A stretch of DNA of 64,000 bases from contig NZ_RPEM01000006.1 in NCBI RefSeq assembly GCF_004745575.1, positions 154,471 through 218,470 on the forward strand, in the 5' to 3' direction. Below the pieces are notes generated by a model. That model was not told where the DNA came from. It saw only the letters and a program-made list of their open reading frames with translations, and did no database searches. The translations under genes were made by a program, and so were the position numbers. Below, in pieces: positions 1 through 64,000 of this stretch (position 1 is its first letter; the number at the start of each line of letters is the position of its first letter). The DNA is from Pseudotabrizicola sediminis (GTDB lineage Bacteria; Pseudomonadota; Alphaproteobacteria; Rhodobacterales; Rhodobacteraceae).

Positions 1-692
1 TGTCCGGTGACCGCATCGATCCCGCCCGCAGCAACGTTTCCTACATGGTAAACGAAGTCTGGACGAACAAGATGTGGCGGCATGGCGACGTCGTCTGGGC
101 CTTGTTCGAGACGATTTTAATGGCCTTTCTTGGCACCATGGGCGCGGCGATCATCGCGCTGCCTCTTGGGTTTGTAGCGGCCAGCAACTTCAACCCGCTG
201 GCGCCAGTGCGCTTTGGCCTGCGCCGGGTGTTCGATTTCATCCGCGGGGTGGACGGGCTGATCTGGACCATCATCCTGAGCCGCGCCTTTGGCCCCGGCC
301 CGATGACCGGCGCGCTGGCGATCCTGATTACCGACACCGGATCGTTCGGCAAGATGTTTTCCGAAGCGCTGGAGAATATCGACGACAAGCAGGTCGAAGG
401 CGTGCGGTCCACCGGGGCCAACAGCCTGCTGCGCGCCCGCTTTGGCGTTATTCCGCAGGTGACGCCGGTGCTTTTGTCGCAGGTGCTGTATTATCTGGAA
501 TCCAACACCCGCAGCGCCACCGTGATCGGCGCGATTGTGGGCGGCGGAATCGGGCTTTTGCTGACCCAAGCGATCCAGACCCAGAAGGATTGGGAAGAGG
601 TAGCCTATTACATGACGCTGATCGTGCTGATGGTGATGGCGATGGACAGCCTGTCGGGCTGGCTGCGCCGCAAGCTGATCAAGGGGGAATAG
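1..692 (+). CDS. phnE: PhnE, phosphonate ABC transporter permease (5'-truncated by window edge)
   Basis: This is the inner-membrane permease of the phosphonate importer, which works with a periplasmic binding protein (PhnD) and an ATPase (PhnC) that must lie upstream. Only the C-terminal ~229 codons are in the window; the frame is open from base 3. Several hydrophobic segments are visible, including one rich in Ala/Ile/Gly just after the first visible Met. A binding-protein-dependent permease EAA-type loop (EALENIDD...GANSLLRARFGVIPQ) contacts the ATPase. The stop is directly followed by the ATG of the acetyltransferase gene, so the two are probably co-transcribed. The assignment rests on the sequence and on the C-P lyase genes downstream. 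Confidence 0.9.
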   Translation, partial: SGDRIDPARSNVSYMVNEVWTNKMWRHGDVVWALFETILMAFLGTMGAAIIALPLGFVAASNFNPLAPVRFGLRRVFDFIRGVDGLIWTIILSRAFGPGPMTGALAILITDTGSFGKMFSEALENIDDKQVEGVRSTGANSLLRARFGVIPQVTPVLLSQVLYYLESNTRSATVIGAIVGGGIGLLLTQAIQTQKDWEEVAYYMTLIVLMVMAMDSLSGWLRRKLIKGE

Positions 693-1310
693 ATGCCCAA
701 GCTCTCTGCCACTGACCCGCTGATCCATCCGGGCTGCCAGATTGTGAACAGCCGGTTGGGGGCGTGGGTCGAGGTGGGGGCGGACAGTCGCGTGCTAAAC
801 TCCGACTTCGAGGATTATGCCTATTGCGACCGGTTGGCCGACATTGCCAATACCACAGTGGGCAAGTTCGCCAACATCGCCGCCATGGTCCGCATCGGCC
901 CGACGGATCACCCGATGGACCATGCCAGCCTGCACCATTTTGTCTACCGGTCCAGCTATTACTGGGACGACGCCGCGGATGACGCGGGGTTCTTCGAACG
1001 CCGCCAAAGCCGCCGTACGGTGGTTGGCCCGGATACCTGGATCGGCCATGGCGCGATCATCAAGCCTGATGTGACCATCGGCGCAGGGGCCGTCATTGCC
1101 TCGGGCGCGGTCGTCACCCGTGACGTGCCGCCCTATACCATCGTGGCGGGCGTCCCGGCGAGCCCGCTGCGCCCCCGCTTTCCGGATGAGATCGCGGCGC
1201 GGTTGCTGGCGCTGGCGTGGTGGGATTGGGACCATGACCGTCTGCGCGCCGCGCTGCCGGATTTCCGGGTGCTCAAGGCCGAAGCGTTTCTCGACAAGTA
1301 CAACGGTTAA
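693..1310 (+). CDS. Hexapeptide-repeat acetyltransferase of the phosphonate locus
   Basis: This 205-residue left-handed beta-helix transferase belongs to the xenobiotic/chloramphenicol acetyltransferase-like class found in C-P lyase operons. Hexapeptide repeats run through the N-terminal third ([15 protein letters not shown], then [14 protein letters not shown]) and again near residues 110-150 ([27 protein letters not shown]). Between them is a loop with DHPMDH whose His could be catalytic, as in XAT enzymes. It starts immediately after the phnE stop. It may N-acetylate aminoalkylphosphonates, the role of the unrelated GNAT enzyme PhnO in E. coli; that role is inference. The stop codon overlaps the phnF stop on the other strand in a shared TTAA. 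Confidence 0.85.
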
Positions 1311-2038
1311 GGGGGGCTGTCCGGCGTATGGGTCAGTGTCACCCGGTCACCGGCAAACCATGTCAGCCCGTATTCCACCGGCTGGCCAGACAGATCCGTA
1401 TTCACCGCCTCTGACCGCAGAATTGCCGCGCCTTCGGCCAGCCGCAGCGCAACAGCCTGCACCGCCGTTGCCAACCGCGCGGTGATTTTTGTGGCCCGCC
1501 GGGTGTAATCGGACAGCCCGCAGGCCGACAAAGCCGCCGTGATCGACGGGTTTTCCGCCGCATGGGTCAGCAGGTCGGGAAACCGCTCCGCCGGGAAGAC
1601 CGAGCGGAACGTGGCAACCGGCTGCCCGTCCGCCATCGACACCCCCTCCACCACATGGACCGGCGCGCCTGGCGCAAGGCCCAAAGCCTCGGCCTCCACG
1701 GCGTCGCAGGCCCGGGTTTCCAGCCGGTTGATCTGGCGCGAGGCTGTGCGCCCCGAGGCTGTGATGTTCTGATGAAACCGCACCCGCAGGCCCAAGGGAT
1801 ACTCTGTCGGCTGCACCATCACATAGACCCCCGACCCGCGCCGCGAATGCAGCGTGCCGGCCTGCACCAAAGACTGGACCGCATGCCGCACGGTGTGCCG
1901 GTTCACCCCGAAGCGCGCGGAAAGCTGCGATTCGGTCGGCAGCTTGTCACCGGGGCGGTAGTGGCCACGGGCAATTTCGACCGACAGGGTTTCGGCGATG
2001 GAGGTCCACAGCGCGGTGCGGGTGGTGGGGTCTGTCAT
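1307..2038 (-). CDS. phnF: PhnF, GntR/HutC-family regulator of the phn genes
   Basis: This 243-residue repressor-type regulator has a GntR winged helix at residues ~10-73 (recognition region [19 protein letters not shown]) and a C-terminal UTRA ligand-binding domain. The family binds a phosphonate-related ligand and controls phn transcription. An upstream in-frame extension of 29 residues was rejected because [10 protein letters not shown] gives the normal family N-terminus. It is divergent from phnG, with an inverted repeat in the shared 102-bp gap that looks like its operator. It sits head-to-tail against the acetyltransferase gene, with the two stop codons overlapping. Confidence 0.9.
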
Positions 2039-2089
2039 GAAAAATTCACGCCTTTGGTGGTTGCGGGATGGGCGGTTGAGGCGTAACAT

Positions 2090-2117
2090 TTGTCTAGTTG
2101 TATAGTATGCTAGACAA
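2090..2117. promoter_or_regulatory. Probable PhnF operator (perfect 8-bp inverted repeat)
   Basis: TTGTCTAG at 2090-2097 and CTAGACAA at 2110-2117 form a perfect inverted repeat with a 12-nt spacer, between the divergent phnF and phnG starts. A second, closer copy of the half-site (TTGTATAG, 2098-2105) lies in the spacer and pairs 7 of 8 with the right arm across 4 nt. Position and symmetry fit a GntR-family operator that controls both directions. Confidence 0.7.
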
Positions 2118-2140
2118 CTTGGCAAGATGTCGGGGGCAGA

Positions 2141-2593
2141 ATGAACGCAGACTCACCCACAGATCAAACCGCGCGGCGCGACTGGATGTCGGCGCTGGCC
2201 AAGGCCGATCCGGCGCGGTTGGCCGCGTTGATGCCGGAGTTGCCAGCGTTGGAGCCGCTGCGCCCACCAGAGATTGGCGCCGTGATGGTGCGGGGCCGGG
2301 TCGGTGCCACGGGTGCGCCGTTCAATCTGGGCGAGATGACGGTGACGCGCTGCTCGGTCCGGCTGGCGGATGGCACGGTGGGGCATGGCTATGTGCAGGG
2401 GCGCGACCAGGCGCATGCGATGCGCGCCGCCGCACTGGACGCGCTGATGCAGACGGATCAGGCAGAGCGGTTGCAGACCACGGTGCTGGATGTGTTGGTG
2501 GCAGAGGCCGATGTGGCACGGGTGCAGCGCGCCGAAAAGGCGGCTGCGACGAAGGTTGATTTCTTTACCATGGTGCGGGGAGAAGACGCATGA
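2141..2593 (+). CDS. phnG: PhnG, carbon-phosphorus lyase complex subunit
   Basis: This 150-residue subunit belongs to the PhnGHIJ core complex, which with PhnI attaches methylphosphonate to the ribose C1 of ATP, displacing adenine. The family-typical start region DWMSALAKADPARL, the motif PEIGAVMVRGRVGATGAPFNLGEMTVTRCSVRL and the later HGYVQGRDQAHAMRAAALDAL are all present, and the length is normal. It is the first gene of the rightward phn operon, just after the proposed PhnF operator. Its stop overlaps the phnH start (ATGA), indicating translational coupling. Confidence 0.95.
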   Translation: MNADSPTDQTARRDWMSALAKADPARLAALMPELPALEPLRPPEIGAVMVRGRVGATGAPFNLGEMTVTRCSVRLADGTVGHGYVQGRDQAHAMRAAALDALMQTDQAERLQTTVLDVLVAEADVARVQRAEKAAATKVDFFTMVRGEDA

Positions 2594-3168
2594 CAGGCAT
2601 AGCCCTTGGCGGCGGGTTTTCCCATCCGCCGGAACAGGCTGCACGGGCGTTTCGGGCGGTGTTAGAAGCTGTTTCGCGCCCCGGTACGATCTGGACGGTT
2701 GAAGGGGCGGTACCACCGGCCCCCCTGACGGTTGCGGCGGGCACCGTTCTTCTGACGCTGGCGGATGGCACCGCGCCGGTGCATCTGGCAGGGGATGCCG
2801 ATTGCCAGCCGGTGCGCGATTGGATCACCTTTCACATCGGCGCGCCTTTGGTTGGGGCTGAGGGGGCGATGTTTGCGGTGGGGCGATGGCAGGATCTGCT
2901 GCCGCTTGGGCGGTTTCACCCCGGTGATCCGGATTACCCGGACCGGGCGGCGACGCTGATCGTGCTGATGAACGACCTGACAAATGCAGGCGCTAGGCTG
3001 ACCGGGCCCGGGATCAAGGATGCGGCGCGCCTGTCGCTGCCCGAGATTGCCGCGTTTCAGCGCAATGCGGTGCAGTTTCCGCTGGGTCTGGACTTCATTT
3101 TTACCGCAGGCGACCGCGTGGCCGCCCTGCCCCGATCAACGAAAGTGGAGGGCGCGGCATGTATGTAG
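2590..3168 (+). CDS. phnH: PhnH, carbon-phosphorus lyase complex subunit
   Basis: This is a 192-residue C-P lyase core subunit of normal length. The N-terminal GGGFSHPPEQAARAFRAVLEAVSRPGTIW is the family hallmark; in other species PhnH is a PLP-transferase-like fold without cofactor that dimerises within the core complex. It is preceded by phnG with a 4-nt overlap, and its last 10 nt overlap the phnI start. Confidence 0.95.
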   Translation: MTGIALGGGFSHPPEQAARAFRAVLEAVSRPGTIWTVEGAVPPAPLTVAAGTVLLTLADGTAPVHLAGDADCQPVRDWITFHIGAPLVGAEGAMFAVGRWQDLLPLGRFHPGDPDYPDRAATLIVLMNDLTNAGARLTGPGIKDAARLSLPEIAAFQRNAVQFPLGLDFIFTAGDRVAALPRSTKVEGAACM

Positions 3169-4241
3169 CGGTCAAGGGCGGCGAGCGGGCCATCGACAAT
3201 GCCCATGCCTGGCTGGCCGAAGAGCGCCGGGGTGATCCGGGCGTGGCGGAACTGGGCGTGGCGCAGATCCGTGAGCAGCTGGCGCTGGCGGTGAACCGGG
3301 TGATGGCGGAGGGGTCGCTTTTCGACCCTGATCTGGCGGCTTTGGCGATCAAGCAGGCGCGCGGTGATCTGATTGAAGCGGTGTTCCTGATCCGAGCCTA
3401 TCGCACCACCCTGCCCCGGCTGGGCGCGTCGAACCCGGTGGATACCGGGGCAATGGCGGTGGATCGGCGGGTGAGTGCCACGTTCAAGGATCTGCCCGGC
3501 GGGCAGATATTGGGGCCGACGTTTGACTATACGCACCGTCTGCTGGATTTCAAACTGGCGGCAGAGGCCGCGGTGCCGGAAGCGGCGACCGCCCCGGCGC
3601 TGGCGGGGCCGGTGCCGCATGTAACGGGGTTTCTGAACCGCGATGGGTTGATCGAGGGGGCGGAACGGTCTGACGCCACGCCGCCCGATCTGACCCGCGA
3701 GCCGATGGAACTGCCCGCCGACCGCGCCTTGCGGTTGCAGGCGATCACGCGGGGGGATGAGGGGTTTGTGCTGTCGATGGCCTATTCCACGCAGCGCGGC
3801 TATGGGCGCACGCATGCCTTTGTGGGGGAGTTGCGCATTGGCAGGGTGGCGGTGGAGATGGACATTCCTGAACTGGGGTTCGCAATCGAGATTGGCGAGG
3901 TGGAGCTGACCGAATGTGAAACGGTCAACCAGTTCAAAGGGTCAAAGACCGAGCCGCCGCAGTTCACGCGAGGGTATGGGTTGGTGTTTGGCCAAAGCGA
4001 ACGGAAGGCGATTGCGATGTCTCTGGTGGACCGCGCCCTGCGCTGGAAAGAGTTGGGCGAGGATGACACCGGCGCACCGGCACAGGATGAGGAATTCGTG
4101 TTGATGCATTGCGACAACATTCAGGCGACCGGGTTTCTGGAGCATATCAAGCTGCCGCATTACGTGGATTTTCAATCCGAGCTGGAACTGGTGCGGCGGT
4201 TGCGGGCCGAGGCGATGGCTGTGCAGGAGGCGGCGGAATGA
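3159..4241 (+). CDS. phnI: PhnI, nucleosidase subunit of C-P lyase
   Basis: This 360-residue subunit is the nucleosidase that, with PhnG, PhnH and PhnL, makes ribose-1-phosphonate triphosphate from ATP and a phosphonate. The start MYVAVKGGERAIDNAHAWL and the region GYGRTHAFVGELRIG are characteristic. The start lies inside the end of phnH, and the stop overlaps the phnJ ATG (ATGA). No anomalies were seen. Confidence 0.95.
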   Translation: MYVAVKGGERAIDNAHAWLAEERRGDPGVAELGVAQIREQLALAVNRVMAEGSLFDPDLAALAIKQARGDLIEAVFLIRAYRTTLPRLGASNPVDTGAMAVDRRVSATFKDLPGGQILGPTFDYTHRLLDFKLAAEAAVPEAATAPALAGPVPHVTGFLNRDGLIEGAERSDATPPDLTREPMELPADRALRLQAITRGDEGFVLSMAYSTQRGYGRTHAFVGELRIGRVAVEMDIPELGFAIEIGEVELTECETVNQFKGSKTEPPQFTRGYGLVFGQSERKAIAMSLVDRALRWKELGEDDTGAPAQDEEFVLMHCDNIQATGFLEHIKLPHYVDFQSELELVRRLRAEAMAVQEAAE

Positions 4242-5107
4242 CCGATCAGGCCTATAACTTCGCCTATCTGGACGAACAGACCAAGCGGATGATCCGCCGC
4301 GCGATCCTGAAGGGGCTGGCGGTGCCGGGCTATCAGGTGCCGTTTGCCAGCCGCGAGATGCCGATGCCTTATGGTTGGGGCACAGGTGGGGTGCAGGTGA
4401 CCGCTGCCTGCCTGACGCCGGAAGATGTGCTGAAGGTGATCGATCAGGGTGCGGATGACACCACCAACGCGGTGAGCATCCGCAAATTCTTTCAGCGCAC
4501 GGCGGGGGTGCGGGTGACCGAGTCGACGGGTGAGGCCAGCGTGATCCAGACCCGGCACCGGATTCCCGAAGCGCCACTGCGCGAGGGGCAGATCTTGGTC
4601 TATCAGGTGCCGATCCCGGAGCCGCTGCGGTTTTTGGAACCGCGCGAAGCGGAGACGCGGAAGATGCATGAGCTGGAAGAATACGGGCTGATGCATGTGA
4701 AACTGTATGAGGACATCGCGCGGCATGGCGAGATTGCCACCAGCTATGCCTATCCGGTGAAGGTGGAGGGGCGCTATGTGATGGACCCATCGCCCATTCC
4801 GAAGTTCGACAACCCGAAACTGGGGGATTGCCCGGCGATTCAGCTGTTTGGCGCGGGGCGCGAGCAGCGGATCTATGCGGTGCCGCCCTATACACAGGTG
4901 GTGAGCCTCGATTTCGACGACCATCCGTTTGTGGCATCCAAGGCGCCGCATGATTGCGATCTGTGCGGGGCGGATGAAAGCTATCTGGATGAGGTGATCA
5001 TCGACGATGCGGGCGGGCGGATGTTTGTGTGTTCCGACACCGATTTCTGTGCCGGGCGGCAGGCGGCGGGGCATCGCGGGCGATTGTCACCGGCGGAGGT
5101 GGTGTGA
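4238..5107 (+). CDS. phnJ: PhnJ, radical SAM C-P lyase
   Basis: This 289-residue catalytic subunit uses a 4Fe-4S cluster and SAM to break the C-P bond of ribose-1-phosphonate 5-phosphate, releasing the alkane and a 1,2-cyclic phosphate. The unusual cysteine pattern CX2CX21CX5C is present at Cys240, Cys243, Cys265 and Cys271, each one residue before the E. coli positions (three cluster ligands plus the catalytic Cys). A Gly-rich segment YGWGTGGVQVT lies near residues 45-54. The ATG overlapping the phnI stop was chosen over a longer upstream extension because it gives the canonical start MTDQAYNFAYLDEQTKRM. The gene looks fully functional. Confidence 0.97.
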   Translation: MTDQAYNFAYLDEQTKRMIRRAILKGLAVPGYQVPFASREMPMPYGWGTGGVQVTAACLTPEDVLKVIDQGADDTTNAVSIRKFFQRTAGVRVTESTGEASVIQTRHRIPEAPLREGQILVYQVPIPEPLRFLEPREAETRKMHELEEYGLMHVKLYEDIARHGEIATSYAYPVKVEGRYVMDPSPIPKFDNPKLGDCPAIQLFGAGREQRIYAVPPYTQVVSLDFDDHPFVASKAPHDCDLCGADESYLDEVIIDDAGGRMFVCSDTDFCAGRQAAGHRGRLSPAEVV

Positions 5108-5898
5108 TGGGCGTGGTGGAAGCGGATATGCGGGCGGCGCTGGATCAGCCGTTGCTGAGCGTGACCGGGCTGACCAAGCGCTATGGCGCGCGGATCGGCT
5201 GCAGCGATGTGTCGTTTGATCTGTTCCCCGGCGAGGTGATGGGGATTGTGGGGGAAAGCGGGTCGGGGAAATCGACGCTGCTGTCTTGCCTTGCCGGGCA
5301 TCTGGTGCCCGATGAGGGGCAGGTGACTTATTCGGGCCGCGATGTGCTGGCGATGGCGGAGACGGAACGGCGGCGGCTTTCGCGCACCGAATGGGCCTAT
5401 GTGCACCAGAACCCGCGCGACGGGTTGCGGATGGGGGTGAGCGCGGGCGGAAATGTGGGCGAGCGGTTGATGGCGGTGGGGGCGCGCCATTATGGCGAGA
5501 TCCGGGGCGCGGCGGCGGACTGGCTGGGCCGGGTGGAGATTGCAGCCGACCGGATCGACGACCGGCCGAGCGCCTTTTCCGGCGGGATGCAGCAACGGTT
5601 GCAGATCGCGCGCAATCTGGTGACCGGGCCGCGGCTGGTGTTCATGGACGAGCCGACGGGCGGTCTTGATGTCAGCGTGCAGGCGCGGCTTTTGGACCTG
5701 TTGCGCGGGCTAGTGCGGGATATGGGGCTGTCGGTCATCATCGTGACGCATGATCTGGCGGTGGTGCGGTTGCTGGCCGACCGGCTGATGGTGATGAAGG
5801 GGGGCCGTGTGGTGGAACAGGGTCTGACCGATCAGGTGCTGGACGATCCGCAGGATGCCTATACGCAGCTGCTGGTCTCTTCTGTTTTGCAGGTCTGA
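5107..5898 (+). CDS. phnK: PhnK, ABC-type ATPase of the C-P lyase complex
   Basis: This 263-residue ATPase resembles oligopeptide-importer ATPases but belongs to the C-P lyase machinery, docking on PhnJ. Walker A GESGSGKST lies at residues 49-57, signature FSGGMQQ at 157-163, Walker B LVFMDE at 177-182, and a switch His in IIVTHDLAV follows. The ATG at 5107 overlaps the phnJ stop (TGATG). A further in-frame upstream start would run into phnJ and was rejected. phnL follows after 3 nt. Confidence 0.95.
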   Translation: MGVVEADMRAALDQPLLSVTGLTKRYGARIGCSDVSFDLFPGEVMGIVGESGSGKSTLLSCLAGHLVPDEGQVTYSGRDVLAMAETERRRLSRTEWAYVHQNPRDGLRMGVSAGGNVGERLMAVGARHYGEIRGAAADWLGRVEIAADRIDDRPSAFSGGMQQRLQIARNLVTGPRLVFMDEPTGGLDVSVQARLLDLLRGLVRDMGLSVIIVTHDLAVVRLLADRLMVMKGGRVVEQGLTDQVLDDPQDAYTQLLVSSVLQV

Positions 5899-5901
5899 GA
5901 G

Positions 5902-6591
5902 ATGCCGATGATCGAGATTACCAATCTGTCGAAAACATTCACCCTGCACAATCAGGGGGGCGTGGTCATTCCGGTGATGGCGGGAGCGAGCCTGCGGATT
6001 GCGGCGGGAGAGTGTGTGGGGCTGACCGGGCAATCGGGGTCGGGCAAGTCGACGCTGATGCGGATGGTGTACGGCAATTACCTGACCGCCGGGGGCAGCC
6101 TTGTGGTGGCAGGCGTTGATGTGGCGCGGGCCAGCCCTCGTGAGATCATCGCCTTGCGGCGCAGCACGTTGGGCTATGTCAGCCAGTTCCTGCGGGTGGT
6201 GCCACGGGTGGCGACGGTGGATGTGGTGGCCGAACCGCTGTTGCAGCTGGGGCGCCCGGTGGGGCAGGCGCGGGCGCGGGCAGAGGAGCTGTTGTCGCGG
6301 CTGAACATTCCGCAGCGGTTGTGGTCACTGTCGCCCACCACGTTTTCGGGCGGCGAGCAGCAGCGGGTGAACATCGCGCGCGGCTTTGCCCATGCCTTTC
6401 CGGTGCTGTTGCTGGACGAGCCGACCGCCAGTCTTGATGCGGTGAACCGCGAGGTTGTGCTGACGCTGATCGAGGAGGCAAAGGCGCGGGGGGCGGCGAT
6501 TTTGGGAATCTTCCATGATGAGGGCGCGCGGGCGCGGGTCTGTGACCGGCTGGTGGATGTGACCGGATTTACCCCCGGGCTGGCGGCATGA
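5902..6591 (+). CDS. phnL: PhnL, ABC-type ATPase of the C-P lyase pathway
   Basis: This is a 229-residue ABC-type ATPase required with PhnGHI for ribose-1-phosphonate triphosphate formation and structurally tied to PhnK. Walker A GQSGSGKST is at residues 43-51, signature FSGGEQQ at 148-154 and Walker B LLLDE at 169-173. The switch region reads GIFHDEGARARVCDR, as usual in PhnL. The stop overlaps the phnN start (ATGA). Confidence 0.95.
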   Translation: MPMIEITNLSKTFTLHNQGGVVIPVMAGASLRIAAGECVGLTGQSGSGKSTLMRMVYGNYLTAGGSLVVAGVDVARASPREIIALRRSTLGYVSQFLRVVPRVATVDVVAEPLLQLGRPVGQARARAEELLSRLNIPQRLWSLSPTTFSGGEQQRVNIARGFAHAFPVLLLDEPTASLDAVNREVVLTLIEEAKARGAAILGIFHDEGARARVCDRLVDVTGFTPGLAA

Positions 6592-7127
6592 TCTTTGCGG
6601 TGGTCGGGCCATCGGGTGCGGGGAAAGACACGCTGATTGCCGGGGCTTGCGCGCGGGACCCCGGTTTGCGGCTGGTGCGGCGGGTGATTACCCGGCCCGG
6701 TAATGCGGGGGGCGAGGATTTCGAGGGTGTGACGGAGGATGCGTTTCTGGCGCGGCGCGCGGCGGGGGAATTTGCGCTGGACTGGCAGGCGCATGGGTTG
6801 TGGTATGGCATTCCGGCGGCGCAGCTGGAGGGGCCGGGGCCGGTGCTGTTCAACGGGTCGCGGGCGGCGCTGCCTGCGGCACTGGATCTGATCCCGGATT
6901 TGGTGGTCATTGTGGTGACCGCCCCGGTGGAGGTGCTGGCGGCGCGGCTGGCGGCGCGGGGGCGTGAGACGGTGGAGGATGTTCGCGCGCGGCTTGATCG
7001 GGCGGGGTTTGAGCTGCCGGACGGCGTGGTGCCGCGTGTAGTGGTGAATGATGGCAGCGCCGAGGACGGCATCGCGCGGTTTCTGGCGGCGGTCTACCCG
7101 GAGAGCGGGAAGCGGTGCAGCAGATGA
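6588..7127 (+). CDS. phnN: PhnN, ribose 1,5-bisphosphate phosphokinase
   Basis: This 179-residue guanylate-kinase-like enzyme phosphorylates ribose 1,5-bisphosphate to PRPP, the last step returning the ribose carrier to metabolism. The P-loop GPSGAGKD is at residues 7-14, and VRRVITRP is the expected substrate-contact region. It is the last gene of the phnGHIJKLN run. Its 3' end overlaps the DUF1045 gene on the opposite strand by 34 nt. Confidence 0.93.
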   Translation: MIFAVVGPSGAGKDTLIAGACARDPGLRLVRRVITRPGNAGGEDFEGVTEDAFLARRAAGEFALDWQAHGLWYGIPAAQLEGPGPVLFNGSRAALPAALDLIPDLVVIVVTAPVEVLAARLAARGRETVEDVRARLDRAGFELPDGVVPRVVVNDGSAEDGIARFLAAVYPESGKRCSR

Positions 7128-7774
7128 AAGCGGCCATCCGCATCTTCGCAGAACAGGCAGAGGTCTTCGATGGCGAAGGGCTTTGGCAGGACTGGGGCGA
7201 GATGGGCGGACAGGACCGGGGCGGTCTGCGCGGCGTGATCCGCGGGCAGCATGTTGGTCAGCGTGAGGTGAAAGTGGAAGTCCTCCATCACATGCGGATA
7301 GCCCCATGTGTCGAGCAGCGCCAACTGGCGGGGGCTGAGGCTTTCAGGGCGACGGCGGGCGCGTTCAGCCCCGGTCATCGGGGCGCGCAGGGGGTTGGTG
7401 GCGCGCACCACCTGTGCCGCGAGGGTGTTGAGGGCAGAGGTATCGCCCATGGGCGTCAGGGCGACGAAGCCGTGCAGGTTTTGCACGCTCAGGCCGTCGC
7501 AGGTGGCGGGGGACAGCTGGCGCGACAAGGTGCGGACGGCATCTGCCACGTCATCCGCGCCAAGCCCATCCGCCGGACGGAACGGCGCGCGGAGGGTGCC
7601 GTGAAAGCCGTATTTGCGCGGATCGGTGGTCAGACCGGCCAAGGGCATCGGCAATCCGGGCAGGTCGGGTTGCGGTGCCGGACGGGCACTGGCACTGTCC
7701 CAGCCCAAAAGGGCGGCGGTTGCCTCGGCGAAGGGGCCGGGGCGCGGGGCATAGAAGATAGCGAAGCGTTTCAT
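7094..7774 (-). CDS. DUF1045 2H-phosphoesterase-like protein of the phosphonate locus
   Basis: This ~226-residue protein is from the family annotated as 'phosphonate metabolism protein' (DUF1045). From the chosen start MKRFAIFYAPRPG it carries two 2H-phosphoesterase signatures: HGTL at residues 58-61 (context KYGFHGTLRAPF) and HLTL at 169-172 (context DFHFHLTLTNM). Such enzymes open cyclic phosphates, including ribose 1,2-cyclic phosphates in eukaryotic relatives. That is the chemistry PhnP performs on the C-P lyase product, and no phnP is visible here. This role is inference. An in-frame Met three codons upstream (7783) is an alternative start. It is divergent from phnM and its 3' end overlaps phnN. 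Confidence 0.85.
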   Translation of the reverse strand: MKRFAIFYAPRPGPFAEATAALLGWDSASARPAPQPDLPGLPMPLAGLTTDPRKYGFHGTLRAPFRPADGLGADDVADAVRTLSRQLSPATCDGLSVQNLHGFVALTPMGDTSALNTLAAQVVRATNPLRAPMTGAERARRRPESLSPRQLALLDTWGYPHVMEDFHFHLTLTNMLPADHAAQTAPVLSAHLAPVLPKPFAIEDLCLFCEDADGRFHLLHRFPLSG

Positions 7775-7803
7775 CTGATCCATGGTGGCGGGATAGGGTG
7801 GCT

Positions 7804-7821
7804 TTGTCACACGGGTGTGAC
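7804..7821. promoter_or_regulatory. Pho-box-like site / perfect palindrome upstream of phnM and the DUF1045 gene
   Basis: TTGTCAC (7804-7810), 4 nt, GTGTGAC (7815-7821) matches the tandem 7-bp layout of a PhoB box with an 11-bp period. Its inner part GTCACAC-GG-GTGTGAC (7806-7821) is also a perfect inverted repeat. It lies about 55 bp upstream of phnM and 30 bp upstream of the DUF1045 start, so it could serve both divergent promoters. PhoB versus another dimeric regulator cannot be settled by eye. Confidence 0.5.
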
Positions 7822-7875
7822 GGGTTAATGTCATTGGACCCCCTGCCCCACGGATCGCAAGACAGGACTTGAGAC

Positions 7876-9018
7876 ATGAGTGAAGTTATTCTGCAAAACG
7901 CCGTTCTGGTGCTGCCAGGCGAGGTGATCCGGGGCAGCCTGCAGATGAAGGATGGCCGGATCGCGGATATCAGCGAGGGAGCATCCCATGTGGCGGGCGC
8001 GGTGGAGTGCGACGGCGATCTGGTGATGCCGGGGCTGATCGAGCTGCACACCGACAATCTGGAGCGGCATATCGAGCCACGGCCGCGCGTGAACTGGCCG
8101 CATCAGGCGGCGATCATCGCGCATGATGCGGAACTGGCCAGCGTGGGGATTACCACGGTGTTTGATGCCCTGCGGGTGGGATCGGTGACCTCGAACGCCA
8201 AGGCGAATTACGGGGAGTATGCCCGTGCGCTGGCGGATGAGATTCTGGACCTGCGGGCGCGTGGCGCCCTGCGGATCAGCCATTTTCTGCACCTGCGGGC
8301 GGAAGTGTGTTCAGAGACGCTGGTGGACGAGATGGCGAAGTTCGGGCCAGATGACCGGATCGGCATTGTCAGCCTGATGGACCATACGCCGGGTGAGCGG
8401 CAGTTCCGGGATGTCTCGAAATTGAAGGATTATGTCTGCGGCAAGCATGGCATGAGCGATGATGAGTTCGACGCCCATGTGAGCGGCCAGCGCGCGCTGC
8501 GCGACCGGCTTGGGGCGCTGCATGAGGCGACGGCGGTGGCGGAGAGCCGGCGCTACGGGGCCACATTGGCCAGCCATGACGACACGACTGCGCCGCAGGT
8601 GGCGGTGTCATCGGGGCATGGGGTGACCTTTGCCGAGTTTCCGACCACGGTTGAGGCGGCGATTGCCTGCCGTCAGCACGGCATCAAGGTGATGATGGGG
8701 GCGCCGAACCTGATCCGGGGCGGGTCGCATTCGGGGAATGTGGCGGCAAGCGAATTGGCCGAGGCGGATTTGCTGGACATCGTGTCGTCAGACTATGTGC
8801 CGTCATCGCTGTTGTCGGCGGCCTTGTTGCTGGGCGATCTGTGGGGGGATGTGGCGCGCGGGGTGGCCTGTGTGACGCAGGCCCCGGCCCTTGCGACTGG
8901 GCTGAGGGATCGTGGCCAGTTGGTGCCGGGCGCGCGGGCGGATGTTTTGCGTGTGGCGCGCATGGGGGCGGCGGCGGCGGTGCGTGGCACCTGGGTGCAG
9001 GGCAAGCGGGTGGCCTGA
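7876..9018 (+). CDS. phnM: PhnM, ribose-1-phosphonate triphosphate diphosphatase
   Basis: This 380-residue amidohydrolase-superfamily enzyme removes pyrophosphate from alpha-D-ribose-1-phosphonate triphosphate before PhnJ acts. The metal-binding region HTDNLERHIEPRP is at residues 58-70, HDDTTAPQ lies mid-protein, and DYVPSSLL is near the C-terminal third. It is separated from phnN by the oppositely oriented DUF1045 gene and so has its own promoter region with a Pho-box-like site. The end of the gene forms a hairpin across its own stop codon. Confidence 0.95.
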   Translation: MSEVILQNAVLVLPGEVIRGSLQMKDGRIADISEGASHVAGAVECDGDLVMPGLIELHTDNLERHIEPRPRVNWPHQAAIIAHDAELASVGITTVFDALRVGSVTSNAKANYGEYARALADEILDLRARGALRISHFLHLRAEVCSETLVDEMAKFGPDDRIGIVSLMDHTPGERQFRDVSKLKDYVCGKHGMSDDEFDAHVSGQRALRDRLGALHEATAVAESRRYGATLASHDDTTAPQVAVSSGHGVTFAEFPTTVEAAIACRQHGIKVMMGAPNLIRGGSHSGNVAASELAEADLLDIVSSDYVPSSLLSAALLLGDLWGDVARGVACVTQAPALATGLRDRGQLVPGARADVLRVARMGAAAAVRGTWVQGKRVA

Positions 9019-9028
9019 GCGGCCACCC
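9008..9028. terminator. Hairpin across the phnM stop (convergent with grpE)
   Basis: GGGTGGCC (9008-9015) and GGCCACCC (9021-9028) form a perfect 8-bp stem with a 5-nt loop containing the phnM TGA. There is no T-tract. It lies between the convergent phnM and grpE ends and probably terminates or protects both messages. Confidence 0.5.
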
Positions 9029-9037
9029 CGGGAATGA

Positions 9038-9571
9038 TCAGTTTGCGGGCGTGGACGAGACGCCGACCTGCGCCGGGCGCAAAAGTCGGTCATGCAGCAT
9101 GAAGCCTTCGGTCATCACCTGAATGATGTTGCCTGCCTTGGTGCCCGGAACCGGAGCTTCGAACATGGCCTGATGCAGTTGGGGATCAAACGCATCACCC
9201 GGCAAGGGGGAGATCGGGATCATGCCATGTTTGGTCATGACCTGGGTCAGCTCGCGCAGGGTTAGCTCCACCCCTTCGATCAGGGCGGCGGCGTGGCTGC
9301 GGGTTTCGTCGGTTGTCGCGTCGAGTGCGCGTTTGAGGTTGTCAAACACCGGGAGAAGATCGCGGGCGAGCCGGGTGCTGCCGTATTGTTCAGCCTCGCG
9401 CCGGTCACGATCGGCGCGCTTACGGGAATTTTCGGCATCCGCAAGGGCGCGCATGAAGCGGTCGCGCATGTCATCGCGTTCGGCGCGCAGGGCGTCGAGT
9501 TCATCGGCTTGGACGAAATCTTCCACGCTTTCGAATTCTGTCGTGTCGGGGCTGGGGTTTTCCTGAGCCAT
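9038..9571 (-). CDS. grpE: GrpE, nucleotide exchange factor for DnaK
   Basis: This is a 177-residue cytoplasmic co-chaperone that releases ADP from DnaK. A long charged helical region covers residues ~20-70 (DELDALRAERDDMRDRFMRALADAENSRKRADRDRREAE), the coiled-coil dimerisation part. The C-terminal beta domain follows (GDAFDPQLHQAMFEAP, GNIIQVMTEGFMLHDRLLRPAQVGVS). It lies 43 nt downstream of hrcA in the same direction, the common hrcA-grpE heat-shock pair. Confidence 0.96.
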   Translation of the reverse strand: MAQENPSPDTTEFESVEDFVQADELDALRAERDDMRDRFMRALADAENSRKRADRDRREAEQYGSTRLARDLLPVFDNLKRALDATTDETRSHAAALIEGVELTLRELTQVMTKHGMIPISPLPGDAFDPQLHQAMFEAPVPGTKAGNIIQVMTEGFMLHDRLLRPAQVGVSSTPAN

Positions 9572-9614
9572 CTGCTGTCTTCCTTACACAAACCTTTTGC
9601 CGATCATCGGCTGA

Positions 9615-10685
9615 TTAGCCCTTGCCGCGTTCGGATACCATCCGCCCGACAAGCTGGGCCGTGTAATCGACAATCGGAACGATACGGCCGTAGTTCAGCC
9701 GCGTCGGACCAATGACGCCAACGGCACCGATGATCTTGCGATCAGCGTTCATATAGGGAGAGACCACCAGAGAGGAACCCGAAAGTGAGAAAAGCTTGTT
9801 CTCGGAGCCAATAAAAATGCGCACACCGTCGCCGGACTCGGTCAGTTCAAGGAAATCGGCGATGTCTCGCTTGCGCTCCAGATCGTCGAACAGGATGCGG
9901 ATGCGGTCGATCTCCAGCCCTTCGGTGGCACCTTCGAGCAGGTTGGCGCGGCCACGCACGATCAGCCGCTCCCCTTGCTCGCCGCCGTTTTCCCAGATCG
10001 CGATACCGCTTTCGACCAGATCGCGAGCCAGAACGTCGATCTCCTGACGATGCAGGGCGATATCCTGCGTCATGGTGCGGCGCAGATCAGACAGGGTGCG
10101 GCCTTCGGCGAGCGCGTTGAGGAAATTCGCGGCCTCGCGCATGGAGGATGGGGTTTGCCCGGCAGGCGGCGTGAACAAGCGGTTTTCGACATGACCATCG
10201 GCAAAGACCAGCACCACCAGCGCCCGGTCCGCTGCCAGGCTGACGAATTCGATATGCTTGATCGGCGCCTCACGTTTTGGCGACAGCACCAGACTTGCGC
10301 CGCGCGTGATGCCAGAGAGGGCGGACCCGACCTGATCGAGCAGCGAGGCCACATCGCGGTCGGAGTCGGTGAAGGTTGCGTCGATCTTGTCGCGGTCTTC
10401 CTGCGCGACGGTTCCGACTTCAAGCAGGCCGTCGACGAACATCCGCAGGCCACGCTGCGTGGGGATGCGACCGGCAGAGATATGCGGGCTGTCGAGGAGG
10501 CCCAGAAATTCGAGATCCTGCATCACATTGCGAATGGTTGCAGCCGACACCTTCTCGGTCATGCTGCGCGTGAGGCTGCGCGAGCCGACGGGTTCGCCAG
10601 AGGTGAGGTAGCCTTCCACCACGCGCCGGAACACCTCACGGGACCGGTCATTCATCTCGGTCAGCAGTTTTGCGCCATCGGTCAT
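9615..10685 (-). CDS. hrcA: HrcA, heat-inducible transcription repressor
   Basis: This 356-residue repressor of class I heat-shock genes binds CIRCE operators and is kept active by GroEL. The N-terminal winged-helix (EVFRRVVEGYLTSGEPVGSRSLTR...VSAATIRNVMQDLEFLGLL) and the C-terminal region with VVSPYMNADRKIIGAVGVIGPTRLNYGRIVPIVDYTA are typical. A second in-frame Met (MNDRSREVF) 10 codons in could be the true start. I saw no CIRCE element in front of it. It is divergent from rph. Confidence 0.95.
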   Translation of the reverse strand: MTDGAKLLTEMNDRSREVFRRVVEGYLTSGEPVGSRSLTRSMTEKVSAATIRNVMQDLEFLGLLDSPHISAGRIPTQRGLRMFVDGLLEVGTVAQEDRDKIDATFTDSDRDVASLLDQVGSALSGITRGASLVLSPKREAPIKHIEFVSLAADRALVVLVFADGHVENRLFTPPAGQTPSSMREAANFLNALAEGRTLSDLRRTMTQDIALHRQEIDVLARDLVESGIAIWENGGEQGERLIVRGRANLLEGATEGLEIDRIRILFDDLERKRDIADFLELTESGDGVRIFIGSENKLFSLSGSSLVVSPYMNADRKIIGAVGVIGPTRLNYGRIVPIVDYTAQLVGRMVSERGKG

Positions 10686-10796
10686 CTGCGACTCCTTTTG
10701 ATTGCAAGAGTATTCCGATCGGCAGGATGGTCAATCGGGGTTGCATCGCCCCCTTTGCCACGCATATCTGGCTAAAATCCATGGAAAGGAACAACG

Positions 10797-11513
10797 ATGC
10801 GCCCCTCTGGCCGGAAACTGGACCAAATGCGGTCGATCTCGATTGAAACGAGCGTGATGCGGCACGCGGAAGGCTCTTGCCTGATCAAGATGGGGGATAC
10901 GCATGTCTTGTGTTCGGCAACCATCGAGGACAAGGCGCCTTCGTTTCTGAAAAACACCGGCCTTGGCTGGGTGACCGCAGAATATGGCATGCTGCCACGT
11001 GCCACGAACAGCCGCATGCGCCGGGAAGCTGCCGTGGGCAAGCAGAGCGGAAGAACTCAGGAAATTCAAAGGCTTATCGGTCGATCGCTGCGGGCGGGGG
11101 TTGACCGGAGTGCGTTGGGGGAGCGTCAGATTGTGGTGGACTGCGATGTGCTGCAAGCCGATGGTGGGACGCGGTGCGCGGCAATCACCGGCGGATGGGT
11201 GGCGTTGCGACTGGCGGTGAACCGGCTTTTGGCGGCGGGAACCATTGTGAGCGATCCGGTCATTGACCATGTGGCGGCGGTCTCTTGCGGGATTTATGCG
11301 GGGCAGCCGGTTCTGGATCTGGATTATCCGGAGGACTCGGCCGCCGGGACCGATGGCAATTTCGTGATGACCGGGCGCGGCAGGTTGATCGAAGTGCAGA
11401 TGTCGGCAGAGGGGGCGTCTTTTTCGCGCGAAGAAATGCTGGAGCTGCTGGATCTGGCCGAGGCGGGCTCGACGCTGTTGGTTGCGGCGCAGGCCGCGGC
11501 TTTGAAAGGCTAG
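10797..11513 (+). CDS. rph: RNase PH
   Basis: This 238-residue phosphorolytic exoribonuclease trims tRNA 3' ends. It begins [44 protein letters not shown], and contains the conserved [14 protein letters not shown] and the region [20 protein letters not shown]. Length is normal. rdgB starts 2 nt after its stop, so the two are co-transcribed. Confidence 0.97.
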
Positions 11514-11515
11514 CC

Positions 11516-12124
11516 ATGGGACTCTCACTTGGGCCAAGGCTTTTGGTGGCCACTCATAATGCCGGGAAGCTGGAAGAAATCGCCGATCTGCTTGGCCCTC
11601 ATGGGATTGAGGTGGTGTCAGCTGCCGCGTTCGGACTGCCGGAGCCGGAGGAAACCGAAGACAGCTTTGTCGGCAATGCCCGCCTTAAGGCCCATGCTGC
11701 GGCAAAGGCGACGGGATTGCCTGCACTGGCGGATGACTCTGGCATCTGTGTTGATGCGCTGAAGGGTGCCCCTGGCGTGTACACCGCGGATTGGGCAGAG
11801 ACACCGGCGGGGCGTGATTTTTCGCTGGCAATGACGCGGACATGGGAGGCCTGTGAGGCGATTTCAGCTCCGCATCCCCGTCTGGCACAGTTTCGCTGCA
11901 CGCTCGTCTTGGCGTGGCCGGATGGACGTGATCTGGTGTTTGAGGGTCAGGTATCCGGGCAATTGGTCTGGCCGATGCGGGGCGCGCAAGGGCATGGCTA
12001 TGACCCGATGTTTCAACCAGGTGGCTATGCCTTGACCTTTGCTGAAATGGACCGTGCGGTGAAGGGGGAGATCAGCCATCGGGCGGCTGCGTTCCGAAAG
12101 CTGGTCGCCCATTGTTTCACGTGA
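11516..12124 (+). CDS. rdgB: RdgB/HAM1, XTP/dITP pyrophosphatase
   Basis: This 202-residue house-cleaning enzyme removes non-canonical purine NTPs. The hallmark [11 protein letters not shown] is at residues ~12-22, with [13 protein letters not shown] and GYDPMFQP following. The ATG just after rph was chosen; a longer upstream frame overlaps rph. Its last codons and TGA lie inside a perfect parS sequence (12113-12128), so the stop codon is part of a centromere-like site. Confidence 0.95.
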
Positions 12125-12128
12125 AACA
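12113..12128. other. parS: parS site 1 (exact 16-bp palindrome)
   Basis: TGTTTCACGTGAAACA, the exact chromosomal parS consensus bound by ParB, overlaps the 3' end of rdgB and includes its stop codon. It lies about 1.2 kb downstream of the 3' end of parB. Confidence 0.95.
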
Positions 12129-12171
12129 CCCTTGCTGTCACTGGCCCGTTTGACTGCCACTGGAGGACCAC

Positions 12172-13326
12172 ATGCAAAGATGGCAGGAAGCAGGCTTCGG
12201 TCTTTATGTGCATTGGCCCTTTTGTCAGTCGAAGTGCCCATACTGTGATTTCAACAGCCACGTCTCTGACTCGGTGGATCACGATGACTGGGCGGCCGCA
12301 TATCTAAATGAGTTGCGGAGGTATGCGGAGGAAACGCCCGGTCGCGTGCTGAGCAGTATATTTTTCGGCGGCGGCACCCCGTCGCTGATGAAGCCAGCGA
12401 CGGTTGCGGCCATTGTGGACGAAGCGGTGAAACTGTGGACGCCCGCAAATGATATCGAGATTACGCTTGAGGCAAACCCGACATCCGTCGAAATCGGACG
12501 GTTTGCGGAATTCAAGTCGGCTGGAATAAATCGGGTTTCGGTTGGGGTGCAGGCTTTAAATGACACCGATCTGCGACGACTGGGCCGGATGCATGACGCC
12601 CGCGAGGCCCGCAGAGCAATTGATGTTTCGCAGGCTGTCTTTGACCGGACGAGCTTCGACCTTATCTATGCACGGCAAGACCAAACCATCGGTGAGTGGG
12701 AGGCTGAGCTGAAAGAGGCACTCGCGCTGGCTGACGGTCACCTTTCCTTGTACCAACTGACCATTGAGCCCGGCACCGTATTCGGTGCCCGGTTTGAGCG
12801 TGGCCTGCTAAAAGGTCTTCCCGTGGAAGACGTTGCCGCGGACATGTACGAGTTGACGCAGGATATCTGCACTGCACATGCGCGACCTGCATATGAAATT
12901 TCCAATCATGCGCGGCCAGGAGACGAGTCGCGGCACAACATGATCTATTGGCGGTGTGGCGATTTTCTGGGGATTGGTCCGGGCGCACATGGCAGACTGA
13001 CCGATTCGGACGACCACCGTTACTCTACTATGGCTCTGCAGATGCCTGGGGAATGGCTGGAGGGTGCGCTGGGTCGGAACCCGAAAGACGGCCGCGAGCT
13101 TCTGTCACGAGAGGCGCAGGCAACCGAGCTGCTTCTAATGGGGATGCGGGTCAACGCCGGCGTCGACCTGACGGAGTATGAGGGCATTTTGGGCGCTCCG
13201 CTGTCTCCTGCAAAACTGGAGCCCCTCAAGACGCAGGGACTTGTCAATATTACCAACGGCCTGCTTCACACCACGCCTTCGGGAAGGCTTCTTTTGAACT
13301 GGGTCCTCAAGGAATTACTGATCTGA
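12172..13326 (+). CDS. hemW: HemW, radical SAM heme chaperone (HemN-like)
   Basis: This 384-residue radical SAM protein was long annotated as oxygen-independent coproporphyrinogen oxidase, but the family without the extra HemN residues is the heme-trafficking protein HemW. The cluster motif CxxxCxYC is at Cys18, Cys22 and Cys25 (VHWPFCQSKCPYCDFNSH), with FFGGGTPSLM and VSVGVQALND following. Length fits HemW rather than HemN (~450). It is downstream of rdgB, with 47 nt holding part of a parS site, and convergent with parB (9-nt gap). Confidence 0.92.
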   Translation: MQRWQEAGFGLYVHWPFCQSKCPYCDFNSHVSDSVDHDDWAAAYLNELRRYAEETPGRVLSSIFFGGGTPSLMKPATVAAIVDEAVKLWTPANDIEITLEANPTSVEIGRFAEFKSAGINRVSVGVQALNDTDLRRLGRMHDAREARRAIDVSQAVFDRTSFDLIYARQDQTIGEWEAELKEALALADGHLSLYQLTIEPGTVFGARFERGLLKGLPVEDVAADMYELTQDICTAHARPAYEISNHARPGDESRHNMIYWRCGDFLGIGPGAHGRLTDSDDHRYSTMALQMPGEWLEGALGRNPKDGRELLSREAQATELLLMGMRVNAGVDLTEYEGILGAPLSPAKLEPLKTQGLVNITNGLLHTTPSGRLLLNWVLKELLI

Positions 13327-13335
13327 TCCCTGCGC

Positions 13336-14250
13336 TCACGGCGTGAAGTCACGCGGCAAGACAGAAAGCGCCTGACAGATCATATCCAGTTGATCGAGAT
13401 TTCTATAGTGCAGGCGCAACACACCGCCCTCCCCCGACGGGTCATGGTCAATGGTAACGCTCATCCCCAGATTGGCGCTCAGATCCAATTCGATCGCACG
13501 GGTGTCGGCATCCTTCTCCTCCCGACCAGATCGCTTCGCTTTGCCTGCCCGGTCCATTCCCACACTGCGGACCAGCTTTTCGGTCGCACGAACCGACAAA
13601 CCAGCACCGACAACCTTAACCGCGAGTGCGAGAGGATCTGGTGTTCCGATCAGCGTACGGGCGTGGCCGGCAGAAAGCTTGCCGGTACGAATCATTGTAA
13701 GAACTTCGTCGGGCAAGCTGAGCAGCCGCATGGTATTGGCGACATGTGATCTGCTTTTAGACAGCGCCTCGGCAAGCTTTTCCTGCGTATGGCCAAAGCT
13801 GTCCATCAGTTGCCTGAAGCCCAACGCTTCTTCGACCGCGTTCAGATCAGCGCGCTGGATGTTCTCTATGATGGCGATTTCCAGCACTTCATCATCAGAA
13901 AACACCCGCACCACGACCGGTACATCGTGCAACTGCGCCATCTGCGCGGCCCGCCACCGGCGTTCACCTGCGACGATCTGATAATCACCGCTTTCAGGAA
14001 TGGCGCGGACAACGAGCGGCTGAATGATGCCCTTCGCTCGTACGGATGCCGCGAGCTCTTCCAGAAGGGCAGGATCAAAATCGCGGCGCGGCTGATTCGG
14101 GTTTGGAAAGACCTTCTCGATAGGAAGGACAGTGATGCCAAGGCCGGTCACCCTGTCGCTGCTGTCCACATCGCCCCTCAAAAGGTTTACGTCTGCCATC
14201 AAAGCGGACAAACCCCGCCCCAGACCCTTACGATCCTGTTTCTTTTCCAT
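13336..14250 (-). CDS. parB: ParB, chromosome partitioning protein
   Basis: This 304-residue CTP-dependent DNA clamp loads at parS and spreads. The N-terminus GLGRGLSALMAD is the chromosomal ParB hallmark (ParA-stimulating tail). The CTP-binding GERRWR is at residues 95-100, the helix-turn-helix follows (RQLMDSFGHTQEKLAEALSKSRSHVANTMRLL), and the C-terminal dimerisation domain ends the protein. It lies 15 nt downstream of parA. All three parS sites in the window are within about 3.5 kb of it. Confidence 0.97.
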   Translation of the reverse strand: MEKKQDRKGLGRGLSALMADVNLLRGDVDSSDRVTGLGITVLPIEKVFPNPNQPRRDFDPALLEELAASVRAKGIIQPLVVRAIPESGDYQIVAGERRWRAAQMAQLHDVPVVVRVFSDDEVLEIAIIENIQRADLNAVEEALGFRQLMDSFGHTQEKLAEALSKSRSHVANTMRLLSLPDEVLTMIRTGKLSAGHARTLIGTPDPLALAVKVVGAGLSVRATEKLVRSVGMDRAGKAKRSGREEKDADTRAIELDLSANLGMSVTIDHDPSGEGGVLRLHYRNLDQLDMICQALSVLPRDFTP

Positions 14251-14265
14251 CGGGTTTCCTTTTGG

Positions 14266-15078
14266 TCAGGCAGCGCGACCGTTTGATTTTCGCGAAATAA
14301 CTTCAAGGGACAAGCGGCGATAGGCATCTGCGCCCTTCGACGTTGGATCATATTGAAGAATGGGCAGCGCGTAGGAAGGTGCCTCTGACACCCTTACATT
14401 CCTAGGGATCGTCGTCGAGAAAACCATGTCGCCCAAAGTCGCCCTGGCGTCCGCTTCAACCTGCTGCGAGAGGCGGTTTCTGCTGTCCGTCATGGTCACG
14501 AGCACACCTTCGATCCGGAGGCGAGGATTGGCAGACTTTCGGATATCCCGAACGGTCAGCATCAATTGCGATAGCCCTTCCAGCGCGAAAAACTCGCTTT
14601 GCAACGGGATTAGAACCGATTCAGCGGCCACGAGGGCATTAACCGTCAGTAGGGACAGCGACGGCGGGCAATCTACAAGCACGAAATCATGTCCGATTGC
14701 TAGGAACCGGGTTTCCTGTATCGCATCAGACAGTAAAAAAGATCTCTTCTCGCTCGAAACAAGGTCGATGTCTGCAGATGCGAGATCTGCGTTTGCCGGG
14801 CAGAGCGAGATTCCCGGCACTGTGGTGTCCTGTATCAGGTCAATCAATAGCGCCTGATCTAACAACAAATCATAGGTGGTTTGCTTCCTCGCCTCTGGCA
14901 CGACACCCAAACCGGTTGAGGCATTGCCTTGCGGGTCCATGTCAATGACGAGGACCTTATATCCGAATTCTGCAAGGCCTGCGGCAAGATTTATGGTGGT
15001 GGTGGTCTTGCCCACCCCGCCCTTCTGGTTTGCGATGGCGATGACCCTTGGGATTCGACGTTGAGCTTCATCAGACAT
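14266..15078 (-). CDS. parA: ParA, chromosome partitioning ATPase
   Basis: This is a 270-residue Walker-type ATPase that segregates ParB-parS complexes. The deviant Walker A KGGVGKTT is at residues 19-26; Walker A' (VIDMDPQGNASTGLG) and Walker B (FVLVDCPPSLSLL) are present. The start [12 protein letters not shown] was chosen; it overlaps the end of rsmG by 8 nt, giving the classical rsmG-parA-parB order. Confidence 0.97.
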   Translation of the reverse strand: MSDEAQRRIPRVIAIANQKGGVGKTTTTINLAAGLAEFGYKVLVIDMDPQGNASTGLGVVPEARKQTTYDLLLDQALLIDLIQDTTVPGISLCPANADLASADIDLVSSEKRSFLLSDAIQETRFLAIGHDFVLVDCPPSLSLLTVNALVAAESVLIPLQSEFFALEGLSQLMLTVRDIRKSANPRLRIEGVLVTMTDSRNRLSQQVEADARATLGDMVFSTTIPRNVRVSEAPSYALPILQYDPTSKGADAYRRLSLEVISRKSNGRAA

Positions 15079-15697
15079 GTTGAATATTCCTGAGCGCCAA
15101 TATCGCGGCGGCTGGCTCTGTCTTACTGGGATGGACCCGCAAATCAAAGGCCCAATCAGAGCGCGCGGCCGTCACCTCGGCCTGGTAATTGATGCCCTTT
15201 GGGAACAGCGCCTGGCCATTTTTGCCCAAATGCCGCATCGCAAAGGCACATAGCTTGGTCAGCGGCCCCAACGCGCGCGCGGAAAGCACATCAGCTGCCA
15301 ACGGAGGCGTCTCTTCAATTCGGGCGTTGAGCACCGTTACAGTCACGTCGAGTTGGCGAGCAGCCTCACGCAAGAATGTGGCTTTTCGGCTGTCCGCTTC
15401 CACCAGCGTAACCGCAATCTTTTTAGCCGAGTCACCTGCCAGTACAGCAATAACTAAGCCTGGGAAGCCGCCGCCGCTCCCCAAATCGGCCCAAACGCCT
15501 TCCTCCAGATCCATCAGGGTATAGAGTTGGAGCGAATCCAGGATATGACGCTGGTACAGGTTTGAGATACTGCCCTTTGAAACAAGATTGATTGCCGGGT
15601 TCCACTTTCGGACCAATGCTTCCAAGAGATCCAGTCGCTCGAATGTTTCACGTGAAACATCGCCGCCCAAATCAAACCCATGCAACTTCGGCATCAT
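15071..15697 (-). CDS. rsmG: RsmG (GidB), 16S rRNA m7G527 methyltransferase
   Basis: This 208-residue SAM-dependent methyltransferase acts on 16S rRNA G527. It has the SAM-binding segment [18 protein letters not shown] and the upstream RHILDSLQL typical of the family. The first codons are Met-Met, and either could initiate, both overlapping the mnmG stop. Codons 14-18 (SRETF region) are written by a perfect parS sequence at 15644-15659. Confidence 0.95.
15644..15659. other. parS: parS site 2 (inside rsmG)
   Basis: TGTTTCACGTGAAACA is an exact match to the consensus, embedded in the N-terminal coding sequence of rsmG (translated as part of DVSRETF). It is about 1.4 kb upstream of parB. Confidence 0.95.
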
Positions 15698-17568
15698 CCC
15701 GCCTCCCGCAGAGCCGCTGACCTCCGGACGTTTGCCAGGATGAGCGCGAGAGCCGCGGGAGTCATCCCCTCGATCTGTGCCGCTACGGCCAGTGACGCCG
15801 GTCGTTGCCGCTGCAGCTTTGACAACAGCTCGCCAGAGAGCCCGGAGAGGCCCGCATAGGAGAAATCAGCTGGGATCGCGGTAAGCTCTTCACGCTTGAG
15901 CTGATCAATCTGGGCCTGCTGCCGATCGAGGTAACGTCCGTACATCGCATCACGCAAAATCTGGGTCCGGATGTCGGGGTCGGCGTTAAGTAATTCGGGC
16001 AGCAGACGATCCTGCTGATCCGAAGTCATGGCAAACGCGCCCAGCACGTCGAGCCCGCTCCTGCGCGATCCGTCAGAGCTTACATGAACACCGCCCTCCA
16101 AAAGATCACGCGGCGTGAAAGTCCGTTTCTCAAGGCGACCCTTCAAGTCATTCAAATTGTTCAACTTTTTGTAAAAACTAGATTTTCTGGCCTCTGACAC
16201 AATTCCCAGGGAAATTCCCTGCTCGGTCAAACGCTGATCGGCGTTGTCTGCGCGAAGCGACAACCGGTATTCTGCGCGCGATGTGAACATCCTGTATGGC
16301 TCCGTCACACCCCTGGATCTCAAGTCGTCCAACAGCACGCCAATGTAACTGCCAGAGCGATGAAACTGCACCGGCTCTTTGTCCATCGCGAGATGCCCTG
16401 CATTCAGCCCAGCAGCAAGCCCCTGTGCAGCTGCCTCTTCATAACCCGTTGTGCCGTTGATCTGACCCGCAAAAAACAGGCCTTCCAGATTCAACACTCC
16501 GAGTCCCGCCGACAGCGCGCGAGGGTCAAAGAAATCATACTCAATCGCATAGGCAGGCTGAAGGATCGTTGCGTTTTCGAGGCCCACTATTGAGGAAACA
16601 TAGGCATTCTGGACCTCGATCGGGAGTGACGAGGAAATGCCGTTCGGATAGACAGTGTGATCTGTCAGGCCCTCTGGTTCCAAGAACACCTGATGGCTGT
16701 CCTTATCCGAGAACCTGACCACCTTGTCTTCAATTGACGGGCAATACCTTGGGCCAACTCCGTCAATATGACCACCGTACATCGCCGAACGTGACAAGTT
16801 TGCACGGATGATGTCGTGGGTCCTTTCATTGGTACGCGTGACGCCACATGACACCTGCCGTGCAACTGGCTTGCGATTCAGGAAAGAGAACATTGACGGC
16901 TCGTCATCGCCCTTTTGTTCGTCCAAAATCGACCAATTGATCGTCCGCCCATCTAGTCTGGGCGGTGTACCCGTTTTCAGGCGCCCGCGTTTCAAGTCAA
17001 GATCATTGAGCCTGTCACCAAGACGGGTCGATGGTGCATCGCCCATCCGACCCCCTGCCTGACGCTGATCGCCGATATGAATAAGGCCATTCAGGAAAGT
17101 TCCCGCAGTCAAAACCACCGCGCGTGCGCTCACGCTCTGTCCATCGGCCAGAATGACCCCTCCGATACGCGAATCGTCAGCGATCAAGTCTACGACTTCG
17201 CCCTCAATAAGGCTCAGGTTCTGTTGAGCTGACAATTCAGCCTGAACAAAAGTGCGATACAATGCCCGATCTGCTTGGGCGCGAGGCCCTTGGACTGCCG
17301 GGCCCTTCCGGAGGTTCAGCAGCCTGAACTGGATGCCCGCCGCATCCGCTGCGCGACCCATGATTCCATCCAGCGCATCAATTTCACGTACCAGATGACC
17401 CTTCCCAAGCCCGCCGATAGCAGGATTGCAGGACATCATTCCGATTGTAGCAAGCTTCTGTGTCACGAGCGCAACGCTCGCACCAGCGCGTGCGGCTGCC
17501 GAAGCTGCCTCTGTCCCCGCGTGGCCGCCACCGATGACAATGACGTCAAAATGTTTCACGTGAAACAC
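15694..17568 (-). CDS. mnmG: MnmG (GidA), tRNA uridine-5-carboxymethylaminomethyl modification enzyme
   Basis: This ~624-residue FAD protein works with MnmE to modify wobble U34 of tRNAs. The dinucleotide-binding [10 protein letters not shown] is near residues 13-22, and [13 protein letters not shown] and TAGTFLNG are present. The start is a judgement: GTG at 17568 gives [15 protein letters not shown] and is preceded by GGAAAG at suitable spacing; a TTG six codons earlier would overlap mnmE by 16 nt. The first codons are written by parS site 3. Confidence 0.95.
17552..17567. other. parS: parS site 3 (at the mnmG start)
   Basis: TGTTTCACGTGAAACA is an exact match and encodes the N-terminal FHVKH of MnmG. 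It sits about 3.3 kb from the proposed origin at 20.7-21.1 kb, the closest of the three sites. Confidence 0.95.
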
Positions 17569-17570
17569 TC

Positions 17571-18848
17571 CTACTTTCCAATACAAAAGCTGCTGAAGAT
17601 CTCATCAAGTAATGCCTCAACACCGATTTTTCCTACCAGAATATCCAGTGCGTGGCTTGCCGTTCGAAGATCTGCAGCAACAAGTTCAAGGGATGGATTT
17701 ATATCATACAAAGATCGGCGTGCCGACGCCATGGATTCGCTTGCCATCATCAGGGCAGACCGATGGCGATCGCGGATCAACAAGCCTGATCCAGAAACAC
17801 GACGTTGAAGCCGTGTACGAATTTCTTCGACAAGCCAGTCAAGGCCCTGCCCACTCAGGCCAGAAACAGTGTTCGGTCCGGGTGCAAGATCCGCCTTTCC
17901 CCAGACAATGATGTCAGCTTCGGCGTCAGACTCGACATCCCCCGGCTCAAGCAGAAGAACCGTCAAATCAGCCAGCCGCGCCCGCTCTCGGGCGCGCTCA
18001 ACACCAATCCGTTCAATCTCATCTGTCGCTTCACGCAGCCCTGCAGTATCAAGCAATGTGACCGGCAAGCCCCCAAGGTCCATCCGAACTTCAATAACAT
18101 CGCGCGTCGTGCCCGCGACAGCAGAGGTAATTGCCACATCTCGTCCAACCAAGGCATTCAAAAGGCTCGATTTTCCAACGTTAGGGGCCCCGACAATGGC
18201 CACTTCAAAACCCGCCCTGACCCGTTCCGAACTGCGGCTTCCCTCAATCTCAGCCGAGAAAGACCGCAAAAGTCGGTCCACAATGTCACAAACTTCCGGA
18301 ATCACATCAACCGGGATATCTTCATCCGCAAAATCTATCGTTGCTTCAATCAACGCCCCGGCACGGACCAGATCCTTGCGCCACACCGCCGCCCGCTGTC
18401 CAAGTCCTCCGGAAAGCACCCGCTGCGCCTGCCGCCGCTGGGCTTCGGTCTCCGCGTCAATCAGATCCGCAAGCGCCTCAACCTGCGTCAGATCCAGCAT
18501 CCCGTTTTCAAGCGCTCGGCGCGTGAATTCCCCTGGCTCGGCCAGGCGCAGACCTGGCAGTCCCGTCAGAAACTGCAGCAGCGCCGAAACAACAGCTTCG
18601 CTACCATGTACCTGAAATTCAACGGCTTTTTCACCGGTAAAGCTGGCACCCGCCTCAAAGAACAACACAAGCGCGGTGTCCAGAAGCTCATCACCGATCA
18701 TCAGTTTGCGCAGCACACCCCGTCGCGTTGGAAGCTGACAAATGCCCAATGCCGCAGCCGCATCAAGCGCCAATGGCCCCGACACCCTGACGACAGCAAT
18801 ACCCGCCTTGCCGCGGGCCGTGGCCAACGCAAATATCGTGTCCGACAT
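17571..18848 (-). CDS. mnmE: MnmE (TrmE), tRNA modification GTPase
   Basis: This 425-residue, potassium-activated GTPase is the partner of MnmG. The N-terminal folate-binding domain starts [25 protein letters not shown]. The G domain has P-loop GAPNVGKS and the TTRDVIE switch region, then DTAGLRE. The protein ends in the conserved C-terminal CIGK needed for the methylation-type chemistry. It lies downstream of rho, and its stop is 2 nt from the chosen mnmG start. Confidence 0.96.
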
Positions 18849-18871
18849 GATCTGCCTCTGTCCTCAGGAAC

Positions 18872-20143
18872 TCAGGTGTTCATCGATTCGAAGAACTCGG
18901 CATTTGACTTGGTCTGCTTCAGCTTCGAAATCAGGAACTCCACCGCATCGGTTGTCCCCATCGGGTTCAGGATCCGGCGCAGCACATAGGTCTTCTGCAG
19001 ATCAATCTTCTCGACCAGCAGATCTTCCTTCCGGGTTCCGGATTTCAGGATGTCGATCGCCGGGAACACCCGTTTGTCAGCAACCTTGCGGTCCAGCACA
19101 ATCTCGCTGTTCCCGGTGCCCTTGAACTCTTCGAAGATAACCTCATCCATCCGGCTTCCGGTGTCGATCAGCGCGGTCGCAATGATGGTCAGCGAACCAC
19201 CCTCTTCGATATTGCGCGCAGCCCCAAAAAACCGCTTCGGGCGCTGCAATGCATTCGCATCCACACCGCCGGTCAACACCTTACCGGAAGACGGCACCAC
19301 CGTGTTGAACGCCCGGCCCAGACGGGTGATCGAATCAAGCAGGATCACCACATCCCTTTTGTGCTCAACCAGTCGCTTCGCCTTCTCGATCACCATCTCG
19401 GCCACCGCCACATGCCGGGTCGCCGGCTCGTCAAAGGTAGAGGCCACAACCTCGCCCTTCACAGACCGCTGCATGTCGGTTACTTCCTCGGGCCGCTCGT
19501 CGATCAACAGCACGATCAGATAGCATTCCGGATGGTTGGTCGCCACCGAATGCGCGATATTCTGCAAAAGCACTGTTTTACCGGTCCGAGGCGGTGCCAC
19601 GATCAGCGCCCGTTGCCCCTTGCCGATCGGTGCCACCAGGTCAATGATCCGGGCCGAACGATCCTTGATCGTCGGATCTTCGACCTCCATCTTGAAGCGC
19701 TCATCCGGGTACAGCGGCGTCAGATTGTCAAAATGAACCTTGTGCTTTGCCCGCTCCGGATCATCAAAATTGATCTTGGTCGCCTTGATCAGGCTGAAAT
19801 ACTTCTCGTTCTCACGCGGCGCCTGAATGACCCCCTCAATCGAATCCCCGGTCCGCAGACTGAACTGGCGGATCATCTCGGGGCTGACGTAAATGTCATC
19901 CGGGCCTGAAAGGTAGTTCGCCGACGGGCTGCGTAGAAATCCGAACCCGTCCTGCAACACCTCCAGAACGCCGTCGCCGCCGATCTCGAAGCCTTCCTCA
20001 GCATGTTCCTTCAGGATCTGGAACATCATCTCGCCCTTGCGCATGCTGGGCGCGTTCTCGATCTCCCATTCTTCAGCCATGGCCAGCAGGTCAGCCGGCG
20101 TCTTGGCTTTCAGATCGGCAAGATTCAAACGTTCTACAGTCAT
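18872..20143 (-). CDS. rho: Transcription termination factor Rho
   Basis: This 423-residue hexameric RNA helicase has an N-terminal Rho-N region ([31 protein letters not shown]), an RNA-binding cold-shock-like domain ([34 protein letters not shown]) and the ATPase domain with Walker [10 protein letters not shown]. The short start was chosen; the preceding in-frame residues lack conservation features. A 120-nt leader separates it from hemJ. Confidence 0.97.
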
Positions 20144-20263
20144 GGAATGGTCCTCTCGCAACCTGTTGGAAACAGGCAGCGCCATAGCATCAAGGGGGAA
20201 AAACAACGACCGGACGGCCATATCGTCTTCCCGATAAGACCAGATTTGCGAAAAGTCAATAAA

Positions 20264-20713
20264 TCAGAACTTCACGATCACCGAAAACACGATCAGCACC
20301 AGCAAAACTGTCGGCACCTCGTTCATCATCCGATAGTGCCGCCCGCTCAAGGTGTTGGTCCCGGCGGCAAATGCCTTGCGACGGGCGGCAAGCCACATGT
20401 GAAACCACGTCATGCCTAGCACCGATGCCGCCTTCACCCAAGGCCACAGCATCGACCAGTCGACAACGCCCGGCGTCATGACCAGACCCAGACCAAAGAT
20501 CCAGGTCGCAATCATCGCAGGGTTCATGATCGCGCGCAGCAGTCGGCGTTCCATGGTCTGAAACAGATCATCCGTGTCGGTGCCGGTCTTAACCGTTTCT
20601 TCATGATAGACAAACAGTCTGGGCAGATAGAACAGCCCAGCCATCCAGGCGATCACGGATATGACATGCAGGGCTTTCGTCCAAAGATACCAGTCGGCCA
20701 AAATATCTGTCAT
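20264..20713 (-). CDS. hemJ: HemJ, protoporphyrinogen IX oxidase
   Basis: This 149-residue integral membrane protein (UPF0093) oxidises protoporphyrinogen IX to protoporphyrin IX in many bacteria lacking HemG/HemY-type oxidases. About four transmembrane helices are visible. The first carries the conserved His in KALHVISVIAWMAGLFYLPRLFVYH, followed by the region WLAARRKAFAAG. It is transcribed away from the proposed origin. Confidence 0.92.
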   Translation of the reverse strand: MTDILADWYLWTKALHVISVIAWMAGLFYLPRLFVYHEETVKTGTDTDDLFQTMERRLLRAIMNPAMIATWIFGLGLVMTPGVVDWSMLWPWVKAASVLGMTWFHMWLAARRKAFAAGTNTLSGRHYRMMNEVPTVLLVLIVFSVIVKF

Positions 20714-21129
20714 GTCATCCTCACCTGTTCTCTTCTTCTTTATTAAAAGAAATATAAGAAAGGAATGTTGTTGTAGGGCCTGTGGACAACAGAATTCCGG
20801 CTCTTGTCCCCAGTTCTGTGCACGTGTCTTGCCTTTTGGATAACTCCGTGGAAAACAAGCGTTTGCTGTGGATATCTATAGAAAAATGACGTTTTATCAG
20901 CCCTTTGGAAATAGGTAGGCTTCTGCCTGATCTGCCCCGCATGTGTCGCGGAGTCATCACCGGGTCCGATATCCGCGCCTTCGGATCTGCTCTGTCCACA
21001 GCGGGATATCTCTCGCGTGCTGCTTGACAAACCGGGGTCGCTTGCCACCCTTCGCCCAATATCCTCTCCTGCGCACAAAACGCGCTGCGTGAACAAAGTA
21101 AGCATATCCACAGGGATGGCCTGACTGAA
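20714..21129. other. oriC: Probable chromosomal replication origin (oriC)
   Basis: This 416-bp stretch has no credible gene between the divergent hemJ and maf. It holds DnaA-box-like 9-mers one or two bases from TTATCCACA on either strand: TGTGGACAA (20781-20789), TTTGGATAA (20835-20843), CGTGGAAAA (20847-20855), TGTGGATAT (20867-20875), CTGTCCACA (20992-21000) and ATATCCACA (21104-21112). An AT-rich stretch at about 20731-20768 could be the unwinding element. One GANTC methylation site is at 20951. The genes on both sides run outward, and the neighbours (rho/mnmE/mnmG/parAB to the left, maf-aroE-coaE-dnaQ to the right) are those flanking oriC in Caulobacter and relatives. Function is inferred from this layout. 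Confidence 0.8.
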
Positions 21130-21723
21130 ATGACCCTTATTCTGGCATCCGGCTCCGAGATCCGGCAACAGCTGCTGACGGCGGCAGGCGTCCTCTTTAC
21201 GGTTCAGTCAGCGCAGGTCGACGAAGAGACAATCCGCCGCGCCCTGCAGGCAGAACAGGCCCGTCCAAGGGACATGGCCGATGCCCTTGCCGAGATGAAA
21301 GCCCGCAAGATCGCCGAAAAGCGGCCCGACTGCATGGTGCTTGGCTGTGACCAGATTCTGGAGTTTCAGGGCGACGTGCTGGCCAAGGCTGAAACCCCGG
21401 CTGAAGCGCGCGACCAGTTGCGCAGGCTGCGCGGCGGATGGCACAAGCTGTGGTCTGCCGCGGTGATCTATCACGATGCCCGGCCGGTGTGGCGGTTCAC
21501 GGGCGAGGCGCGGCTTTTGATGCGCCCGCTGTCCGACGCCTATCTGGAAGATTATGTCGACCGGAACTGGCACAGCATCCGTCACAGCGTGGGCGGTTAC
21601 AAGCTGGAGGAAGAAGGCTGCCGCCTGTTTTCCGCCGTCGAAGGCTGCTCGTTCACCGTGATGGGCCTTCCCCTTTTGGCCATTCTGGGCTACCTCGGTG
21701 ACAGAGGTCTTATTCCGACATGA
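21130..21723 (+). CDS. maf: Maf-family nucleotide pyrophosphatase
   Basis: This 197-residue cytoplasmic nucleoside-triphosphate pyrophosphatase has the opening motif LILASGSEIRQQLL and the later VLGCDQILEF, with Asp in the active site. Family members hydrolyse modified or canonical nucleotides and are linked to septum control. It is the first gene to the right of the proposed origin, overlapping aroE by 4 nt (ATGA). Confidence 0.93.
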   Translation: MTLILASGSEIRQQLLTAAGVLFTVQSAQVDEETIRRALQAEQARPRDMADALAEMKARKIAEKRPDCMVLGCDQILEFQGDVLAKAETPAEARDQLRRLRGGWHKLWSAAVIYHDARPVWRFTGEARLLMRPLSDAYLEDYVDRNWHSIRHSVGGYKLEEEGCRLFSAVEGCSFTVMGLPLLAILGYLGDRGLIPT

Positions 21724-22559
21724 CAGATCATCCCCGCATTCCTCTGGCCGGCGTTATCGGACATCCTATCGCGCACAGCCGGTCCCCTGCGTTGCACGGG
21801 TATTGGTTGAAACGCTACGGCATTCGCGGCCATTACATCCCGCTTGATGTCGCACCGTCCGATCTGGCGCATATGCTGCAGGCTTTGCCGAAGATGGGGT
21901 TTGTCGGGGTCAACATCACCATTCCGCACAAGGAAGCGATCCTGCAGATTGCCGATGTGATCACGGATCGCGCCGCCCTGATTGGTGCCGCCAACACGTT
22001 GATTTTTCGCAAAGACGGCCGGATTCAGGCCGATAACACCGATGGGTCGGGCTTTATCGCCAATCTGCGGCAGAACGCCCCGCAGTGGCGGCCAACGGAC
22101 GGGCCTGCCGTGGTTTTCGGCGCGGGCGGTGCGGCCCGGGCCGTGGTGGCGGCCCTGATCGAAGTGGGTGTGCCCGAAATCCGCATCACCAACCGGACCC
22201 GCGTGCGGGCAGAGGCGCTGCGGTCAGATTTCGGCGCGAAACTTGTGGTCAGCGAATGGACTCAGGCCCCCAACATGCTGGATGGCGCAACCACCGTGAT
22301 CAACACCACTTCGCTTGGCATGACCGGAAAAGCTGACTTCCGGGTTCCGCTGGACGGTCTGCGCCAGGATGCCGTGGTGACAGATCTGGTCTACACCCCA
22401 CTGATGACGCAATTCCTGATGGATGCGCAGGCCAGAGGTTGCACCGTGGTGGACGGGTTGGGCATGTTGCTGCACCAGGCCGCACCGGGGTTTGAGCGTT
22501 GGTTCGGGCACCGCCCCGAGGTGGATGACGCCACCCGCCAGGCTGTCTTGTCGGCATGA
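21720..22559 (+). CDS. aroE: AroE, shikimate dehydrogenase
   Basis: This 279-residue NADP-dependent enzyme converts 3-dehydroshikimate to shikimate in aromatic amino-acid synthesis. Substrate-binding GHPIAHSRSPALHGYWL is at the N-terminus, catalytic Lys in NITIPHKEAI, Asp in ADNTDGSGF, and the nucleotide-binding GAGGAARAV. It is in the middle of a maf-aroE-coaE-dnaQ operon with 4-nt overlaps on both sides. Confidence 0.97.
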   Translation: MTDHPRIPLAGVIGHPIAHSRSPALHGYWLKRYGIRGHYIPLDVAPSDLAHMLQALPKMGFVGVNITIPHKEAILQIADVITDRAALIGAANTLIFRKDGRIQADNTDGSGFIANLRQNAPQWRPTDGPAVVFGAGGAARAVVAALIEVGVPEIRITNRTRVRAEALRSDFGAKLVVSEWTQAPNMLDGATTVINTTSLGMTGKADFRVPLDGLRQDAVVTDLVYTPLMTQFLMDAQARGCTVVDGLGMLLHQAAPGFERWFGHRPEVDDATRQAVLSA

Positions 22560-23146
22560 GCGTGTTCCGCCTTGGGCTGACCGGCTCCATCGGCATGGGC
22601 AAATCCACAACAGCTGCGCTTTTCGCCGCCGAAGGCATTCCGGTCTGGGACGCTGACGCCGCCGTACACCGGCTCTACAGCGTGGGTGGGGCGGCGGTCC
22701 GCTCGGTTGGGGGTCTGTGCCCCGCAGCGCTACACGACAGCCATATCAACCGTGCCGCCCTGCGCGACTGGATCGCGACCGATCCATCCGCATTGGCCCG
22801 GTTGGAAGCGGTGGTGCATCCGCTTGTAGCCGCGGATTGTGAGGCGTTTGTGGCGCAATGCACCGGCGGGATCGCGGTCTTCGATATTCCCCTGTTGTTT
22901 GAGAAGGGCACCGAGGCGCAGATGGATGCGACGCTGCTGGTCACAGCACCGAAGGTGCTGCAGCGCCAGCGCGTTCTGGCGCGCCCAGGCATGACCGAAC
23001 ACCAGTTCGCTTTGCTTTTGTCCCGACAGATGCCGGATGCAGAAAAGCGGGCCCGCGCCACGCATATTGTTGAAACCCTGTCCATCCACCAGACCCGCGC
23101 CTATGTGCAAGCGTTGATCGGCCATTTGCGAGACAGCCATGCGTGA
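22556..23146 (+). CDS. coaE: CoaE, dephospho-CoA kinase
   Basis: This 196-residue kinase performs the final CoA synthesis step. P-loop LTGSIGMGKSTTA is at residues 7-19, and the DADAAVHRLY motif follows. The region FDIPLLFEKG is the expected substrate lid. It overlaps aroE and dnaQ. Confidence 0.96.
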   Translation: MSVFRLGLTGSIGMGKSTTAALFAAEGIPVWDADAAVHRLYSVGGAAVRSVGGLCPAALHDSHINRAALRDWIATDPSALARLEAVVHPLVAADCEAFVAQCTGGIAVFDIPLLFEKGTEAQMDATLLVTAPKVLQRQRVLARPGMTEHQFALLLSRQMPDAEKRARATHIVETLSIHQTRAYVQALIGHLRDSHA

Positions 23147-23840
23147 AATCGTCCTCGATACCGAAACCACCGGATTTGAGCCTTCAGAAGGCCACCGCAT
23201 CGTTGAAATCGGCGCGGTTGAGCTGTTCAACCACCTGCCGACGGGCAAGACCTACCATCAGTACATCAACCCCGAACGACCCATGCCGAAAGAGGCGTTC
23301 GAGGTTCACGGGCTTGGCGATGACTTCCTGAAAGACAAACCGCTGTTCAGATCCATCGGGCAGGCTTTTTTGGACTTCGTGGGTGAGGCGCAACTGGTGA
23401 TCCACAATGCGGCCTTCGACATGAAGTTCCTGAATTTCGAGCTGCAACGCGCCCAGTTGCCGACCCTTCCCAACGGCCGCGCCACCGATACCCTGTTGAT
23501 TGCGCGGCGCAAGTTTCCCGGCTCGCCTGCGTCGCTTGATGCGCTGTGCCGCCGTTTCGGCGTCGACAATTCCGCGCGGGAAAAGCACGGCGCCTTGCTT
23601 GATTCCGAAATTCTGGCAGAGGTCTATCTGGAACTTGTCGGCGGGCGGCAACCGGACTTTGGCCTTGCGACAGGATCAGACAAAAACAAGCAGACGGATG
23701 TTGCGGACCCACAGGCCACCTGGCGGCCCCGTCCGCGCCCCGTGCCCCTTCCCCCTCGCATCAGCGAGACCGAGGCGGCGGCTCATGCTGCCTTTGTGGC
23801 CAAGATGGGCGAGGGCGCGATCTGGCTCAGGCGCGGCTGA
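23139..23840 (+). CDS. dnaQ: DnaQ, DNA polymerase III epsilon subunit
   Basis: This 233-residue 3'-5' proofreading exonuclease has ExoI DTETTG with catalytic Asp/Glu (LDTETTGFEP), ExoII within VIHNAAFDMKFLN, and ExoIII HGALLDSEILAEVYLEL with the H-x4-D pair. The C-terminal ~60 residues would bind the polymerase alpha subunit. It is the last gene of the operon, followed by a strong hairpin. Confidence 0.96.
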   Translation: MREIVLDTETTGFEPSEGHRIVEIGAVELFNHLPTGKTYHQYINPERPMPKEAFEVHGLGDDFLKDKPLFRSIGQAFLDFVGEAQLVIHNAAFDMKFLNFELQRAQLPTLPNGRATDTLLIARRKFPGSPASLDALCRRFGVDNSAREKHGALLDSEILAEVYLELVGGRQPDFGLATGSDKNKQTDVADPQATWRPRPRPVPLPPRISETEAAAHAAFVAKMGEGAIWLRRG

Positions 23841-23848
23841 CACACAAA

Positions 23849-23870
23849 GGCCGGCCCCGAAAGGCCGGCC
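23849..23870. terminator. GC-rich hairpin between convergent dnaQ and secB
   Basis: GGCCGGCC (23849-23856) and GGCCGGCC (23863-23870) pair across a 6-nt loop, flanked by A-rich bases on one side. The hairpin stands between two gene ends, so it likely serves both strands, although there is no long T-tract. Confidence 0.65.
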
Positions 23871-23892
23871 CTGGCACAGTGCGGATTGTGAC

Positions 23893-24408
23893 TCAGTTCG
23901 GCTGACCCTGCGGTGCCGCCGCCGTAGCTTGCGACCGGCGCGCCAGTTCCTGCCGGTACAGCGACAGATAATCAACGGTGTCGATGTTCAGCGGTGGGAA
24001 GCCGCCATCACGGGTCACATCGCTGACGATGCGGCGGATGAACGGGAACAGCAGGCGCGGGCATTCGATCATCAGAAACGGGTGGATCTGGTCATCCGGC
24101 ACGCCTTCGATATGGAACACGCCGCCGTAATCCAGCTCGAGCAGGAACAGCGTTTCGCCATTGGCTTTGTTCTTCGAGGTCACGCGGAATTTCTGGATCA
24201 CCTCGAACTGGTGGTCCTGTGTGCGCTTGCGTGCATCGAGGCTGACGGCAACCTGAATGTCAGGCTGCACTTCGCCGCCGTTCAGGCCCTTCTGTGCGAC
24301 CGCATTTTCAAATGACATGTCACGGATGAATTGCGCCAGCACCTGCATCTTGATCTGCGGCTGCGGCTGCGCCTGTGGTTGCGCTGCTGCGCCATTTTCC
24401 TCGGCCAT
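23893..24408 (-). CDS. secB: SecB, protein-export chaperone
   Basis: This 171-residue cytosolic export chaperone keeps preproteins unfolded for SecA. After a Gln/Pro/Ala-rich N-terminal tail (PQAQPQPQ), the core includes VLAQFIRDMSFENA, IQVAVSLDARKR, FLLELDYGGVFHIEG and CPRLLFPFIRRIVSDVTRDGGFPPLNIDTVDYLSLY. The start MAEENGAAAQ was chosen over an upstream in-frame Met that lacks family similarity. It is transcribed downstream of fxsA. Confidence 0.96.
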   Translation of the reverse strand: MAEENGAAAQPQAQPQPQIKMQVLAQFIRDMSFENAVAQKGLNGGEVQPDIQVAVSLDARKRTQDHQFEVIQKFRVTSKNKANGETLFLLELDYGGVFHIEGVPDDQIHPFLMIECPRLLFPFIRRIVSDVTRDGGFPPLNIDTVDYLSLYRQELARRSQATAAAPQGQPN

Positions 24409-24468
24409 CGTGTGTTTTCTCCCTGAGAAACGGTTCGGATACGCTCCTATCAGGTCATTCACCCGTTC

Positions 24469-24939
24469 TCAATGCCGGGTCCAGCCAGAGGGAGGCCTTG
24501 AAGACGGGTTTTCATCCACCTCAAAGAACTCGCCGTCGATGACAACCGGGCCATCGGGGCGGGATGCAGAGGCGGTCGCGCCAAAGGTCTGGATTTTTAC
24601 CCGCGCGCCGACGAAAGCGATCACGAATTCCCGGACGCGTGGGGCCATCAACAAAAACCCGATGGCATCGGTGAAAAACCCCGGGGTCAGCAGCAAGAGC
24701 CCCGCCAGAACGATCAATGCCCCATGTGCCAACGGGGACAGCGGATTTTTCAGCTGGCCCATGTCGCCCCGCAGCTCTGCCAGAACCTTCAGCCCCTGCC
24801 ACCGCATCAAAACTGTGCCGATCACCCCGGTCAGAAGCACAAGGCCAAGCGTCGGCCACAGGGTCAGCCAGCCGCCAATGGTGATGAAAAGCGCGATTTC
24901 GATCATCGGTACCAGCAGGAACAGGGCGAAAAGCCACAT
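24469..24939 (-). CDS. fxsA: FxsA family inner-membrane protein
   Basis: This ~156-residue membrane protein belongs to the FxsA family; E. coli FxsA relieves phage T7 exclusion by F when overproduced. Four hydrophobic segments are visible, with the characteristic VPMIEIALFITIGG and LLLTPGFFTDAIGFLLMAP. The start MWLFALFLL is preceded by a clear GGAGG. The C-terminal ~40 residues are soluble and variable. Native function is unknown. Confidence 0.88.
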   Translation of the reverse strand: MWLFALFLLVPMIEIALFITIGGWLTLWPTLGLVLLTGVIGTVLMRWQGLKVLAELRGDMGQLKNPLSPLAHGALIVLAGLLLLTPGFFTDAIGFLLMAPRVREFVIAFVGARVKIQTFGATASASRPDGPVVIDGEFFEVDENPSSRPPSGWTRH

Positions 24940-25074
24940 CTTGGCCTCCTTCATCGGCATTTGCGGGCCGGGTGGCGTAGACACCGCCCGTTACCAGCCC
25001 TACATAAGGCTCGACTGTATAACTTACCAACCCCAATGCTGCCGGTCTTTCACGGCGCCTGATCGAGGTTTTGA

Positions 25075-25734
25075 ATGAACTCTTCCCTGATTCAGCTTCT
25101 CGTGCTTGCCGGGATTGCAATTTTCCTCATCCTGAAGCTACGTGCCGTTCTGGGAACCCGCGATGGCTTTGAAAAGCCGCCGGTTCCGCTGGAAGATGTG
25201 CGCCCGCGCGTCAAGCGTGACTTTGAGGTGATCGAGGGCGGGCCGGACCGCGATATCAGCGATCATGTCGCAGATGGCTCGGATGCCGCCAAGGCACTGG
25301 CCGCGATGAAACTGGCCGAGCCGGAGTTTTCGGTGAATACCTTCCTGCAGGGTGCCCGTGGCGCCTATGAGATGATCTTGATGTCGTTCGAGCGTGGCGA
25401 GCTGGACCCGATCCGCCCGTTCCTCGGCGATGAGATCGAGGCGGCTTTCGCCCAGGCGATCAACGCGCGTGAGGCCGAGGGTCTGACGGTCGACGCCACT
25501 TTCATCGGCCTGCGCGAACTGGCGCTGCACAACGCCACCTTTGACCGCACCACCAAGCGGGCGGAAATCTCGGTGCGCTATGTCGGCGAGCTGACGTCTG
25601 TCGTCCGCAACAAGGCGGGTGAGGTCGTCGAGGGCAACACCAAGGAAATCAAGCGTCAGCGGGATGTCTGGACCTATGGCCGAACCATGGGCGCGTCTGA
25701 TCCGAACTGGCAACTTGTCGCCACTGGCGACTAA
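25075..25734 (+). CDS. Tim44-like domain protein
   Basis: This is a 219-residue membrane-anchored protein with one N-terminal helix (residues ~5-23, LIQLLVLAGIAIFLILKL), then a Tim44-like domain of ~150 residues (FLQGARGAYEMILMSFERGELDPIRPFL to the C-terminal DVWTYGRTMGASDPNWQLVATGD). Alphaproteobacterial members (TimA) are related to the mitochondrial import motor subunit Tim44 and bind membranes. It is divergent from fxsA and leads an operon with mltA and smr. Confidence 0.88.
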   Translation: MNSSLIQLLVLAGIAIFLILKLRAVLGTRDGFEKPPVPLEDVRPRVKRDFEVIEGGPDRDISDHVADGSDAAKALAAMKLAEPEFSVNTFLQGARGAYEMILMSFERGELDPIRPFLGDEIEAAFAQAINAREAEGLTVDATFIGLRELALHNATFDRTTKRAEISVRYVGELTSVVRNKAGEVVEGNTKEIKRQRDVWTYGRTMGASDPNWQLVATGD

Positions 25735-25743
25735 GGGCTGGGC

Positions 25744-26775
25744 GTGGGGCGGATCCTGAATGCAGCGCGCGCCGTCTGTCTTGGTGCCGCAGTGATGGCA
25801 GCAAACGCCGCCCCCGCGCAGGTGCTTGAGTTTGACGCGCTTGACGGTTGGGCGGCGGATGATCATCGCGCGGCCCTTGCGGTGTTTCGCAACACCTGCA
25901 GCTTGCTGCGTGACCCGGTGTGGGTGCCGGTCTGCAAGCTGGCCGCCGATGCCGCAGATACTTCCACCGCCGCCCGTCAGTTCTTTGAGCTTTTGTTCCG
26001 CCCGGTTGTTGTGGGTACCCCGCCTGCGCTGTTTACCGGCTATTATGAACCGGAGCTGAAAGGGTCGCTGACCCGCACGCCGCGCTTTGGCTATCCGCTG
26101 TACCGCAAGCCGCCAGAGCTGACCGAAGGCCAGATATTCCAGTCGCGTGAAGCGATCGAATCCGGTGCCCTGCGGGGGCGTGGGCTGGAGCTGGTCTGGC
26201 TTGATGATCCGGTAGAGGTGTATTTTCTGCAAGTTCAGGGCTCGGGTCGCATCGTCTTGCCGGATGGGCGGGTGTTGCGGCTGGGCTACGCGGCCAAGAA
26301 CGGGCATCCCTACCGGTCCATCGGGCAGGAACTGATCCGGCGTGGCGCGTCGCTGGCAGATGTGTCGGCGCAGGATATCAAGGCCTGGGTCAGGGCCAAT
26401 CCGGGCCCGGGCCGCGCGCTGCTCAATTCCAACCCGTCCTATGTGTTCTTTCGCAAGCTGGAGGATCTGCCAGCGACAAGCGGCCCGATCGGGTCTATGG
26501 GGCGGCCGATTACCGGCCTTCGGTCGGTGGCGATTGATCCGGCTTTTGTCACGTTGGGCGCGCCGGTCTGGGTTGAGAAAGAGGGGCGCGAACCGCTGCG
26601 CCGCCTGATGATCGCGCAGGACACCGGCGGGGCGATCAAAGGGGCGCAACGAGCCGACATCTTTTTCGGTACCGGCTTTTCAGCCGGGGAAGAGGCGGGA
26701 AAGATCAAGGACGGCGGCCGCCTGATTCAGCTTTTGCCGATTGACCGCGCCTATGCGCTTTTGCCTGACAGATGA
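25744..26775 (+). CDS. mltA: MltA-like lytic murein transglycosylase
   Basis: This ~343-residue enzyme cleaves peptidoglycan glycan strands. It starts with GTG and carries a signal-peptide-like N-terminus ending around AANAAPAQ; I see no lipobox. The MltA domain contains GYYEPELKGS, VYFLQVQGSGRI and YRSIGQELI, and the C-terminal 3D domain is IAQDTGGAIKGAQRADIFFGTG with the catalytic Asp. It is 9 nt after the Tim44-domain gene and 3 nt before the Smr gene. Confidence 0.93.
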   Translation: MGRILNAARAVCLGAAVMAANAAPAQVLEFDALDGWAADDHRAALAVFRNTCSLLRDPVWVPVCKLAADAADTSTAARQFFELLFRPVVVGTPPALFTGYYEPELKGSLTRTPRFGYPLYRKPPELTEGQIFQSREAIESGALRGRGLELVWLDDPVEVYFLQVQGSGRIVLPDGRVLRLGYAAKNGHPYRSIGQELIRRGASLADVSAQDIKAWVRANPGPGRALLNSNPSYVFFRKLEDLPATSGPIGSMGRPITGLRSVAIDPAFVTLGAPVWVEKEGREPLRRLMIAQDTGGAIKGAQRADIFFGTGFSAGEEAGKIKDGGRLIQLLPIDRAYALLPDR

Positions 26776-26778
26776 TCC

Positions 26779-27375
26779 ATGGCACGGCGTCGCACCCTTC
26801 GACCAGATGAAGCAGAGCTTTGGCAGGCGGTGACCCGCACCGCCCGGGCCATGCATTCCAATGGGGCCGAAATTTTGCATCCGGCGGAAAAGATTGAAGC
26901 TCCAAAAGCCTTTACCGTCGAGGAAACGACGCGCCCGCCCTTTGCGCCCTTCCGCATGGGCGAAAAGGCAGCACCATTGGCACCCCGTAAGCCGGGCGTG
27001 CCCGCGCCCAAACCGTCAGAGTCTGCGCTGCAGATGGATGCCAAAGCCTACGGCCGCATGACGCGCGGCAAGCTGGTGCCAGAGGCCCGCATCGACCTGC
27101 ATGGTCTTACGCTTGCGCAGGCGCACCCCGAATTGAACCGGTTTATTCTGAACGCCCATGCGCAGGGCCTGCGGCTGGTGCTGGTGATCACCGGCAAGGG
27201 CAAGGCAAAGCCGGATCACGGCCCGATTCCGACACGGATCGGCGCTCTGCGGCATCAGGTTCCGCAATGGCTGCGCCAGTCGCCCCTCGGGGCAATGGTG
27301 CTTCAGGTGGCGGAATCGCATGCCAAGCATGGCGGATCGGGGGCCTTTTACGTCTATCTGCGGCGCGCCAGATAG
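26779..27375 (+). CDS. Smr (small MutS-related) domain protein
   Basis: This 198-residue protein has a C-terminal Smr domain: RIDLHGLTLAQAHPELNRFI, LVLVITGKGKAK and VLQVAESHAKHGGSGAFYVYLRR, the usual LDxH and GxG elements of Smr nucleases. The N-terminal ~80 residues are basic and Pro-rich. Family members nick DNA or RNA; the target here is unknown. Its last codons form a hairpin with the end of hslU. Confidence 0.88.
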   Translation: MARRRTLRPDEAELWQAVTRTARAMHSNGAEILHPAEKIEAPKAFTVEETTRPPFAPFRMGEKAAPLAPRKPGVPAPKPSESALQMDAKAYGRMTRGKLVPEARIDLHGLTLAQAHPELNRFILNAHAQGLRLVLVITGKGKAKPDHGPIPTRIGALRHQVPQWLRQSPLGAMVLQVAESHAKHGGSGAFYVYLRRAR

Positions 27376-27381
27376 CGCGCC
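27362..27381. terminator. Hairpin at the convergent ends of the Smr gene and hslU
   Basis: GGCGCGC (27362-27368) pairs perfectly with GCGCGCC (27375-27381) over a 6-nt loop, covering the stop region of the Smr gene and abutting the hslU stop. No T-tract. Confidence 0.4.
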
Positions 27382-28677
27382 TTACAACACGTAGCGCGAC
27401 AGATCGGCAGACCGTGCCAGCGCGCCCACGTTGGCCTCGACAAAATCTGCGTCGATGCTGACCGCCTCACCCGACCGGTCAGGGGCAGAAAAGCTCAGCT
27501 CTTCAAATACCCGTTCCAGAATGGTGTACAGCCGCCGCGCGCCGATGTTTTCAACCGATTGGTTCACATCTGCGGCGATGCGGGCCAAGGCGGCAATCCC
27601 GTCGGTGGTGAAGGTCACGGTCACCTGTTCGGTGGCCATCAACGCCGAGTATTGCAGCGTCAGCGCGTTTTCGGTCTCGGTCAGGATGCGCACGAAATCC
27701 GCCTCGGTCAGCGGCCGCAATTCGACGCGGATCGGCAGGCGGCCCTGCAGTTCCGGCAGCAGGTCCGATGGTTTGGCAATATGAAAGGCACCGCTGGCGA
27801 TGAACAGGATGTGGTCGGTTTTGACCGGCCCATATTTGGTTGAAACCGTCGTACCCTCGATCAGTGGCAGCAAGTCGCGTTGCACCCCTTCGCGCGACAC
27901 ATCGCCGCCACGCGCATCGCTGCGGGCACAGATTTTGTCGATCTCGTCCAGAAACACGATGCCGTTTTCCTGCACCGCTGTCAGCGCTGCGGCCTTCACC
28001 GCCTCGTCATCCAAGAGCTTGTCGGCCTCTTGCCCGATCAACAGATCATAGCTGTCGGCCACCGTCACCTTCTTGCGCACGGTACGGGCACCGAAGGCCT
28101 TGAACAGATCCTGCAAGCCCTGCATCTGCATTTCCATCCCTGGCCCGCCCATCATGGGCATCGGGCTGGAGGTGTCGGCCAGGTCCAGCTCGATCACCGT
28201 GGCGTCCAGTTCGCCCCGGCGAAGTTTGCCGCGAAACATCTCGCGCGTTTGGTCGCGGGCGTCTTTTCCGGCCAAAGCCTCGATCACGCGCTCCTCAGCT
28301 GCCGCCTGTGCGCGGGCCTTCACGTCTTCACGCATCCGTTCACGCGTGTCGATCATCGCGGCATCGACCAGATCGCGGATGATGCTGTCGACATCGCGGC
28401 CCACATAGCCCACTTCGGTGAACTTGGTCGCCTCGACCTTCAGGAACGGAGCGCGCGCCAGCTTGGCCAGCCTGCGCGAAATCTCGGTCTTGCCCACACC
28501 GGTTGGGCCGATCATCAGAATGTTTTTCGGATACACCTCGTCGCGCAGGTCATCGGCCAGCAGTTTGCGCCGCCAGCGGTTGCGCAGGGCGACGGCCACG
28601 GCGCGCTTGGCGTCGTTCTGGCCGATGATGAAGCGATCAAGTTCCGACACGATTTCGCGCGGGGTCAGGTCAGTCAT
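27382..28677 (-). CDS. hslU: HslU, ATPase of the HslUV protease
   Basis: This 431-residue AAA+ unfoldase caps the HslV peptidase. It starts [20 protein letters not shown], with Walker A GPTGVGKT at residues 57-64, the Walker B region with [10 protein letters not shown], and the C-terminal RYVL that inserts into HslV to activate it. An upstream in-frame start inside the membrane-protein gene was rejected. Its ATG overlaps that gene's stop by 4 nt. Confidence 0.97.
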
Positions 28678-29729
28678 GTTGTGCTCCCATAGGGGGGAAG
28701 GTTGGGTTTGCCGGGAAACGCCGGCAGGGCGCGCATCAGGGCCGACCGCAGACGGTCCCATTGCGCGCCAAGGAAGACAAGGGCGAAACCAAGGAACAGG
28801 ATCACCATGGCGGACCCGTCGAACAGTTCGAAGATCAGCCAGACGGCATAGCCTGCACCAGATACGAGGAAGGATCGCCGGTCGATGGCAAGCGCGACCA
28901 AAGCGATGGCAAGCAGGAACGCCAGCAACAGCAATTTGCCACCCTGCCCGCCCGATAGCAGGAACACGGCAACGGTGTTCACAATGGCCGGGGCGGCCAC
29001 GACATGCAGCCAGAACCCGGTGGTGCTGCGGGTCGACACACGAAGCGGGTCAGACATATCGAACCGCATCGCCAGCGCAAAGGTCAGCAGCCCGAAGATT
29101 AGCGACAGAATGGACAGGGGCCCGGTGCCGGACAGGTGCAGCAGGCCCATGCCGTCCGTCGGCAGGACCCCTCTGCTGGCCAGTAGCGACCAGATGGTGG
29201 AAAAGACCGCCGTGGCAATGATTGCCGCATCAAACGGCACCCGAAAGCGCTGATAATGCAGCAGCATCAACCCGGCCACCACGGCAGAACTTGCCGCCGA
29301 TGCCGTCAACCCGCGCAGGCCGACCACATCCGCCGCCGCCGCGCCCAGAACCCAGGCCGTCAGCGCCGACATCACCGCCAGCGCGATGGACGGCGCGATC
29401 ATCCGACGCGTGAGGGTGAAATACCGTTGCACCACCGACAATCCGGCCAGCGAAACCAGCGCCACCAAAATCGTGTCAAACCCGCCGGGGCTGAACACCT
29501 CGGCCCCCAGCGCGGCAGAGATGCCGACCCAGCCGGTAAACAGGATGGTCAGGCCGATGACGATGAAGATTTCGTTGAAGCCCTTGAACAGCACGAAGGG
29601 TTCTTCCCCCGGCGCGACCCCCGCAACCGCCTGCCGGCGCGCTTCGGCGAGTCCCGTCAGCCCCGCCGCCTGCGCCTCGGTGATCAGCCCGCGTTGAACG
29701 GCGGTGCGAAGGTCTTGCGGGTCGATCAT
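28674..29729 (-). CDS. Polytopic membrane protein between hslV and hslU (unrecognised)
   Basis: This 351-residue protein is not confidently placed in a family. The first ~45 residues look soluble ([26 protein letters not shown]). The rest is a series of roughly nine or ten hydrophobic helices, including [33 protein letters not shown]-like and [18 protein letters not shown]. It ends in a short basic tail. It overlaps both hslV and hslU by 4 nt, so it must be translated with them. A role in membrane quality control with HslUV is only a guess; it may simply share their promoter. Confidence 0.8.
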
Positions 29730-30286
29730 GCCGCAGCAATCCGTTCCACGGTCAGATTTCCGTTGGTGTAGACGCAGATGCTTGCCGCAATCGCCATGGC
29801 CTTGCGGGCCACATCCTCGGCAGTCTGATCTGTTTCCATCAGCCCGCGCGCGGCCGCCAGGGCAAAGTTGCCGCCCGAGCCGATGGCGGCGACATCGTGT
29901 TCGGGTTCCAGCACATCGCCCGCACCGGTGATCACATACAGCTCGCGCCCGTCGGTCACGATCAGCATGGCCTCAAGGTTGCGCAGGTATTTGTCCATGC
30001 GCCAGTCTTTCGCCAGATCGACACAGGCGCGGGCCAGTTGACCGGGGGCAGCTTCCAGCTTTTTCTCCAGCCGTTCCAGCAGGGTAAAGGCGTCGGCGGT
30101 CGATCCGGCAAAGCCGCAGACCACGTCATGCCCGCCGGGTGACAGGCGGCGCACCTTGCGTGCCGTACCTTTGATCACGGTCTGGCCAAGGCTGACCTGT
30201 CCGTCGCCGGCCACCACAACCTCACCCCCCCGGCGCACTGCAAGAATGGTTGTCCCGTGCCAGCCGGGGAATTTATCGTCTGCCAT
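29726..30286 (-). CDS. hslV: HslV, peptidase of the HslUV protease
   Basis: This 186-residue threonine peptidase has a short propeptide ([11 protein letters not shown]) followed by [20 protein letters not shown], where the first Thr after Gly is the nucleophile. The core also shows [31 protein letters not shown] and [15 protein letters not shown]. The start was placed at the propeptide Met, and an upstream in-frame extension was rejected. It is the first gene of hslV-(membrane protein)-hslU. Confidence 0.97.
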
Positions 30287-30331
30287 CTCAAAGCCTCCGT
30301 CACTTGCCCCCCTTATATGGCGACGGGGGCG

Positions 30332-30366
30332 CAAAACAAAAGGGCGGCCCCGCAGGACCGCCCCTT
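30332..30366 (-). terminator. Rho-independent terminator of trxA
   Basis: Read on the minus strand, a stem built around GGGGCGG and CCGCCC closes a short GC-rich loop and is followed by TTTTGTTTTG. This is the clearest intrinsic terminator in the window and lies just past the trxA stop. Confidence 0.8.
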
Positions 30367-30384
30367 GGTATCTGTAAGTTGCAA

Positions 30385-30711
30385 TCAGATCGCCGACTGA
30401 ATCCAGGTGGCCAACGCCGCCTTCGGCGCAGCCCCCACCTTGTTCGACACAACCTGCCCGTCCTTGAACAGGAACAGGGCCGGAATTCCGCGCACGCCCA
30501 GCTGGGCCGGGCTTTCGGGGTTCTCATCCACGTTGATCTTCACGATCTTGACCTTGCCGGCATATTCGGTCGCCAGCTCTTCAAGGGCCGGGCCGATCTG
30601 GCGGCAGGGGCCGCACCATTCGGCCCAGAAATCCACCACGACCGGCAGGGCCGACTGGCGGACCTCGGCATCAAAGGTGGCGTCGGTGACGGCAACGGTC
30701 GCAGCGCCCAT
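30385..30711 (-). CDS. trxA: Thioredoxin
   Basis: This is a 108-residue thioredoxin with the redox motif WCGPC ([21 protein letters not shown]), the cis-Pro region [14 protein letters not shown] and a normal C-terminus. GGAG precedes the chosen ATG. It is the last gene of the tsaE-amgK-murU-addB-addA run, 37 nt after addA, and ends at an intrinsic terminator. Confidence 0.96.
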
Positions 30712-30748
30712 GTCGTATCTCCTGAATGGAATATGTTCACCGTTTAAG

Positions 30749-33700
30749 CTAGGCATTGCCAGTCGAAAGGTCAAGCAAAGGGGCCCGGCCAAGCGCTGCA
30801 GTTACGGCTTCGGCATCAAGATGCATGAGTTTTGGGGCAGCCGTCCACAAGATCGCCGTTTCGATGCGCCTGTCCGGGTAGATCTGCGCGAGGGCATGGG
30901 CATAGGCCCCCATTTGCCGCAGGATGCCATCCGGCACCTGCGCGGGGGAATCCGGCACCACCCGGTTGGTCTTGAAATCGACCACAAGCACGCTGCCCGG
31001 TGTGATCACCATCCGGTCAATCGTCCCTGCCAGCTGCCGTTCGTGCAGGGTGGCGGTGACCGAGACCTCGGCCGATGTTTCGCGCGCGAACAGGGCGGTG
31101 GCCTCTGGCATCGACAGCACCGCCGTTGCCTCGGCCAGGAATGCGTCCGGATCAAACCCTTCTGGCGTCAGCGCGCGCGCCGTGGCGGGCCAGAGGGCGC
31201 GATCAAGGGCGGGCAGGGTTTCCAGCAGGCGGTGCAGGGCGGTGCCGCGTGACTTTGCCACCTCGACCGGGTCGCCCTCACCCGGCAGGGCCTTTGCGCC
31301 ACCAAGATCAGAGGGCGACAGGGGCGCAAGATCGCGCGGCGCGTCGGGCGCTGGGGTGGCGACCCAGTCCGGCAATACGACAGCTGGCCTTTGTGGCACC
31401 GCAACCGGCGCGTTTGCCGGCCACAGTCCGGACTGGTGGCGCAGGCGTCCCGCCCCATCGGGCAGCGCGCCCAGCGCCTGCAGCCCGACCTCGACCTGCC
31501 GGTGCCAGGCCCATTTCTCGCGTGGTTTGGCCTCTTTGCCGCTGGTGATCTTGGCCTCTCCGGCCCCGGCCACGATCAGCCAGGACCGCGCGCGGGTCAG
31601 CGCCACATACAGCAGGCGCAGGTTTTCTTCGGCGATCCTTGCCTTGCGCAGCTCCAGCGCGGCTGCACTGTCCGGCGGGCTTTCTTTTTCGGGTGTTTTC
31701 CAGACCGGCAGGCCATCTGCCAGCCGGATCACCTCGGCATGGTCGCGCGGACTGCGGTCGGCGGTGTCGGGCAGAATGACGATGGGCGCCTCCAGCCCCT
31801 TGGAGCCGTGCACGGTCATCACCCGGATGTTCGACCCTTCGCTGTCCAACTGGCGTTTGACCTCGACCACGTCACTTTCCAGCCAGGTCAGGAAGCCGGT
31901 CAGGCTGGGCACATCATTGCTCTCATAGGCCAGCGCCTGATTGAGCAGCTCATCTATGCCATCCTCGGCCTCTGGCCCCAGCCGGGTCAGCAGGCGCTGG
32001 CGACCGTTGTGGCGCGTGAGGATGCGTTCCAGCATTTCATAGGGCCGCAAAAAATCGGCCTGACTGCGCAGATCGTTCAGAATATGCAGGGTGTCCGGCG
32101 CGTCCGCGTTGCGCAAGCTGGCCCAAAGGTGCCGCTCCTCCCGGCCATGCGCCAGCCGGAACAGCCGGTCTTCTGACCAGCCAAACAGCGGTGAGCGCAG
32201 GGTCGCCGCAAGGGAAAGGCTGTCTTCCGGCGTGGCCACAAAAGACAAGAGCGCCACCAGATCCTTGACCGCCAGCTCTTCGCCCAGCTTCAGCCGGTCG
32301 GCCCCAGCAATCGGCAATCCGGCCTGTTTGCAGGCGCGGATGATTTGCGAAAACAAGGTGCCGCGTGTCTGGACCAAGACCAGCACATCGCCCGCCTGCA
32401 CCGGGCGGCTTTCGCCCTTCGCCGTGGGAATGTGTACGCCCGCATCAATCATCGCGCGGATTTCAGCCGCGATCATCCGGGCGAGCTCCACCGTGTGATG
32501 GCTGTCGGAAATCAGGTCAACCGGGTTCCAGCCATCCTCGTCCGCCGTGGTGTCGGCCTTGGGGATCAGCGGCCATAGATCGACCCGGCCCGGAAGCGTG
32601 TCGAAGAAGGCCAGATGCCGCGGCGGGTCCCCCAGCGCTGCCGGAAAGGCATCGCCAAAGGTGGCGTCCACCACATCCAGAATGGCCCGCGATGACCGGA
32701 AGGAATAGTCCAGCGTGCGGTCCTGCATCGGCTGTGTGATGGCGGCAAACTTTGCCGCGAAATCCTGACGCCGCGCCTCGAACGCGGTCAGATCCGCGCC
32801 TTGAAACGAATAGATCGACTGCTTCTTGTCGCCCACCACAAACAGCGTGCGGGTCTTGTCGCTGACCCCGCGTCCGGCGGTGAACTCGGCCGTCAGCTTT
32901 TCGATCACCTGCCATTGCGCGGGAGAGGTATCCTGCGCCTCGTCCACCAGAATATGGTCGATGCCGCCATCCAGCCGGAACAGCACCCATGCCGCAAGGC
33001 CGGGGTCGTTCAGCAAGCGGCCTGCCTTGCGGATCAGGTCGTCAAAGTCGAGGAATCCCCGGTCGGCCTTGCGGGTGGTGTAAAGCCGCAGGAAGACGCG
33101 CGCAAAATCATGCAGCGCCAGTGTCTTTTCTGCCGCCTCCAGCGCCACGCGCGACGCCCGTGCGCCCTCGACCCGGCCCATCAGATTGCGCAACCGTTCC
33201 CCCAGCGGGCCAAGGGCATTGCGCAGGTCTTTGGCCGGAAAATCGTTCACCTTTGCCTGATTGGCCCGCGCGCCTGATCCGAACAGGAAGACGCTTTCCA
33301 GCATCTGCAGGCTGCGCAGATCAGGCACAAACGGGTCCATCGTGGCCAGTTTGTTCCCGGCCTTCTGGTCATTCACGCCGCTCCCAGCCAGCCGCGCGGT
33401 CAGTTCAGCCAGAATATCGCCCTCATCGCCCAGAAACACCGATGCCAACAGCCGGTCGAGAGTGAGGCTTTCCGGCTGGCCAAACCTCGCAAGCGCTGCG
33501 GTTCGCGACAGCGGACGTTCAAAGTCATCGGCGCGGGTGCAGATCTCGTTCATCAGGGTGCCGAAATCTTCGGCCGTATAATGCCGCGCCAGAGTGGCCG
33601 CCTGTTCCGGGGCAAGCCGGTCTGCCATGTCCTGCACGATATCATCGCGCAGAGTTCTGGCGGTCCGGTCGTCCATTTCCTTGAAGCCGGGGGTGACGCC

Positions 33701-34111
33701 CGCCTCCAGCGGATAGCGGCGCAGCAGCGTGGCGCAAAAGCTGTGGATGGTCTGGATGCGCAAGCCGCCCGGCGTTTCAATCGCGCGGGCGAACAGCTGC
33801 CGCGCCAAGGCAAGCTGGTTCGCATCCAGCGTCTGCCCTTCGCCCAGATCGGTCAGATCGGCGCGCAGGGCATCATCCGGTTTCATCGCCCATTCGCCCA
33901 GACGGCGGAACAGGCGGTTCTGCATCTCGGTCGCGGCGGCTTTGGTATAGGTCAGGCACAGAATGTGCTGTGGCTGCACCTTGTTGAGCAGCAATCGCGC
34001 CACGCGGTCGGTCAGCACCCGGGTCTTGCCCGACCCAGCATTTGCCGACAACCATGTCGACAGCGCCGGTTGTGCGGCGGCCCGTTGGGCAAGGCTTGCG
34101 TCATGCGTCAT
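30749..34111 (-). CDS. addA: AddA, helicase-nuclease of double-strand break repair
   Basis: This 1120-residue UvrD-like helicase fused to a RecB-type nuclease resects DNA ends for recombination. Walker A ANAGSGKT is at residues 23-30, and the helicase motifs [12 protein letters not shown] and [16 protein letters not shown] and later [12 protein letters not shown] are intact. The nuclease motif VVDFKTN lies near residue 1045, followed by QMGAYAHAL. The start overlaps the end of addB by 11 nt. Confidence 0.97.
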
Positions 34112-37064
34112 GTGATGCCCCTCTGCCCACGGGTTGCGGGTCTGGCGTGTCGGTCATTTCCCATTCGCCAAACCGCGCCAGGTGGTCGTAATCGCCGGGG
34201 AAGCGTTCGGTGAACACGGCGCGGCGTGAGGTGTAGCCTTGTCCCAACCGTGTGTAGGACCCGATCAGATGGTACAATCCGTCGCGGACCGCGGCCAGCT
34301 TGTCCTCGGTGATCTCATCTTCCGTCACCTTGCCGGATGACCCAAGGCCGACATAGGTGATCTTGGCCACCTGTTGCGGTCCCAGCCCCTTGAACCCGCC
34401 GTCTTCTGCGATCAAAGCCGCCAGATGCAGTTGCTTGGCAAATGATTTCTGAGCCTGCTCCGTTGGTGGGCTGCCGGTCTTGTAGTCGATCAGATGCAGC
34501 TTGCCGCCAGGCAGCAGGTCGATGCGGTCGGGCGTGCCGAACAGGGTGAAGCTCAGGTCTTGCAACACCAGCTCGCCCCGGCCTTCGACCAGTATCGTCT
34601 CGCCCCCTTCGGCGGCATCGACGGTCAGGAAGTGGCTGGCCAACCGCTGCATCCGCGCGGCCCACAGGGCGCGGGCGGCGGGCCAGGGCACTGATGCGTC
34701 CAGCACCCGGGCGGTGATCTGCATCAGCCGCGCGTGGGCGGCGTCGCGGTCTTCCTGTGGCGGTCTTTCGCGCGCGAAACATTCCAGAATTTCATGCACC
34801 ACTGTCCCACGGTCGCGGGCGTCGGGGGCCTGACGGATCGGGTCGAGCGGGCGCAGGTTCAGCACCTTGTCGGCATAGATGGCATAGGGATCGCGGATCA
34901 GCACCTCGATCCGGGTCAGTGACAGCGCGTCTGGTCGCGCCGTCAGTGGCGGGCAGGGCGAGGGGCGCCGGGCAGGGCGCAACCCGGCATCCGGGTCCGG
35001 CAAGGCCCGGTCCATCGCGGCGGCGCGGTCCAGCCAGAGCTGGCCACGCGCGCGCATCTGGCGCAGGGCTTCGGGGCCGTTGGTGTCGGGCAAGCCCGCC
35101 ATCAGGTTGGTCAACCGGTTGATCCATCGCGATGGCACAGTTTCAGCCTCGGCATTGCGCAGCGCGCGCGACAGAACCACCGTTGTCGCGGCAATGGCCT
35201 GCTGAAAATCATGCGCCGACAGGCCGATGCGCCGTTCGGGCAGCAAAAGCCCCGCGTCCATCCGCATCTTGCGGTTCAGCCAGGAATCGGGCGGGGGCAG
35301 GGCGGGCCATGTCCCGTCATTCAGGCCCGCAAGAATGACCAGTTCTGCCCCCTGAACCCGCGCCTCCAGCGTGCCCCAGATCATGATGCCCGGATGGGCG
35401 ATCATCGGCGCGCGCACCTCTTCGCCCGAGATCAGACCCTCGAACAGATCGCGGAATTCGCCGGGGGTCAGGGTGCCGCCATGGGCAGCCTCTGCCTCCA
35501 GCTGCGTCAGGAACGCCAGCGCCGCTTCGCCCGCCGCCTCTTCCCACAGCCGCCCGGTGCCCTCTGGGGCCGGACCGCGTGACAAGCGTTCGGCAAGGGT
35601 GCGGGTGCGGGCAAGATGGTCGGCCAGATGCACGGGGCCTGCCTCTGCCAGCCCGTCCAGCGCGCCGGCCAGAGCCGTGGCCCAGCCAAGCGCGTGCGCG
35701 TTACGCTGCACCATGGCCCAGGCGATCAGATCGGGTCCGGTCGGAAAGGCCGGACCTTCGCGCCGCAGTTTCAGCTCCAGATCGCGCGACAACAGCAGAT
35801 GCTGGCCCCGGTCCATCGACGACGCCGTCAGCGGGTGTTTCAGCATCGTCAGCAGCGCGTCAGAGGTCAGCTTTTGCCCGAACAACCGCACGACATGGCG
35901 CAGGAACCGCCCGGGGGCCGATTGGTTCAGCGGCACACCGGCGCTGTCATCCGGGCGGATGCCCCAGCGGTCCAGCGCCGCCGCGACCTGCCGGGTCAGC
36001 ACCCTGTCGGGTGAGATCAGCGCGGCCGGAACCTGCCGCTCCGCCGCATCACGCAGGATCAGCGCGATCGACAAAGCCTCTTGCCGCGGGGAGGCGGCCT
36101 CCATCAGCGTCGTCCCCTCCATCGCCACGGTCAGGTCAAGCAGATCCGGCCCCTCAATCAGCCATTGATCTGTAACCGGGGCAGGGCGCAGGGCCAGCGA
36201 CACCACCTTGTTGCGTGCCGCACTTGGCGGCGCGGTGTCGTGCCAAGGTCGAATGTCTGCAGGCGCGGTGCCCGTCAGCGCCATCAGTTTGCGGAAACGG
36301 TATTGCGGATGATCCTCACTGGTCAGTGCGTCATCCAGACCCTGCCAGACCTGTTCCGGCATATCGAAATCATAGCCCGGCAGGATGATCGCGCCATGGG
36401 GCAGCCGGGCCACCGCCTGCATCAAAAGCGCCGTCGTGCCGCGCGACCCGGTGGAACCGGCAATGATCACCGGATCGGCGGGCGGCGTTCTGGACCAGAG
36501 ATCGGCCAGCATCAGCACAAGGCGGCGCTGACGGCCCTCGGTGTCCATCTGATGATCATCGGCAAAGAACGGCGCGATGATGGTCAGGAATTCGCGGGTG
36601 CGCGCCCAGTGTTCGGAATGGTCCGACACATCCAGCGCGGCAACCCGGTCGGGAGTGACCCCTTCGCCCTGCATTTCCGACATCAGCGCAGACAGGCTTT
36701 CGGCCAGATCGGCCAGCGCAGAACGGGGCGCAAGATCGGGCAGGTTGTCCAGCAGCCGCCCGATCAGAACGGTCAGTTGCAGTTTGCTGCGCAAGGCGGG
36801 GATGGCGGGGGGCAGGGCAGGCGATGCGATGTCCGGCTCCAGATCCGTGACCAGCCGGATGCGCGGCAGGAACCCCGCCCCCTGCTGGCCGAACAGCTGA
36901 ACCACGCGGCGTCGCATGCGTGTGGTGTTCAGGTAAAGCGTCACGCGGGCCATCGCCTCGGGCGGCTGGCCCTGCAACCTTGCGCGCAGACCCGCCACGA
37001 CTGCAGCCGGGAAATCCACGCCGGGCGGAACAGCGAACAGGCGGGGCTCTTCGGGGCTAAACAT
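34101..37064 (-). CDS. addB: AddB, nuclease subunit of double-strand break repair
   Basis: This 987-residue partner of AddA has the nuclease signature HLIDYKTGSPP in its C-terminal part, with QLHLAALIAED after it. No intact Walker A motif is visible near the N-terminus (RLFAVPPGVDFPAAVVAGL), in keeping with AddB acting as an inactivated helicase scaffold plus nuclease. It starts 8 nt before the end of the nucleotidyltransferase gene. Confidence 0.95.
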   Translation of the reverse strand: MFSPEEPRLFAVPPGVDFPAAVVAGLRARLQGQPPEAMARVTLYLNTTRMRRRVVQLFGQQGAGFLPRIRLVTDLEPDIASPALPPAIPALRSKLQLTVLIGRLLDNLPDLAPRSALADLAESLSALMSEMQGEGVTPDRVAALDVSDHSEHWARTREFLTIIAPFFADDHQMDTEGRQRRLVLMLADLWSRTPPADPVIIAGSTGSRGTTALLMQAVARLPHGAIILPGYDFDMPEQVWQGLDDALTSEDHPQYRFRKLMALTGTAPADIRPWHDTAPPSAARNKVVSLALRPAPVTDQWLIEGPDLLDLTVAMEGTTLMEAASPRQEALSIALILRDAAERQVPAALISPDRVLTRQVAAALDRWGIRPDDSAGVPLNQSAPGRFLRHVVRLFGQKLTSDALLTMLKHPLTASSMDRGQHLLLSRDLELKLRREGPAFPTGPDLIAWAMVQRNAHALGWATALAGALDGLAEAGPVHLADHLARTRTLAERLSRGPAPEGTGRLWEEAAGEAALAFLTQLEAEAAHGGTLTPGEFRDLFEGLISGEEVRAPMIAHPGIMIWGTLEARVQGAELVILAGLNDGTWPALPPPDSWLNRKMRMDAGLLLPERRIGLSAHDFQQAIAATTVVLSRALRNAEAETVPSRWINRLTNLMAGLPDTNGPEALRQMRARGQLWLDRAAAMDRALPDPDAGLRPARRPSPCPPLTARPDALSLTRIEVLIRDPYAIYADKVLNLRPLDPIRQAPDARDRGTVVHEILECFARERPPQEDRDAAHARLMQITARVLDASVPWPAARALWAARMQRLASHFLTVDAAEGGETILVEGRGELVLQDLSFTLFGTPDRIDLLPGGKLHLIDYKTGSPPTEQAQKSFAKQLHLAALIAEDGGFKGLGPQQVAKITYVGLGSSGKVTEDEITEDKLAAVRDGLYHLIGSYTRLGQGYTSRRAVFTERFPGDYDHLARFGEWEMTDTPDPQPVGRGASHDA

Positions 37065-37764
37065 CGGGCCAGTCCTTTGCGGCGCGCACCATGGCCTCGG
37101 CCTCGGCAATCCCGTCCGGGTGGCCGACATCGCACCAGTCGCCGCGGTGCAGGACGCCATAAGCGCGGCCTGCCGCCATGGCGCGTGTCCACGGGGCGTG
37201 CAGGGAAAACGACGCCTCGGTTTCGGTCAGAAGCCGGGGATGGATGATCTGTGCGCCCAGATACAGGAACCCGTCCCGGCCCCTGGCCCAATCCACCTTG
37301 CCGGTGTCGTCCATGATGAAATCTGACCGGCCCGTTGCACTGCGCGCCTGCGCTGCGGGCAACAGCAGGAACAACTGGTCCATTCTGTCACCGTCCCACG
37401 CCTGCATCAGGGTGGTCAGGGGGTTGGGGCCGGTCCAGACCGCATCGGTGTTCAGGGTCAGTACCGGACCTGAAGCCATCAGCGGCAGCGCGGCCTTAAG
37501 CCCGCCGCCGGTGTCAAGAATTGCGTCGTGTTCCCATGACAAACCGATGCCGCTGCCCGAAAGATGCGCTGCCAGCTGATCGCCCCGGTAATGCAGGTTT
37601 GCCACCAGATGCGTCACTCCGGCCTGCGCAGCAACCCGCCGTGCGTGGTCAATCAGCGGCAGGCCGGCAACCTTGATCAGCGGTTTGGGCTGATGCGCGG
37701 TGAGCGCGCCCATGCGGGTGCCAAAGCCGGCGGCGAACAACATCAGGGGGAAGGGCTGGCGCAT
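37057..37764 (-). CDS. murU: MurU-like sugar-1-phosphate nucleotidyltransferase
   Basis: This 235-residue NTP-transferase has the signature LFAAGFGTRMGALTAHQPKPLIKVAGLPL at residues 9-37. In Pseudomonas and Caulobacter, MurU converts MurNAc-1-phosphate to UDP-MurNAc in cell-wall recycling that bypasses de novo synthesis. The next gene upstream is an AmgK-like kinase supplying that substrate, overlapping by 22 nt, which supports the assignment. Confidence 0.85.
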   Translation of the reverse strand: MRQPFPLMLFAAGFGTRMGALTAHQPKPLIKVAGLPLIDHARRVAAQAGVTHLVANLHYRGDQLAAHLSGSGIGLSWEHDAILDTGGGLKAALPLMASGPVLTLNTDAVWTGPNPLTTLMQAWDGDRMDQLFLLLPAAQARSATGRSDFIMDDTGKVDWARGRDGFLYLGAQIIHPRLLTETEASFSLHAPWTRAMAAGRAYGVLHRGDWCDVGHPDGIAEAEAMVRAAKDWPDV

Positions 37765-38756
37765 TGGTCCCCGATCTTTTGCAAAACGGTATCGGTTGGG
37801 GCGGGCAGAAGGCCATCGCACACCGCCCGAAGGTCAGACAGCGCCGGATGGGACAGGTTGCCCTGCAGCTGCCGCCAGACCCGTGGGATCAGCTTCAGAT
37901 AACCGGGTTTGCCGCCCACAAGGCACAGGCGCGCGAATATGCCCAGAATGCGCAAGGACCGCTGCGCGCCCAGCGCCGCGCAGGAGGCTTCAAACGCCGG
38001 GACATCCCGCCCGGTTTCCTTGGCGAAATACAATGTCATGTCGGACGCTACATCGGGCGAGACATCGCGACGGGCATCCTGCAGCAAGGACACCAGATCA
38101 TACCCCGGCTGGCCCATCTGGGCGAGTTGGAAGTCGAGCAGGCCCACCGCCGCCACACCTTGCCGTTGGGGCAGATGCAGCAGGTTTTCCGCATGATAAT
38201 CCCGCAAGATCAAGACCCTTGACCCATCCGCATGGGCTTGCAGGGCGTCGGTCAGGGTCTGGACAAATTCCACCGAAGATGGACGCTGACCGGTCGCCGC
38301 AAAGGCGTACCAGTCCAGTGCAAATGTGGCTGCCTGCGCCCAGTCGGCCGCCGACAGGTCCGGCAGGCCTGCAGGGGCGGATTGTGCCTGAAGCCGGACC
38401 AGAACATCCGTTGCTGCGCGATACAGGACCGGTTCCTGCGTAGTTGAGGTTTCCAGTACGCGCGCGAACAGGGCATCGCCAAGATCTTCGATCAGCAGGA
38501 AGCCCTGCGTCAGATCTTGCGCCAGAATGTCGGGGGCTGACAGGCCGATCCGGCGCAAATGCGCCGCGATAGAGACGAAAGCCGCCGTATCATCCGCCGT
38601 TCCGGGCGGCGCATCCATCAGGACGGCAGTCTGCGCCCCGCGCGTCAGCCGGTCATAACTGCGGTCAGAGGCGTCGCCCGCCAGAAACCGCCGCACAGCC
38701 TGCCCCCAGCCGTTTGCCGCCAGAAAGGCGGTGGAGGCCTCAGAGCGCCGGGTCAT
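37743..38756 (-). CDS. amgK: AmgK-like anomeric amino-sugar kinase
   Basis: This 337-residue aminoglycoside-phosphotransferase-fold kinase has the catalytic loop LILRDYHAENLLHLP and metal-binding VGLLDFQLAQMG. The N-terminal FLAGDASDRSYDRLTRG is the expected nucleotide-binding loop. AmgK phosphorylates MurNAc/GlcNAc at C1 for MurU. It overlaps both tsaE (17 nt) and the murU-like gene (22 nt). Confidence 0.87.
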   Translation of the reverse strand: MTRRSEASTAFLAANGWGQAVRRFLAGDASDRSYDRLTRGAQTAVLMDAPPGTADDTAAFVSIAAHLRRIGLSAPDILAQDLTQGFLLIEDLGDALFARVLETSTTQEPVLYRAATDVLVRLQAQSAPAGLPDLSAADWAQAATFALDWYAFAATGQRPSSVEFVQTLTDALQAHADGSRVLILRDYHAENLLHLPQRQGVAAVGLLDFQLAQMGQPGYDLVSLLQDARRDVSPDVASDMTLYFAKETGRDVPAFEASCAALGAQRSLRILGIFARLCLVGGKPGYLKLIPRVWRQLQGNLSHPALSDLRAVCDGLLPAPTDTVLQKIGDQCASPSP

Positions 38757-39213
38757 GCAGCGCCTTTTCCAGTGCGGGGCGGCCGTCAAAGGCAAACGCG
38801 GCGCGCCGGCCCTCTGCCTCCGGGGTCAGGGTCAGATGGATCGCGTTCTGCGGGAGGTAACGCCCAAGCCGGTCGGGCCATTCGATCAGACAGATCGCGG
38901 TGGACATCGCCTCTTCCAGCCCAAGTTCCATCACCTCATCCGGATGGGAAAGCCGGTACAGATCAGCGTGCCAGACATCGCCCGCAGCGTCTTCATACGT
39001 CTGCACCAGCGTGAAGGTCGGGGAAGGGACATCTTCCATCCGGTGCAGCCGCGCCCTGATAATGGCGCGCGACAGATGCGATTTTCCGGCCCCGATCGGC
39101 CCGGTCAGCAACAGCGTGTCGCCCGGCACCAGATGCCCGGCCAAAAGCCCGCCAAGGCTGTCGGTTGCGTCTTCGGAGGGCAGGAATAGCTGGAGGCGCG
39201 TTGCATGGCACAT
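38740..39213 (-). CDS. tsaE: TsaE, tRNA t6A synthesis ATPase
   Basis: This 157-residue ATPase works with TsaB, TsaC and TsaD in N6-threonylcarbamoyladenosine synthesis. The P-loop GPIGAGKSHLSRAII is near residues 38-52, and SPTFTLVQTYED and VMELGLEEAM are characteristic. It heads the tsaE-amgK-murU-addB-addA-trxA run. Its partner tsaD is 10 kb away in this window. Confidence 0.94.
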   Translation of the reverse strand: MCHATRLQLFLPSEDATDSLGGLLAGHLVPGDTLLLTGPIGAGKSHLSRAIIRARLHRMEDVPSPTFTLVQTYEDAAGDVWHADLYRLSHPDEVMELGLEEAMSTAICLIEWPDRLGRYLPQNAIHLTLTPEAEGRRAAFAFDGRPALEKALHDPAL

Positions 39214-39258
39214 GCACCCTGTTTTACGTCTCCGCCGCGCCGCCGCAAGTCTCTGTCT

Positions 39259-40830
39259 TCAGGCGGTACGTCTTTCGGCACTTTCGGACACCAGATCGGC
39301 AGCACCACGCCCGACCCTGAAGCCGACAAGGGTCGCCCCGCCGGCCAGTGGCAACAGACGGCAGGTGACCAGACGCCCGTCGAGCATGCGCACATCTGCG
39401 GACCAGGGCTGACGGTCGCCGACGGTGCAGACAAACTCTTCGGCCTCGGCCCACAGCGCGCTGGGCGCGGACTTGCTGCACCAGTGGCGTGCCAATGATG
39501 TGATCCCGACACTGGCCAGACTGTCTGACGGATCGTGTTCCCACAGCTTTGTATAATTCGCATTTGTCATCACCAACATCCCGGTTTCGGAAAACACGGC
39601 CATCGCTTCGTCCATTGAATCGATGACAGACTGACCCAGTTCCATATCTGCGCGATAGCGGCGGGTGCGGGTGATTTCGGTTGAAATGTCTTCGATCATC
39701 AGCGCAAGCGCCCCGTTCGGATGGGGCCGTCCCACAACCTTGTAGGTCTGACCGCCCGGCAAGTTCCACGTCTCTTCATAAACACCTGATGCCGCCGCCC
39801 GTTCGATATCTGTGATCTGATTGCGCCAGTCGTGATAATCCTTGGGTTCGGGAACCATGCTGCGGTCGCGCAGGGCGTCAAGGACCGACAGAAGCGACGG
39901 GCGCAGAGACAGGAAATCCGGCTGCAACCCGGTCAGGTCCAGAAGCGCCGGATTGAAAAGCTGCAACTGCCGCCTGTTGTCAAAAATCGCCAAGCCGATC
40001 GGAAGATGTGCAAAGGTTTTGGTCAGAGTCTGCATGAAATCGCGCAAGGTGGTTTCTGCGTGGACGGCAGAATCCGCCGGCAGGGCATAGATCCTGCGGC
40101 CATCGTCATCAGGCATGCTCACAAGTTCGAACCACTGCTCCCGCCCATCAGGAAACCGCAGGATCTGCCGCTGGCCACTGACGCCTTGCAGGATGGCGGT
40201 CCGGTCAAACAGCTTTGGCAAGGGCCAGGTCAACTCTTGCCCCTGCGCCAGAAGATCACCTGCACGCAGCAGATAGGCGGTATTGGCCCAGACGACGTCT
40301 CCATTGTCCTTTTCGCGCCACGCCAGAAACGGTGCGTGTGACACGATTGACCGCAAGAAGGCCAGATCGTCGCTCATCGATCTTTGGGCCAGCAGGTCAT
40401 AGCCAAAAGATGCGCCGCGCGATTCCGGGTCGATCAGGGTGATATGTGTCAGCCCGCCACGGTATTCCGCCAGCAACAATATGGTCTGACCTGACTCGTC
40501 CTCGGCGGCAAGGGTGACGGCCCCTTGTTCCGGCAGTTTGGTAAGGTGCTGGTCAACCTGTGGAAATGACATGGACAGATGGACAAGCAGTTTTGCCCAA
40601 TCTGACCCTGGCACTGCCGAGGCAGCGATAACAGCGCGACCGCCCGGCGTACAATCTATCATAACCTCGCCATCGAACAGGAACAGGGTGCCTTTCTGAC
40701 GTTCGTCGAAAATACTGCTGCGAACGGGAATCTTGCTCCCATGGAAAGCGGCCGCCAGCAGAATGCTACCCAGAGCTGACAGAACCGCAGCAAGACCCAT
40801 TCCGAGCCCCAAGACGAAATGCGAATCCAT
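39259..40830 (-). CDS. Membrane-anchored multi-PAS sensory protein without a kinase domain
   Basis: This 523-residue protein has one N-terminal transmembrane helix (residues ~5-27, FVLGLGMGLAAVLSALGSILLAAAF). At least three PAS-like segments follow: around residues 175-250 (WREKDNGDVVWANTAYLL), 290-390 (FAHLPIGLAIFDNRRQLQLFNPALLDLTG, PAS_7 type) and 405-500 (SVIDSMDEAMAVFSETGMLVMTNANYTKLWEHD). No histidine-kinase, GGDEF or EAL motif is present, so it must signal through a partner. It is upstream of tsaE and downstream of regB on the same strand. A full CtrA-type box sits about 50-60 bp upstream of its ATG. The function is not known to me. Confidence 0.85.
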   Translation of the reverse strand: MDSHFVLGLGMGLAAVLSALGSILLAAAFHGSKIPVRSSIFDERQKGTLFLFDGEVMIDCTPGGRAVIAASAVPGSDWAKLLVHLSMSFPQVDQHLTKLPEQGAVTLAAEDESGQTILLLAEYRGGLTHITLIDPESRGASFGYDLLAQRSMSDDLAFLRSIVSHAPFLAWREKDNGDVVWANTAYLLRAGDLLAQGQELTWPLPKLFDRTAILQGVSGQRQILRFPDGREQWFELVSMPDDDGRRIYALPADSAVHAETTLRDFMQTLTKTFAHLPIGLAIFDNRRQLQLFNPALLDLTGLQPDFLSLRPSLLSVLDALRDRSMVPEPKDYHDWRNQITDIERAAASGVYEETWNLPGGQTYKVVGRPHPNGALALMIEDISTEITRTRRYRADMELGQSVIDSMDEAMAVFSETGMLVMTNANYTKLWEHDPSDSLASVGITSLARHWCSKSAPSALWAEAEEFVCTVGDRQPWSADVRMLDGRLVTCRLLPLAGGATLVGFRVGRGAADLVSESAERRTA

Positions 40831-40876
40831 AAAGCTTCCAATTCCAGCAGTTCCCTACAACTTAAGCGTTAGTCCG

Positions 40877-40892
40877 TTAACGAAAAGTTAAC
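40877..40892. promoter_or_regulatory. CtrA-type box (TTAA-N7-TTAAC)
   Basis: TTAACGAAAAGTTAAC (40877-40892) matches the CtrA consensus TTAA-N7-TTAAC exactly, and its reverse complement does too. It is centred about 55 bp upstream of the PAS-protein ATG, in the 112-bp gap downstream of regB. Confidence 0.65.
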
Positions 40893-40942
40893 CAATATCT
40901 TACAGCCAAGGCTATCTTAAGCTGCGCTTTCAAATGAATATT

Positions 40943-42331
40943 TTACGACTGTATCGGCTCATTCGGGCCAAGCCCTTGGTGGTCGGTCTGAACAAGTTTC
41001 TCTAGCGGCCATTTGACCTCGACAATGGCTCCACTGCGTATGGGTCGATCTTCGGGGCCCAGAAACGGATCTGATCCGTTAGCGAACGTGAGTTCTGCCC
41101 CCGTCCGCTCCAGAAGTGTTTTTGCAATGAACAATCCAAGCCCCATTCCTTCATATTCAGGTCGCACCACAAGATCCTGTGAAGACCTTCGGCTGCGCAC
41201 GAAAGGGTCACCGATCCGACCGATAACGTGCGACGGAAAACCGTCTCCGTCATCGACAATGCGGATGGTCAGGGTTGTGAGGCTCCATTCGCCCTGAATC
41301 CAGACGGTGGTCTGCGCGAAATCTACCGCATTCTGTATAAGATTGCGCAGACCATGAATCACCTCGGGACGGCGCCTGACATTCGGCTGCCGTTCGCCCG
41401 CCCCATGACGGGGCAGGAATGTCAGGTCCAGACGCTTGCCGCGGCCTTGATGCGGCTCTGCGGCCTCGGTCACCAGCATCGACAGGGGCACGGTGCGCAT
41501 GTGCAGGTCATCCTTTCCTGCGCGCCCCATCGAATGCAGGATGTCACGGCAACGGTTGGCCTGATCGCGGATCAGCCGGGCATCCTCCTGCAGCTCCGGC
41601 TGATCCTCCAGCGCGTCGATCATCTCGGCGGAGACCAGCTTTATGGTGGCAAGGGGTGTCCCCAGCTCATGTGCCGCCGCGGCCACCACGCCGCCAAGGT
41701 CGGTCAGCTTCTGTTCCCGCGCCAAGGCCATCTGGGTTGCAAGCAGGGCATCGGACATTGACCTGATCTCTGTCGCCACCCGTCGCGAATACAGGCCCAG
41801 AAACAGAATGCCGATCACGATGGACAGCCAGAATCCGAAGCCGAACAGCACCGGAACCGATAGCGCCGATCCGTCGGCATAAAGCAGCGGCACATGGACA
41901 AAGGCGATCAGGGTGATGAAGATGATCGACAGGCTTCCCAGCAACAGCGTTGTCCGCAGCTCCAGCGCCGACGCAGAGATGGTGACCGGTGCAAGGATCA
42001 GCAGTGCGAACGGGTTCGCCAGGCCCCCGGTCAGATACAACAGGAAGGAAAGCTGAGACAAATCGAACAGCAGGGTCAGCATCGCCTCGGTCTCTGACAG
42101 GCGTTTGCTTTCGGGGAAAACGAACACCGACACCAGGTTGGCTGTGATCGAGGCACCGACCGCAAGATAGCAAAGCCCGAGCGGCAGCTGCATGTCATAA
42201 TAGCGGTCAGCGACAGTGATTGCGGCAAGTTGTCCGACGATGGCCATCCATCGCAGCAAAATAAGGGTCCGCAGCCGGACCCAGTCGCTGCGCGTATCAC
42301 GGGAAAGCAGACCGGAATCGGGGGAAAGCAT
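40943..42331 (-). CDS. regB: RegB (PrrB), redox-sensing histidine kinase
   Basis: This 462-residue membrane sensor kinase has about six transmembrane helices in the first 185 residues. The quinone-binding heptapeptide GGLANPF is at 102-108, phospho-acceptor His221 lies in VVAAAAHELGTPLATI, and the redox-active Cys is 261 in QANRCRDIL. Both His and Cys are offset by four from R. capsulatus RegB (His225, Cys265). The ATPase domain has NLIQNAVDFA, DDGDGFP and GMGLGLFIAKTLL. It is divergent from senC. It controls energy-generation, and where present photosynthesis, genes through RegA. Confidence 0.96.
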   Translation of the reverse strand: MLSPDSGLLSRDTRSDWVRLRTLILLRWMAIVGQLAAITVADRYYDMQLPLGLCYLAVGASITANLVSVFVFPESKRLSETEAMLTLLFDLSQLSFLLYLTGGLANPFALLILAPVTISASALELRTTLLLGSLSIIFITLIAFVHVPLLYADGSALSVPVLFGFGFWLSIVIGILFLGLYSRRVATEIRSMSDALLATQMALAREQKLTDLGGVVAAAAHELGTPLATIKLVSAEMIDALEDQPELQEDARLIRDQANRCRDILHSMGRAGKDDLHMRTVPLSMLVTEAAEPHQGRGKRLDLTFLPRHGAGERQPNVRRRPEVIHGLRNLIQNAVDFAQTTVWIQGEWSLTTLTIRIVDDGDGFPSHVIGRIGDPFVRSRRSSQDLVVRPEYEGMGLGLFIAKTLLERTGAELTFANGSDPFLGPEDRPIRSGAIVEVKWPLEKLVQTDHQGLGPNEPIQS

Positions 42332-42423
42332 GGCATCCCTTGTTCAAAGATACTAGGAACGCCAGTGTTAGGCCTGCCACGGGCAGGGATCAATGCGGCG
42401 ATTGCGCAGACAGGATGCTTGAA

Positions 42424-43062
42424 ATGACCAAAACGTATGCTGCGGTCGCTGCCGCCGCCGTTGTGGGGCTGCTGGGTGGAACCGCCCTGTATATCTTTCT
42501 TCAGACCGATGGCGATGCCTTTGCGCAATGCCGGGGCGGTCAGATCGGCGGTGGCGATATTGGTGGCCCCTTCACGCTTGTCGATGATACGGGCGCTACG
42601 GTTACGGATGCAGATGTTCTGGCCAAACCGGCGCTGATCTATTTTGGTTACACGTTTTGCCCCGATGTTTGCCCGATTGACGTCGCCCGCAATGCCGAAG
42701 CCGTGGATATTCTGGAAGAACAGGGCTTTGACGTGACGCCGGTTTTCATTTCGGTCGATCCCGAGCGTGACACGCCCGAGGTTCTGGCGGAATTCACCGA
42801 TTACCTTCACCCGAATATGGTTGGCCTGACCGGTTCGGCCGATCAGGTCAGAGTGGCGTCACAGGCCTACAAAACTTTCTACCGCAAGCAAGATGGCGGC
42901 GACCCGGAGTTTTATCTGGTTGATCACTCCACCTTCACATATCTTACGCTGCCAGGCGTCGGCTTTGTCGATTTCTTCCGCCGCGAAGATACGGCAGTTC
43001 AGATGGCAGAGCGGGTGGCATGTTTTGTTTCAAATGCGCCAACGTCGCAGGCAAGCCGATAA
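42424..43062 (+). CDS. senC: SenC/PrrC, SCO1-family copper protein
   Basis: This 212-residue membrane-anchored SCO family protein delivers copper to cytochrome oxidase and is linked to RegB signalling in Rhodobacter. One N-terminal helix is visible (residues ~6-26), then the copper-binding Cys pair CPDVC at Cys79 and Cys83, and His168 in DHSTFTYL. The ATG at 42424 was chosen; an in-frame ATG nine bases earlier is possible. It is divergent from regB (92 bp) and 63 nt upstream of regA. Confidence 0.95.
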   Translation: MTKTYAAVAAAAVVGLLGGTALYIFLQTDGDAFAQCRGGQIGGGDIGGPFTLVDDTGATVTDADVLAKPALIYFGYTFCPDVCPIDVARNAEAVDILEEQGFDVTPVFISVDPERDTPEVLAEFTDYLHPNMVGLTGSADQVRVASQAYKTFYRKQDGGDPEFYLVDHSTFTYLTLPGVGFVDFFRREDTAVQMAERVACFVSNAPTSQASR

Positions 43063-43125
43063 ATTGACGCCGGGGGCAGGCAAGCTACCTACCCAAGCAC
43101 AAAGACAGAGCAGACGGAGAAAAAA

Positions 43126-43680
43126 ATGGCTGAAGACGTCACGGCAGATCTGGGCCCGGATCGCACTCTGCTTTTGGTCGATGACGATGAGCCATTTGTC
43201 AAACGCCTTGCCCGCGCGATGGAGCGCCGGGGGTTCATTCCCGAAACCGCCGAAAGTGTTGCGGCGGGAAAGGCCATCGCGCAGTCGCGACCACCGGCCT
43301 ATGCCGTGGTGGACCTGCGGCTTGAAGACGGGAATGGGCTGGATGTTGTCGAGGCGTTGCGCGAGCGGCGCCCTGATTGCCGTATCGTCGTGCTGACAGG
43401 ATATGGTGCCATTGCGACGGCGGTTGCGGCCGTAAAAATCGGCGCCACAGATTATCTGTCAAAGCCTGCCGACGCAAATGATGTCACCAATGCCCTGCTG
43501 GCAAAAGGCGCGTCGATGCCCGGACCGCCCGAAAACCCGATGTCGGCAGACCGGGTGCGGTGGGAACACATTCAGCGCGTCTATGAAATGTGTGATCGCA
43601 ACGTGTCCGAAACCGCACGCCGGCTGTCGATGCATCGGCGGACGCTGCAGCGGATCCTTGCCAAACGCGGACCGAAATAA
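43126..43680 (+). CDS. regA: RegA (PrrA), redox response regulator
   Basis: This is a 184-residue response regulator with receiver Asp63 (VVDLRLEDGNGLDVV) and the acidic pair VDDDEPF at residues 18-24. A Pro-rich linker precedes a C-terminal Fis-type helix-turn-helix (VSETARRLSMHRRTLQRILAKRGPK). The near-invariant HTH and Asp63 match R. capsulatus RegA. It is followed by a hairpin and the H-NS-like gene. Confidence 0.97.
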   Translation: MAEDVTADLGPDRTLLLVDDDEPFVKRLARAMERRGFIPETAESVAAGKAIAQSRPPAYAVVDLRLEDGNGLDVVEALRERRPDCRIVVLTGYGAIATAVAAVKIGATDYLSKPADANDVTNALLAKGASMPGPPENPMSADRVRWEHIQRVYEMCDRNVSETARRLSMHRRTLQRILAKRGPK

Positions 43681-43703
43681 ATCTGTCAAAGAGCTTGCTT
43701 GAA

Positions 43704-43734
43704 TTAAGACTGATTTGGGATTAATCAGGCTTAG
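43704..43734. terminator. Hairpin between regA and the H-NS-like gene
   Basis: TTAAG-A-CTGATT (43704-43715) folds with AATCAG-G-CTTAG (43723-43734) over a 7-nt loop: 6 + 5 pairs, one mismatch and one wobble. There is no T-tract, so it may be an attenuator or a processing/stability structure rather than a full terminator. Confidence 0.4.
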
Positions 43735-43759
43735 AAGACTGCATGCAAGGATATAAGAC

Positions 43760-44074
43760 ATGGACATCAATCTGAATGAAATGTCGCTTAAAGAGCTGAA
43801 GGATCTTCAGTCTCAGGTTGCAAAAACGATTAACGGTTTCGAAGATCGCAAGAAGAAAGAAGCTTTGGCAGAGCTGGAAGACAAGGCCCGGGCCATGGGG
43901 TTTTCCCTCGCAGAGCTGACTGGCCTTGCACAACCGCGCAAGCGGACGCCCGCCGTCGCAAAATACGCGAATCCGGCCGATGCATCTGATACGTGGTCGG
44001 GCCGCGGGCGAAAGCCACGCTGGTTTGAAGCGGCCCTGAAGGCCGGAAAAAAGCCGGAAGATATGTCAATCTGA
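43760..44074 (+). CDS. hvrA: H-NS-family nucleoid protein (HvrA-like)
   Basis: This 104-residue H-NS family DNA-binding protein has an N-terminal coiled coil (residues ~1-48) for oligomerisation. The C-terminal DNA-binding core YANPADASDTWSGRGRKPRWF lies at residues 69-89, with the AT-minor-groove GRGRKP at 81-86. In R. capsulatus, hvrA lies downstream of regA and adjusts photosynthesis genes to dim light; the same position here supports that name. An intrinsic terminator follows. Confidence 0.88.
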   Translation: MDINLNEMSLKELKDLQSQVAKTINGFEDRKKKEALAELEDKARAMGFSLAELTGLAQPRKRTPAVAKYANPADASDTWSGRGRKPRWFEAALKAGKKPEDMSI

Positions 44075-44079
44075 TGTGC

Positions 44080-44106
44080 AAATGCCATCCCTCGGGGTGG
44101 CATTTT
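44080..44106 (+). terminator. Rho-independent terminator after the H-NS-like gene
   Basis: AATGCCATCCC (44081-44091) pairs with GGGGTGGCATT (44094-44104), with one wobble and a 2-nt gap that opens to a small loop, and is followed by TTTT. The A-rich left side may also serve the convergent HD gene. Confidence 0.8.
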
Positions 44107-44117
44107 CATCTGATCCG

Positions 44118-44714
44118 TCAACCAAGTTCGGCCATCAAAGCGGAATGGCGTTCGATGAAATTGGCACGCACCTCTGCCGGGGCGCGGGGCTGAACATCAA
44201 GCCCATCGATAAGTGCGGCATCTGGCCTTCCGAAAAGCTTGTTGGCTTCGGCTTCCGAAAAGCCTGCAATCCGCACAGCCTCCATCCAGGCCGAGATCCG
44301 GTCTGCCGATTTGATCTGCGCCTTGATGGCAGCGGGCAATAGCGCCGGCAGGCCGAACCGCAGATGGATGGCGGCGGTCAGTCGTTCATCCAGCGCGCCA
44401 TATTCCGGCCCGACTGCGGATTTGACCGGCGATATCATATCCCCGATGACATATTCCGGCGCATCATGCAGCAGGGCGGCAAGCTTCCATTTCGGCAAAC
44501 TGTCTGGATGTTGCCGGCAGAGGATTGTTTCAACCAGCAGGGAATGCTCTGCCACCGAATAGGGCCAGTCGCCGTGGGTCTGGCCATTCCAGCGGGCCAC
44601 AAAAGCCAAGCCGTGGGCAATATCCTCGATCTCGATATCGACGGGGGTCGGGTCCAGCAAATCAAGCCGCCGGCCAGACAGCATCCTTTGCCACGCGCGC
44701 TTTGGTTTCGCCAC
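44118..44714 (-). CDS. HD-domain phosphohydrolase (YfbR-like)
   Basis: This 198-residue HD-superfamily hydrolase has metal ligands in WPYSVAEHSLLVETIL (His57) and LLHDAPEYVIGDM (His83-Asp84), with a further Asp in the later helix KSADRISAWMEAVR. It resembles 5'-deoxynucleotidase YfbR-type proteins. It occupies a place in the regA-hvrA-ahcY neighbourhood where R. capsulatus carries hvrB, and is divergent from the small exported protein gene. Confidence 0.83.
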   Translation of the reverse strand: MAKPKRAWQRMLSGRRLDLLDPTPVDIEIEDIAHGLAFVARWNGQTHGDWPYSVAEHSLLVETILCRQHPDSLPKWKLAALLHDAPEYVIGDMISPVKSAVGPEYGALDERLTAAIHLRFGLPALLPAAIKAQIKSADRISAWMEAVRIAGFSEAEANKLFGRPDAALIDGLDVQPRAPAEVRANFIERHSALMAELG

Positions 44715-44859
44715 AGTCAGCCTCCGTGCATCATTCCAATGGGGTGGTAGCGCAGTCGCTTTGCAGGATCAAATTCAATCAAAATGGACCAATGGAACTT
44801 TTCCGGGATCAGGGCGTTGCCATTGCGACTGTCTGATTGAAAGAACACGGAACAGAAAA
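44715..44859. other. Divergent intergenic region between the HD gene and the exported-protein gene
   Basis: These 145 bp hold the promoters for both divergent genes. I see an AT-richer stretch around 44765-44795 but no convincing paired -35/-10 hexamers and no operator-like repeat. Confidence 0.4.
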
Positions 44860-45282
44860 ATGTTCAATCCGCTCCCCATGCTCGCTCTTTCGGCCGTTGC
44901 ACTCGGCTATTCCGGTGCGATTAATCGCGCTGAAAGCTCGCTTCAGGTTTCTCCTGTCGCATCGGTAACCGGCTTCGCGGCCACGCCAGATCTGTCGGTT
45001 CAGGATTTTGTCGCCTCCCTCCCCGAAACCATGCAGGATCCGCTTTGCGCTGCGCGTGACGTGATCACTGCCGATCTTTCACAGGATTTTGCGGAATCTC
45101 TGGAGGCATCGCTGGTTCAGGATCGGGGTGTCAGCCTTGAGGTCTGGGCGTCTGATATCATGGGCACGTGGACGGTTCTTCATGTCGAGCATGAGGGGCT
45201 CGCTTGCATCGTATCGTCTGGTTTCGGTTGGACCGAAAGCACCACGGCAGCAGACGTTTTGCAAGACCGGCCGCTTAGTTAA
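44860..45282 (+). CDS. Small exported protein upstream of ahcY (unrecognised)
   Basis: This 140-residue protein has a signal-peptide-like N-terminus (MFNPLPMLALSAVALGYSGA, likely cleavage near residues 20-25). The mature part has two Cys, in QDPLCAARD and EGLACIVSSGFGW, that could form a disulfide, and a Trp-containing stretch (VWASDIMGTWTVLHVEHEG). I do not recognise the family. It runs in the same direction as ahcY, 105 bp upstream of it, and may be the counterpart of the small ORF between hvrB and ahcY in R. capsulatus; that is inference. Confidence 0.7.
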   Translation: MFNPLPMLALSAVALGYSGAINRAESSLQVSPVASVTGFAATPDLSVQDFVASLPETMQDPLCAARDVITADLSQDFAESLEASLVQDRGVSLEVWASDIMGTWTVLHVEHEGLACIVSSGFGWTESTTAADVLQDRPLS

Positions 45283-45387
45283 GGCATCCCCGTCGGACAT
45301 ACCATCCGCTGCATTGTCTGGTTTGCCGCGTTGTTTAAGATAGGTTTCGATGATAAGGCCACGTTCAAATGACAGGAGTTTTTGAAC

Positions 45388-46773
45388 ATGGCTGACTATA
45401 TCGTAAAAGACATCTCGCTTGCCGAATTCGGGCGCAAAGAGCTGACCATCGCGGAAACCGAAATGCCCGGCCTGATGGCTTGCCGCGAAGAGTTCGGGGC
45501 CAGCCAGCCGCTGAAAGGCGCGCGCATTGTCGGCTCGCTGCACATGACCATCCAGACAGCCGTTCTGATCGAAACCTTGACGGCCCTTGGTGCCGATGTG
45601 CGCTGGGCGTCGTGCAACATTTTCTCAACCCAGGATCACGCCGCCGCCGCGATTGCCGCAGGCGGCACGCCGGTGTTTGCGGTCAAAGGTCAGACCCTGA
45701 CCGAGCATTGGGATTATCTGGACCGCTCGTTCATGTTCCCCGATGGCGCGAACATGATCCTTGATGACGGCGGCGATGCCACCCTCTACGTCCTGCTTGG
45801 CGCCCGTGCCGAAGCAGGGGAAGAGATCCTTGGCGTGCCCACTTCGGAAGAGGAAGAGGTGATCAAGGCGCAGATTCACAAGCGCATGAAGGAAAGCCCA
45901 GGCTGGTTCACCAAGACCAAAGCTGCGATCAAGGGCGTGTCGGAAGAAACCACCACGGGCGTTCACCGCCTGTATGATCTGCACAAGAAGGGCGATTTGC
46001 CCTTCCCGGCAATCAACGTCAATGACTCCGTCACCAAGTCGAAGTTCGACAACAAATACGGCTGCAAGGAATCGCTGGTTGACGGCATCCGTCGCGCGAC
46101 CGACACGATGATGGCCGGCAAGGTGGCCGTTGTCTGCGGCTACGGTGATGTGGGCAAGGGCTCGGCCGCGTCGTTGCAGGGGGCAGGTGCCCGCGTCAAG
46201 GTTACCGAAGTAGACCCGATCTGCGCGCTTCAGGCCGCGATGGACGGGTTTGAAGTGGTGCTCCTGGAAGACGTGGTCGCCTCGGCCGATATCTTCATCA
46301 CCACCACCGGCAACCGCGACGTGATCCGCATCGAACATATCCGCGAAATGAAGGATATGGCGATCGTCGGCAACATCGGCCATTTCGACAATGAAATTCA
46401 GGTCGCGGCGCTTAAAAACCACAAGTGGACCAATATCAAGGAACAGGTCGACATGATCGAGATGCCGAACGGCAATCGCATCATCCTGCTGTCCGAAGGC
46501 CGCCTGCTGAACCTGGGCAATGCCACGGGCCACCCGTCTTTCGTGATGTCGGCCTCGTTCACCAATCAGGTACTGGCCCAGATCGAACTCTGGACCAAGG
46601 GAACAGAGTACAAGCCCGGGGTTTATATCCTGCCCAAGGCGCTGGATGAAAAAGTGGCGCGTCTGCATCTGAAAAAGATCGGCGTGAAACTGACAGAGCT
46701 GCGCCGCGAGCAGGCCGATTACATCGGCGTCTCGGTTGAAGGGCCGTTCAAGTCTGATCACTACCGCTACTGA
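45388..46773 (+). CDS. ahcY: Adenosylhomocysteinase
   Basis: This 461-residue NAD-dependent enzyme splits S-adenosylhomocysteine into homocysteine and adenosine, keeping methyl transfer running. It has [17 protein letters not shown], the NAD-binding [10 protein letters not shown] and the C-terminal [12 protein letters not shown]...SDHYRY. It contains the ~40-residue insertion of the long bacterial/plant form (around [20 protein letters not shown]). CAGGAG lies about 9 nt before the ATG, which was preferred over an upstream TTG. Confidence 0.97.
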
Positions 46774-46791
46774 GATAAACCTAAAGTGCAT

Positions 46792-46817
46792 GCCGCTCCC
46801 CACAGGTGGGGGGCGGC
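46792..46817 (+). terminator. Hairpin downstream of ahcY
   Basis: GCCGCTCCCC (46792-46801) pairs with GGGGGGCGGC (46808-46817) with one wobble over a 6-nt loop, 18 nt past the ahcY stop. No T-tract follows, so Rho or processing may contribute. Confidence 0.55.
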
Positions 46818-46959
46818 AAAGGCAATCTTGCGCCCGGTACTGCCGTGCAAGTGCCATGACTTTTCTCTTGGTACACGAACCCTTTTCTGCCTAGAGTTTT
46901 AAGGGCCAAGGCCAAATTTGCCTTGGCGGGGTGGAACCAGGACTGACAGGGACAAAAGC

Positions 46960-47301
46960 ATGAGCAAGCGCGACGAATTGATTGCCAAATACGCCGAAGA
47001 CCTTTCCTCGAAATGCAGCATGACAGCCGACATGCCGTTGCTGACCAAGGTGACAATCGGCTGCGGCCCGGCCATTTACAGCGATGACGCTTCAACGGTG
47101 GCGGGCAGCGACCCGGCAGAGCTTGAGACGATCAGGAAAAACTTCCTGATCAAGAAGCTTGGGCTTGAGGATGGCCCCAAGCTGATGGAAGCGATCAACG
47201 CCGTGATTGATACCTATGGCCGATCGAACCGCAGCAAATATCGTGCGGTTGTCTATTACATGCTGGTCAAGCACTTCGGCAAAGAGGCCGTTTACAAATA
47301 A
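46960..47301 (+). CDS. DUF2853 family protein
   Basis: This 113-residue small acidic/basic cytoplasmic protein belongs to a family I recognise as DUF2853: start MSKRDELIAKYAEDLSSKCSMTADMPLLTKVTIGCGPAIY, conserved DASTVAGSD and the C-terminal YGRSNRSKYRAVVYYMLVKHFGKE. Two Cys (in SSKC and IGCG) are conserved-looking. No function is established to my knowledge. The start was set at MSKRDE rather than an upstream in-frame Met with no similarity. Confidence 0.85.
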   Translation: MSKRDELIAKYAEDLSSKCSMTADMPLLTKVTIGCGPAIYSDDASTVAGSDPAELETIRKNFLIKKLGLEDGPKLMEAINAVIDTYGRSNRSKYRAVVYYMLVKHFGKEAVYK

Positions 47302-47408
47302 CCACGGCAAGCGCAGGCCCGGACAGTTTTAACTGTGTCGCGCTTGCGTGCTGCGGTGAAAGCGGCCTAATGTGATCTGGACAGGCAGGATGCCTCGGAC
47401 ACTTTTCC

Positions 47409-47490
47409 AGAATACGTGTGGTGCTAGGGGACACGTGGGGTGGATGGAGGGTCCTTTCTGGGCATTGGGCCCTCCATTTCCAATTTTTGT
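47409..47490 (+). ncRNA. Candidate small RNA ending in an intrinsic terminator
   Basis: In the 255-bp gap between the DUF2853 gene and the EVE gene, a hairpin ACGTGT (47414-47419)/ACACGT (47431-47436) is followed by a 10-bp stem TGGAGGGTCC (47445-47454)/GGGCCCTCCA (47467-47476) and then TTTTT at 47484-47488. No open frame explains it and no convincing promoter was found. It could instead be the distant terminator of the DUF2853 transcript. Confidence 0.35.
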
Positions 47491-47556
47491 GCGGGTCGGA
47501 CAGGACGTCAATGTTCCGCATCTGTGTGCGTCCGGGCCGATCGTGTCGGTCTGCAC

Positions 47557-47979
47557 TTAGTCAGGGGCCGTTTGCGCCATGGCGCAGACGGTTGCCCATT
47601 CCTGTTCGGTTACAGGCTGAACCGAAAGGCGGGTGTTCTTGACCAGCGCCATGCTTTCCAGCCCCGGGGTGATCTTGCAATCGTCCAGTGTAACAGGCTG
47701 TTTCACAGGCCTGACCGCCTTGATGACCACACAATCCCAGCGGGGATCATCGCTCGTGCTGTCTGGCGCGCTTGTCCGGATAACCTCGACAATGCCGACA
47801 ATCTCTTTGCCCACATTGGAGTGATAGAAAAAGCCGCGGTCGCCGACCTTCATCGCCCGCATGTTGTTGCGGGCCTGATAGTTTCTGACGCCGGTCCATT
47901 CTTCGCCTTCATTGCCACGGGCAACCTGCTGGCCCCAGCTCCAGGCATCAGGCTCTGACTTGAACAGCCAGAACGTCAT
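47557..47979 (-). CDS. EVE-domain protein
   Basis: This 140-residue protein belongs to the EVE/THYN1 family (PUA/YTH-like fold): MTFWLFKSEPDAWSWGQQ, WTGVRNYQARNNMRAMKVGDRGFFYHSN and VGIVEVIR are hallmark segments. Such domains bind modified nucleobases. The ATG overlaps the YciI-family gene stop by 4 nt, making it the last gene of tsaD-gpsA-yciI-EVE. Confidence 0.9.
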   Translation of the reverse strand: MTFWLFKSEPDAWSWGQQVARGNEGEEWTGVRNYQARNNMRAMKVGDRGFFYHSNVGKEIVGIVEVIRTSAPDSTSDDPRWDCVVIKAVRPVKQPVTLDDCKITPGLESMALVKNTRLSVQPVTEQEWATVCAMAQTAPD

Positions 47980-48248
47980 CCCACCACCTTTTTCCATTCG
48001 CGGATCGTCACGCTTTGGAACAATCCGGCTTTGGCATATGGGTCGGCCTCGGCCCAGCTGTGGGCCTGATCCATGGTGTCGACCGTCAGAATCACCAGAC
48101 TACCGGTCATGCCACCGTCTGCGTCCAGAAACGGGCCTGCCATTTCCACAATCCCGCTGGACGCGATGTGGTCCAGATGGGCCGCCCGATTGTCGAGACG
48201 GGTTTGAAGATGATCGGGCTTGTCGATGCAGATCAGGGCAGCGCGCAT
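47976..48248 (-). CDS. YciI-family protein
   Basis: This 90-residue dimeric alpha-beta barrel protein of the YciI family has HLDHIASSGIVEMAGPFLDADGGMTGSLVILTVDTMDQAHSWAEADPYAKAGLFQSVTIREW. The conserved His-Asp pair (near HLDH) and the ADPYAKAGLF motif are typical. Function is unknown across most of the family. It lies 3 nt downstream of gpsA. Confidence 0.9.
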   Translation of the reverse strand: MRAALICIDKPDHLQTRLDNRAAHLDHIASSGIVEMAGPFLDADGGMTGSLVILTVDTMDQAHSWAEADPYAKAGLFQSVTIREWKKVVG

Positions 48249-48251
48249 GTC

Positions 48252-49226
48252 TTATTCCTCTTTCAACGGGCGGGACATCAGGGCCTGAATGGCCATGGGG
48301 ACGGTGATACTTCCGGCTGTCACCTGTGCCACCATGCTGGTAACGGGCAGGTCTTCCAACAGGCCAAGCGCCATTGTCCGGCGCAAAACAGCTTGCGAGG
48401 TTGCGACCCCTTCAACCGTGATCGACGGATCGGTGCGGTCCCCACGACCCAGCGCCAGTCCGTGGGCATAGTTGCGCGACTGGCTGGATGTGCAGGTCAG
48501 CACCAGATCGCCCAGACCAGACAGGCCCATAAGGGTTTCCGGCCTTGCGCCCAGGCTGACCGAAAAGCGCACCATTTCTGCGAACCCACGCGTCATCAGC
48601 GCGGCCCGCGCGCTTTCACCCAACCCGGCGCCCATCACAATGCCAGCGGCGATTGCGATGACATTTTTCAGCGCTCCACCCAGTTCGGCACCGATCACAT
48701 CGGAATTGCGATAGATCCGCAGGATGGGGCCAGACAGAACGGCTTGCATCTGCTGACTGGCCACTTCCTTTGTGCTGGCAAGGGTCAACGCGGTGGCAAG
48801 GCCCTTTGCAATATCCGTCGCAAAACTCGGGCCGGTCAGGATCATCGCCGTGGCGCTCGGGCAGACATCCGCGATCAGCGCAGTCGGACCCTTTTGCGTG
48901 GTCAGATCCATGCCCTTGCAGCAGGCGACCAAAGACCGGCCATCGAGCATCTTGCCATGTGTTGCCAAAAATCGGGAAAGCTCTTGCATCGGCACGGCCA
49001 GAAGAACAGCCGGGCAGACCGACAAATGCGCCAGTTCCGCTGTAACAGACACGGTATCGGGCAGTGTTGCACCGGGCAGTCTTTGCACGTGCCGGGTCTT
49101 TGCCATCATGTCGGCTGCCGCCCTGTCGCGCGCCCAAAGCCGTACCGTCTGCCCCTGCTTTGCCAGAGCAATGGCCAAAGCCGCGCCAAAGGCACCGGCT
49201 CCGGCGATGCCTATGGGCGCGGTCAT
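48252..49226 (-). CDS. gpsA: GpsA, glycerol-3-phosphate dehydrogenase (NAD(P)+)
   Basis: This 324-residue enzyme makes glycerol-3-phosphate for phospholipids from dihydroxyacetone phosphate. The nucleotide-binding [14 protein letters not shown] is at the N-terminus, with catalytic Lys in [13 protein letters not shown] and [19 protein letters not shown] following. It overlaps tsaD by 4 nt (ATGA). Confidence 0.96.
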
Positions 49227-50314
49227 GCCTTGGCGCCCTTCTTGCCCGACCCGATCATCGCCGGTGCCGTCTGGTCCAGCGGCCAGCGCGGGCGAGCAGA
49301 CAGGGTGAAGTCATCATGGTGGCCAAGCCGGAACCGTTCGATCCCGGCAAAGGCGATCATGGCCGCATTATCGGTACAAAGCCGCAGCGGCGGAGCCAGA
49401 AAGCGCACGGCCCTTGCGTGGCAAAGCGTCTCTAACGCTGCGCGAATGGGCTGGTTCGCAGCCACGCCACCCGCAATCGCAAAGGCCGGAACCGGCGGGT
49501 CAGACTCCAGATAGACATCCAGCGCGCGGCGGGTTTTTTCCTGTAGGACCGCCGCCATTGCGGTCTGGAACCCGGCGCAAAGATCCTGCCGGTCTGCAAC
49601 CGTCAGCCCGCCCCTTTGCGCGATCACCCCATCGCGTGCCCGCAGCACCGCCGTTTTCAGGCCCGAAAAGGACATGTCGCAGCCGGGCCTGTCCAACAAC
49701 GGGCGCGGCATCACAAAGCGCGCCGTATTGCCCCTTGCCGCCTCTGCCTCTACCGCCGGTCCACCGGGCTGGGGCAGGCCCAGCAGTTTGGCAATCTTGT
49801 CAAACGCCTCTCCCGGCGCGTCGTCAATGGTGCCGCCGATGCGGCGAAACTCTTCTGGCCCATCGACGATCAGAAACTGGCAATGCCCGCCCGAGACCAG
49901 AAGCATCAGATAGGGAAAACCCAGCCCGTCGGTCAGGCGTGGCGTCAGCGCATGCCCCGCCAGATGGTTGACCCCGACCAGCGGCAACCCGGTCCCGGCA
50001 GACAACCCCTTGGCCAGCATCACGCCGGACAAGACCCCGCCGATCAGCCCCGGGCCTGCGGTGACCGCGATGCCGTCAAGGTCGGCAAAGGTTACCCCCG
50101 CCTCTGCCATCGCGCGTTCGACGCAGAAATCGAGCCGTTCCACATGGGCACGTGCGGCAATTTCGGGCACGACCCCGCCGAAGGCCGCATGAAGATTGAC
50201 CTGCCCTTCCACCACCGAAGACAGAATCTCGGCACCCGTCCCAGACCGCACAACTGCGGCAGCAGTGTCATCGCAGCTTGATTCGATTCCAAGGAAGGTC
50301 AGGCTTTTGTGCAT
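49223..50314 (-). CDS. tsaD: TsaD, tRNA N6-adenosine threonylcarbamoyltransferase
   Basis: This is the 363-residue catalytic subunit for t6A37 in tRNA. It starts with the ASKHA signature [16 protein letters not shown], has the metal-binding HLAGH ([13 protein letters not shown]) and VSGGHCQFL, and a C-terminal [10 protein letters not shown]. Length is normal. It begins a four-gene minus-strand operon and is divergent from hemD (45-nt gap). Confidence 0.97.
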
Positions 50315-50359
50315 GGTCCGCCGTTGCGCCAGAGGATATCAGCAGGTAACACCCTAAGC

Positions 50360-51094
50360 ATGCTCTCGCAATCCCGCGCCCTGCCAGTGTTGATCACCCG
50401 GCCCGAGCCGCAGGCGAGCCGTTTCGCCGCCGCGCTGCGCCATCGCTACGCGGACCGGGTTGTTCCTGTGATGACTCCGCTGCTGGCGCCAAAATTCCTT
50501 CACCCTGATCTGCGGGCGATGTCTTTCCGGTCGTTGGTCCTGACATCGGAAACCGGCGCGCGCGCGGCGGCCCGGCTTGATGGCCTGCCACGCCATGCGT
50601 TTTGTGTGGGGGACAGGACCGCCGATGTTGCCACAGACCTCGGGTTTCGGGCACATTCCGCAGCAGGGGATGCCAACGATCTGTTTCAACTGTTGCTGAC
50701 CCAGCCTGATCATGCGCCCTTTCTGCACTTGCGGGGACAAGACACGCGGGGCGATCTGGTGGCGCGGCTGAATGCCGCTGGGCTTACGGCGCATGAGGCG
50801 GTTGTCTACGCTCAGGAACCTGTCGCAATGGCGCAAGATGCGATTACCGCCCTGTCTTCCGGCGATACGGTCCTTGTGCCGCTGTTTTCACCCCGAAGTG
50901 CCACGCTGTTCCGCGCCGCAGTGCTGCGTGACATACCGGATGACTCCGTGCTGCTTCGGCTGCGCATCATTGCATTCAGCGCCGCCGTGGCCGAACCTTT
51001 CACCGACTGCCCGCCAGACCACATTTCAATCGCCGCTGCGCCCCGATTGGCGGAACTGTTCTTTGCACTGGATCGTTTTATCTTCACGGCTTGA
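50360..51094 (+). CDS. hemD: HemD, uroporphyrinogen-III synthase
   Basis: This is a 244-residue tetrapyrrole enzyme, low in sequence conservation but recognisable by VLITRPEPQASRFAAAL at the N-terminus, LVLTSETGARAA, FLHLRGQDTRGDL and DTVLVPLFSPRSATLF. It cyclises hydroxymethylbilane. It is first in a hemD-mitofilin-hemY operon. The ATG at 50360 was chosen over an upstream in-frame start. Confidence 0.88.
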   Translation: MLSQSRALPVLITRPEPQASRFAAALRHRYADRVVPVMTPLLAPKFLHPDLRAMSFRSLVLTSETGARAAARLDGLPRHAFCVGDRTADVATDLGFRAHSAAGDANDLFQLLLTQPDHAPFLHLRGQDTRGDLVARLNAAGLTAHEAVVYAQEPVAMAQDAITALSSGDTVLVPLFSPRSATLFRAAVLRDIPDDSVLLRLRIIAFSAAVAEPFTDCPPDHISIAAAPRLAELFFALDRFIFTA

Positions 51095-51175
51095 TGCGCC
51101 AAGAGTTGCAGGATTAGGATTGCACATGACGCACACAGGCTCCGCTCTCTCAAAGTAATGTCAGGAATGCCCACA

Positions 51176-52438
51176 ATGGCCAAACGCCCTCCTTCAAACC
51201 CATCGGAAGAAGCGGATCTTGTGAAGCCGGCTGACGACCTCGCACCTGCGGATTCGACAGGTGAGGCCGTACCCGAAGCCGTGACTGTAGAGCCCGTGGC
51301 GCTGGACGAGCCGCCGCGCACCGAGGCGGCAGCGCACGACGAAATCCCTTTGGCAACAGACACCGAAGACTCTGTCGTGCCAGAGGCAGACAGGCCAGCC
51401 CCGCAGACAACGGCCCCGCCCCCGGAAAAATCGGGTGGCGGCGGGTTTCTGGGCACCGCTTTGGGGGGGGTGGTGGCCGCCGCCGCCGGGTATGCTCTGG
51501 CGATCTTTGTGCCGCTTCCCGGAATGGGCATCTCAGACGCGCCACCGGTGGCAACGCAGGCTGACCTGCAGGCACTTGCGGGCCGGATCGAGGCGCTTGA
51601 ATCCGCCCCGGCCCCGGACTCACGACTTGAAGACCGGTTGGCAGCGCTGGAAGCCCGGTCAGAGCCGGAAGCTGCGCCGCAGCCCGATTTGTCGCCCCTG
51701 ACGGACAGCCTGACCGGCCTCGAAAGCCGGATTGCCGCGATCGAATCGCGCCCTGCCGCCCTGTCCGGCGAAGGGGTTCCGGCGGATCTGGTCGCGCTGG
51801 TTGAACAGCTTCGGGCAGAGATTGCCGAAATTCAGTCTTCCGGTGCGTCATCATCGGCGGACATCGAAGCGCTGGCCGCCCAGACCGAGGAACGTCTGGC
51901 GCAGGCCGAGGCGCAGGCAGCCAGCTTGCGCGCAGAGGCAGAGGCCACAGCGCAACGAGCCGTGACCGCAGCGGCGCTGAGCCGCTTGCAGGCCGCATTG
52001 GAAAGCGGCGCTCCATTTTCCGGGGCCTTGGCAGACCTTTCCGGCACCGAAGTGCCGCCATCTCTTTCCGCCCTTGCAGAAACCGGCGTGCCATCACGCA
52101 AGCTGCTGGAAGATGGCTTCCCCGCCGCAGCCCGCGCGGCATTGGACGCCTCGCGCCGGGCAGACATGGGCGACGGGTGGACCGAACGGCTTGGCAGCCT
52201 GTTTCAGGCCACGACCGGCGTAAGGTCGCTGACCCCGCGTGAAGGCACCGACCCGGATGCCGTGCTGTCCCGGGCAGAGGCGGCGGTTGCCACCGGCGAT
52301 CTGGCACAGGCGCTTGCAGAGCTGCAGGGCCTGCCTCCGGAAGGGCTTGCCGAAATGGCGGAGTGGTCTGCACTGGCCCAGCAGCGTCTGACTGCGCTGG
52401 AGGCTGTCGCCTCTCTGTCCGCTGCCGTGAAAGAGTAG
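51176..52438 (+). CDS. COG4223/mitofilin (Mic60)-like membrane protein
   Basis: This ~420-residue protein has an acidic Pro/Ala-rich cytoplasmic N-terminus and one transmembrane helix around residues 88-110 (GGGFLGTALGGVVAAAAGYALAIFVPL). A long periplasmic coiled-coil region follows (ALAGRIEALES, LAQAEAQAASLRAEAEATAQRAVTAAALSRL), and the C-terminal third resembles mitofilin. Alphaproteobacterial Mic60 shapes intracytoplasmic membranes. ATG at 51176 has GGA upstream at ~10 nt; an ATG at 51158 is also in frame. Confidence 0.85.
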   Translation: MAKRPPSNPSEEADLVKPADDLAPADSTGEAVPEAVTVEPVALDEPPRTEAAAHDEIPLATDTEDSVVPEADRPAPQTTAPPPEKSGGGGFLGTALGGVVAAAAGYALAIFVPLPGMGISDAPPVATQADLQALAGRIEALESAPAPDSRLEDRLAALEARSEPEAAPQPDLSPLTDSLTGLESRIAAIESRPAALSGEGVPADLVALVEQLRAEIAEIQSSGASSSADIEALAAQTEERLAQAEAQAASLRAEAEATAQRAVTAAALSRLQAALESGAPFSGALADLSGTEVPPSLSALAETGVPSRKLLEDGFPAAARAALDASRRADMGDGWTERLGSLFQATTGVRSLTPREGTDPDAVLSRAEAAVATGDLAQALAELQGLPPEGLAEMAEWSALAQQRLTALEAVASLSAAVKE

Positions 52439-52447
52439 GATAAGCAG

Positions 52448-53917
52448 ATGCTTTGGACCTTGCTGAAAGTCGTTCTGTTTCTTTCCTTCATCGCGGCGCT
52501 GACCTTTGGCGCAGGTGTTCTTCTGGAAACCGGCGGCGGCATCCGGATCGCCGTGGCGGGCTGGGAGCTGACCCTTGGTCCGCTGCAATCAGTCATCATC
52601 GCTCTGGCGCTGATTGTTTTCCTTTGGGTGGTGTTCAAGATTGTCAGCCTTCTGGTGGCGATCCTGCGCTTCCTGACCGGGGATGAAACCGCGATTTCGC
52701 GTTATTTTGACCGCAACCGCGAGCGTAAGGGTTATCAGGCCCTGACAGACGGGTTTCTGGCCCTTGCCTCGGGCGAAGGGCGGGTCGCCATGGCGCGGGC
52801 GCAGCGGGCGGAACGCTATTTGGCCAAGCCAGAACTGACCAATCTGTTGATGGCGCAATCGGCCGAAGCGTCGGGTGACACCAAGCGCGCGTCAGACGCC
52901 TACAAACGCCTGCTTGCCGATGACAAGACCCGCTTTGTCGGGGTGCGCGGGCTGATGAAGCAGAAACTGGCCGAAGGCGATACGGATACTGCGCTGAAGC
53001 TGGCAGAAAAGGCGTTTGCGATGAAGCCGCGCCATGCCGAAACGCAGGATATCCTGCTCAGATTGCAGGCCGAACATGCCGACTGGAAGGGGGCCCGCCA
53101 GACTCTGGGCGCAAAGCTGAAAGCGGGCGAATTGCCGCGCGATGTCTATCGCCGCCGCGATGCGGTGCTTGCCTTGCAAGAGGCCAAAACCGTCATCGAC
53201 GACACCGCCAGCATCGAGGCGCGCGAAGCCGCGATTGAGGCCAATCGTTTGTCCCCTGACCTTATCCCGGCAGCCGCGATGGCCGCACGCGGACTGGTGG
53301 CGAAGGGCGACCGCAAAGGTGCCACCCGTGTGCTCAAAAAGGCCTGGGCCGTCCATCCGCACCCCGATCTGGCCGCCGCCTTCGCCGAGATAGAGCCGAC
53401 AGAGACACCGGTTGAGAGGATCAAACGGTTCAGGGCGCTGACAGACGTGCAGCGTGACCATGAGCAGACCCGGCTTCTGCTGGCCGAGCTTCACGTATCG
53501 GCCGAAGACTTCCCCGCCGCCCGCCGCGATCTGGGCGACATCGTCACCACGCACCCGACTCAACGGTCGCTCGCCATCATGGCAGCCATCGCCAGAGGTG
53601 AGGGGGAAGACGATTCGGTCGTGCGGGGCTGGCTGACTCGCGCCTTGACCGCGCCGCGTGGCCCGCAATGGTGCTGTGACAAATGTCAGGCCATCCACGC
53701 AAGCTGGCACCCGATCTGTGACAATTGCGGCGGATTTGATACGTTGAGCTGGCGCGAGCCGCCTGAGACGACCGGCCCGAGTGCCACAGGAACCGAGTTG
53801 CTGCCATTGATCGTCGGCCAACCGGCCCCGGCTCCCGCTGAACCCGCGACCCAAGTGCCTGAGGCACCTGCGGCAGAAGACGCTGAAGTCATCGCAACCC
53901 AACCCCGGCCGGATTGA
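52448..53917 (+). CDS. hemY: HemY-like TPR membrane protein with C-terminal zinc ribbon
   Basis: This 489-residue protein has two N-terminal transmembrane helices (residues ~5-27 and 42-65) and TPR-like helical repeats to about residue 400, as in HemY N-domain proteins of heme operons. Near residues 410-435 are paired Cys motifs (WCCDKCQ and ICDNCGG) forming a rubredoxin/zinc-ribbon-like unit, followed by a Pro/Ala-rich tail. This is not the oxidase also called HemY. It lies 9 nt after the mitofilin-like gene. Confidence 0.85.
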   Translation: MLWTLLKVVLFLSFIAALTFGAGVLLETGGGIRIAVAGWELTLGPLQSVIIALALIVFLWVVFKIVSLLVAILRFLTGDETAISRYFDRNRERKGYQALTDGFLALASGEGRVAMARAQRAERYLAKPELTNLLMAQSAEASGDTKRASDAYKRLLADDKTRFVGVRGLMKQKLAEGDTDTALKLAEKAFAMKPRHAETQDILLRLQAEHADWKGARQTLGAKLKAGELPRDVYRRRDAVLALQEAKTVIDDTASIEAREAAIEANRLSPDLIPAAAMAARGLVAKGDRKGATRVLKKAWAVHPHPDLAAAFAEIEPTETPVERIKRFRALTDVQRDHEQTRLLLAELHVSAEDFPAARRDLGDIVTTHPTQRSLAIMAAIARGEGEDDSVVRGWLTRALTAPRGPQWCCDKCQAIHASWHPICDNCGGFDTLSWREPPETTGPSATGTELLPLIVGQPAPAPAEPATQVPEAPAAEDAEVIATQPRPD

Positions 53918-54008
53918 TCGGTGGGGGCAAAGTGACCAAGATGTGCCGGGTTGTCTGGCGCAGCAAAGCAAGGCCGGCGCAGTCTCAAATAAAAGCGGAA
54001 GATGCGCG

Positions 54009-54084
54009 TGGTGCCCCAAGACGGACTCGAACCGCCGACCTCTTCATTACGAATGAAATGCTCTACCAGCTGAGCTATTGGGGC
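54009..54084 (-). tRNA. tRNA-Thr (anticodon CGT)
   Basis: A complete cloverleaf is read on the minus strand. The acceptor stem GCCCCAA pairs with TTGGGGC, the D-arm is GCTCAGCTGGTAGAGC, and the anticodon loop TTCGTAA gives anticodon CGT for ACG codons. The T-arm GGCGG-TTCGAGT-CCGTC is standard. The 3' CCA is encoded (54009-54011). Confidence 0.97.
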
Positions 54085-54097
54085 TACGCGACGTGTC

Positions 54098-54125
54098 GTT
54101 TAAACGGTCGCTGTCCCTCCTGCAA
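54098..54125 (-). promoter_or_regulatory. Possible promoter of tRNA-Thr
   Basis: On the minus strand TTGCAG (54125-54120), 16 nt, and TTAAAC (54103-54098) lie 13 nt before the mature tRNA 5' end. The spacing is right for a sigma-70-type promoter but the -10 match is weak. Confidence 0.35.
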
Positions 54126-54213
54126 GGTCTAAACGCGCCCTGCCTGTCAGGCTTGCTGCGCGCTGTGGCATGACGCATTGTGCGGGTATGGCAGCCCCGG
54201 AAAGGAGCCACAC

Positions 54214-55239
54214 ATGACCCAGACCAGAATGGCACGCGAAGTGGCTGAAATTCCTGCGGCTGCTGCGAGGGTTCTTGATCAGACCGGGCCTGCGGTCCGG
54301 CAGGCTGCCGCGGCGATGCGACGCCTGGACCCGGGCCTGTTGATCACGGTCGCGCGGGGGTCATCCGACCATGCCGCCACCTATCTGAAATACGCGGTCG
54401 AGCTGTTGGCGGGCGTTCCGGTTGCATCGGTCAGGCCATCGGTCGCATCGGTCTATGGTCGCCCCCTGCGGCTGAAGGGCGCGGTCTGCATCGGCATTTC
54501 GCAATCGGGACAAAGCCCTGATATTGTCGAAATGATGCAAGCGGCCCGGACCGGCGGGGCCTTGTCAGTTGCGATCACCAATCATGCGAACAGCCCGATG
54601 GGGGCTGCGGCCAGCCATTGTCTTGACCTGCAAGCCGGAGTCGAACAGAGCGTCGCCGCCACCAAGACCTTTGTGACATCGGTTGTGGCGGGCCTGTCGC
54701 TTCTGGCCGAATGGCAGCAGGATGCCGCTTTGCTTCACGCACTGGACAAGCTTCCCGGCTCTTTGGAAAAGGCGTTGCAGCTTGACTGGTCTCCCTTGGC
54801 CGCGCGCCTGTCACGGGCGCATTCGGTGTATGTGCTGGGGCGCGGCCCTGCCTTTGCCATTGCGAATGAATGTGCCCTCAAGCTGAAGGAAACCTGCGGT
54901 CTGCACGCCGAATCCTATTCCACGGCCGAGGTGCTGCATGGCCCCGCCGCCCTTGTTCAGGCCCAGTTTCCAGTTCTTGCCCTTGGTGTCGGGGATGCGG
55001 CTTTGCCCCATGTGGTGACCACTGCCGAACGTCTGGCCAGTCAGGGGGCCGATGTGTTTCTGACCGGGCGCGCGTCGCAGGGTGCAACGCTGTTGCCATC
55101 GGTTCCGGATCTGCATCCGCTGGTCGCGCCGTTGGCGCTGGGAACCGCGTTCTACAGCTTTGTCGAGGGTCTGGCGCGGCGGCGCGGCTTTGACCCCGAC
55201 ACCCCACCGCATCTGCGCAAGGTGACGGAAACCGTCTGA
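54214..55239 (+). CDS. Double-SIS amino-sugar isomerase/deaminase (NagB-II-like)
   Basis: This 341-residue protein has two SIS domains, like the isomerase half of GlmS without the glutaminase: ITVARGSSDHAATYLKYAVE, CIGISQSGQSPDIVEMM, VEQSVAATKTFVTSVVAG and LKLKETCGLHAESYSTAEVLHGPAALV. Paired with nagA (TGATG overlap), it is most likely a glucosamine-6-phosphate deaminase of the NagB-II type. The exact reaction is inferred. Confidence 0.85.
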   Translation: MTQTRMAREVAEIPAAAARVLDQTGPAVRQAAAAMRRLDPGLLITVARGSSDHAATYLKYAVELLAGVPVASVRPSVASVYGRPLRLKGAVCIGISQSGQSPDIVEMMQAARTGGALSVAITNHANSPMGAAASHCLDLQAGVEQSVAATKTFVTSVVAGLSLLAEWQQDAALLHALDKLPGSLEKALQLDWSPLAARLSRAHSVYVLGRGPAFAIANECALKLKETCGLHAESYSTAEVLHGPAALVQAQFPVLALGVGDAALPHVVTTAERLASQGADVFLTGRASQGATLLPSVPDLHPLVAPLALGTAFYSFVEGLARRRGFDPDTPPHLRKVTETV

Positions 55240-56363
55240 TGCCGACCGCATTCATCGGGGCCACGGTGTTCGATGGCAGGGTGCTGCACCGCGATGCTGT
55301 GCTGCTGACCGACGGGCCATGGGTGACCGGATTGGCCTCAACCGTGCCTGAGGGTGCCACGGTGATCAGGCTGCAGGGCGGGATCTTGGCACCCGGTCTG
55401 ATTGACCTGCAGGTGAACGGTGGCGGCGGGCGGATGGTGGATGACCAGACCGATGCCGATACGCTGCGGGTCATCTGCGAAACCCATGCAAGGCTGGGGT
55501 CTACCGGCCTGTTGCCAACCCTGATCACGGCCACACCGCAGACCACGGCACGGGTGATTGCGGCCGGAATTGCCAGCATTGGAACGCCCGGCTTCCTCGG
55601 GCTGCATCTGGAGGGGCCGCATCTGGATGCACGGCGCAAGGGGGCACATGATCCGGCGCTGATCCGGTCTATGATGGACGACGATCTTGCGGTGCTGACA
55701 GCCGCCGCCGGGCGGTTGCCCGCGCTGATGGTCACGCTGGCTCCATCCGCCGTGCGCCCTGAACAGATCGCGGCACTGGCCGCTGCCGGGGTGATCGTCA
55801 GCCTGGGCCATGCGGACTGCACATTGGCAGAGGCGGAGGCCGCCATCGGCGCAGGCGCGCGTTGCGCCACGCATCTGTTCAATGCGATGAGCGGGCTTGG
55901 CCACCGCGAACCGGGGCTGGTCGGCGCTGCGCTGACCCATGATATCGCGGCGGGTATGATTGCCGATGCAATCCACGTGGCCCCGGCGGCCCTGCGCGTC
56001 GCTGTGGCGGCCCGGCAAACCGGGCTTTTTCTGGTGTCAGACTGCATGGCCGTTGCGGGCACTGACCTTTCGCAGTTCACCTTGGGCGGCCGCACCATCC
56101 TGCGCCAAGATGGGCGGCTGACCTTGGAGGATGGCACTTTGGCCGGGGCAGATCTGACCTTGCCACAGGCCATCGCGACCATGGTCAACACGATTGGGGT
56201 GCCGCCCGCGCGGGCGCTTGCGATGGCCACACGCATTCCTGCGCAGCTGATCGGACGCGATGATCTGGGTCACCTGACAGCAGGCGCACGGGCGGACATT
56301 GTGCATCTGACAGACGCCTTTCAGCTAAGCGCTGTCTGGCAGGGCGGGCAAAAGCGGCTCTAA
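55239..56363 (+). CDS. nagA: NagA, N-acetylglucosamine-6-phosphate deacetylase
   Basis: This 374-residue amidohydrolase has APGLIDLQVNGGGG, HLEGPHLDARRKGAHDP with a metal-binding Glu, and later LGHADCTLAEAEAAIGAGARCATHLFNAM with two metal His, plus catalytic Asp in LVSDCMAVAG. It shares a base pair of overlap with the SIS gene. The stop codons of nagA and hyuB overlap (CTAA). Confidence 0.95.
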   Translation: MPTAFIGATVFDGRVLHRDAVLLTDGPWVTGLASTVPEGATVIRLQGGILAPGLIDLQVNGGGGRMVDDQTDADTLRVICETHARLGSTGLLPTLITATPQTTARVIAAGIASIGTPGFLGLHLEGPHLDARRKGAHDPALIRSMMDDDLAVLTAAAGRLPALMVTLAPSAVRPEQIAALAAAGVIVSLGHADCTLAEAEAAIGAGARCATHLFNAMSGLGHREPGLVGAALTHDIAAGMIADAIHVAPAALRVAVAARQTGLFLVSDCMAVAGTDLSQFTLGGRTILRQDGRLTLEDGTLAGADLTLPQAIATMVNTIGVPPARALAMATRIPAQLIGRDDLGHLTAGARADIVHLTDAFQLSAVWQGGQKRL

Positions 56364-58042
56364 CCCGGCCAATTCCACAGGGCACGCGCCTGCGCCGCCG
56401 TGTAGCGCCCCAGCCTGACGTCCTCGGCCACCAAAGCCGGATCGCGCAGCAAAGGGTCGCCAAAGCCGCCGCCACCGGGGGTGCGCACGCGGACCCTGTC
56501 GCCCGGGGCCAGCACAATATCTTGCGCCTTCGACAGATGCGGCGGCACAAACGTCTCTCCGCCGCGGATCACCTCCACCCGGTTCACGCCGCCATCCTGC
56601 CCGCCCTGTCCGCCCAAAGGTCCGGTCCGGCCGTGATCCATCACAAAGCTCGCCCGTGCCTGACCGCGCAACAGCTCGATCTCGTAATCGAGGCCGAACC
56701 CGCCGCGATGGGTGCCCGCGCCACCGCTGCCTTCATGCAGGGCGTAGTGGCGGTACAGCACCGGGAACTTCTGTTCCATGATTTCAACCGGCGGGGCCTT
56801 CGAGATGCCGATGGTCGAACAGCCGTTCGACAACCCGTCATGATCCGCGTTGCCACCATAGCCGCCGCCAGAAATCTGATACATCACATAATCCTGCCCG
56901 CTGTCAGGGTCATGGCCGCCCAGCCCGAAATTGCCGCTGGTGCCAGCAGGGGCCGCCGTGACCCGATCGGGAATGGCCTGCACCAATGCGGCAAACACCG
57001 CCTCGGCAATGCGCTGGCTGACTTCCGCGGCGCAACCAGAGACCGGGCGGGGATACCGGGCATCCAGAAACGTGCCCTCAATCCCGATGACCGCAAGTGG
57101 TTCAAACGCGCCCGCACTGATCGGCACATCGGGAAAGATATGCCGCATCGCCAGATAGACCGAAGACAGCGTGGTCGCGCGAACCGAATTCATCGGCCCC
57201 ATGCAGGGAGGGGAGCTTTTCGAGAAATCGAAGGTCAGCCCACCTGCCGTTTTCGACACTGTGACGGCGATTTTCAGCGGCTCGTTGACCACACCATCGG
57301 AATCGACGATTGCCGTCGCGCTATAGCTGCCATCTGCAATCAGCCCGATCATCGCCCGCATCTGCTGTGCGGCGCGCACCCGCATTTCTGCTATCGCCTC
57401 GGTCACAGTCGCATCACCATAGCGGTCCAGCATCACCGCCAGCCGTTCCGCCCCGATCAGCAGGGCGCTGGCCTGCGCTTGCACATCACCGATCCGCTGA
57501 TCGGAAACCCGGATGTTGGAACAGATGATCTGCCAAATTTCCGTGTCCAGCACGCCCTTTTTGAACAGTTTCACCGGGGGAATCCGCAGCCCCTCTTGCT
57601 CGGCGCTGATTGCGCTGGCGCTGAAGCCACCCGGCACCATGCCGCCGGTATCGGGCCAGTGCCCGGTGTTGGACAGCCAGCAATAGATAGCCCCGTCGCG
57701 CCAGACCGGCATGGCAAAGCGCACGTCCATCAGATGCGTACCGCCAAGATAGGGGTCGTTCACGATGTAAATGTCGCCCGGCTCCGGCGCGGCGGTCAGC
57801 CCGTTGCGGATACGCTCCACGATTGTCCGGGTCGAAAACTGCATCACCCCGACAAACACCGGCAGGCCCTTGGACCCCTGGGCAATCAGGCTGCCATCTT
57901 CCGCGCTGTAAATCCCGTCAGACCTGTCGTCGGCTTCTGCGATGACCGGCGAAAACGCGGCGCGGCTGAAGGTCAGGTCCATCTCGTCGCAGACCTGCTG
58001 CAGACCGGCCTGGATGACAGCGAGGGTAACGGGGTCAAGCAT
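56360..58042 (-). CDS. hyuB: HyuB, hydantoinase/oxoprolinase B subunit
   Basis: This is a 560-residue B subunit of an ATP-dependent hydantoinase/5-oxoprolinase-type enzyme. Family segments include IAQGSKGLPVFVGVMQFS, DIYIVNDPYLGGTHLMDVRFAMPV, FDFSKSSPPCMGPMNSVRATTLS and the Gly-rich C-terminal RVRTPGGGGFGDPLLRD. It overlaps hyuA by 8 nt. The substrate cannot be read from sequence. Confidence 0.93.
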   Translation of the reverse strand: MLDPVTLAVIQAGLQQVCDEMDLTFSRAAFSPVIAEADDRSDGIYSAEDGSLIAQGSKGLPVFVGVMQFSTRTIVERIRNGLTAAPEPGDIYIVNDPYLGGTHLMDVRFAMPVWRDGAIYCWLSNTGHWPDTGGMVPGGFSASAISAEQEGLRIPPVKLFKKGVLDTEIWQIICSNIRVSDQRIGDVQAQASALLIGAERLAVMLDRYGDATVTEAIAEMRVRAAQQMRAMIGLIADGSYSATAIVDSDGVVNEPLKIAVTVSKTAGGLTFDFSKSSPPCMGPMNSVRATTLSSVYLAMRHIFPDVPISAGAFEPLAVIGIEGTFLDARYPRPVSGCAAEVSQRIAEAVFAALVQAIPDRVTAAPAGTSGNFGLGGHDPDSGQDYVMYQISGGGYGGNADHDGLSNGCSTIGISKAPPVEIMEQKFPVLYRHYALHEGSGGAGTHRGGFGLDYEIELLRGQARASFVMDHGRTGPLGGQGGQDGGVNRVEVIRGGETFVPPHLSKAQDIVLAPGDRVRVRTPGGGGFGDPLLRDPALVAEDVRLGRYTAAQARALWNWPG

Positions 58043-60059
58043 GGGGCACCTGCACGATCAGATTGCCATCAGGGTCCGAGCTGACGCGGCACCCCGGATC
58101 AATCACGATGGTCGTGTCCATCTGTTCGATAATCGCAGGGCCCGAAAGGTCCAGATTCAGTGGCAGGTGGTCGCGCCAATACACCGGCGTGTCCACCCAA
58201 CCGTCAAACCAGACTGGTCTGGACGTGCCAGCCACCGCAGTTGCCTTGCGGCCAGACCGGTCAATCAGGGCCGACAGGTCCATTTCCGGCCGCTCACCGA
58301 TGACCGAGACATTGAGGTTGACCAGATTGGCCTTGATTGTCGGCAAAGTGACGCGAAAACGGTCATGATAGGTGGCCTCGAACAGCCGCTGCAGATCGTC
58401 GCGCGACGGGGTGCCGTCCGGCAAGGCCACCCGCAGCAGGTGGGTCTGTCCGACAAACTGCATATCAACCGAAAACTCGGTGCGAACCGCTGCCAGCCGG
58501 ATCTTTTCTGCCCCGATCAGCCGTCGACCTTCGGCGTCTTGTTCGGCAAAAATAGCTTGCACAGTGTCGATATCGACCGTGTCAAGCGGGCGGTTCACCG
58601 TGCGGACGAAATCCTGCCGCAGGTCGGCAACAACGCAGCCCAGCGCATTGGTGATGCCGGGCCGCGCCGGGATCAGCACCGTTGGCACCGCCAGCTCGCG
58701 CGCAAGTGCCACCGCATGCAACGGCCCGGCACCGCCAAAAGCGAACAGCGCGAAATCGCGCGGATCGGCGCCCATCGAGATGGACACCATCCGGATCGCC
58801 CCCGCCATATGGATATTGGCAATACGCACCACGGCCTCTGCCGCCTGTTCCACCGACAGGCCCAATGGTGTGGCAATCTGCTCGGCCATGGCAGCCCTTG
58901 CCGCCTCTGCCGCCTGACCGAACCGCGCGGCGGGCAGGCGGCCCAGCAGCAGGTTGGCGTCAGAAATCGTCACCCGCGTGCCGCCCCGGCCATAACACAC
59001 CGGGCCGGGGCTGGACCCGGCACTTTCCGGCCCCACCCGCAGCATGCCCGCTGCATCCAGCCGCGCGATCGACCCGCCACCAGCCCCCACGGTACGCACA
59101 TCGACCATCGGCACATGGATCGGCATGGCATATTCCACCTCGATCTCGTTCGAGACCGGCGCCTGCCCGCCCTTTATCATCGCCACATCGGTGCTGGTGC
59201 CGCCCATGTCATAGGTCAAAAGGTTGGTCATCCCGGCGCGTCGCCCGGTGGCCACCGCCGCCATCACGCCCGACGCAGGCCCGGACATGACGGTTTTCAC
59301 CGCCTCTTTCGACACAGACCGCGCCGATACCATGCCGCCATTGCCGTTCATCACCAGCAGATCATGCGCGTAGCCGCGCGCCGCAAGCTGATCGGCCAGA
59401 CGGCTGACATAGCGTTCCAGCAGCGGCTGCACGCTGGCATTGACCGCCGCCGTCACCCCGCGTTCGTACTCGCGGCTTTCTGACAGCAGGGCATGGCCCA
59501 TGGTGATGTGCTGGTTGGGCCAGACCTCTGCCACGATGTCAGCCGCGCGGCGTTCGTGCGCCGGGTTGGCATAGGCGTGCAAAAAGTGGATCACCACGCT
59601 TTCGCAGCCCACATCCCGCAGGCGCAGGGCGGCTTTTCTGACCGCCGCTTCATCCAGCGGCATCAGCACGCTGCCGCGCGCATCCATCCTCTCGGGCACT
59701 TCCAGGCGCAGATCACGCGGGATGATCGGCACGAAGACGCCGTGCATGCCGTAAGCGTGGGGCCGGGTGCGGCGGCCCAGTTCCAGCACGTCGCGAAAGC
59801 CAAGCGTTGTGATCAGCCCGGTCTTGGCCAAGGTGCGTTCCAGCACCGCATTGGTTGTGGTTGTGGTGCCATGCACGATCAGGTCGATGTCGGCCAGATC
59901 GGCCCCCGCCTCCTCCAGCGCACTCAGCACGCCGGGGGCTTGATTGGGCAGGGTGGTGGGCACTTTGGCCAGCCTGACCGCCCCGGTTGCGGGATCAACG
60001 ATCACCAGATCGGTAAAGGTGCCGCCCACATCAATGCCCGCGACCAGACCCGCCATCAT
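58035..60059 (-). CDS. hyuA: HyuA, hydantoinase/oxoprolinase A subunit (ATP-binding)
   Basis: This 674-residue A subunit begins with the actin-fold ATP motif GIDVGGTFTDLVIVD, followed by HGTTTTTNAVLER, TLGFRDVLELGRR and a second nucleotide motif TYDMGGTSTDVAMI. The C-terminal region ends in the expected IIEQMDTTIVIDPG. It couples ATP hydrolysis to opening a cyclic amide. It overlaps livF by 4 nt, so hydrolase and transporter are one transcript. Confidence 0.94.
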   Translation of the reverse strand: MMAGLVAGIDVGGTFTDLVIVDPATGAVRLAKVPTTLPNQAPGVLSALEEAGADLADIDLIVHGTTTTTNAVLERTLAKTGLITTLGFRDVLELGRRTRPHAYGMHGVFVPIIPRDLRLEVPERMDARGSVLMPLDEAAVRKAALRLRDVGCESVVIHFLHAYANPAHERRAADIVAEVWPNQHITMGHALLSESREYERGVTAAVNASVQPLLERYVSRLADQLAARGYAHDLLVMNGNGGMVSARSVSKEAVKTVMSGPASGVMAAVATGRRAGMTNLLTYDMGGTSTDVAMIKGGQAPVSNEIEVEYAMPIHVPMVDVRTVGAGGGSIARLDAAGMLRVGPESAGSSPGPVCYGRGGTRVTISDANLLLGRLPAARFGQAAEAARAAMAEQIATPLGLSVEQAAEAVVRIANIHMAGAIRMVSISMGADPRDFALFAFGGAGPLHAVALARELAVPTVLIPARPGITNALGCVVADLRQDFVRTVNRPLDTVDIDTVQAIFAEQDAEGRRLIGAEKIRLAAVRTEFSVDMQFVGQTHLLRVALPDGTPSRDDLQRLFEATYHDRFRVTLPTIKANLVNLNVSVIGERPEMDLSALIDRSGRKATAVAGTSRPVWFDGWVDTPVYWRDHLPLNLDLSGPAIIEQMDTTIVIDPGCRVSSDPDGNLIVQVPHA

Positions 60060-60751
60060 ACCCCCACAAATTTCTGGAACAGGGTCGATTCCGGCGTCAA
60101 ACCCTCGCGCGGGACATCGACCTCGACTCGGCCATGCGCCATGAAGGCCACTCGGTCCGCCATGCGCAGCACGGTATCCACCCGCTGTTCGACCAGCACG
60201 GTTGCCAGCCCGGTATCGCGCAACCGCAACACCGTGTCACGGATCAGCGCGATCATTGACGGCTGTAGCCCTTCGCTGGGTTCATCCAGCAACAGCACCG
60301 AAGGCTCCAGACACAGCGCCCGCGCAATGGCCAGCATCTGCTGTTCGCCGCCCGAAAGGGTGCTGGCGACCTGATCCAGCCGTTCGCGCAGGCGCGGAAA
60401 CAGGTCGAGCACGAAGTCCCGCGTGCGCGGCCCCTTGTTGCGGGTCAGCAAACCCACCTCGATGTTCTCGGCCACGGTCAGCGGCCCGAACAACCGGCGA
60501 CCCTGTGGCACATAGGCGATGCCCTGACCGGGCACCTTATGCGCGGGCAGGAGATGCACCGGGACGCCGTTCAGAGTGATCTGGCCCGATTGCACCGGCA
60601 CCTGACCCATGATCGCCTTCAACAGGGTCGATTTTCCCGCACCGTTGCGCCCCATGATGCAGGTCACTTGCCCGGCCTGCGCGTGAAAAGACAACTCGCG
60701 CAGAATGGTGACCGGGCCATAGCCTGCGGTGATGCCCTCAACCCGCAGCAT
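60056..60751 (-). CDS. livF: LivF-type branched-chain amino-acid/amide ABC ATPase
   Basis: This 231-residue ATPase has Walker A GRNGAGKST at residues 34-42, LSGGEQQMLAIARAL as signature and VLLLDEPSEGLQ as Walker B; the size and GLQP sequence fit LivF. The start MLRVEGITAGYG was chosen; it overlaps the end of livG by 14 nt. Confidence 0.93.
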   Translation of the reverse strand: MLRVEGITAGYGPVTILRELSFHAQAGQVTCIMGRNGAGKSTLLKAIMGQVPVQSGQITLNGVPVHLLPAHKVPGQGIAYVPQGRRLFGPLTVAENIEVGLLTRNKGPRTRDFVLDLFPRLRERLDQVASTLSGGEQQMLAIARALCLEPSVLLLDEPSEGLQPSMIALIRDTVLRLRDTGLATVLVEQRVDTVLRMADRVAFMAHGRVEVDVPREGLTPESTLFQKFVGV

Positions 60752-61463
60752 GATCGCCCCCCAGATAGGCATCCTGCACGGCTTTGTTCGCGCGGATCTG
60801 ATCCGGCGCACCCACGGCCAGCACCTGACCGAAATTCAGCACCGTGATCCGGTCGGCAAGGTCCATCACCACATCCATATTGTGCTCGATCAGCAGAATG
60901 GTGGTCTGCGGCACCAGCGACCGGATCAGGGCCTTGAAGCCGTCAATCTCACCCGAGGCAAGGCCCTGCGTCGGTTCATCCAGGATCAGGATCACCGGGC
61001 GCAGCGCCAGCCCCATCGCCACCTCCAGCAAGCGCTGATGGCCATAAGACAGCGTGCCCGCTTGCGCCCCATCCAACCCGGTCATCCCGACCCGACCCAA
61101 GGCCTGCGCCACCTCGGCCGGCACATCTCCCGCGCCCCGGCTTTGCGCGGCCAAGGCCACATTGTCGAACACCGACAGGCGTGGATAGACCGAGGTGATC
61201 TGGAACGTATAGGCCACCCCCTTGCGCACCCGCAGATGCGCAGGCAGGTGGGTGATGTCTTCACCGTTCAGGGAAATGGTGCCGGATTGCACCGGAATCC
61301 GGCCCGACAGCAGGCTGACAAACGTGGTCTTGCCCGCCCCATTCGGCCCGATCAGCCCATGAATCTCGCCATGTTCGAGACTGAAATCCACCCCATCAAC
61401 CGCGCGCAGGCCGCCAAAATGCCGGGTCAGGCCGCGTGCCTCAATTACGGCAGCCATCGCCAT
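60738..61463 (-). CDS. livG: LivG-type branched-chain amino-acid/amide ABC ATPase
   Basis: This is a 241-residue ATPase with Walker A GPNGAGKT near residues 39-46, LSYGHQRLLEVAMGLAL as the signature variant typical of LivG, and ILDEPTQGL. A second Met two codons in is an alternative start. It overlaps livM by up to 19 nt. Confidence 0.93.
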   Translation of the reverse strand: MAMAAVIEARGLTRHFGGLRAVDGVDFSLEHGEIHGLIGPNGAGKTTFVSLLSGRIPVQSGTISLNGEDITHLPAHLRVRKGVAYTFQITSVYPRLSVFDNVALAAQSRGAGDVPAEVAQALGRVGMTGLDGAQAGTLSYGHQRLLEVAMGLALRPVILILDEPTQGLASGEIDGFKALIRSLVPQTTILLIEHNMDVVMDLADRITVLNFGQVLAVGAPDQIRANKAVQDAYLGGDHAAG

Positions 61464-62389
61464 GCCCTTTCGCGCAAAGTGCCCAAAATACCCTTGGGCG
61501 CGAACAGCACCAGTCCCACCAAGGCCGCCCCGACGACGAACAGGTAGGCGTCGGTGTAGTTGCTGGTGATGTCGATCAGGTAGAACATCAGCAGCGCGCC
61601 CAGAAACGGTCCCAGCACCGTGCCAGCGCCGCCCAGAAGCACATAAAGCATCGGCAAAATCGAATACTGAATGGTGGCAAAGGACGCGCCCACATAGCCA
61701 AACAGCATCCCGTAAGCCGCCCCTGCCAGCCCGGCGTAAAGCCCTGACAGGATCAGCGCCACCAGCTTCACCCGGAACGGGTCATAGCCCAGCATCCGGC
61801 TGCGTTCCTCGTTCTCGCGCATCGCCACCATCACCCGGCCAAAGGGCGACCGCACCAGCCAAAGGCAGGCGAGCAGGCCCGCAGCAAACAGCACAAAGGC
61901 CGCAGTAAAACGAGGTGTGTCTGTGGCCAGACTGAACCCGAACGCCTGTCGCGCAGCAGACGCCACGACAAAGCCTTCGTCCCCGCCGGTCCACGAGTTC
62001 AGATACAGCAGCGTCAGATAGCCGGCTTGGGCAAACATCAGCGTCACGATCATGAAACTGACCCCCGCCGTGCGCAGCGCCAGCACCCCGACCGCACCTG
62101 CCATCACCCCGCCGGCCAGCAGCCCCGCGATCAGGGCAGGTACCGACACCCACTCCAGATGCCAGACCGGCAGGCCCATGCCATACATCCCGGCGGCAAA
62201 GAACAGCGCGTGGCCCAGCGACAGCAGGCCCGTGTAGCCAAAGGCAATGTTGTAACCCATGGCGAACACCGCCAGCACCATGATCCGCGCCAGATTGGTT
62301 GCGTGATAGGGGGGCAGCAGGAACTGCGCCGCAAACACCGCCGCCAGCACCAGCAGATGAAGCCCCCAGACCTTCGCCCCATCCGTCAT
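61445..62389 (-). CDS. livM: LivM-type ABC permease
   Basis: This 314-residue inner-membrane permease has about nine or ten hydrophobic helices. It has the LivM-typical MGYNIAFGYTGLLSLGHALFFAAGMYG and the cytoplasmic loop SPFGRVMVAMRENEERSRMLGYDPFRVKL. It overlaps livH by 4 nt. Confidence 0.93.
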   Translation of the reverse strand: MTDGAKVWGLHLLVLAAVFAAQFLLPPYHATNLARIMVLAVFAMGYNIAFGYTGLLSLGHALFFAAGMYGMGLPVWHLEWVSVPALIAGLLAGGVMAGAVGVLALRTAGVSFMIVTLMFAQAGYLTLLYLNSWTGGDEGFVVASAARQAFGFSLATDTPRFTAAFVLFAAGLLACLWLVRSPFGRVMVAMRENEERSRMLGYDPFRVKLVALILSGLYAGLAGAAYGMLFGYVGASFATIQYSILPMLYVLLGGAGTVLGPFLGALLMFYLIDITSNYTDAYLFVVGAALVGLVLFAPKGILGTLRERAWRWLP

Positions 62390-63264
62390 GCTTTGGCACC
62401 GAACAGGCCCTGCGGGCGGAACACCAGCACCAGTGCCACCAGCAGGGTGGCGATGATCTTGGCCAGCGTGGGCGAAAAGAACATGCTGATGATCCCATCT
62501 GACAGGCCGATCACCAGTGCCGCCACCAGCGTGCCCCGGATGGACCCAAGCCCGCCGATGATCACCACGATGAATGACAGCAAGAGCGGATCATGCCCCA
62601 TCAGGTAATGCGCCTGCTGGATCGGCACGATCAGCACCGCCGCCGCCGCCGCCAGCGCCCCGCCAAGCGCAAATGTGCCGGCATAGACCCTGTCGACGTT
62701 GATTCCGAACGCCTGCGCCGTGTCGCGGTCCACCTGAGTGGCGCGCATCACCAGCCCGGCCTTGCTGCGGGTCATGAACAGCCAGACCGCCGCCAGAATG
62801 ACTACCGCCGCCACCACCACGAACAGCTTGTAGCCGGAATAACCGAACCATGGCAGCTGAATGCGCCATTCGAAGGGGGCCACCACCGGGCGCGCATCGG
62901 GGCCGTAAAACGTCAGCGCCGCCTGTTGCAGCATGTACAGCAGCCCGATTGTGGCAACGATGGTGGCCTCCGGGTCATAGTTCAGCCGTTTCAGCACCAG
63001 TGTATCGGTCAGCGCGGCGATCAGTGCCACGATCAGCGGGGCGATGATCAATGCCGCCAGCCAGACAAGCGCAGGCGGAAACGGCAGGTAATAGGTCACA
63101 AACCACGCAATCACGGCGCCCAGCATGTAAAACTCGCCATGCGCCACGTTGACCACGCGCATCACGCCGAACACCAGCGACAGGCCCACCGCCGTCAGCG
63201 CCAGCACGGCCGCCATCACGGTGCCCTCCAGCACGGCCAGAAGCAGGAACGGCCCAAAGCTCAC
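62386..63264 (-). CDS. livH: LivH-type ABC permease
   Basis: This is a 292-residue inner-membrane permease with the LivH signature VMRVVNVAHGEFYMLGAVIAW and a loop GLVMRATQVDRDTAQAFGINVDRVYAGTFALGGALAAAAAVL. It follows the binding-protein gene after a 68-nt gap with a hairpin. Confidence 0.93.
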   Translation of the reverse strand: MSFGPFLLLAVLEGTVMAAVLALTAVGLSLVFGVMRVVNVAHGEFYMLGAVIAWFVTYYLPFPPALVWLAALIIAPLIVALIAALTDTLVLKRLNYDPEATIVATIGLLYMLQQAALTFYGPDARPVVAPFEWRIQLPWFGYSGYKLFVVVAAVVILAAVWLFMTRSKAGLVMRATQVDRDTAQAFGINVDRVYAGTFALGGALAAAAAVLIVPIQQAHYLMGHDPLLLSFIVVIIGGLGSIRGTLVAALVIGLSDGIISMFFSPTLAKIIATLLVALVLVFRPQGLFGAKA

Positions 63265-63269
63265 TGCGG

Positions 63270-63300
63270 CACGCCCCCTTTGGAGGGGACGGCCTGCGTG
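63270..63300 (-). terminator. Hairpin between the binding-protein gene and livH
   Basis: An inner stem CCCCT/AGGGG (63275-63279 and 63284-63288, TTGG loop) and an outer CACGC/GCGTG (63270-63274 and 63296-63300) could form. Such structures often reduce permease relative to binding-protein expression. No T-tract. Confidence 0.4.
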
Positions 63301-63332
63301 TTCAGTTCCGGCATGTCAGGCAATGGCCGCAC

Positions 63333-64000
63333 TCAGAAGCTCTGCGTCGTGTAGTCAACAGCGTCGGCGTACATGCTGTCTTCGATGCTGGTGGTGTGCA
63401 CCTTTACCAGCTTGCCACCTTCGACCTTGCTGATGAACTGATGGCCAAACACCTGATGGGTCTTGCCGTTGAACACCTTGTCGCCCTGCACATGCGCAAG
63501 GCTTTCCGGCATATCGGTCATCGCCTCGACCGCCTCGACGAACTTCTGCCGGTCAGCGGTGCCCTGATACCGCGACGCCTCCATCCCGGCCTTGATGATG
63601 TGCAGCGTTTCCCAGACAGAAAACATATGCGCATAGGTAGACACATCCTTGGCATCCGACACCGACGCGCCGTTGGCATCAACGCCCACGGCGGCGCGAT
63701 AGGCGATTTCATGCTCCGACGCATCGGCCTGTTGCGCCCGGCAATGGCCTTCCCAGAAATGCGTGCCCTCCAGAAACTCCAGACCCGGCGAGGCGATATC
63801 GACCGCCTCCAGCGAGTCGATGAAGCCAAAGATCTGTGGCTTGGCCCCGGTGCCATAGAACTCGCCCAGTTCCTTCACAAAGGTCAGAACCGCCGGGCCG
63901 ACCATGACGTGATACAAAACCTCGGTCTCGCGCGGGATCTGCGGCAGATAGCGGGTAAAACTGGTCTCGGTCGGCGGGACGGCGATCTGGGCAATCACCT
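63333..64000 (-). CDS. LIV-type periplasmic substrate-binding protein (5'-truncated by window edge)
   Basis: The C-terminal ~221 codons of a periplasmic binding protein of the branched-chain amino-acid/amide family (Peripla_BP_6) are in the window. Visible segments include LYHVMVGPAVLTFVKELGEFYGTGAKPQIFGF, THFWEGHCRAQQADASEHEIAYRAAVG, YAHMFSVWETLHIIKAGMEASRYQGTADRQKFVEAVEAM and the C-terminal GHQFISKVEGGKLVKVHT. The start lies beyond the window. It is first in the visible order of the transporter-hydantoinase operon. Confidence 0.88.
   Translation of the reverse strand, partial: VIAQIAVPPTETSFTRYLPQIPRETEVLYHVMVGPAVLTFVKELGEFYGTGAKPQIFGFIDSLEAVDIASPGLEFLEGTHFWEGHCRAQQADASEHEIAYRAAVGVDANGASVSDAKDVSTYAHMFSVWETLHIIKAGMEASRYQGTADRQKFVEAVEAMTDMPESLAHVQGDKVFNGKTHQVFGHQFISKVEGGKLVKVHTTSIEDSMYADAVDYTTQSF

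Follow-up and report, generated by a model that had tools for sequence, protein, structure and literature searches.

Sequence evidence for a chromosomal replication origin in the hemJ–maf gap of a Rhodobacteraceae genome and for a candidate array of deviant DnaA-trios at its hemJ side

Introduction

At which site does replication of the chromosome begin in the member of the Rhodobacteraceae whose DNA is considered here, and which sequence might allow the duplex to be opened there? The 64-kb stretch of DNA that was analyzed as a whole (hereafter, the window) features a gap between the divergent genes hemJ and maf, which had been proposed as the likely chromosomal replication origin (oriC) in an initial annotation.

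In Caulobacter crescentus, experiments placed the origin (Cori) between hemE and a gene of COG1806 featuring DUF299 (PMC1914354). For the Rhodobacteraceae, oriC regions of 101 strains were predicted from DnaA boxes, base-composition disparity and proximity to parAB (Kopejtka et al. 2019, PMC6699656), and oriC1 of Rhodobacter sphaeroides was assigned from GC skew and partition loci (PMC6315104). The basal origin unwinding system (BUS) described for Bacillus subtilis consists, in this order, of a DnaA box, a short GC spacer (4 bp on average), an array of triplets termed DnaA-trios and an AT-rich region (PMC8287927, PMC10721633). The published rule for searching asks for three or more trios of the form 3'-NAN-5' within 16 bp of a box; trios were not found in 15% of the origins, for which the BUS authors suspected deviant motifs, e.g., those without the central adenine (PMC8287927).

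Materials and Methods

The host genome is a draft of 4.04 Mb in 86 contigs, and the window is located on a contig of 294,637 bases, in which one masked stretch is represented by N. DnaA boxes were searched with the consensus TTATCCACA, sites with at most one mismatch being referred to as near-consensus. Pfam searches were performed for rho, hemJ, maf, parA, parB, secB, hemN, hrcA and the exonuclease gene, while the names rsmG, mnmG, mnmE, aroE and coaE were presumed from the sequences of the genes. The parS consensus used was TGTTTCACGTGAAACA.

The family alignment comprised 99 distinct orthologous gaps retained from 111. For the class Alphaproteobacteria, 71 gaps upstream of hemE were kept from 80 loci after removal of one locus without a hemE match, one that was too short and seven duplicates. 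For every minus-oriented box (up to two mismatches), the triplet array was scored as the longest series of triplets led by G in the 3' to 5' reading, provided that the series began no more than 16 bp from the box. As controls, we used the opposite strand of these gaps (mirror) as well as left flanks of 45 bases that were shuffled while the boxes stayed in place. The hypothesis of a G phase was derived from loci L218–L237 and the Rhodobacteraceae gaps and was recorded before the hold-out loci were fetched.

Results and Discussion

The hemJ–maf gap and its genomic context

The gap comprises 416 bases and gave a single match within its own genome. On its left side, all genes from parB to hemJ are encoded on the minus strand, and on its right side maf, aroE, coaE and the exonuclease gene (dnaQ) on the plus strand, so that the genes point away from the gap in both directions, as had been noted initially. 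The best match of HemJ carrying a species name was that of Pseudotabrizicola formosa (92% identity). The annotation had also recognized no credible gene in the gap, and this agrees with our results: two antisense open reading frames of 112 and 141 amino acids were without a Pfam match, and no Rfam family was matched between positions 19800 and 22000 at E-values up to 1. Moreover, the lengths of the 99 orthologous gaps are distributed over all three classes modulo 3 (38, 34 and 27 gaps), which argues against a coding function. The motif GANTC occurs once in the gap, at position 20951.

The partition genes parA and parB are located 5.6–7.4 kb to the left of the gap, and three perfect parS sites were found at distances of 3.2–8.6 kb from it (Table 1); beyond those three, no further parS with at most two mismatches was detected on the contig. 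Of the three perfect sites, those at 15644 and 17552 fall close to the first codons of the presumed rsmG and mnmG and translate in frame to V-S-R-E-T and F-H-V-K-H, respectively; parS may constrain the N-termini of these two proteins. The dnaA gene is located on a contig other than that of the window.

Table 1. Coordinates of the putative origin, its predicted elements and neighbouring features in the window
Feature	Position	Strand	Evidence
oriC (putative), entire hemJ–maf intergenic gap	20714..21129	.	densest DnaA-box cluster of the contig
hemJ, left flank	20264..20713	-	Pfam UPF0093
maf, right flank	21130..21723	+	Pfam
AT-rich, purine-rich tract at the hemJ side, probable DNA unwinding element	20731..20764	.	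AT-window count; A-rich also in the alignment of relatives
Triplet array ATG-TTG-TTG-TAG (3'-5': GAT GTT GTT GTA), candidate deviant DnaA-trios	20765..20776	+	conservation of third-base G; enrichment in family and class
GC spacer GGCC between array and box 1	20777..20780	.	sequence
DnaA box 1, TTGTCCACA, one mismatch, adjoining the array	20781..20789	-	box scan
Weak DnaA box, TTGTCCCCA, two mismatches	20804..20812	+	box scan
DnaA box, TTATCCAAA, one mismatch	20835..20843	-	box scan; columns conserved
Weak DnaA box, TTTTCCACG, two mismatches	20847..20855	-	box scan
DnaA box, ATATCCACA, one mismatch	20867..20875	-	box scan
Weak DnaA box, CTGTCCACA, two mismatches	20992..21000	+	box scan; tccaca columns conserved
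DnaA box at the maf side, ATATCCACA, one mismatch	21104..21112	+	box scan; columns among those best conserved in the gap
parA and parB, chromosome partition genes	13336..15147	-	Pfam ParB_N, AAA_31/CbiA
parS, perfect, in the start of mnmG	17552..17567	.	consensus scan
parS, perfect, in rsmG	15644..15659	.	consensus scan
parS, perfect, across the 3' end of the ORF at 11285-12124, preceding hemN	12113..12128	.	consensus scan

DnaA boxes and the AT-rich tract

Four of the five near-consensus DnaA boxes of the window are located in the gap, as are eight of the 89 sites with at most two mismatches, four in each orientation. The proposal of at least six box-like 9-mers in both orientations, none of them perfect, is thus confirmed with respect to number and orientation, and a perfect match to the consensus was absent among the boxes of the gap. 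The cluster scan covered the window's contig and 3.2 kb around dnaA out of the 86-contig draft. With 24 near-consensus sites on the entire contig, 0.028 would be expected in the gap as compared to the four observed (Poisson probability 2.4e-8), and for sites with at most two mismatches eight were observed vs. 0.59 expected. At both thresholds, the gap represents the densest place on the contig.

The AT-rich stretch at positions 20731–20768, which the annotation had likewise pointed out, features a GC content of 21%. Among 289,524 N-free 38-base windows of the contig, only 15 were equally AT-rich, and these fall into two places including the stretch itself. The tract is a probable DNA unwinding element.

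Conservation among relatives and correspondence to the Caulobacter origin

In all 80 related loci (L003–L082), hemJ and maf were found to be divergent around a gap of 385–461 bases, and the gene order parB-parA-mnmG-mnmE-rho-hemJ-gap-maf-aroE-coaE-dnaQ was maintained as far as each locus extends. Thirty more loci, the window's own included, showed the same divergent arrangement around a comparable gap. Near-consensus boxes in the 80 loci numbered 270 inside the gaps (8.1 per kb) vs. 207 outside (0.15 per kb), and the gap was the densest box window in 75 of them. The 99 distinct gaps are 370–461 bp long with a mean identity to the window of about 45%. An alignment across the family had been suggested as a check on the origin proposal, and it revealed conserved islands at the boxes of both ends and in a block beside box 1, the remainder being poorly conserved; in the columns of box 1, the box base was retained in 56 to 93 of the 99 gaps. 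Two tandem boxes, about 9 bp apart, were seen at the left end of the gap in some relatives (e.g., L061, L067 and L073). In eight loci (L045, L047, L054, L063, L064, L065, L069 and L072), the box next to the array is absent or more distant, with the GAT repeat and mostly also GTAGGG being retained.

Counted by eye, 21 of the 28 class genomes for which the places of both genes were available encode hemJ and maf divergently within 6 kb. Loci were fetched for 20 of the 21 genomes with a close divergent pair, and the hemJ–maf interval measured 2.2–5.4 kb in these. At least three near-consensus boxes within 450 bases were detected in 12 of the 20 stretches, and six stretches contained none or one in all. 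In locus L227, the interval encodes ferrochelatase, uroporphyrinogen decarboxylase (URO-D, hemE) and a PF03618 protein, six boxes being located between the last two genes. PF03618 is the DUF299/COG1806 family. The PF03618 protein was also present in L226, and the remaining loci were judged from the sizes of their open reading frames and a tblastn search with the L227 HemE, which gave a match in 19 of 20. The best HemE match in the host genome is located on another contig. The simplest reading is that the gap represents the class-wide origin and that the three genes have been lost or moved from their place between hemJ and maf.

By way of these class relatives, which carry the box cluster within the hemJ–maf interval in the stretch separating hemE from the PF03618 gene, the gap occupies an address corresponding to that of Cori. 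Both also share, going by the published description of Cori, a length of about 400 bases, several DnaA boxes and an AT-rich tract (PMC1914354). Differences exist in the flanks, which in the host are hemJ and maf instead of hemE and COG1806, with hemH, hemE and the PF03618 gene absent between them. Furthermore, five CtrA sites were described for Cori (PMC1914354), whereas no site of the form TTAA-N7-TTAA was found in the host gap. With the origins predicted for other Rhodobacteraceae, the gap has in common the DnaA boxes and the proximity of the partition genes; the array beside the first box is not described in the available text of these papers (PMC6699656, PMC6315104), and the host genome is a draft.

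GC skew

A minimum of the cumulative GC skew in the gap had been proposed as a further check, with a minimum elsewhere named as a refutation, and here the outcome was divided. On the window's own contig, the minimum was located at the far end and not in the gap, and the mean skew to the right of the gap was slightly negative. In a relative with a single contig of 4.19 Mb (G070), in which the order hemJ-gap-maf was confirmed, the minimum within a contiguous 400-kb stretch was found at 101.6 kb, i.e., 21 kb from the gap (approximately 122.8–123.2 kb). The sampled sum over this whole chromosome, carried over the record end, was lowest at the 80–100 kb sample, and the expected sign was observed for 23 of the 29 samples on the left arm and for 19 of the 28 on the right. 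A second relative (G018) featured negative skew in ten of ten left-arm samples and positive skew in six of ten right-arm samples, its lowest sampled sum, again carried over the record end, being at about 0.36 Mb, approximately 0.44 Mb from the gap. For a third (G049), the samples were noisy and gave no clear signal, with 5 of 11 being negative on the left arm and 6 of 9 positive on the right. The skew therefore supports the origin well in one relative and coarsely in another, whereas the window itself gave no such support.

Positions 2000–10000 of the window, on the parB side of the origin, exhibit a strong positive GC skew of up to 0.27, opposite to the expected sign. The genes in this part resemble a phosphonate (phn, C-P lyase) cluster, and the region is possibly acquired or inverted DNA near oriC.

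Assignment of the gap as probable origin and its proposed function

Box density, the AT-rich tract, the parS sites, the conserved synteny and the match to the hemE/COG1806 address of Caulobacter together support the assignment of the hemJ–maf gap as the chromosomal replication origin, and on these sequence features the proposal made initially is upheld as very probably correct. Two other explanations were weighed. The gap might merely be a conserved divergent promoter region of hemJ and maf under the regulation of DnaA, with replication beginning elsewhere; its position between two divergent genes and the known additional action of DnaA as a transcription factor are in line with this. However, a comparable cluster and array occur in class relatives in which hemE, and not hemJ, is the left neighbour, the box density of the gap is about 55-fold above that of its surroundings in the 80 loci, and parAB and parS adjoin it. 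A scan of positions 20600–21300 for promoters and terminators yielded one of each, both at chance level and outside the gap, the sole promoter site being located at the hemJ start. Taken together, the promoter explanation appears highly improbable. That the true origin resides near dnaA, with the gap acting as a cluster that titrates DnaA, would agree with the location of oriC beside dnaA in many bacteria and with the existence of titration clusters. An unrelated origin near dnaA, named in the annotation as a finding that would speak against the gap, was looked for, but the 3.2 kb holding dnaA contain no box with at most one mismatch, and three with two mismatches vs. 4.7 expected. In G070, moreover, dnaA is located at about 0.5 kb, roughly 122 kb from the gap, and the skew minimum is closer to the gap. 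An origin at dnaA is therefore considered extremely improbable.

From the elements observed in the gap, from how well they are conserved and how far they exceed chance, and from the match to the Caulobacter address, we infer DnaA binding, a site of opening and origin activity as follows. DnaA would bind to the boxes of the gap, and at the hemJ-side end a DnaA filament starting at box 1 would run across GGCC and cover one of the strands of the triplet array and the AT-rich tract. The duplex would then open at the array and tract, helicases would be loaded, and forks would move away to either side in the direction of the flanking genes. The new origins would be segregated by ParB bound to the three parS sites.

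A G-phased triplet array beside box 1

Positions 20765–20789 of the window read ATG TTG TTG TAG GGCC TGTGGACAA, and in many relatives GATGATGATGATGTAGGGCC followed by the box, or a sequence near it, was found. The third base of the four triplets is G in 98, 70, 88 and 85 of the 99 aligned gaps, respectively, giving a family consensus, read 3' to 5', of GAT-GTW-GTW-GTA. The arrangement resembles the BUS of B. subtilis in the order of box, short GC spacer, triplet array and AT-rich region, and the box-proximal trio 3'-GAT-5' fits the B. subtilis consensus; unlike there, the next triplets (GTT, GTT and GTA) are without a central adenine (PMC8287927, PMC10721633). The rule for a BUS allows a box up to two mismatches and up to 16 bp between box and array; box 1, with one mismatch and a spacer of four bases, lies inside both limits. 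No NAN run was found at the left boxes of the window, so that the published trio rule fails there. A run of three NAN trios at a different box of the same gap agrees with the letter of this rule, but such runs are no more frequent than in shuffled flanks (see below).

Within the family, G runs of at least four triplets were detected in 70 of the 99 gaps, as compared to 19 on the mirror strand and a mean of 14.5 (maximum 25) for shuffled flanks. In the 71 class gaps, G runs of at least five occurred in 25, as compared to 4 on the mirror strand and a mean of 3.2 (maximum 8) after shuffling, and runs of at least four 3'-GNT-5' triplets in 13 (mirror 0; shuffled mean 0.02). Runs of NAN triplets behaved differently. 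Those of at least four were present in 18 class gaps vs. 18.4 in shuffled flanks and in 45 family gaps vs. 41.8 (mirror 10), and those of at least three did not discriminate in these gaps (40 of 71 in the class, as compared to 33 on the mirror strand and 39.4 after shuffling; 69 of 99 in the family, as compared to 31 and 76, respectively).

The 52 alphaproteobacterial hold-out gaps, whose genomes are akin to one another and to the first set, with counts uncorrected for phylogeny, featured G runs of at least five in 18 cases, where dinucleotide shuffles gave an expectation of 1.8 and the mirror strand 3, 3'-GNT-5' runs of at least four in 10 vs. 0.03 (mirror 0), and NAN runs of at least four in 16 vs. 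13.4 (mirror 11). The majority of the hold-out gaps fall below the G-run and GNT thresholds. Since we settled on the run-length cut-offs and on the 3'-GNT-5' form with the hold-out arrays already in view, the prospective test applies to the G phase alone, and the reading of the array as deviant trios is weighed down slightly for this reason.

In 29 class gaps with G runs of at least four within 200 bases of hemE, GTT (44), GAT (34), GGT (17), GGA (17) and GTA (12) were the most common triplets, the centre base being T in 60, G in 44, A in 40 and C in 10 of the triplets. The array-side box was located 30–158 bases from the estimated hemE start in 20 of 21 class gaps with at least three GNT triplets. 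As the array lies beside hemE in the class and beside hemJ in the Rhodobacteraceae, it follows the origin and not a gene. A literature search for DnaA-trios in Alphaproteobacteria yielded one paper, on Epsilonproteobacteria. The tree of the BUS paper marks the five classes of Proteobacteria, and alphaproteobacterial trios may be contained in its tables (PMC8287927).

DnaA residues at the trio contacts

In the B. subtilis complex, Arg202 and Glu228 touch the guanine of the trio and Asn187 the central adenine; exchange of this adenine for T or G reduces activity, whereas exchange for C does not (PMC10721633). According to the alignment, the DnaA of the window's host carries Lys, Glu and Tyr at the equivalents of positions 202, 228 and 187. 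Among 40 class DnaAs, taken from the more similar matches listed out of 193 genomes and mostly from genomes with origin gaps in the set, Tyr occupies position 187 in 39 and Phe in one, and Lys202 and Glu228 are found in all 40. Control sequences were more diverse at position 187: ten divergent class members featured Tyr in three, Phe in one and other residues in six, and ten other Proteobacteria carried T, G, S, A, Q or N. Lys202 was present in 19 of these 20 and is not class-specific. By these residues, the guanine contacts are kept in their chemistry and the adenine contact is not, a pattern also seen outside the class. The exchange of Asn187 for Tyr as a specific signature co-varying with the deviant array, considered as a candidate, was weakened by the two control sets.

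The sole Phe-187 DnaA of the 40 belongs to a genome (G112, with loci L227 and L345) that has a clear TAG-TAG-TTG array. Another class genome (G470, with loci L325 and L384) carries His at position 187, and visual inspection of the 240 bases directly upstream of hemE revealed no triplet array; this genome is a possible natural test of co-evolution between array and DnaA.

Reading of the array

Two interpretations of the array have to be considered together. On the one hand, many alphaproteobacterial origins may be opened via a deviant DnaA-trio of the form 3'-GNT-5' (3'-GAT-(GTW)n-5' in the Rhodobacteraceae), in which the guanine and the three-base step would be kept and the central adenine, thought to confer specificity for single-stranded DNA, would not; it would be read by a DnaA with Tyr at the Asn187 equivalent, as in the 39 class members mentioned above, and the genus of the window would represent an extreme form. 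On the other hand, the array might not be read as trios in this way, being just an unwinding sequence that is flexible or rich in GT, or the true trios might belong to the overlapping 3'-TAG-5' frame with central A. A strict 3'-NAN-5' run beside the left boxes, mostly 3'-TAG-5', was indeed found in 53 of the 99 family gaps vs. 1.35 in wholly shuffled gaps, a shuffle that destroys boxes and AT tract too. The excess of family NAN runs of four over the mirror strand points in the same direction, and the wide variation of residue 187 in other Proteobacteria implies that the identity of this residue does not prove a changed reading. However, NAN runs of four remain at the level of shuffled flanks in the family, and close to expectation in the hold-out gaps, while G-phased runs exceed it. 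The G (98, 70 and 88 of 99) and T (82, 83 and 70) of the triplets are also better kept than the A at the centre in the alternative frame (80, 65 and 50), and the window's own array is without a NAN run. On balance, the interpretation without deviant trios is given an even chance, and the deviant-trio reading, put forward tentatively, a chance just short of even.

Conclusions

The assignment of the origin would anchor maps of replication and segregation for a genus near Pseudotabrizicola, and it ties the Rhodobacteraceae origin to the Caulobacter address. As such, oriC is an ordinary element at a known address. The new part is the triplet array, a concrete candidate for deviant trios with a sequence rule and with support beyond the family. 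It matters more than the assignment of the origin, and the DnaA of the host bacteria is without the residue that contacts the central adenine in B. subtilis. The array thereby makes it testable whether the opening of a replication origin tolerates a different base code.
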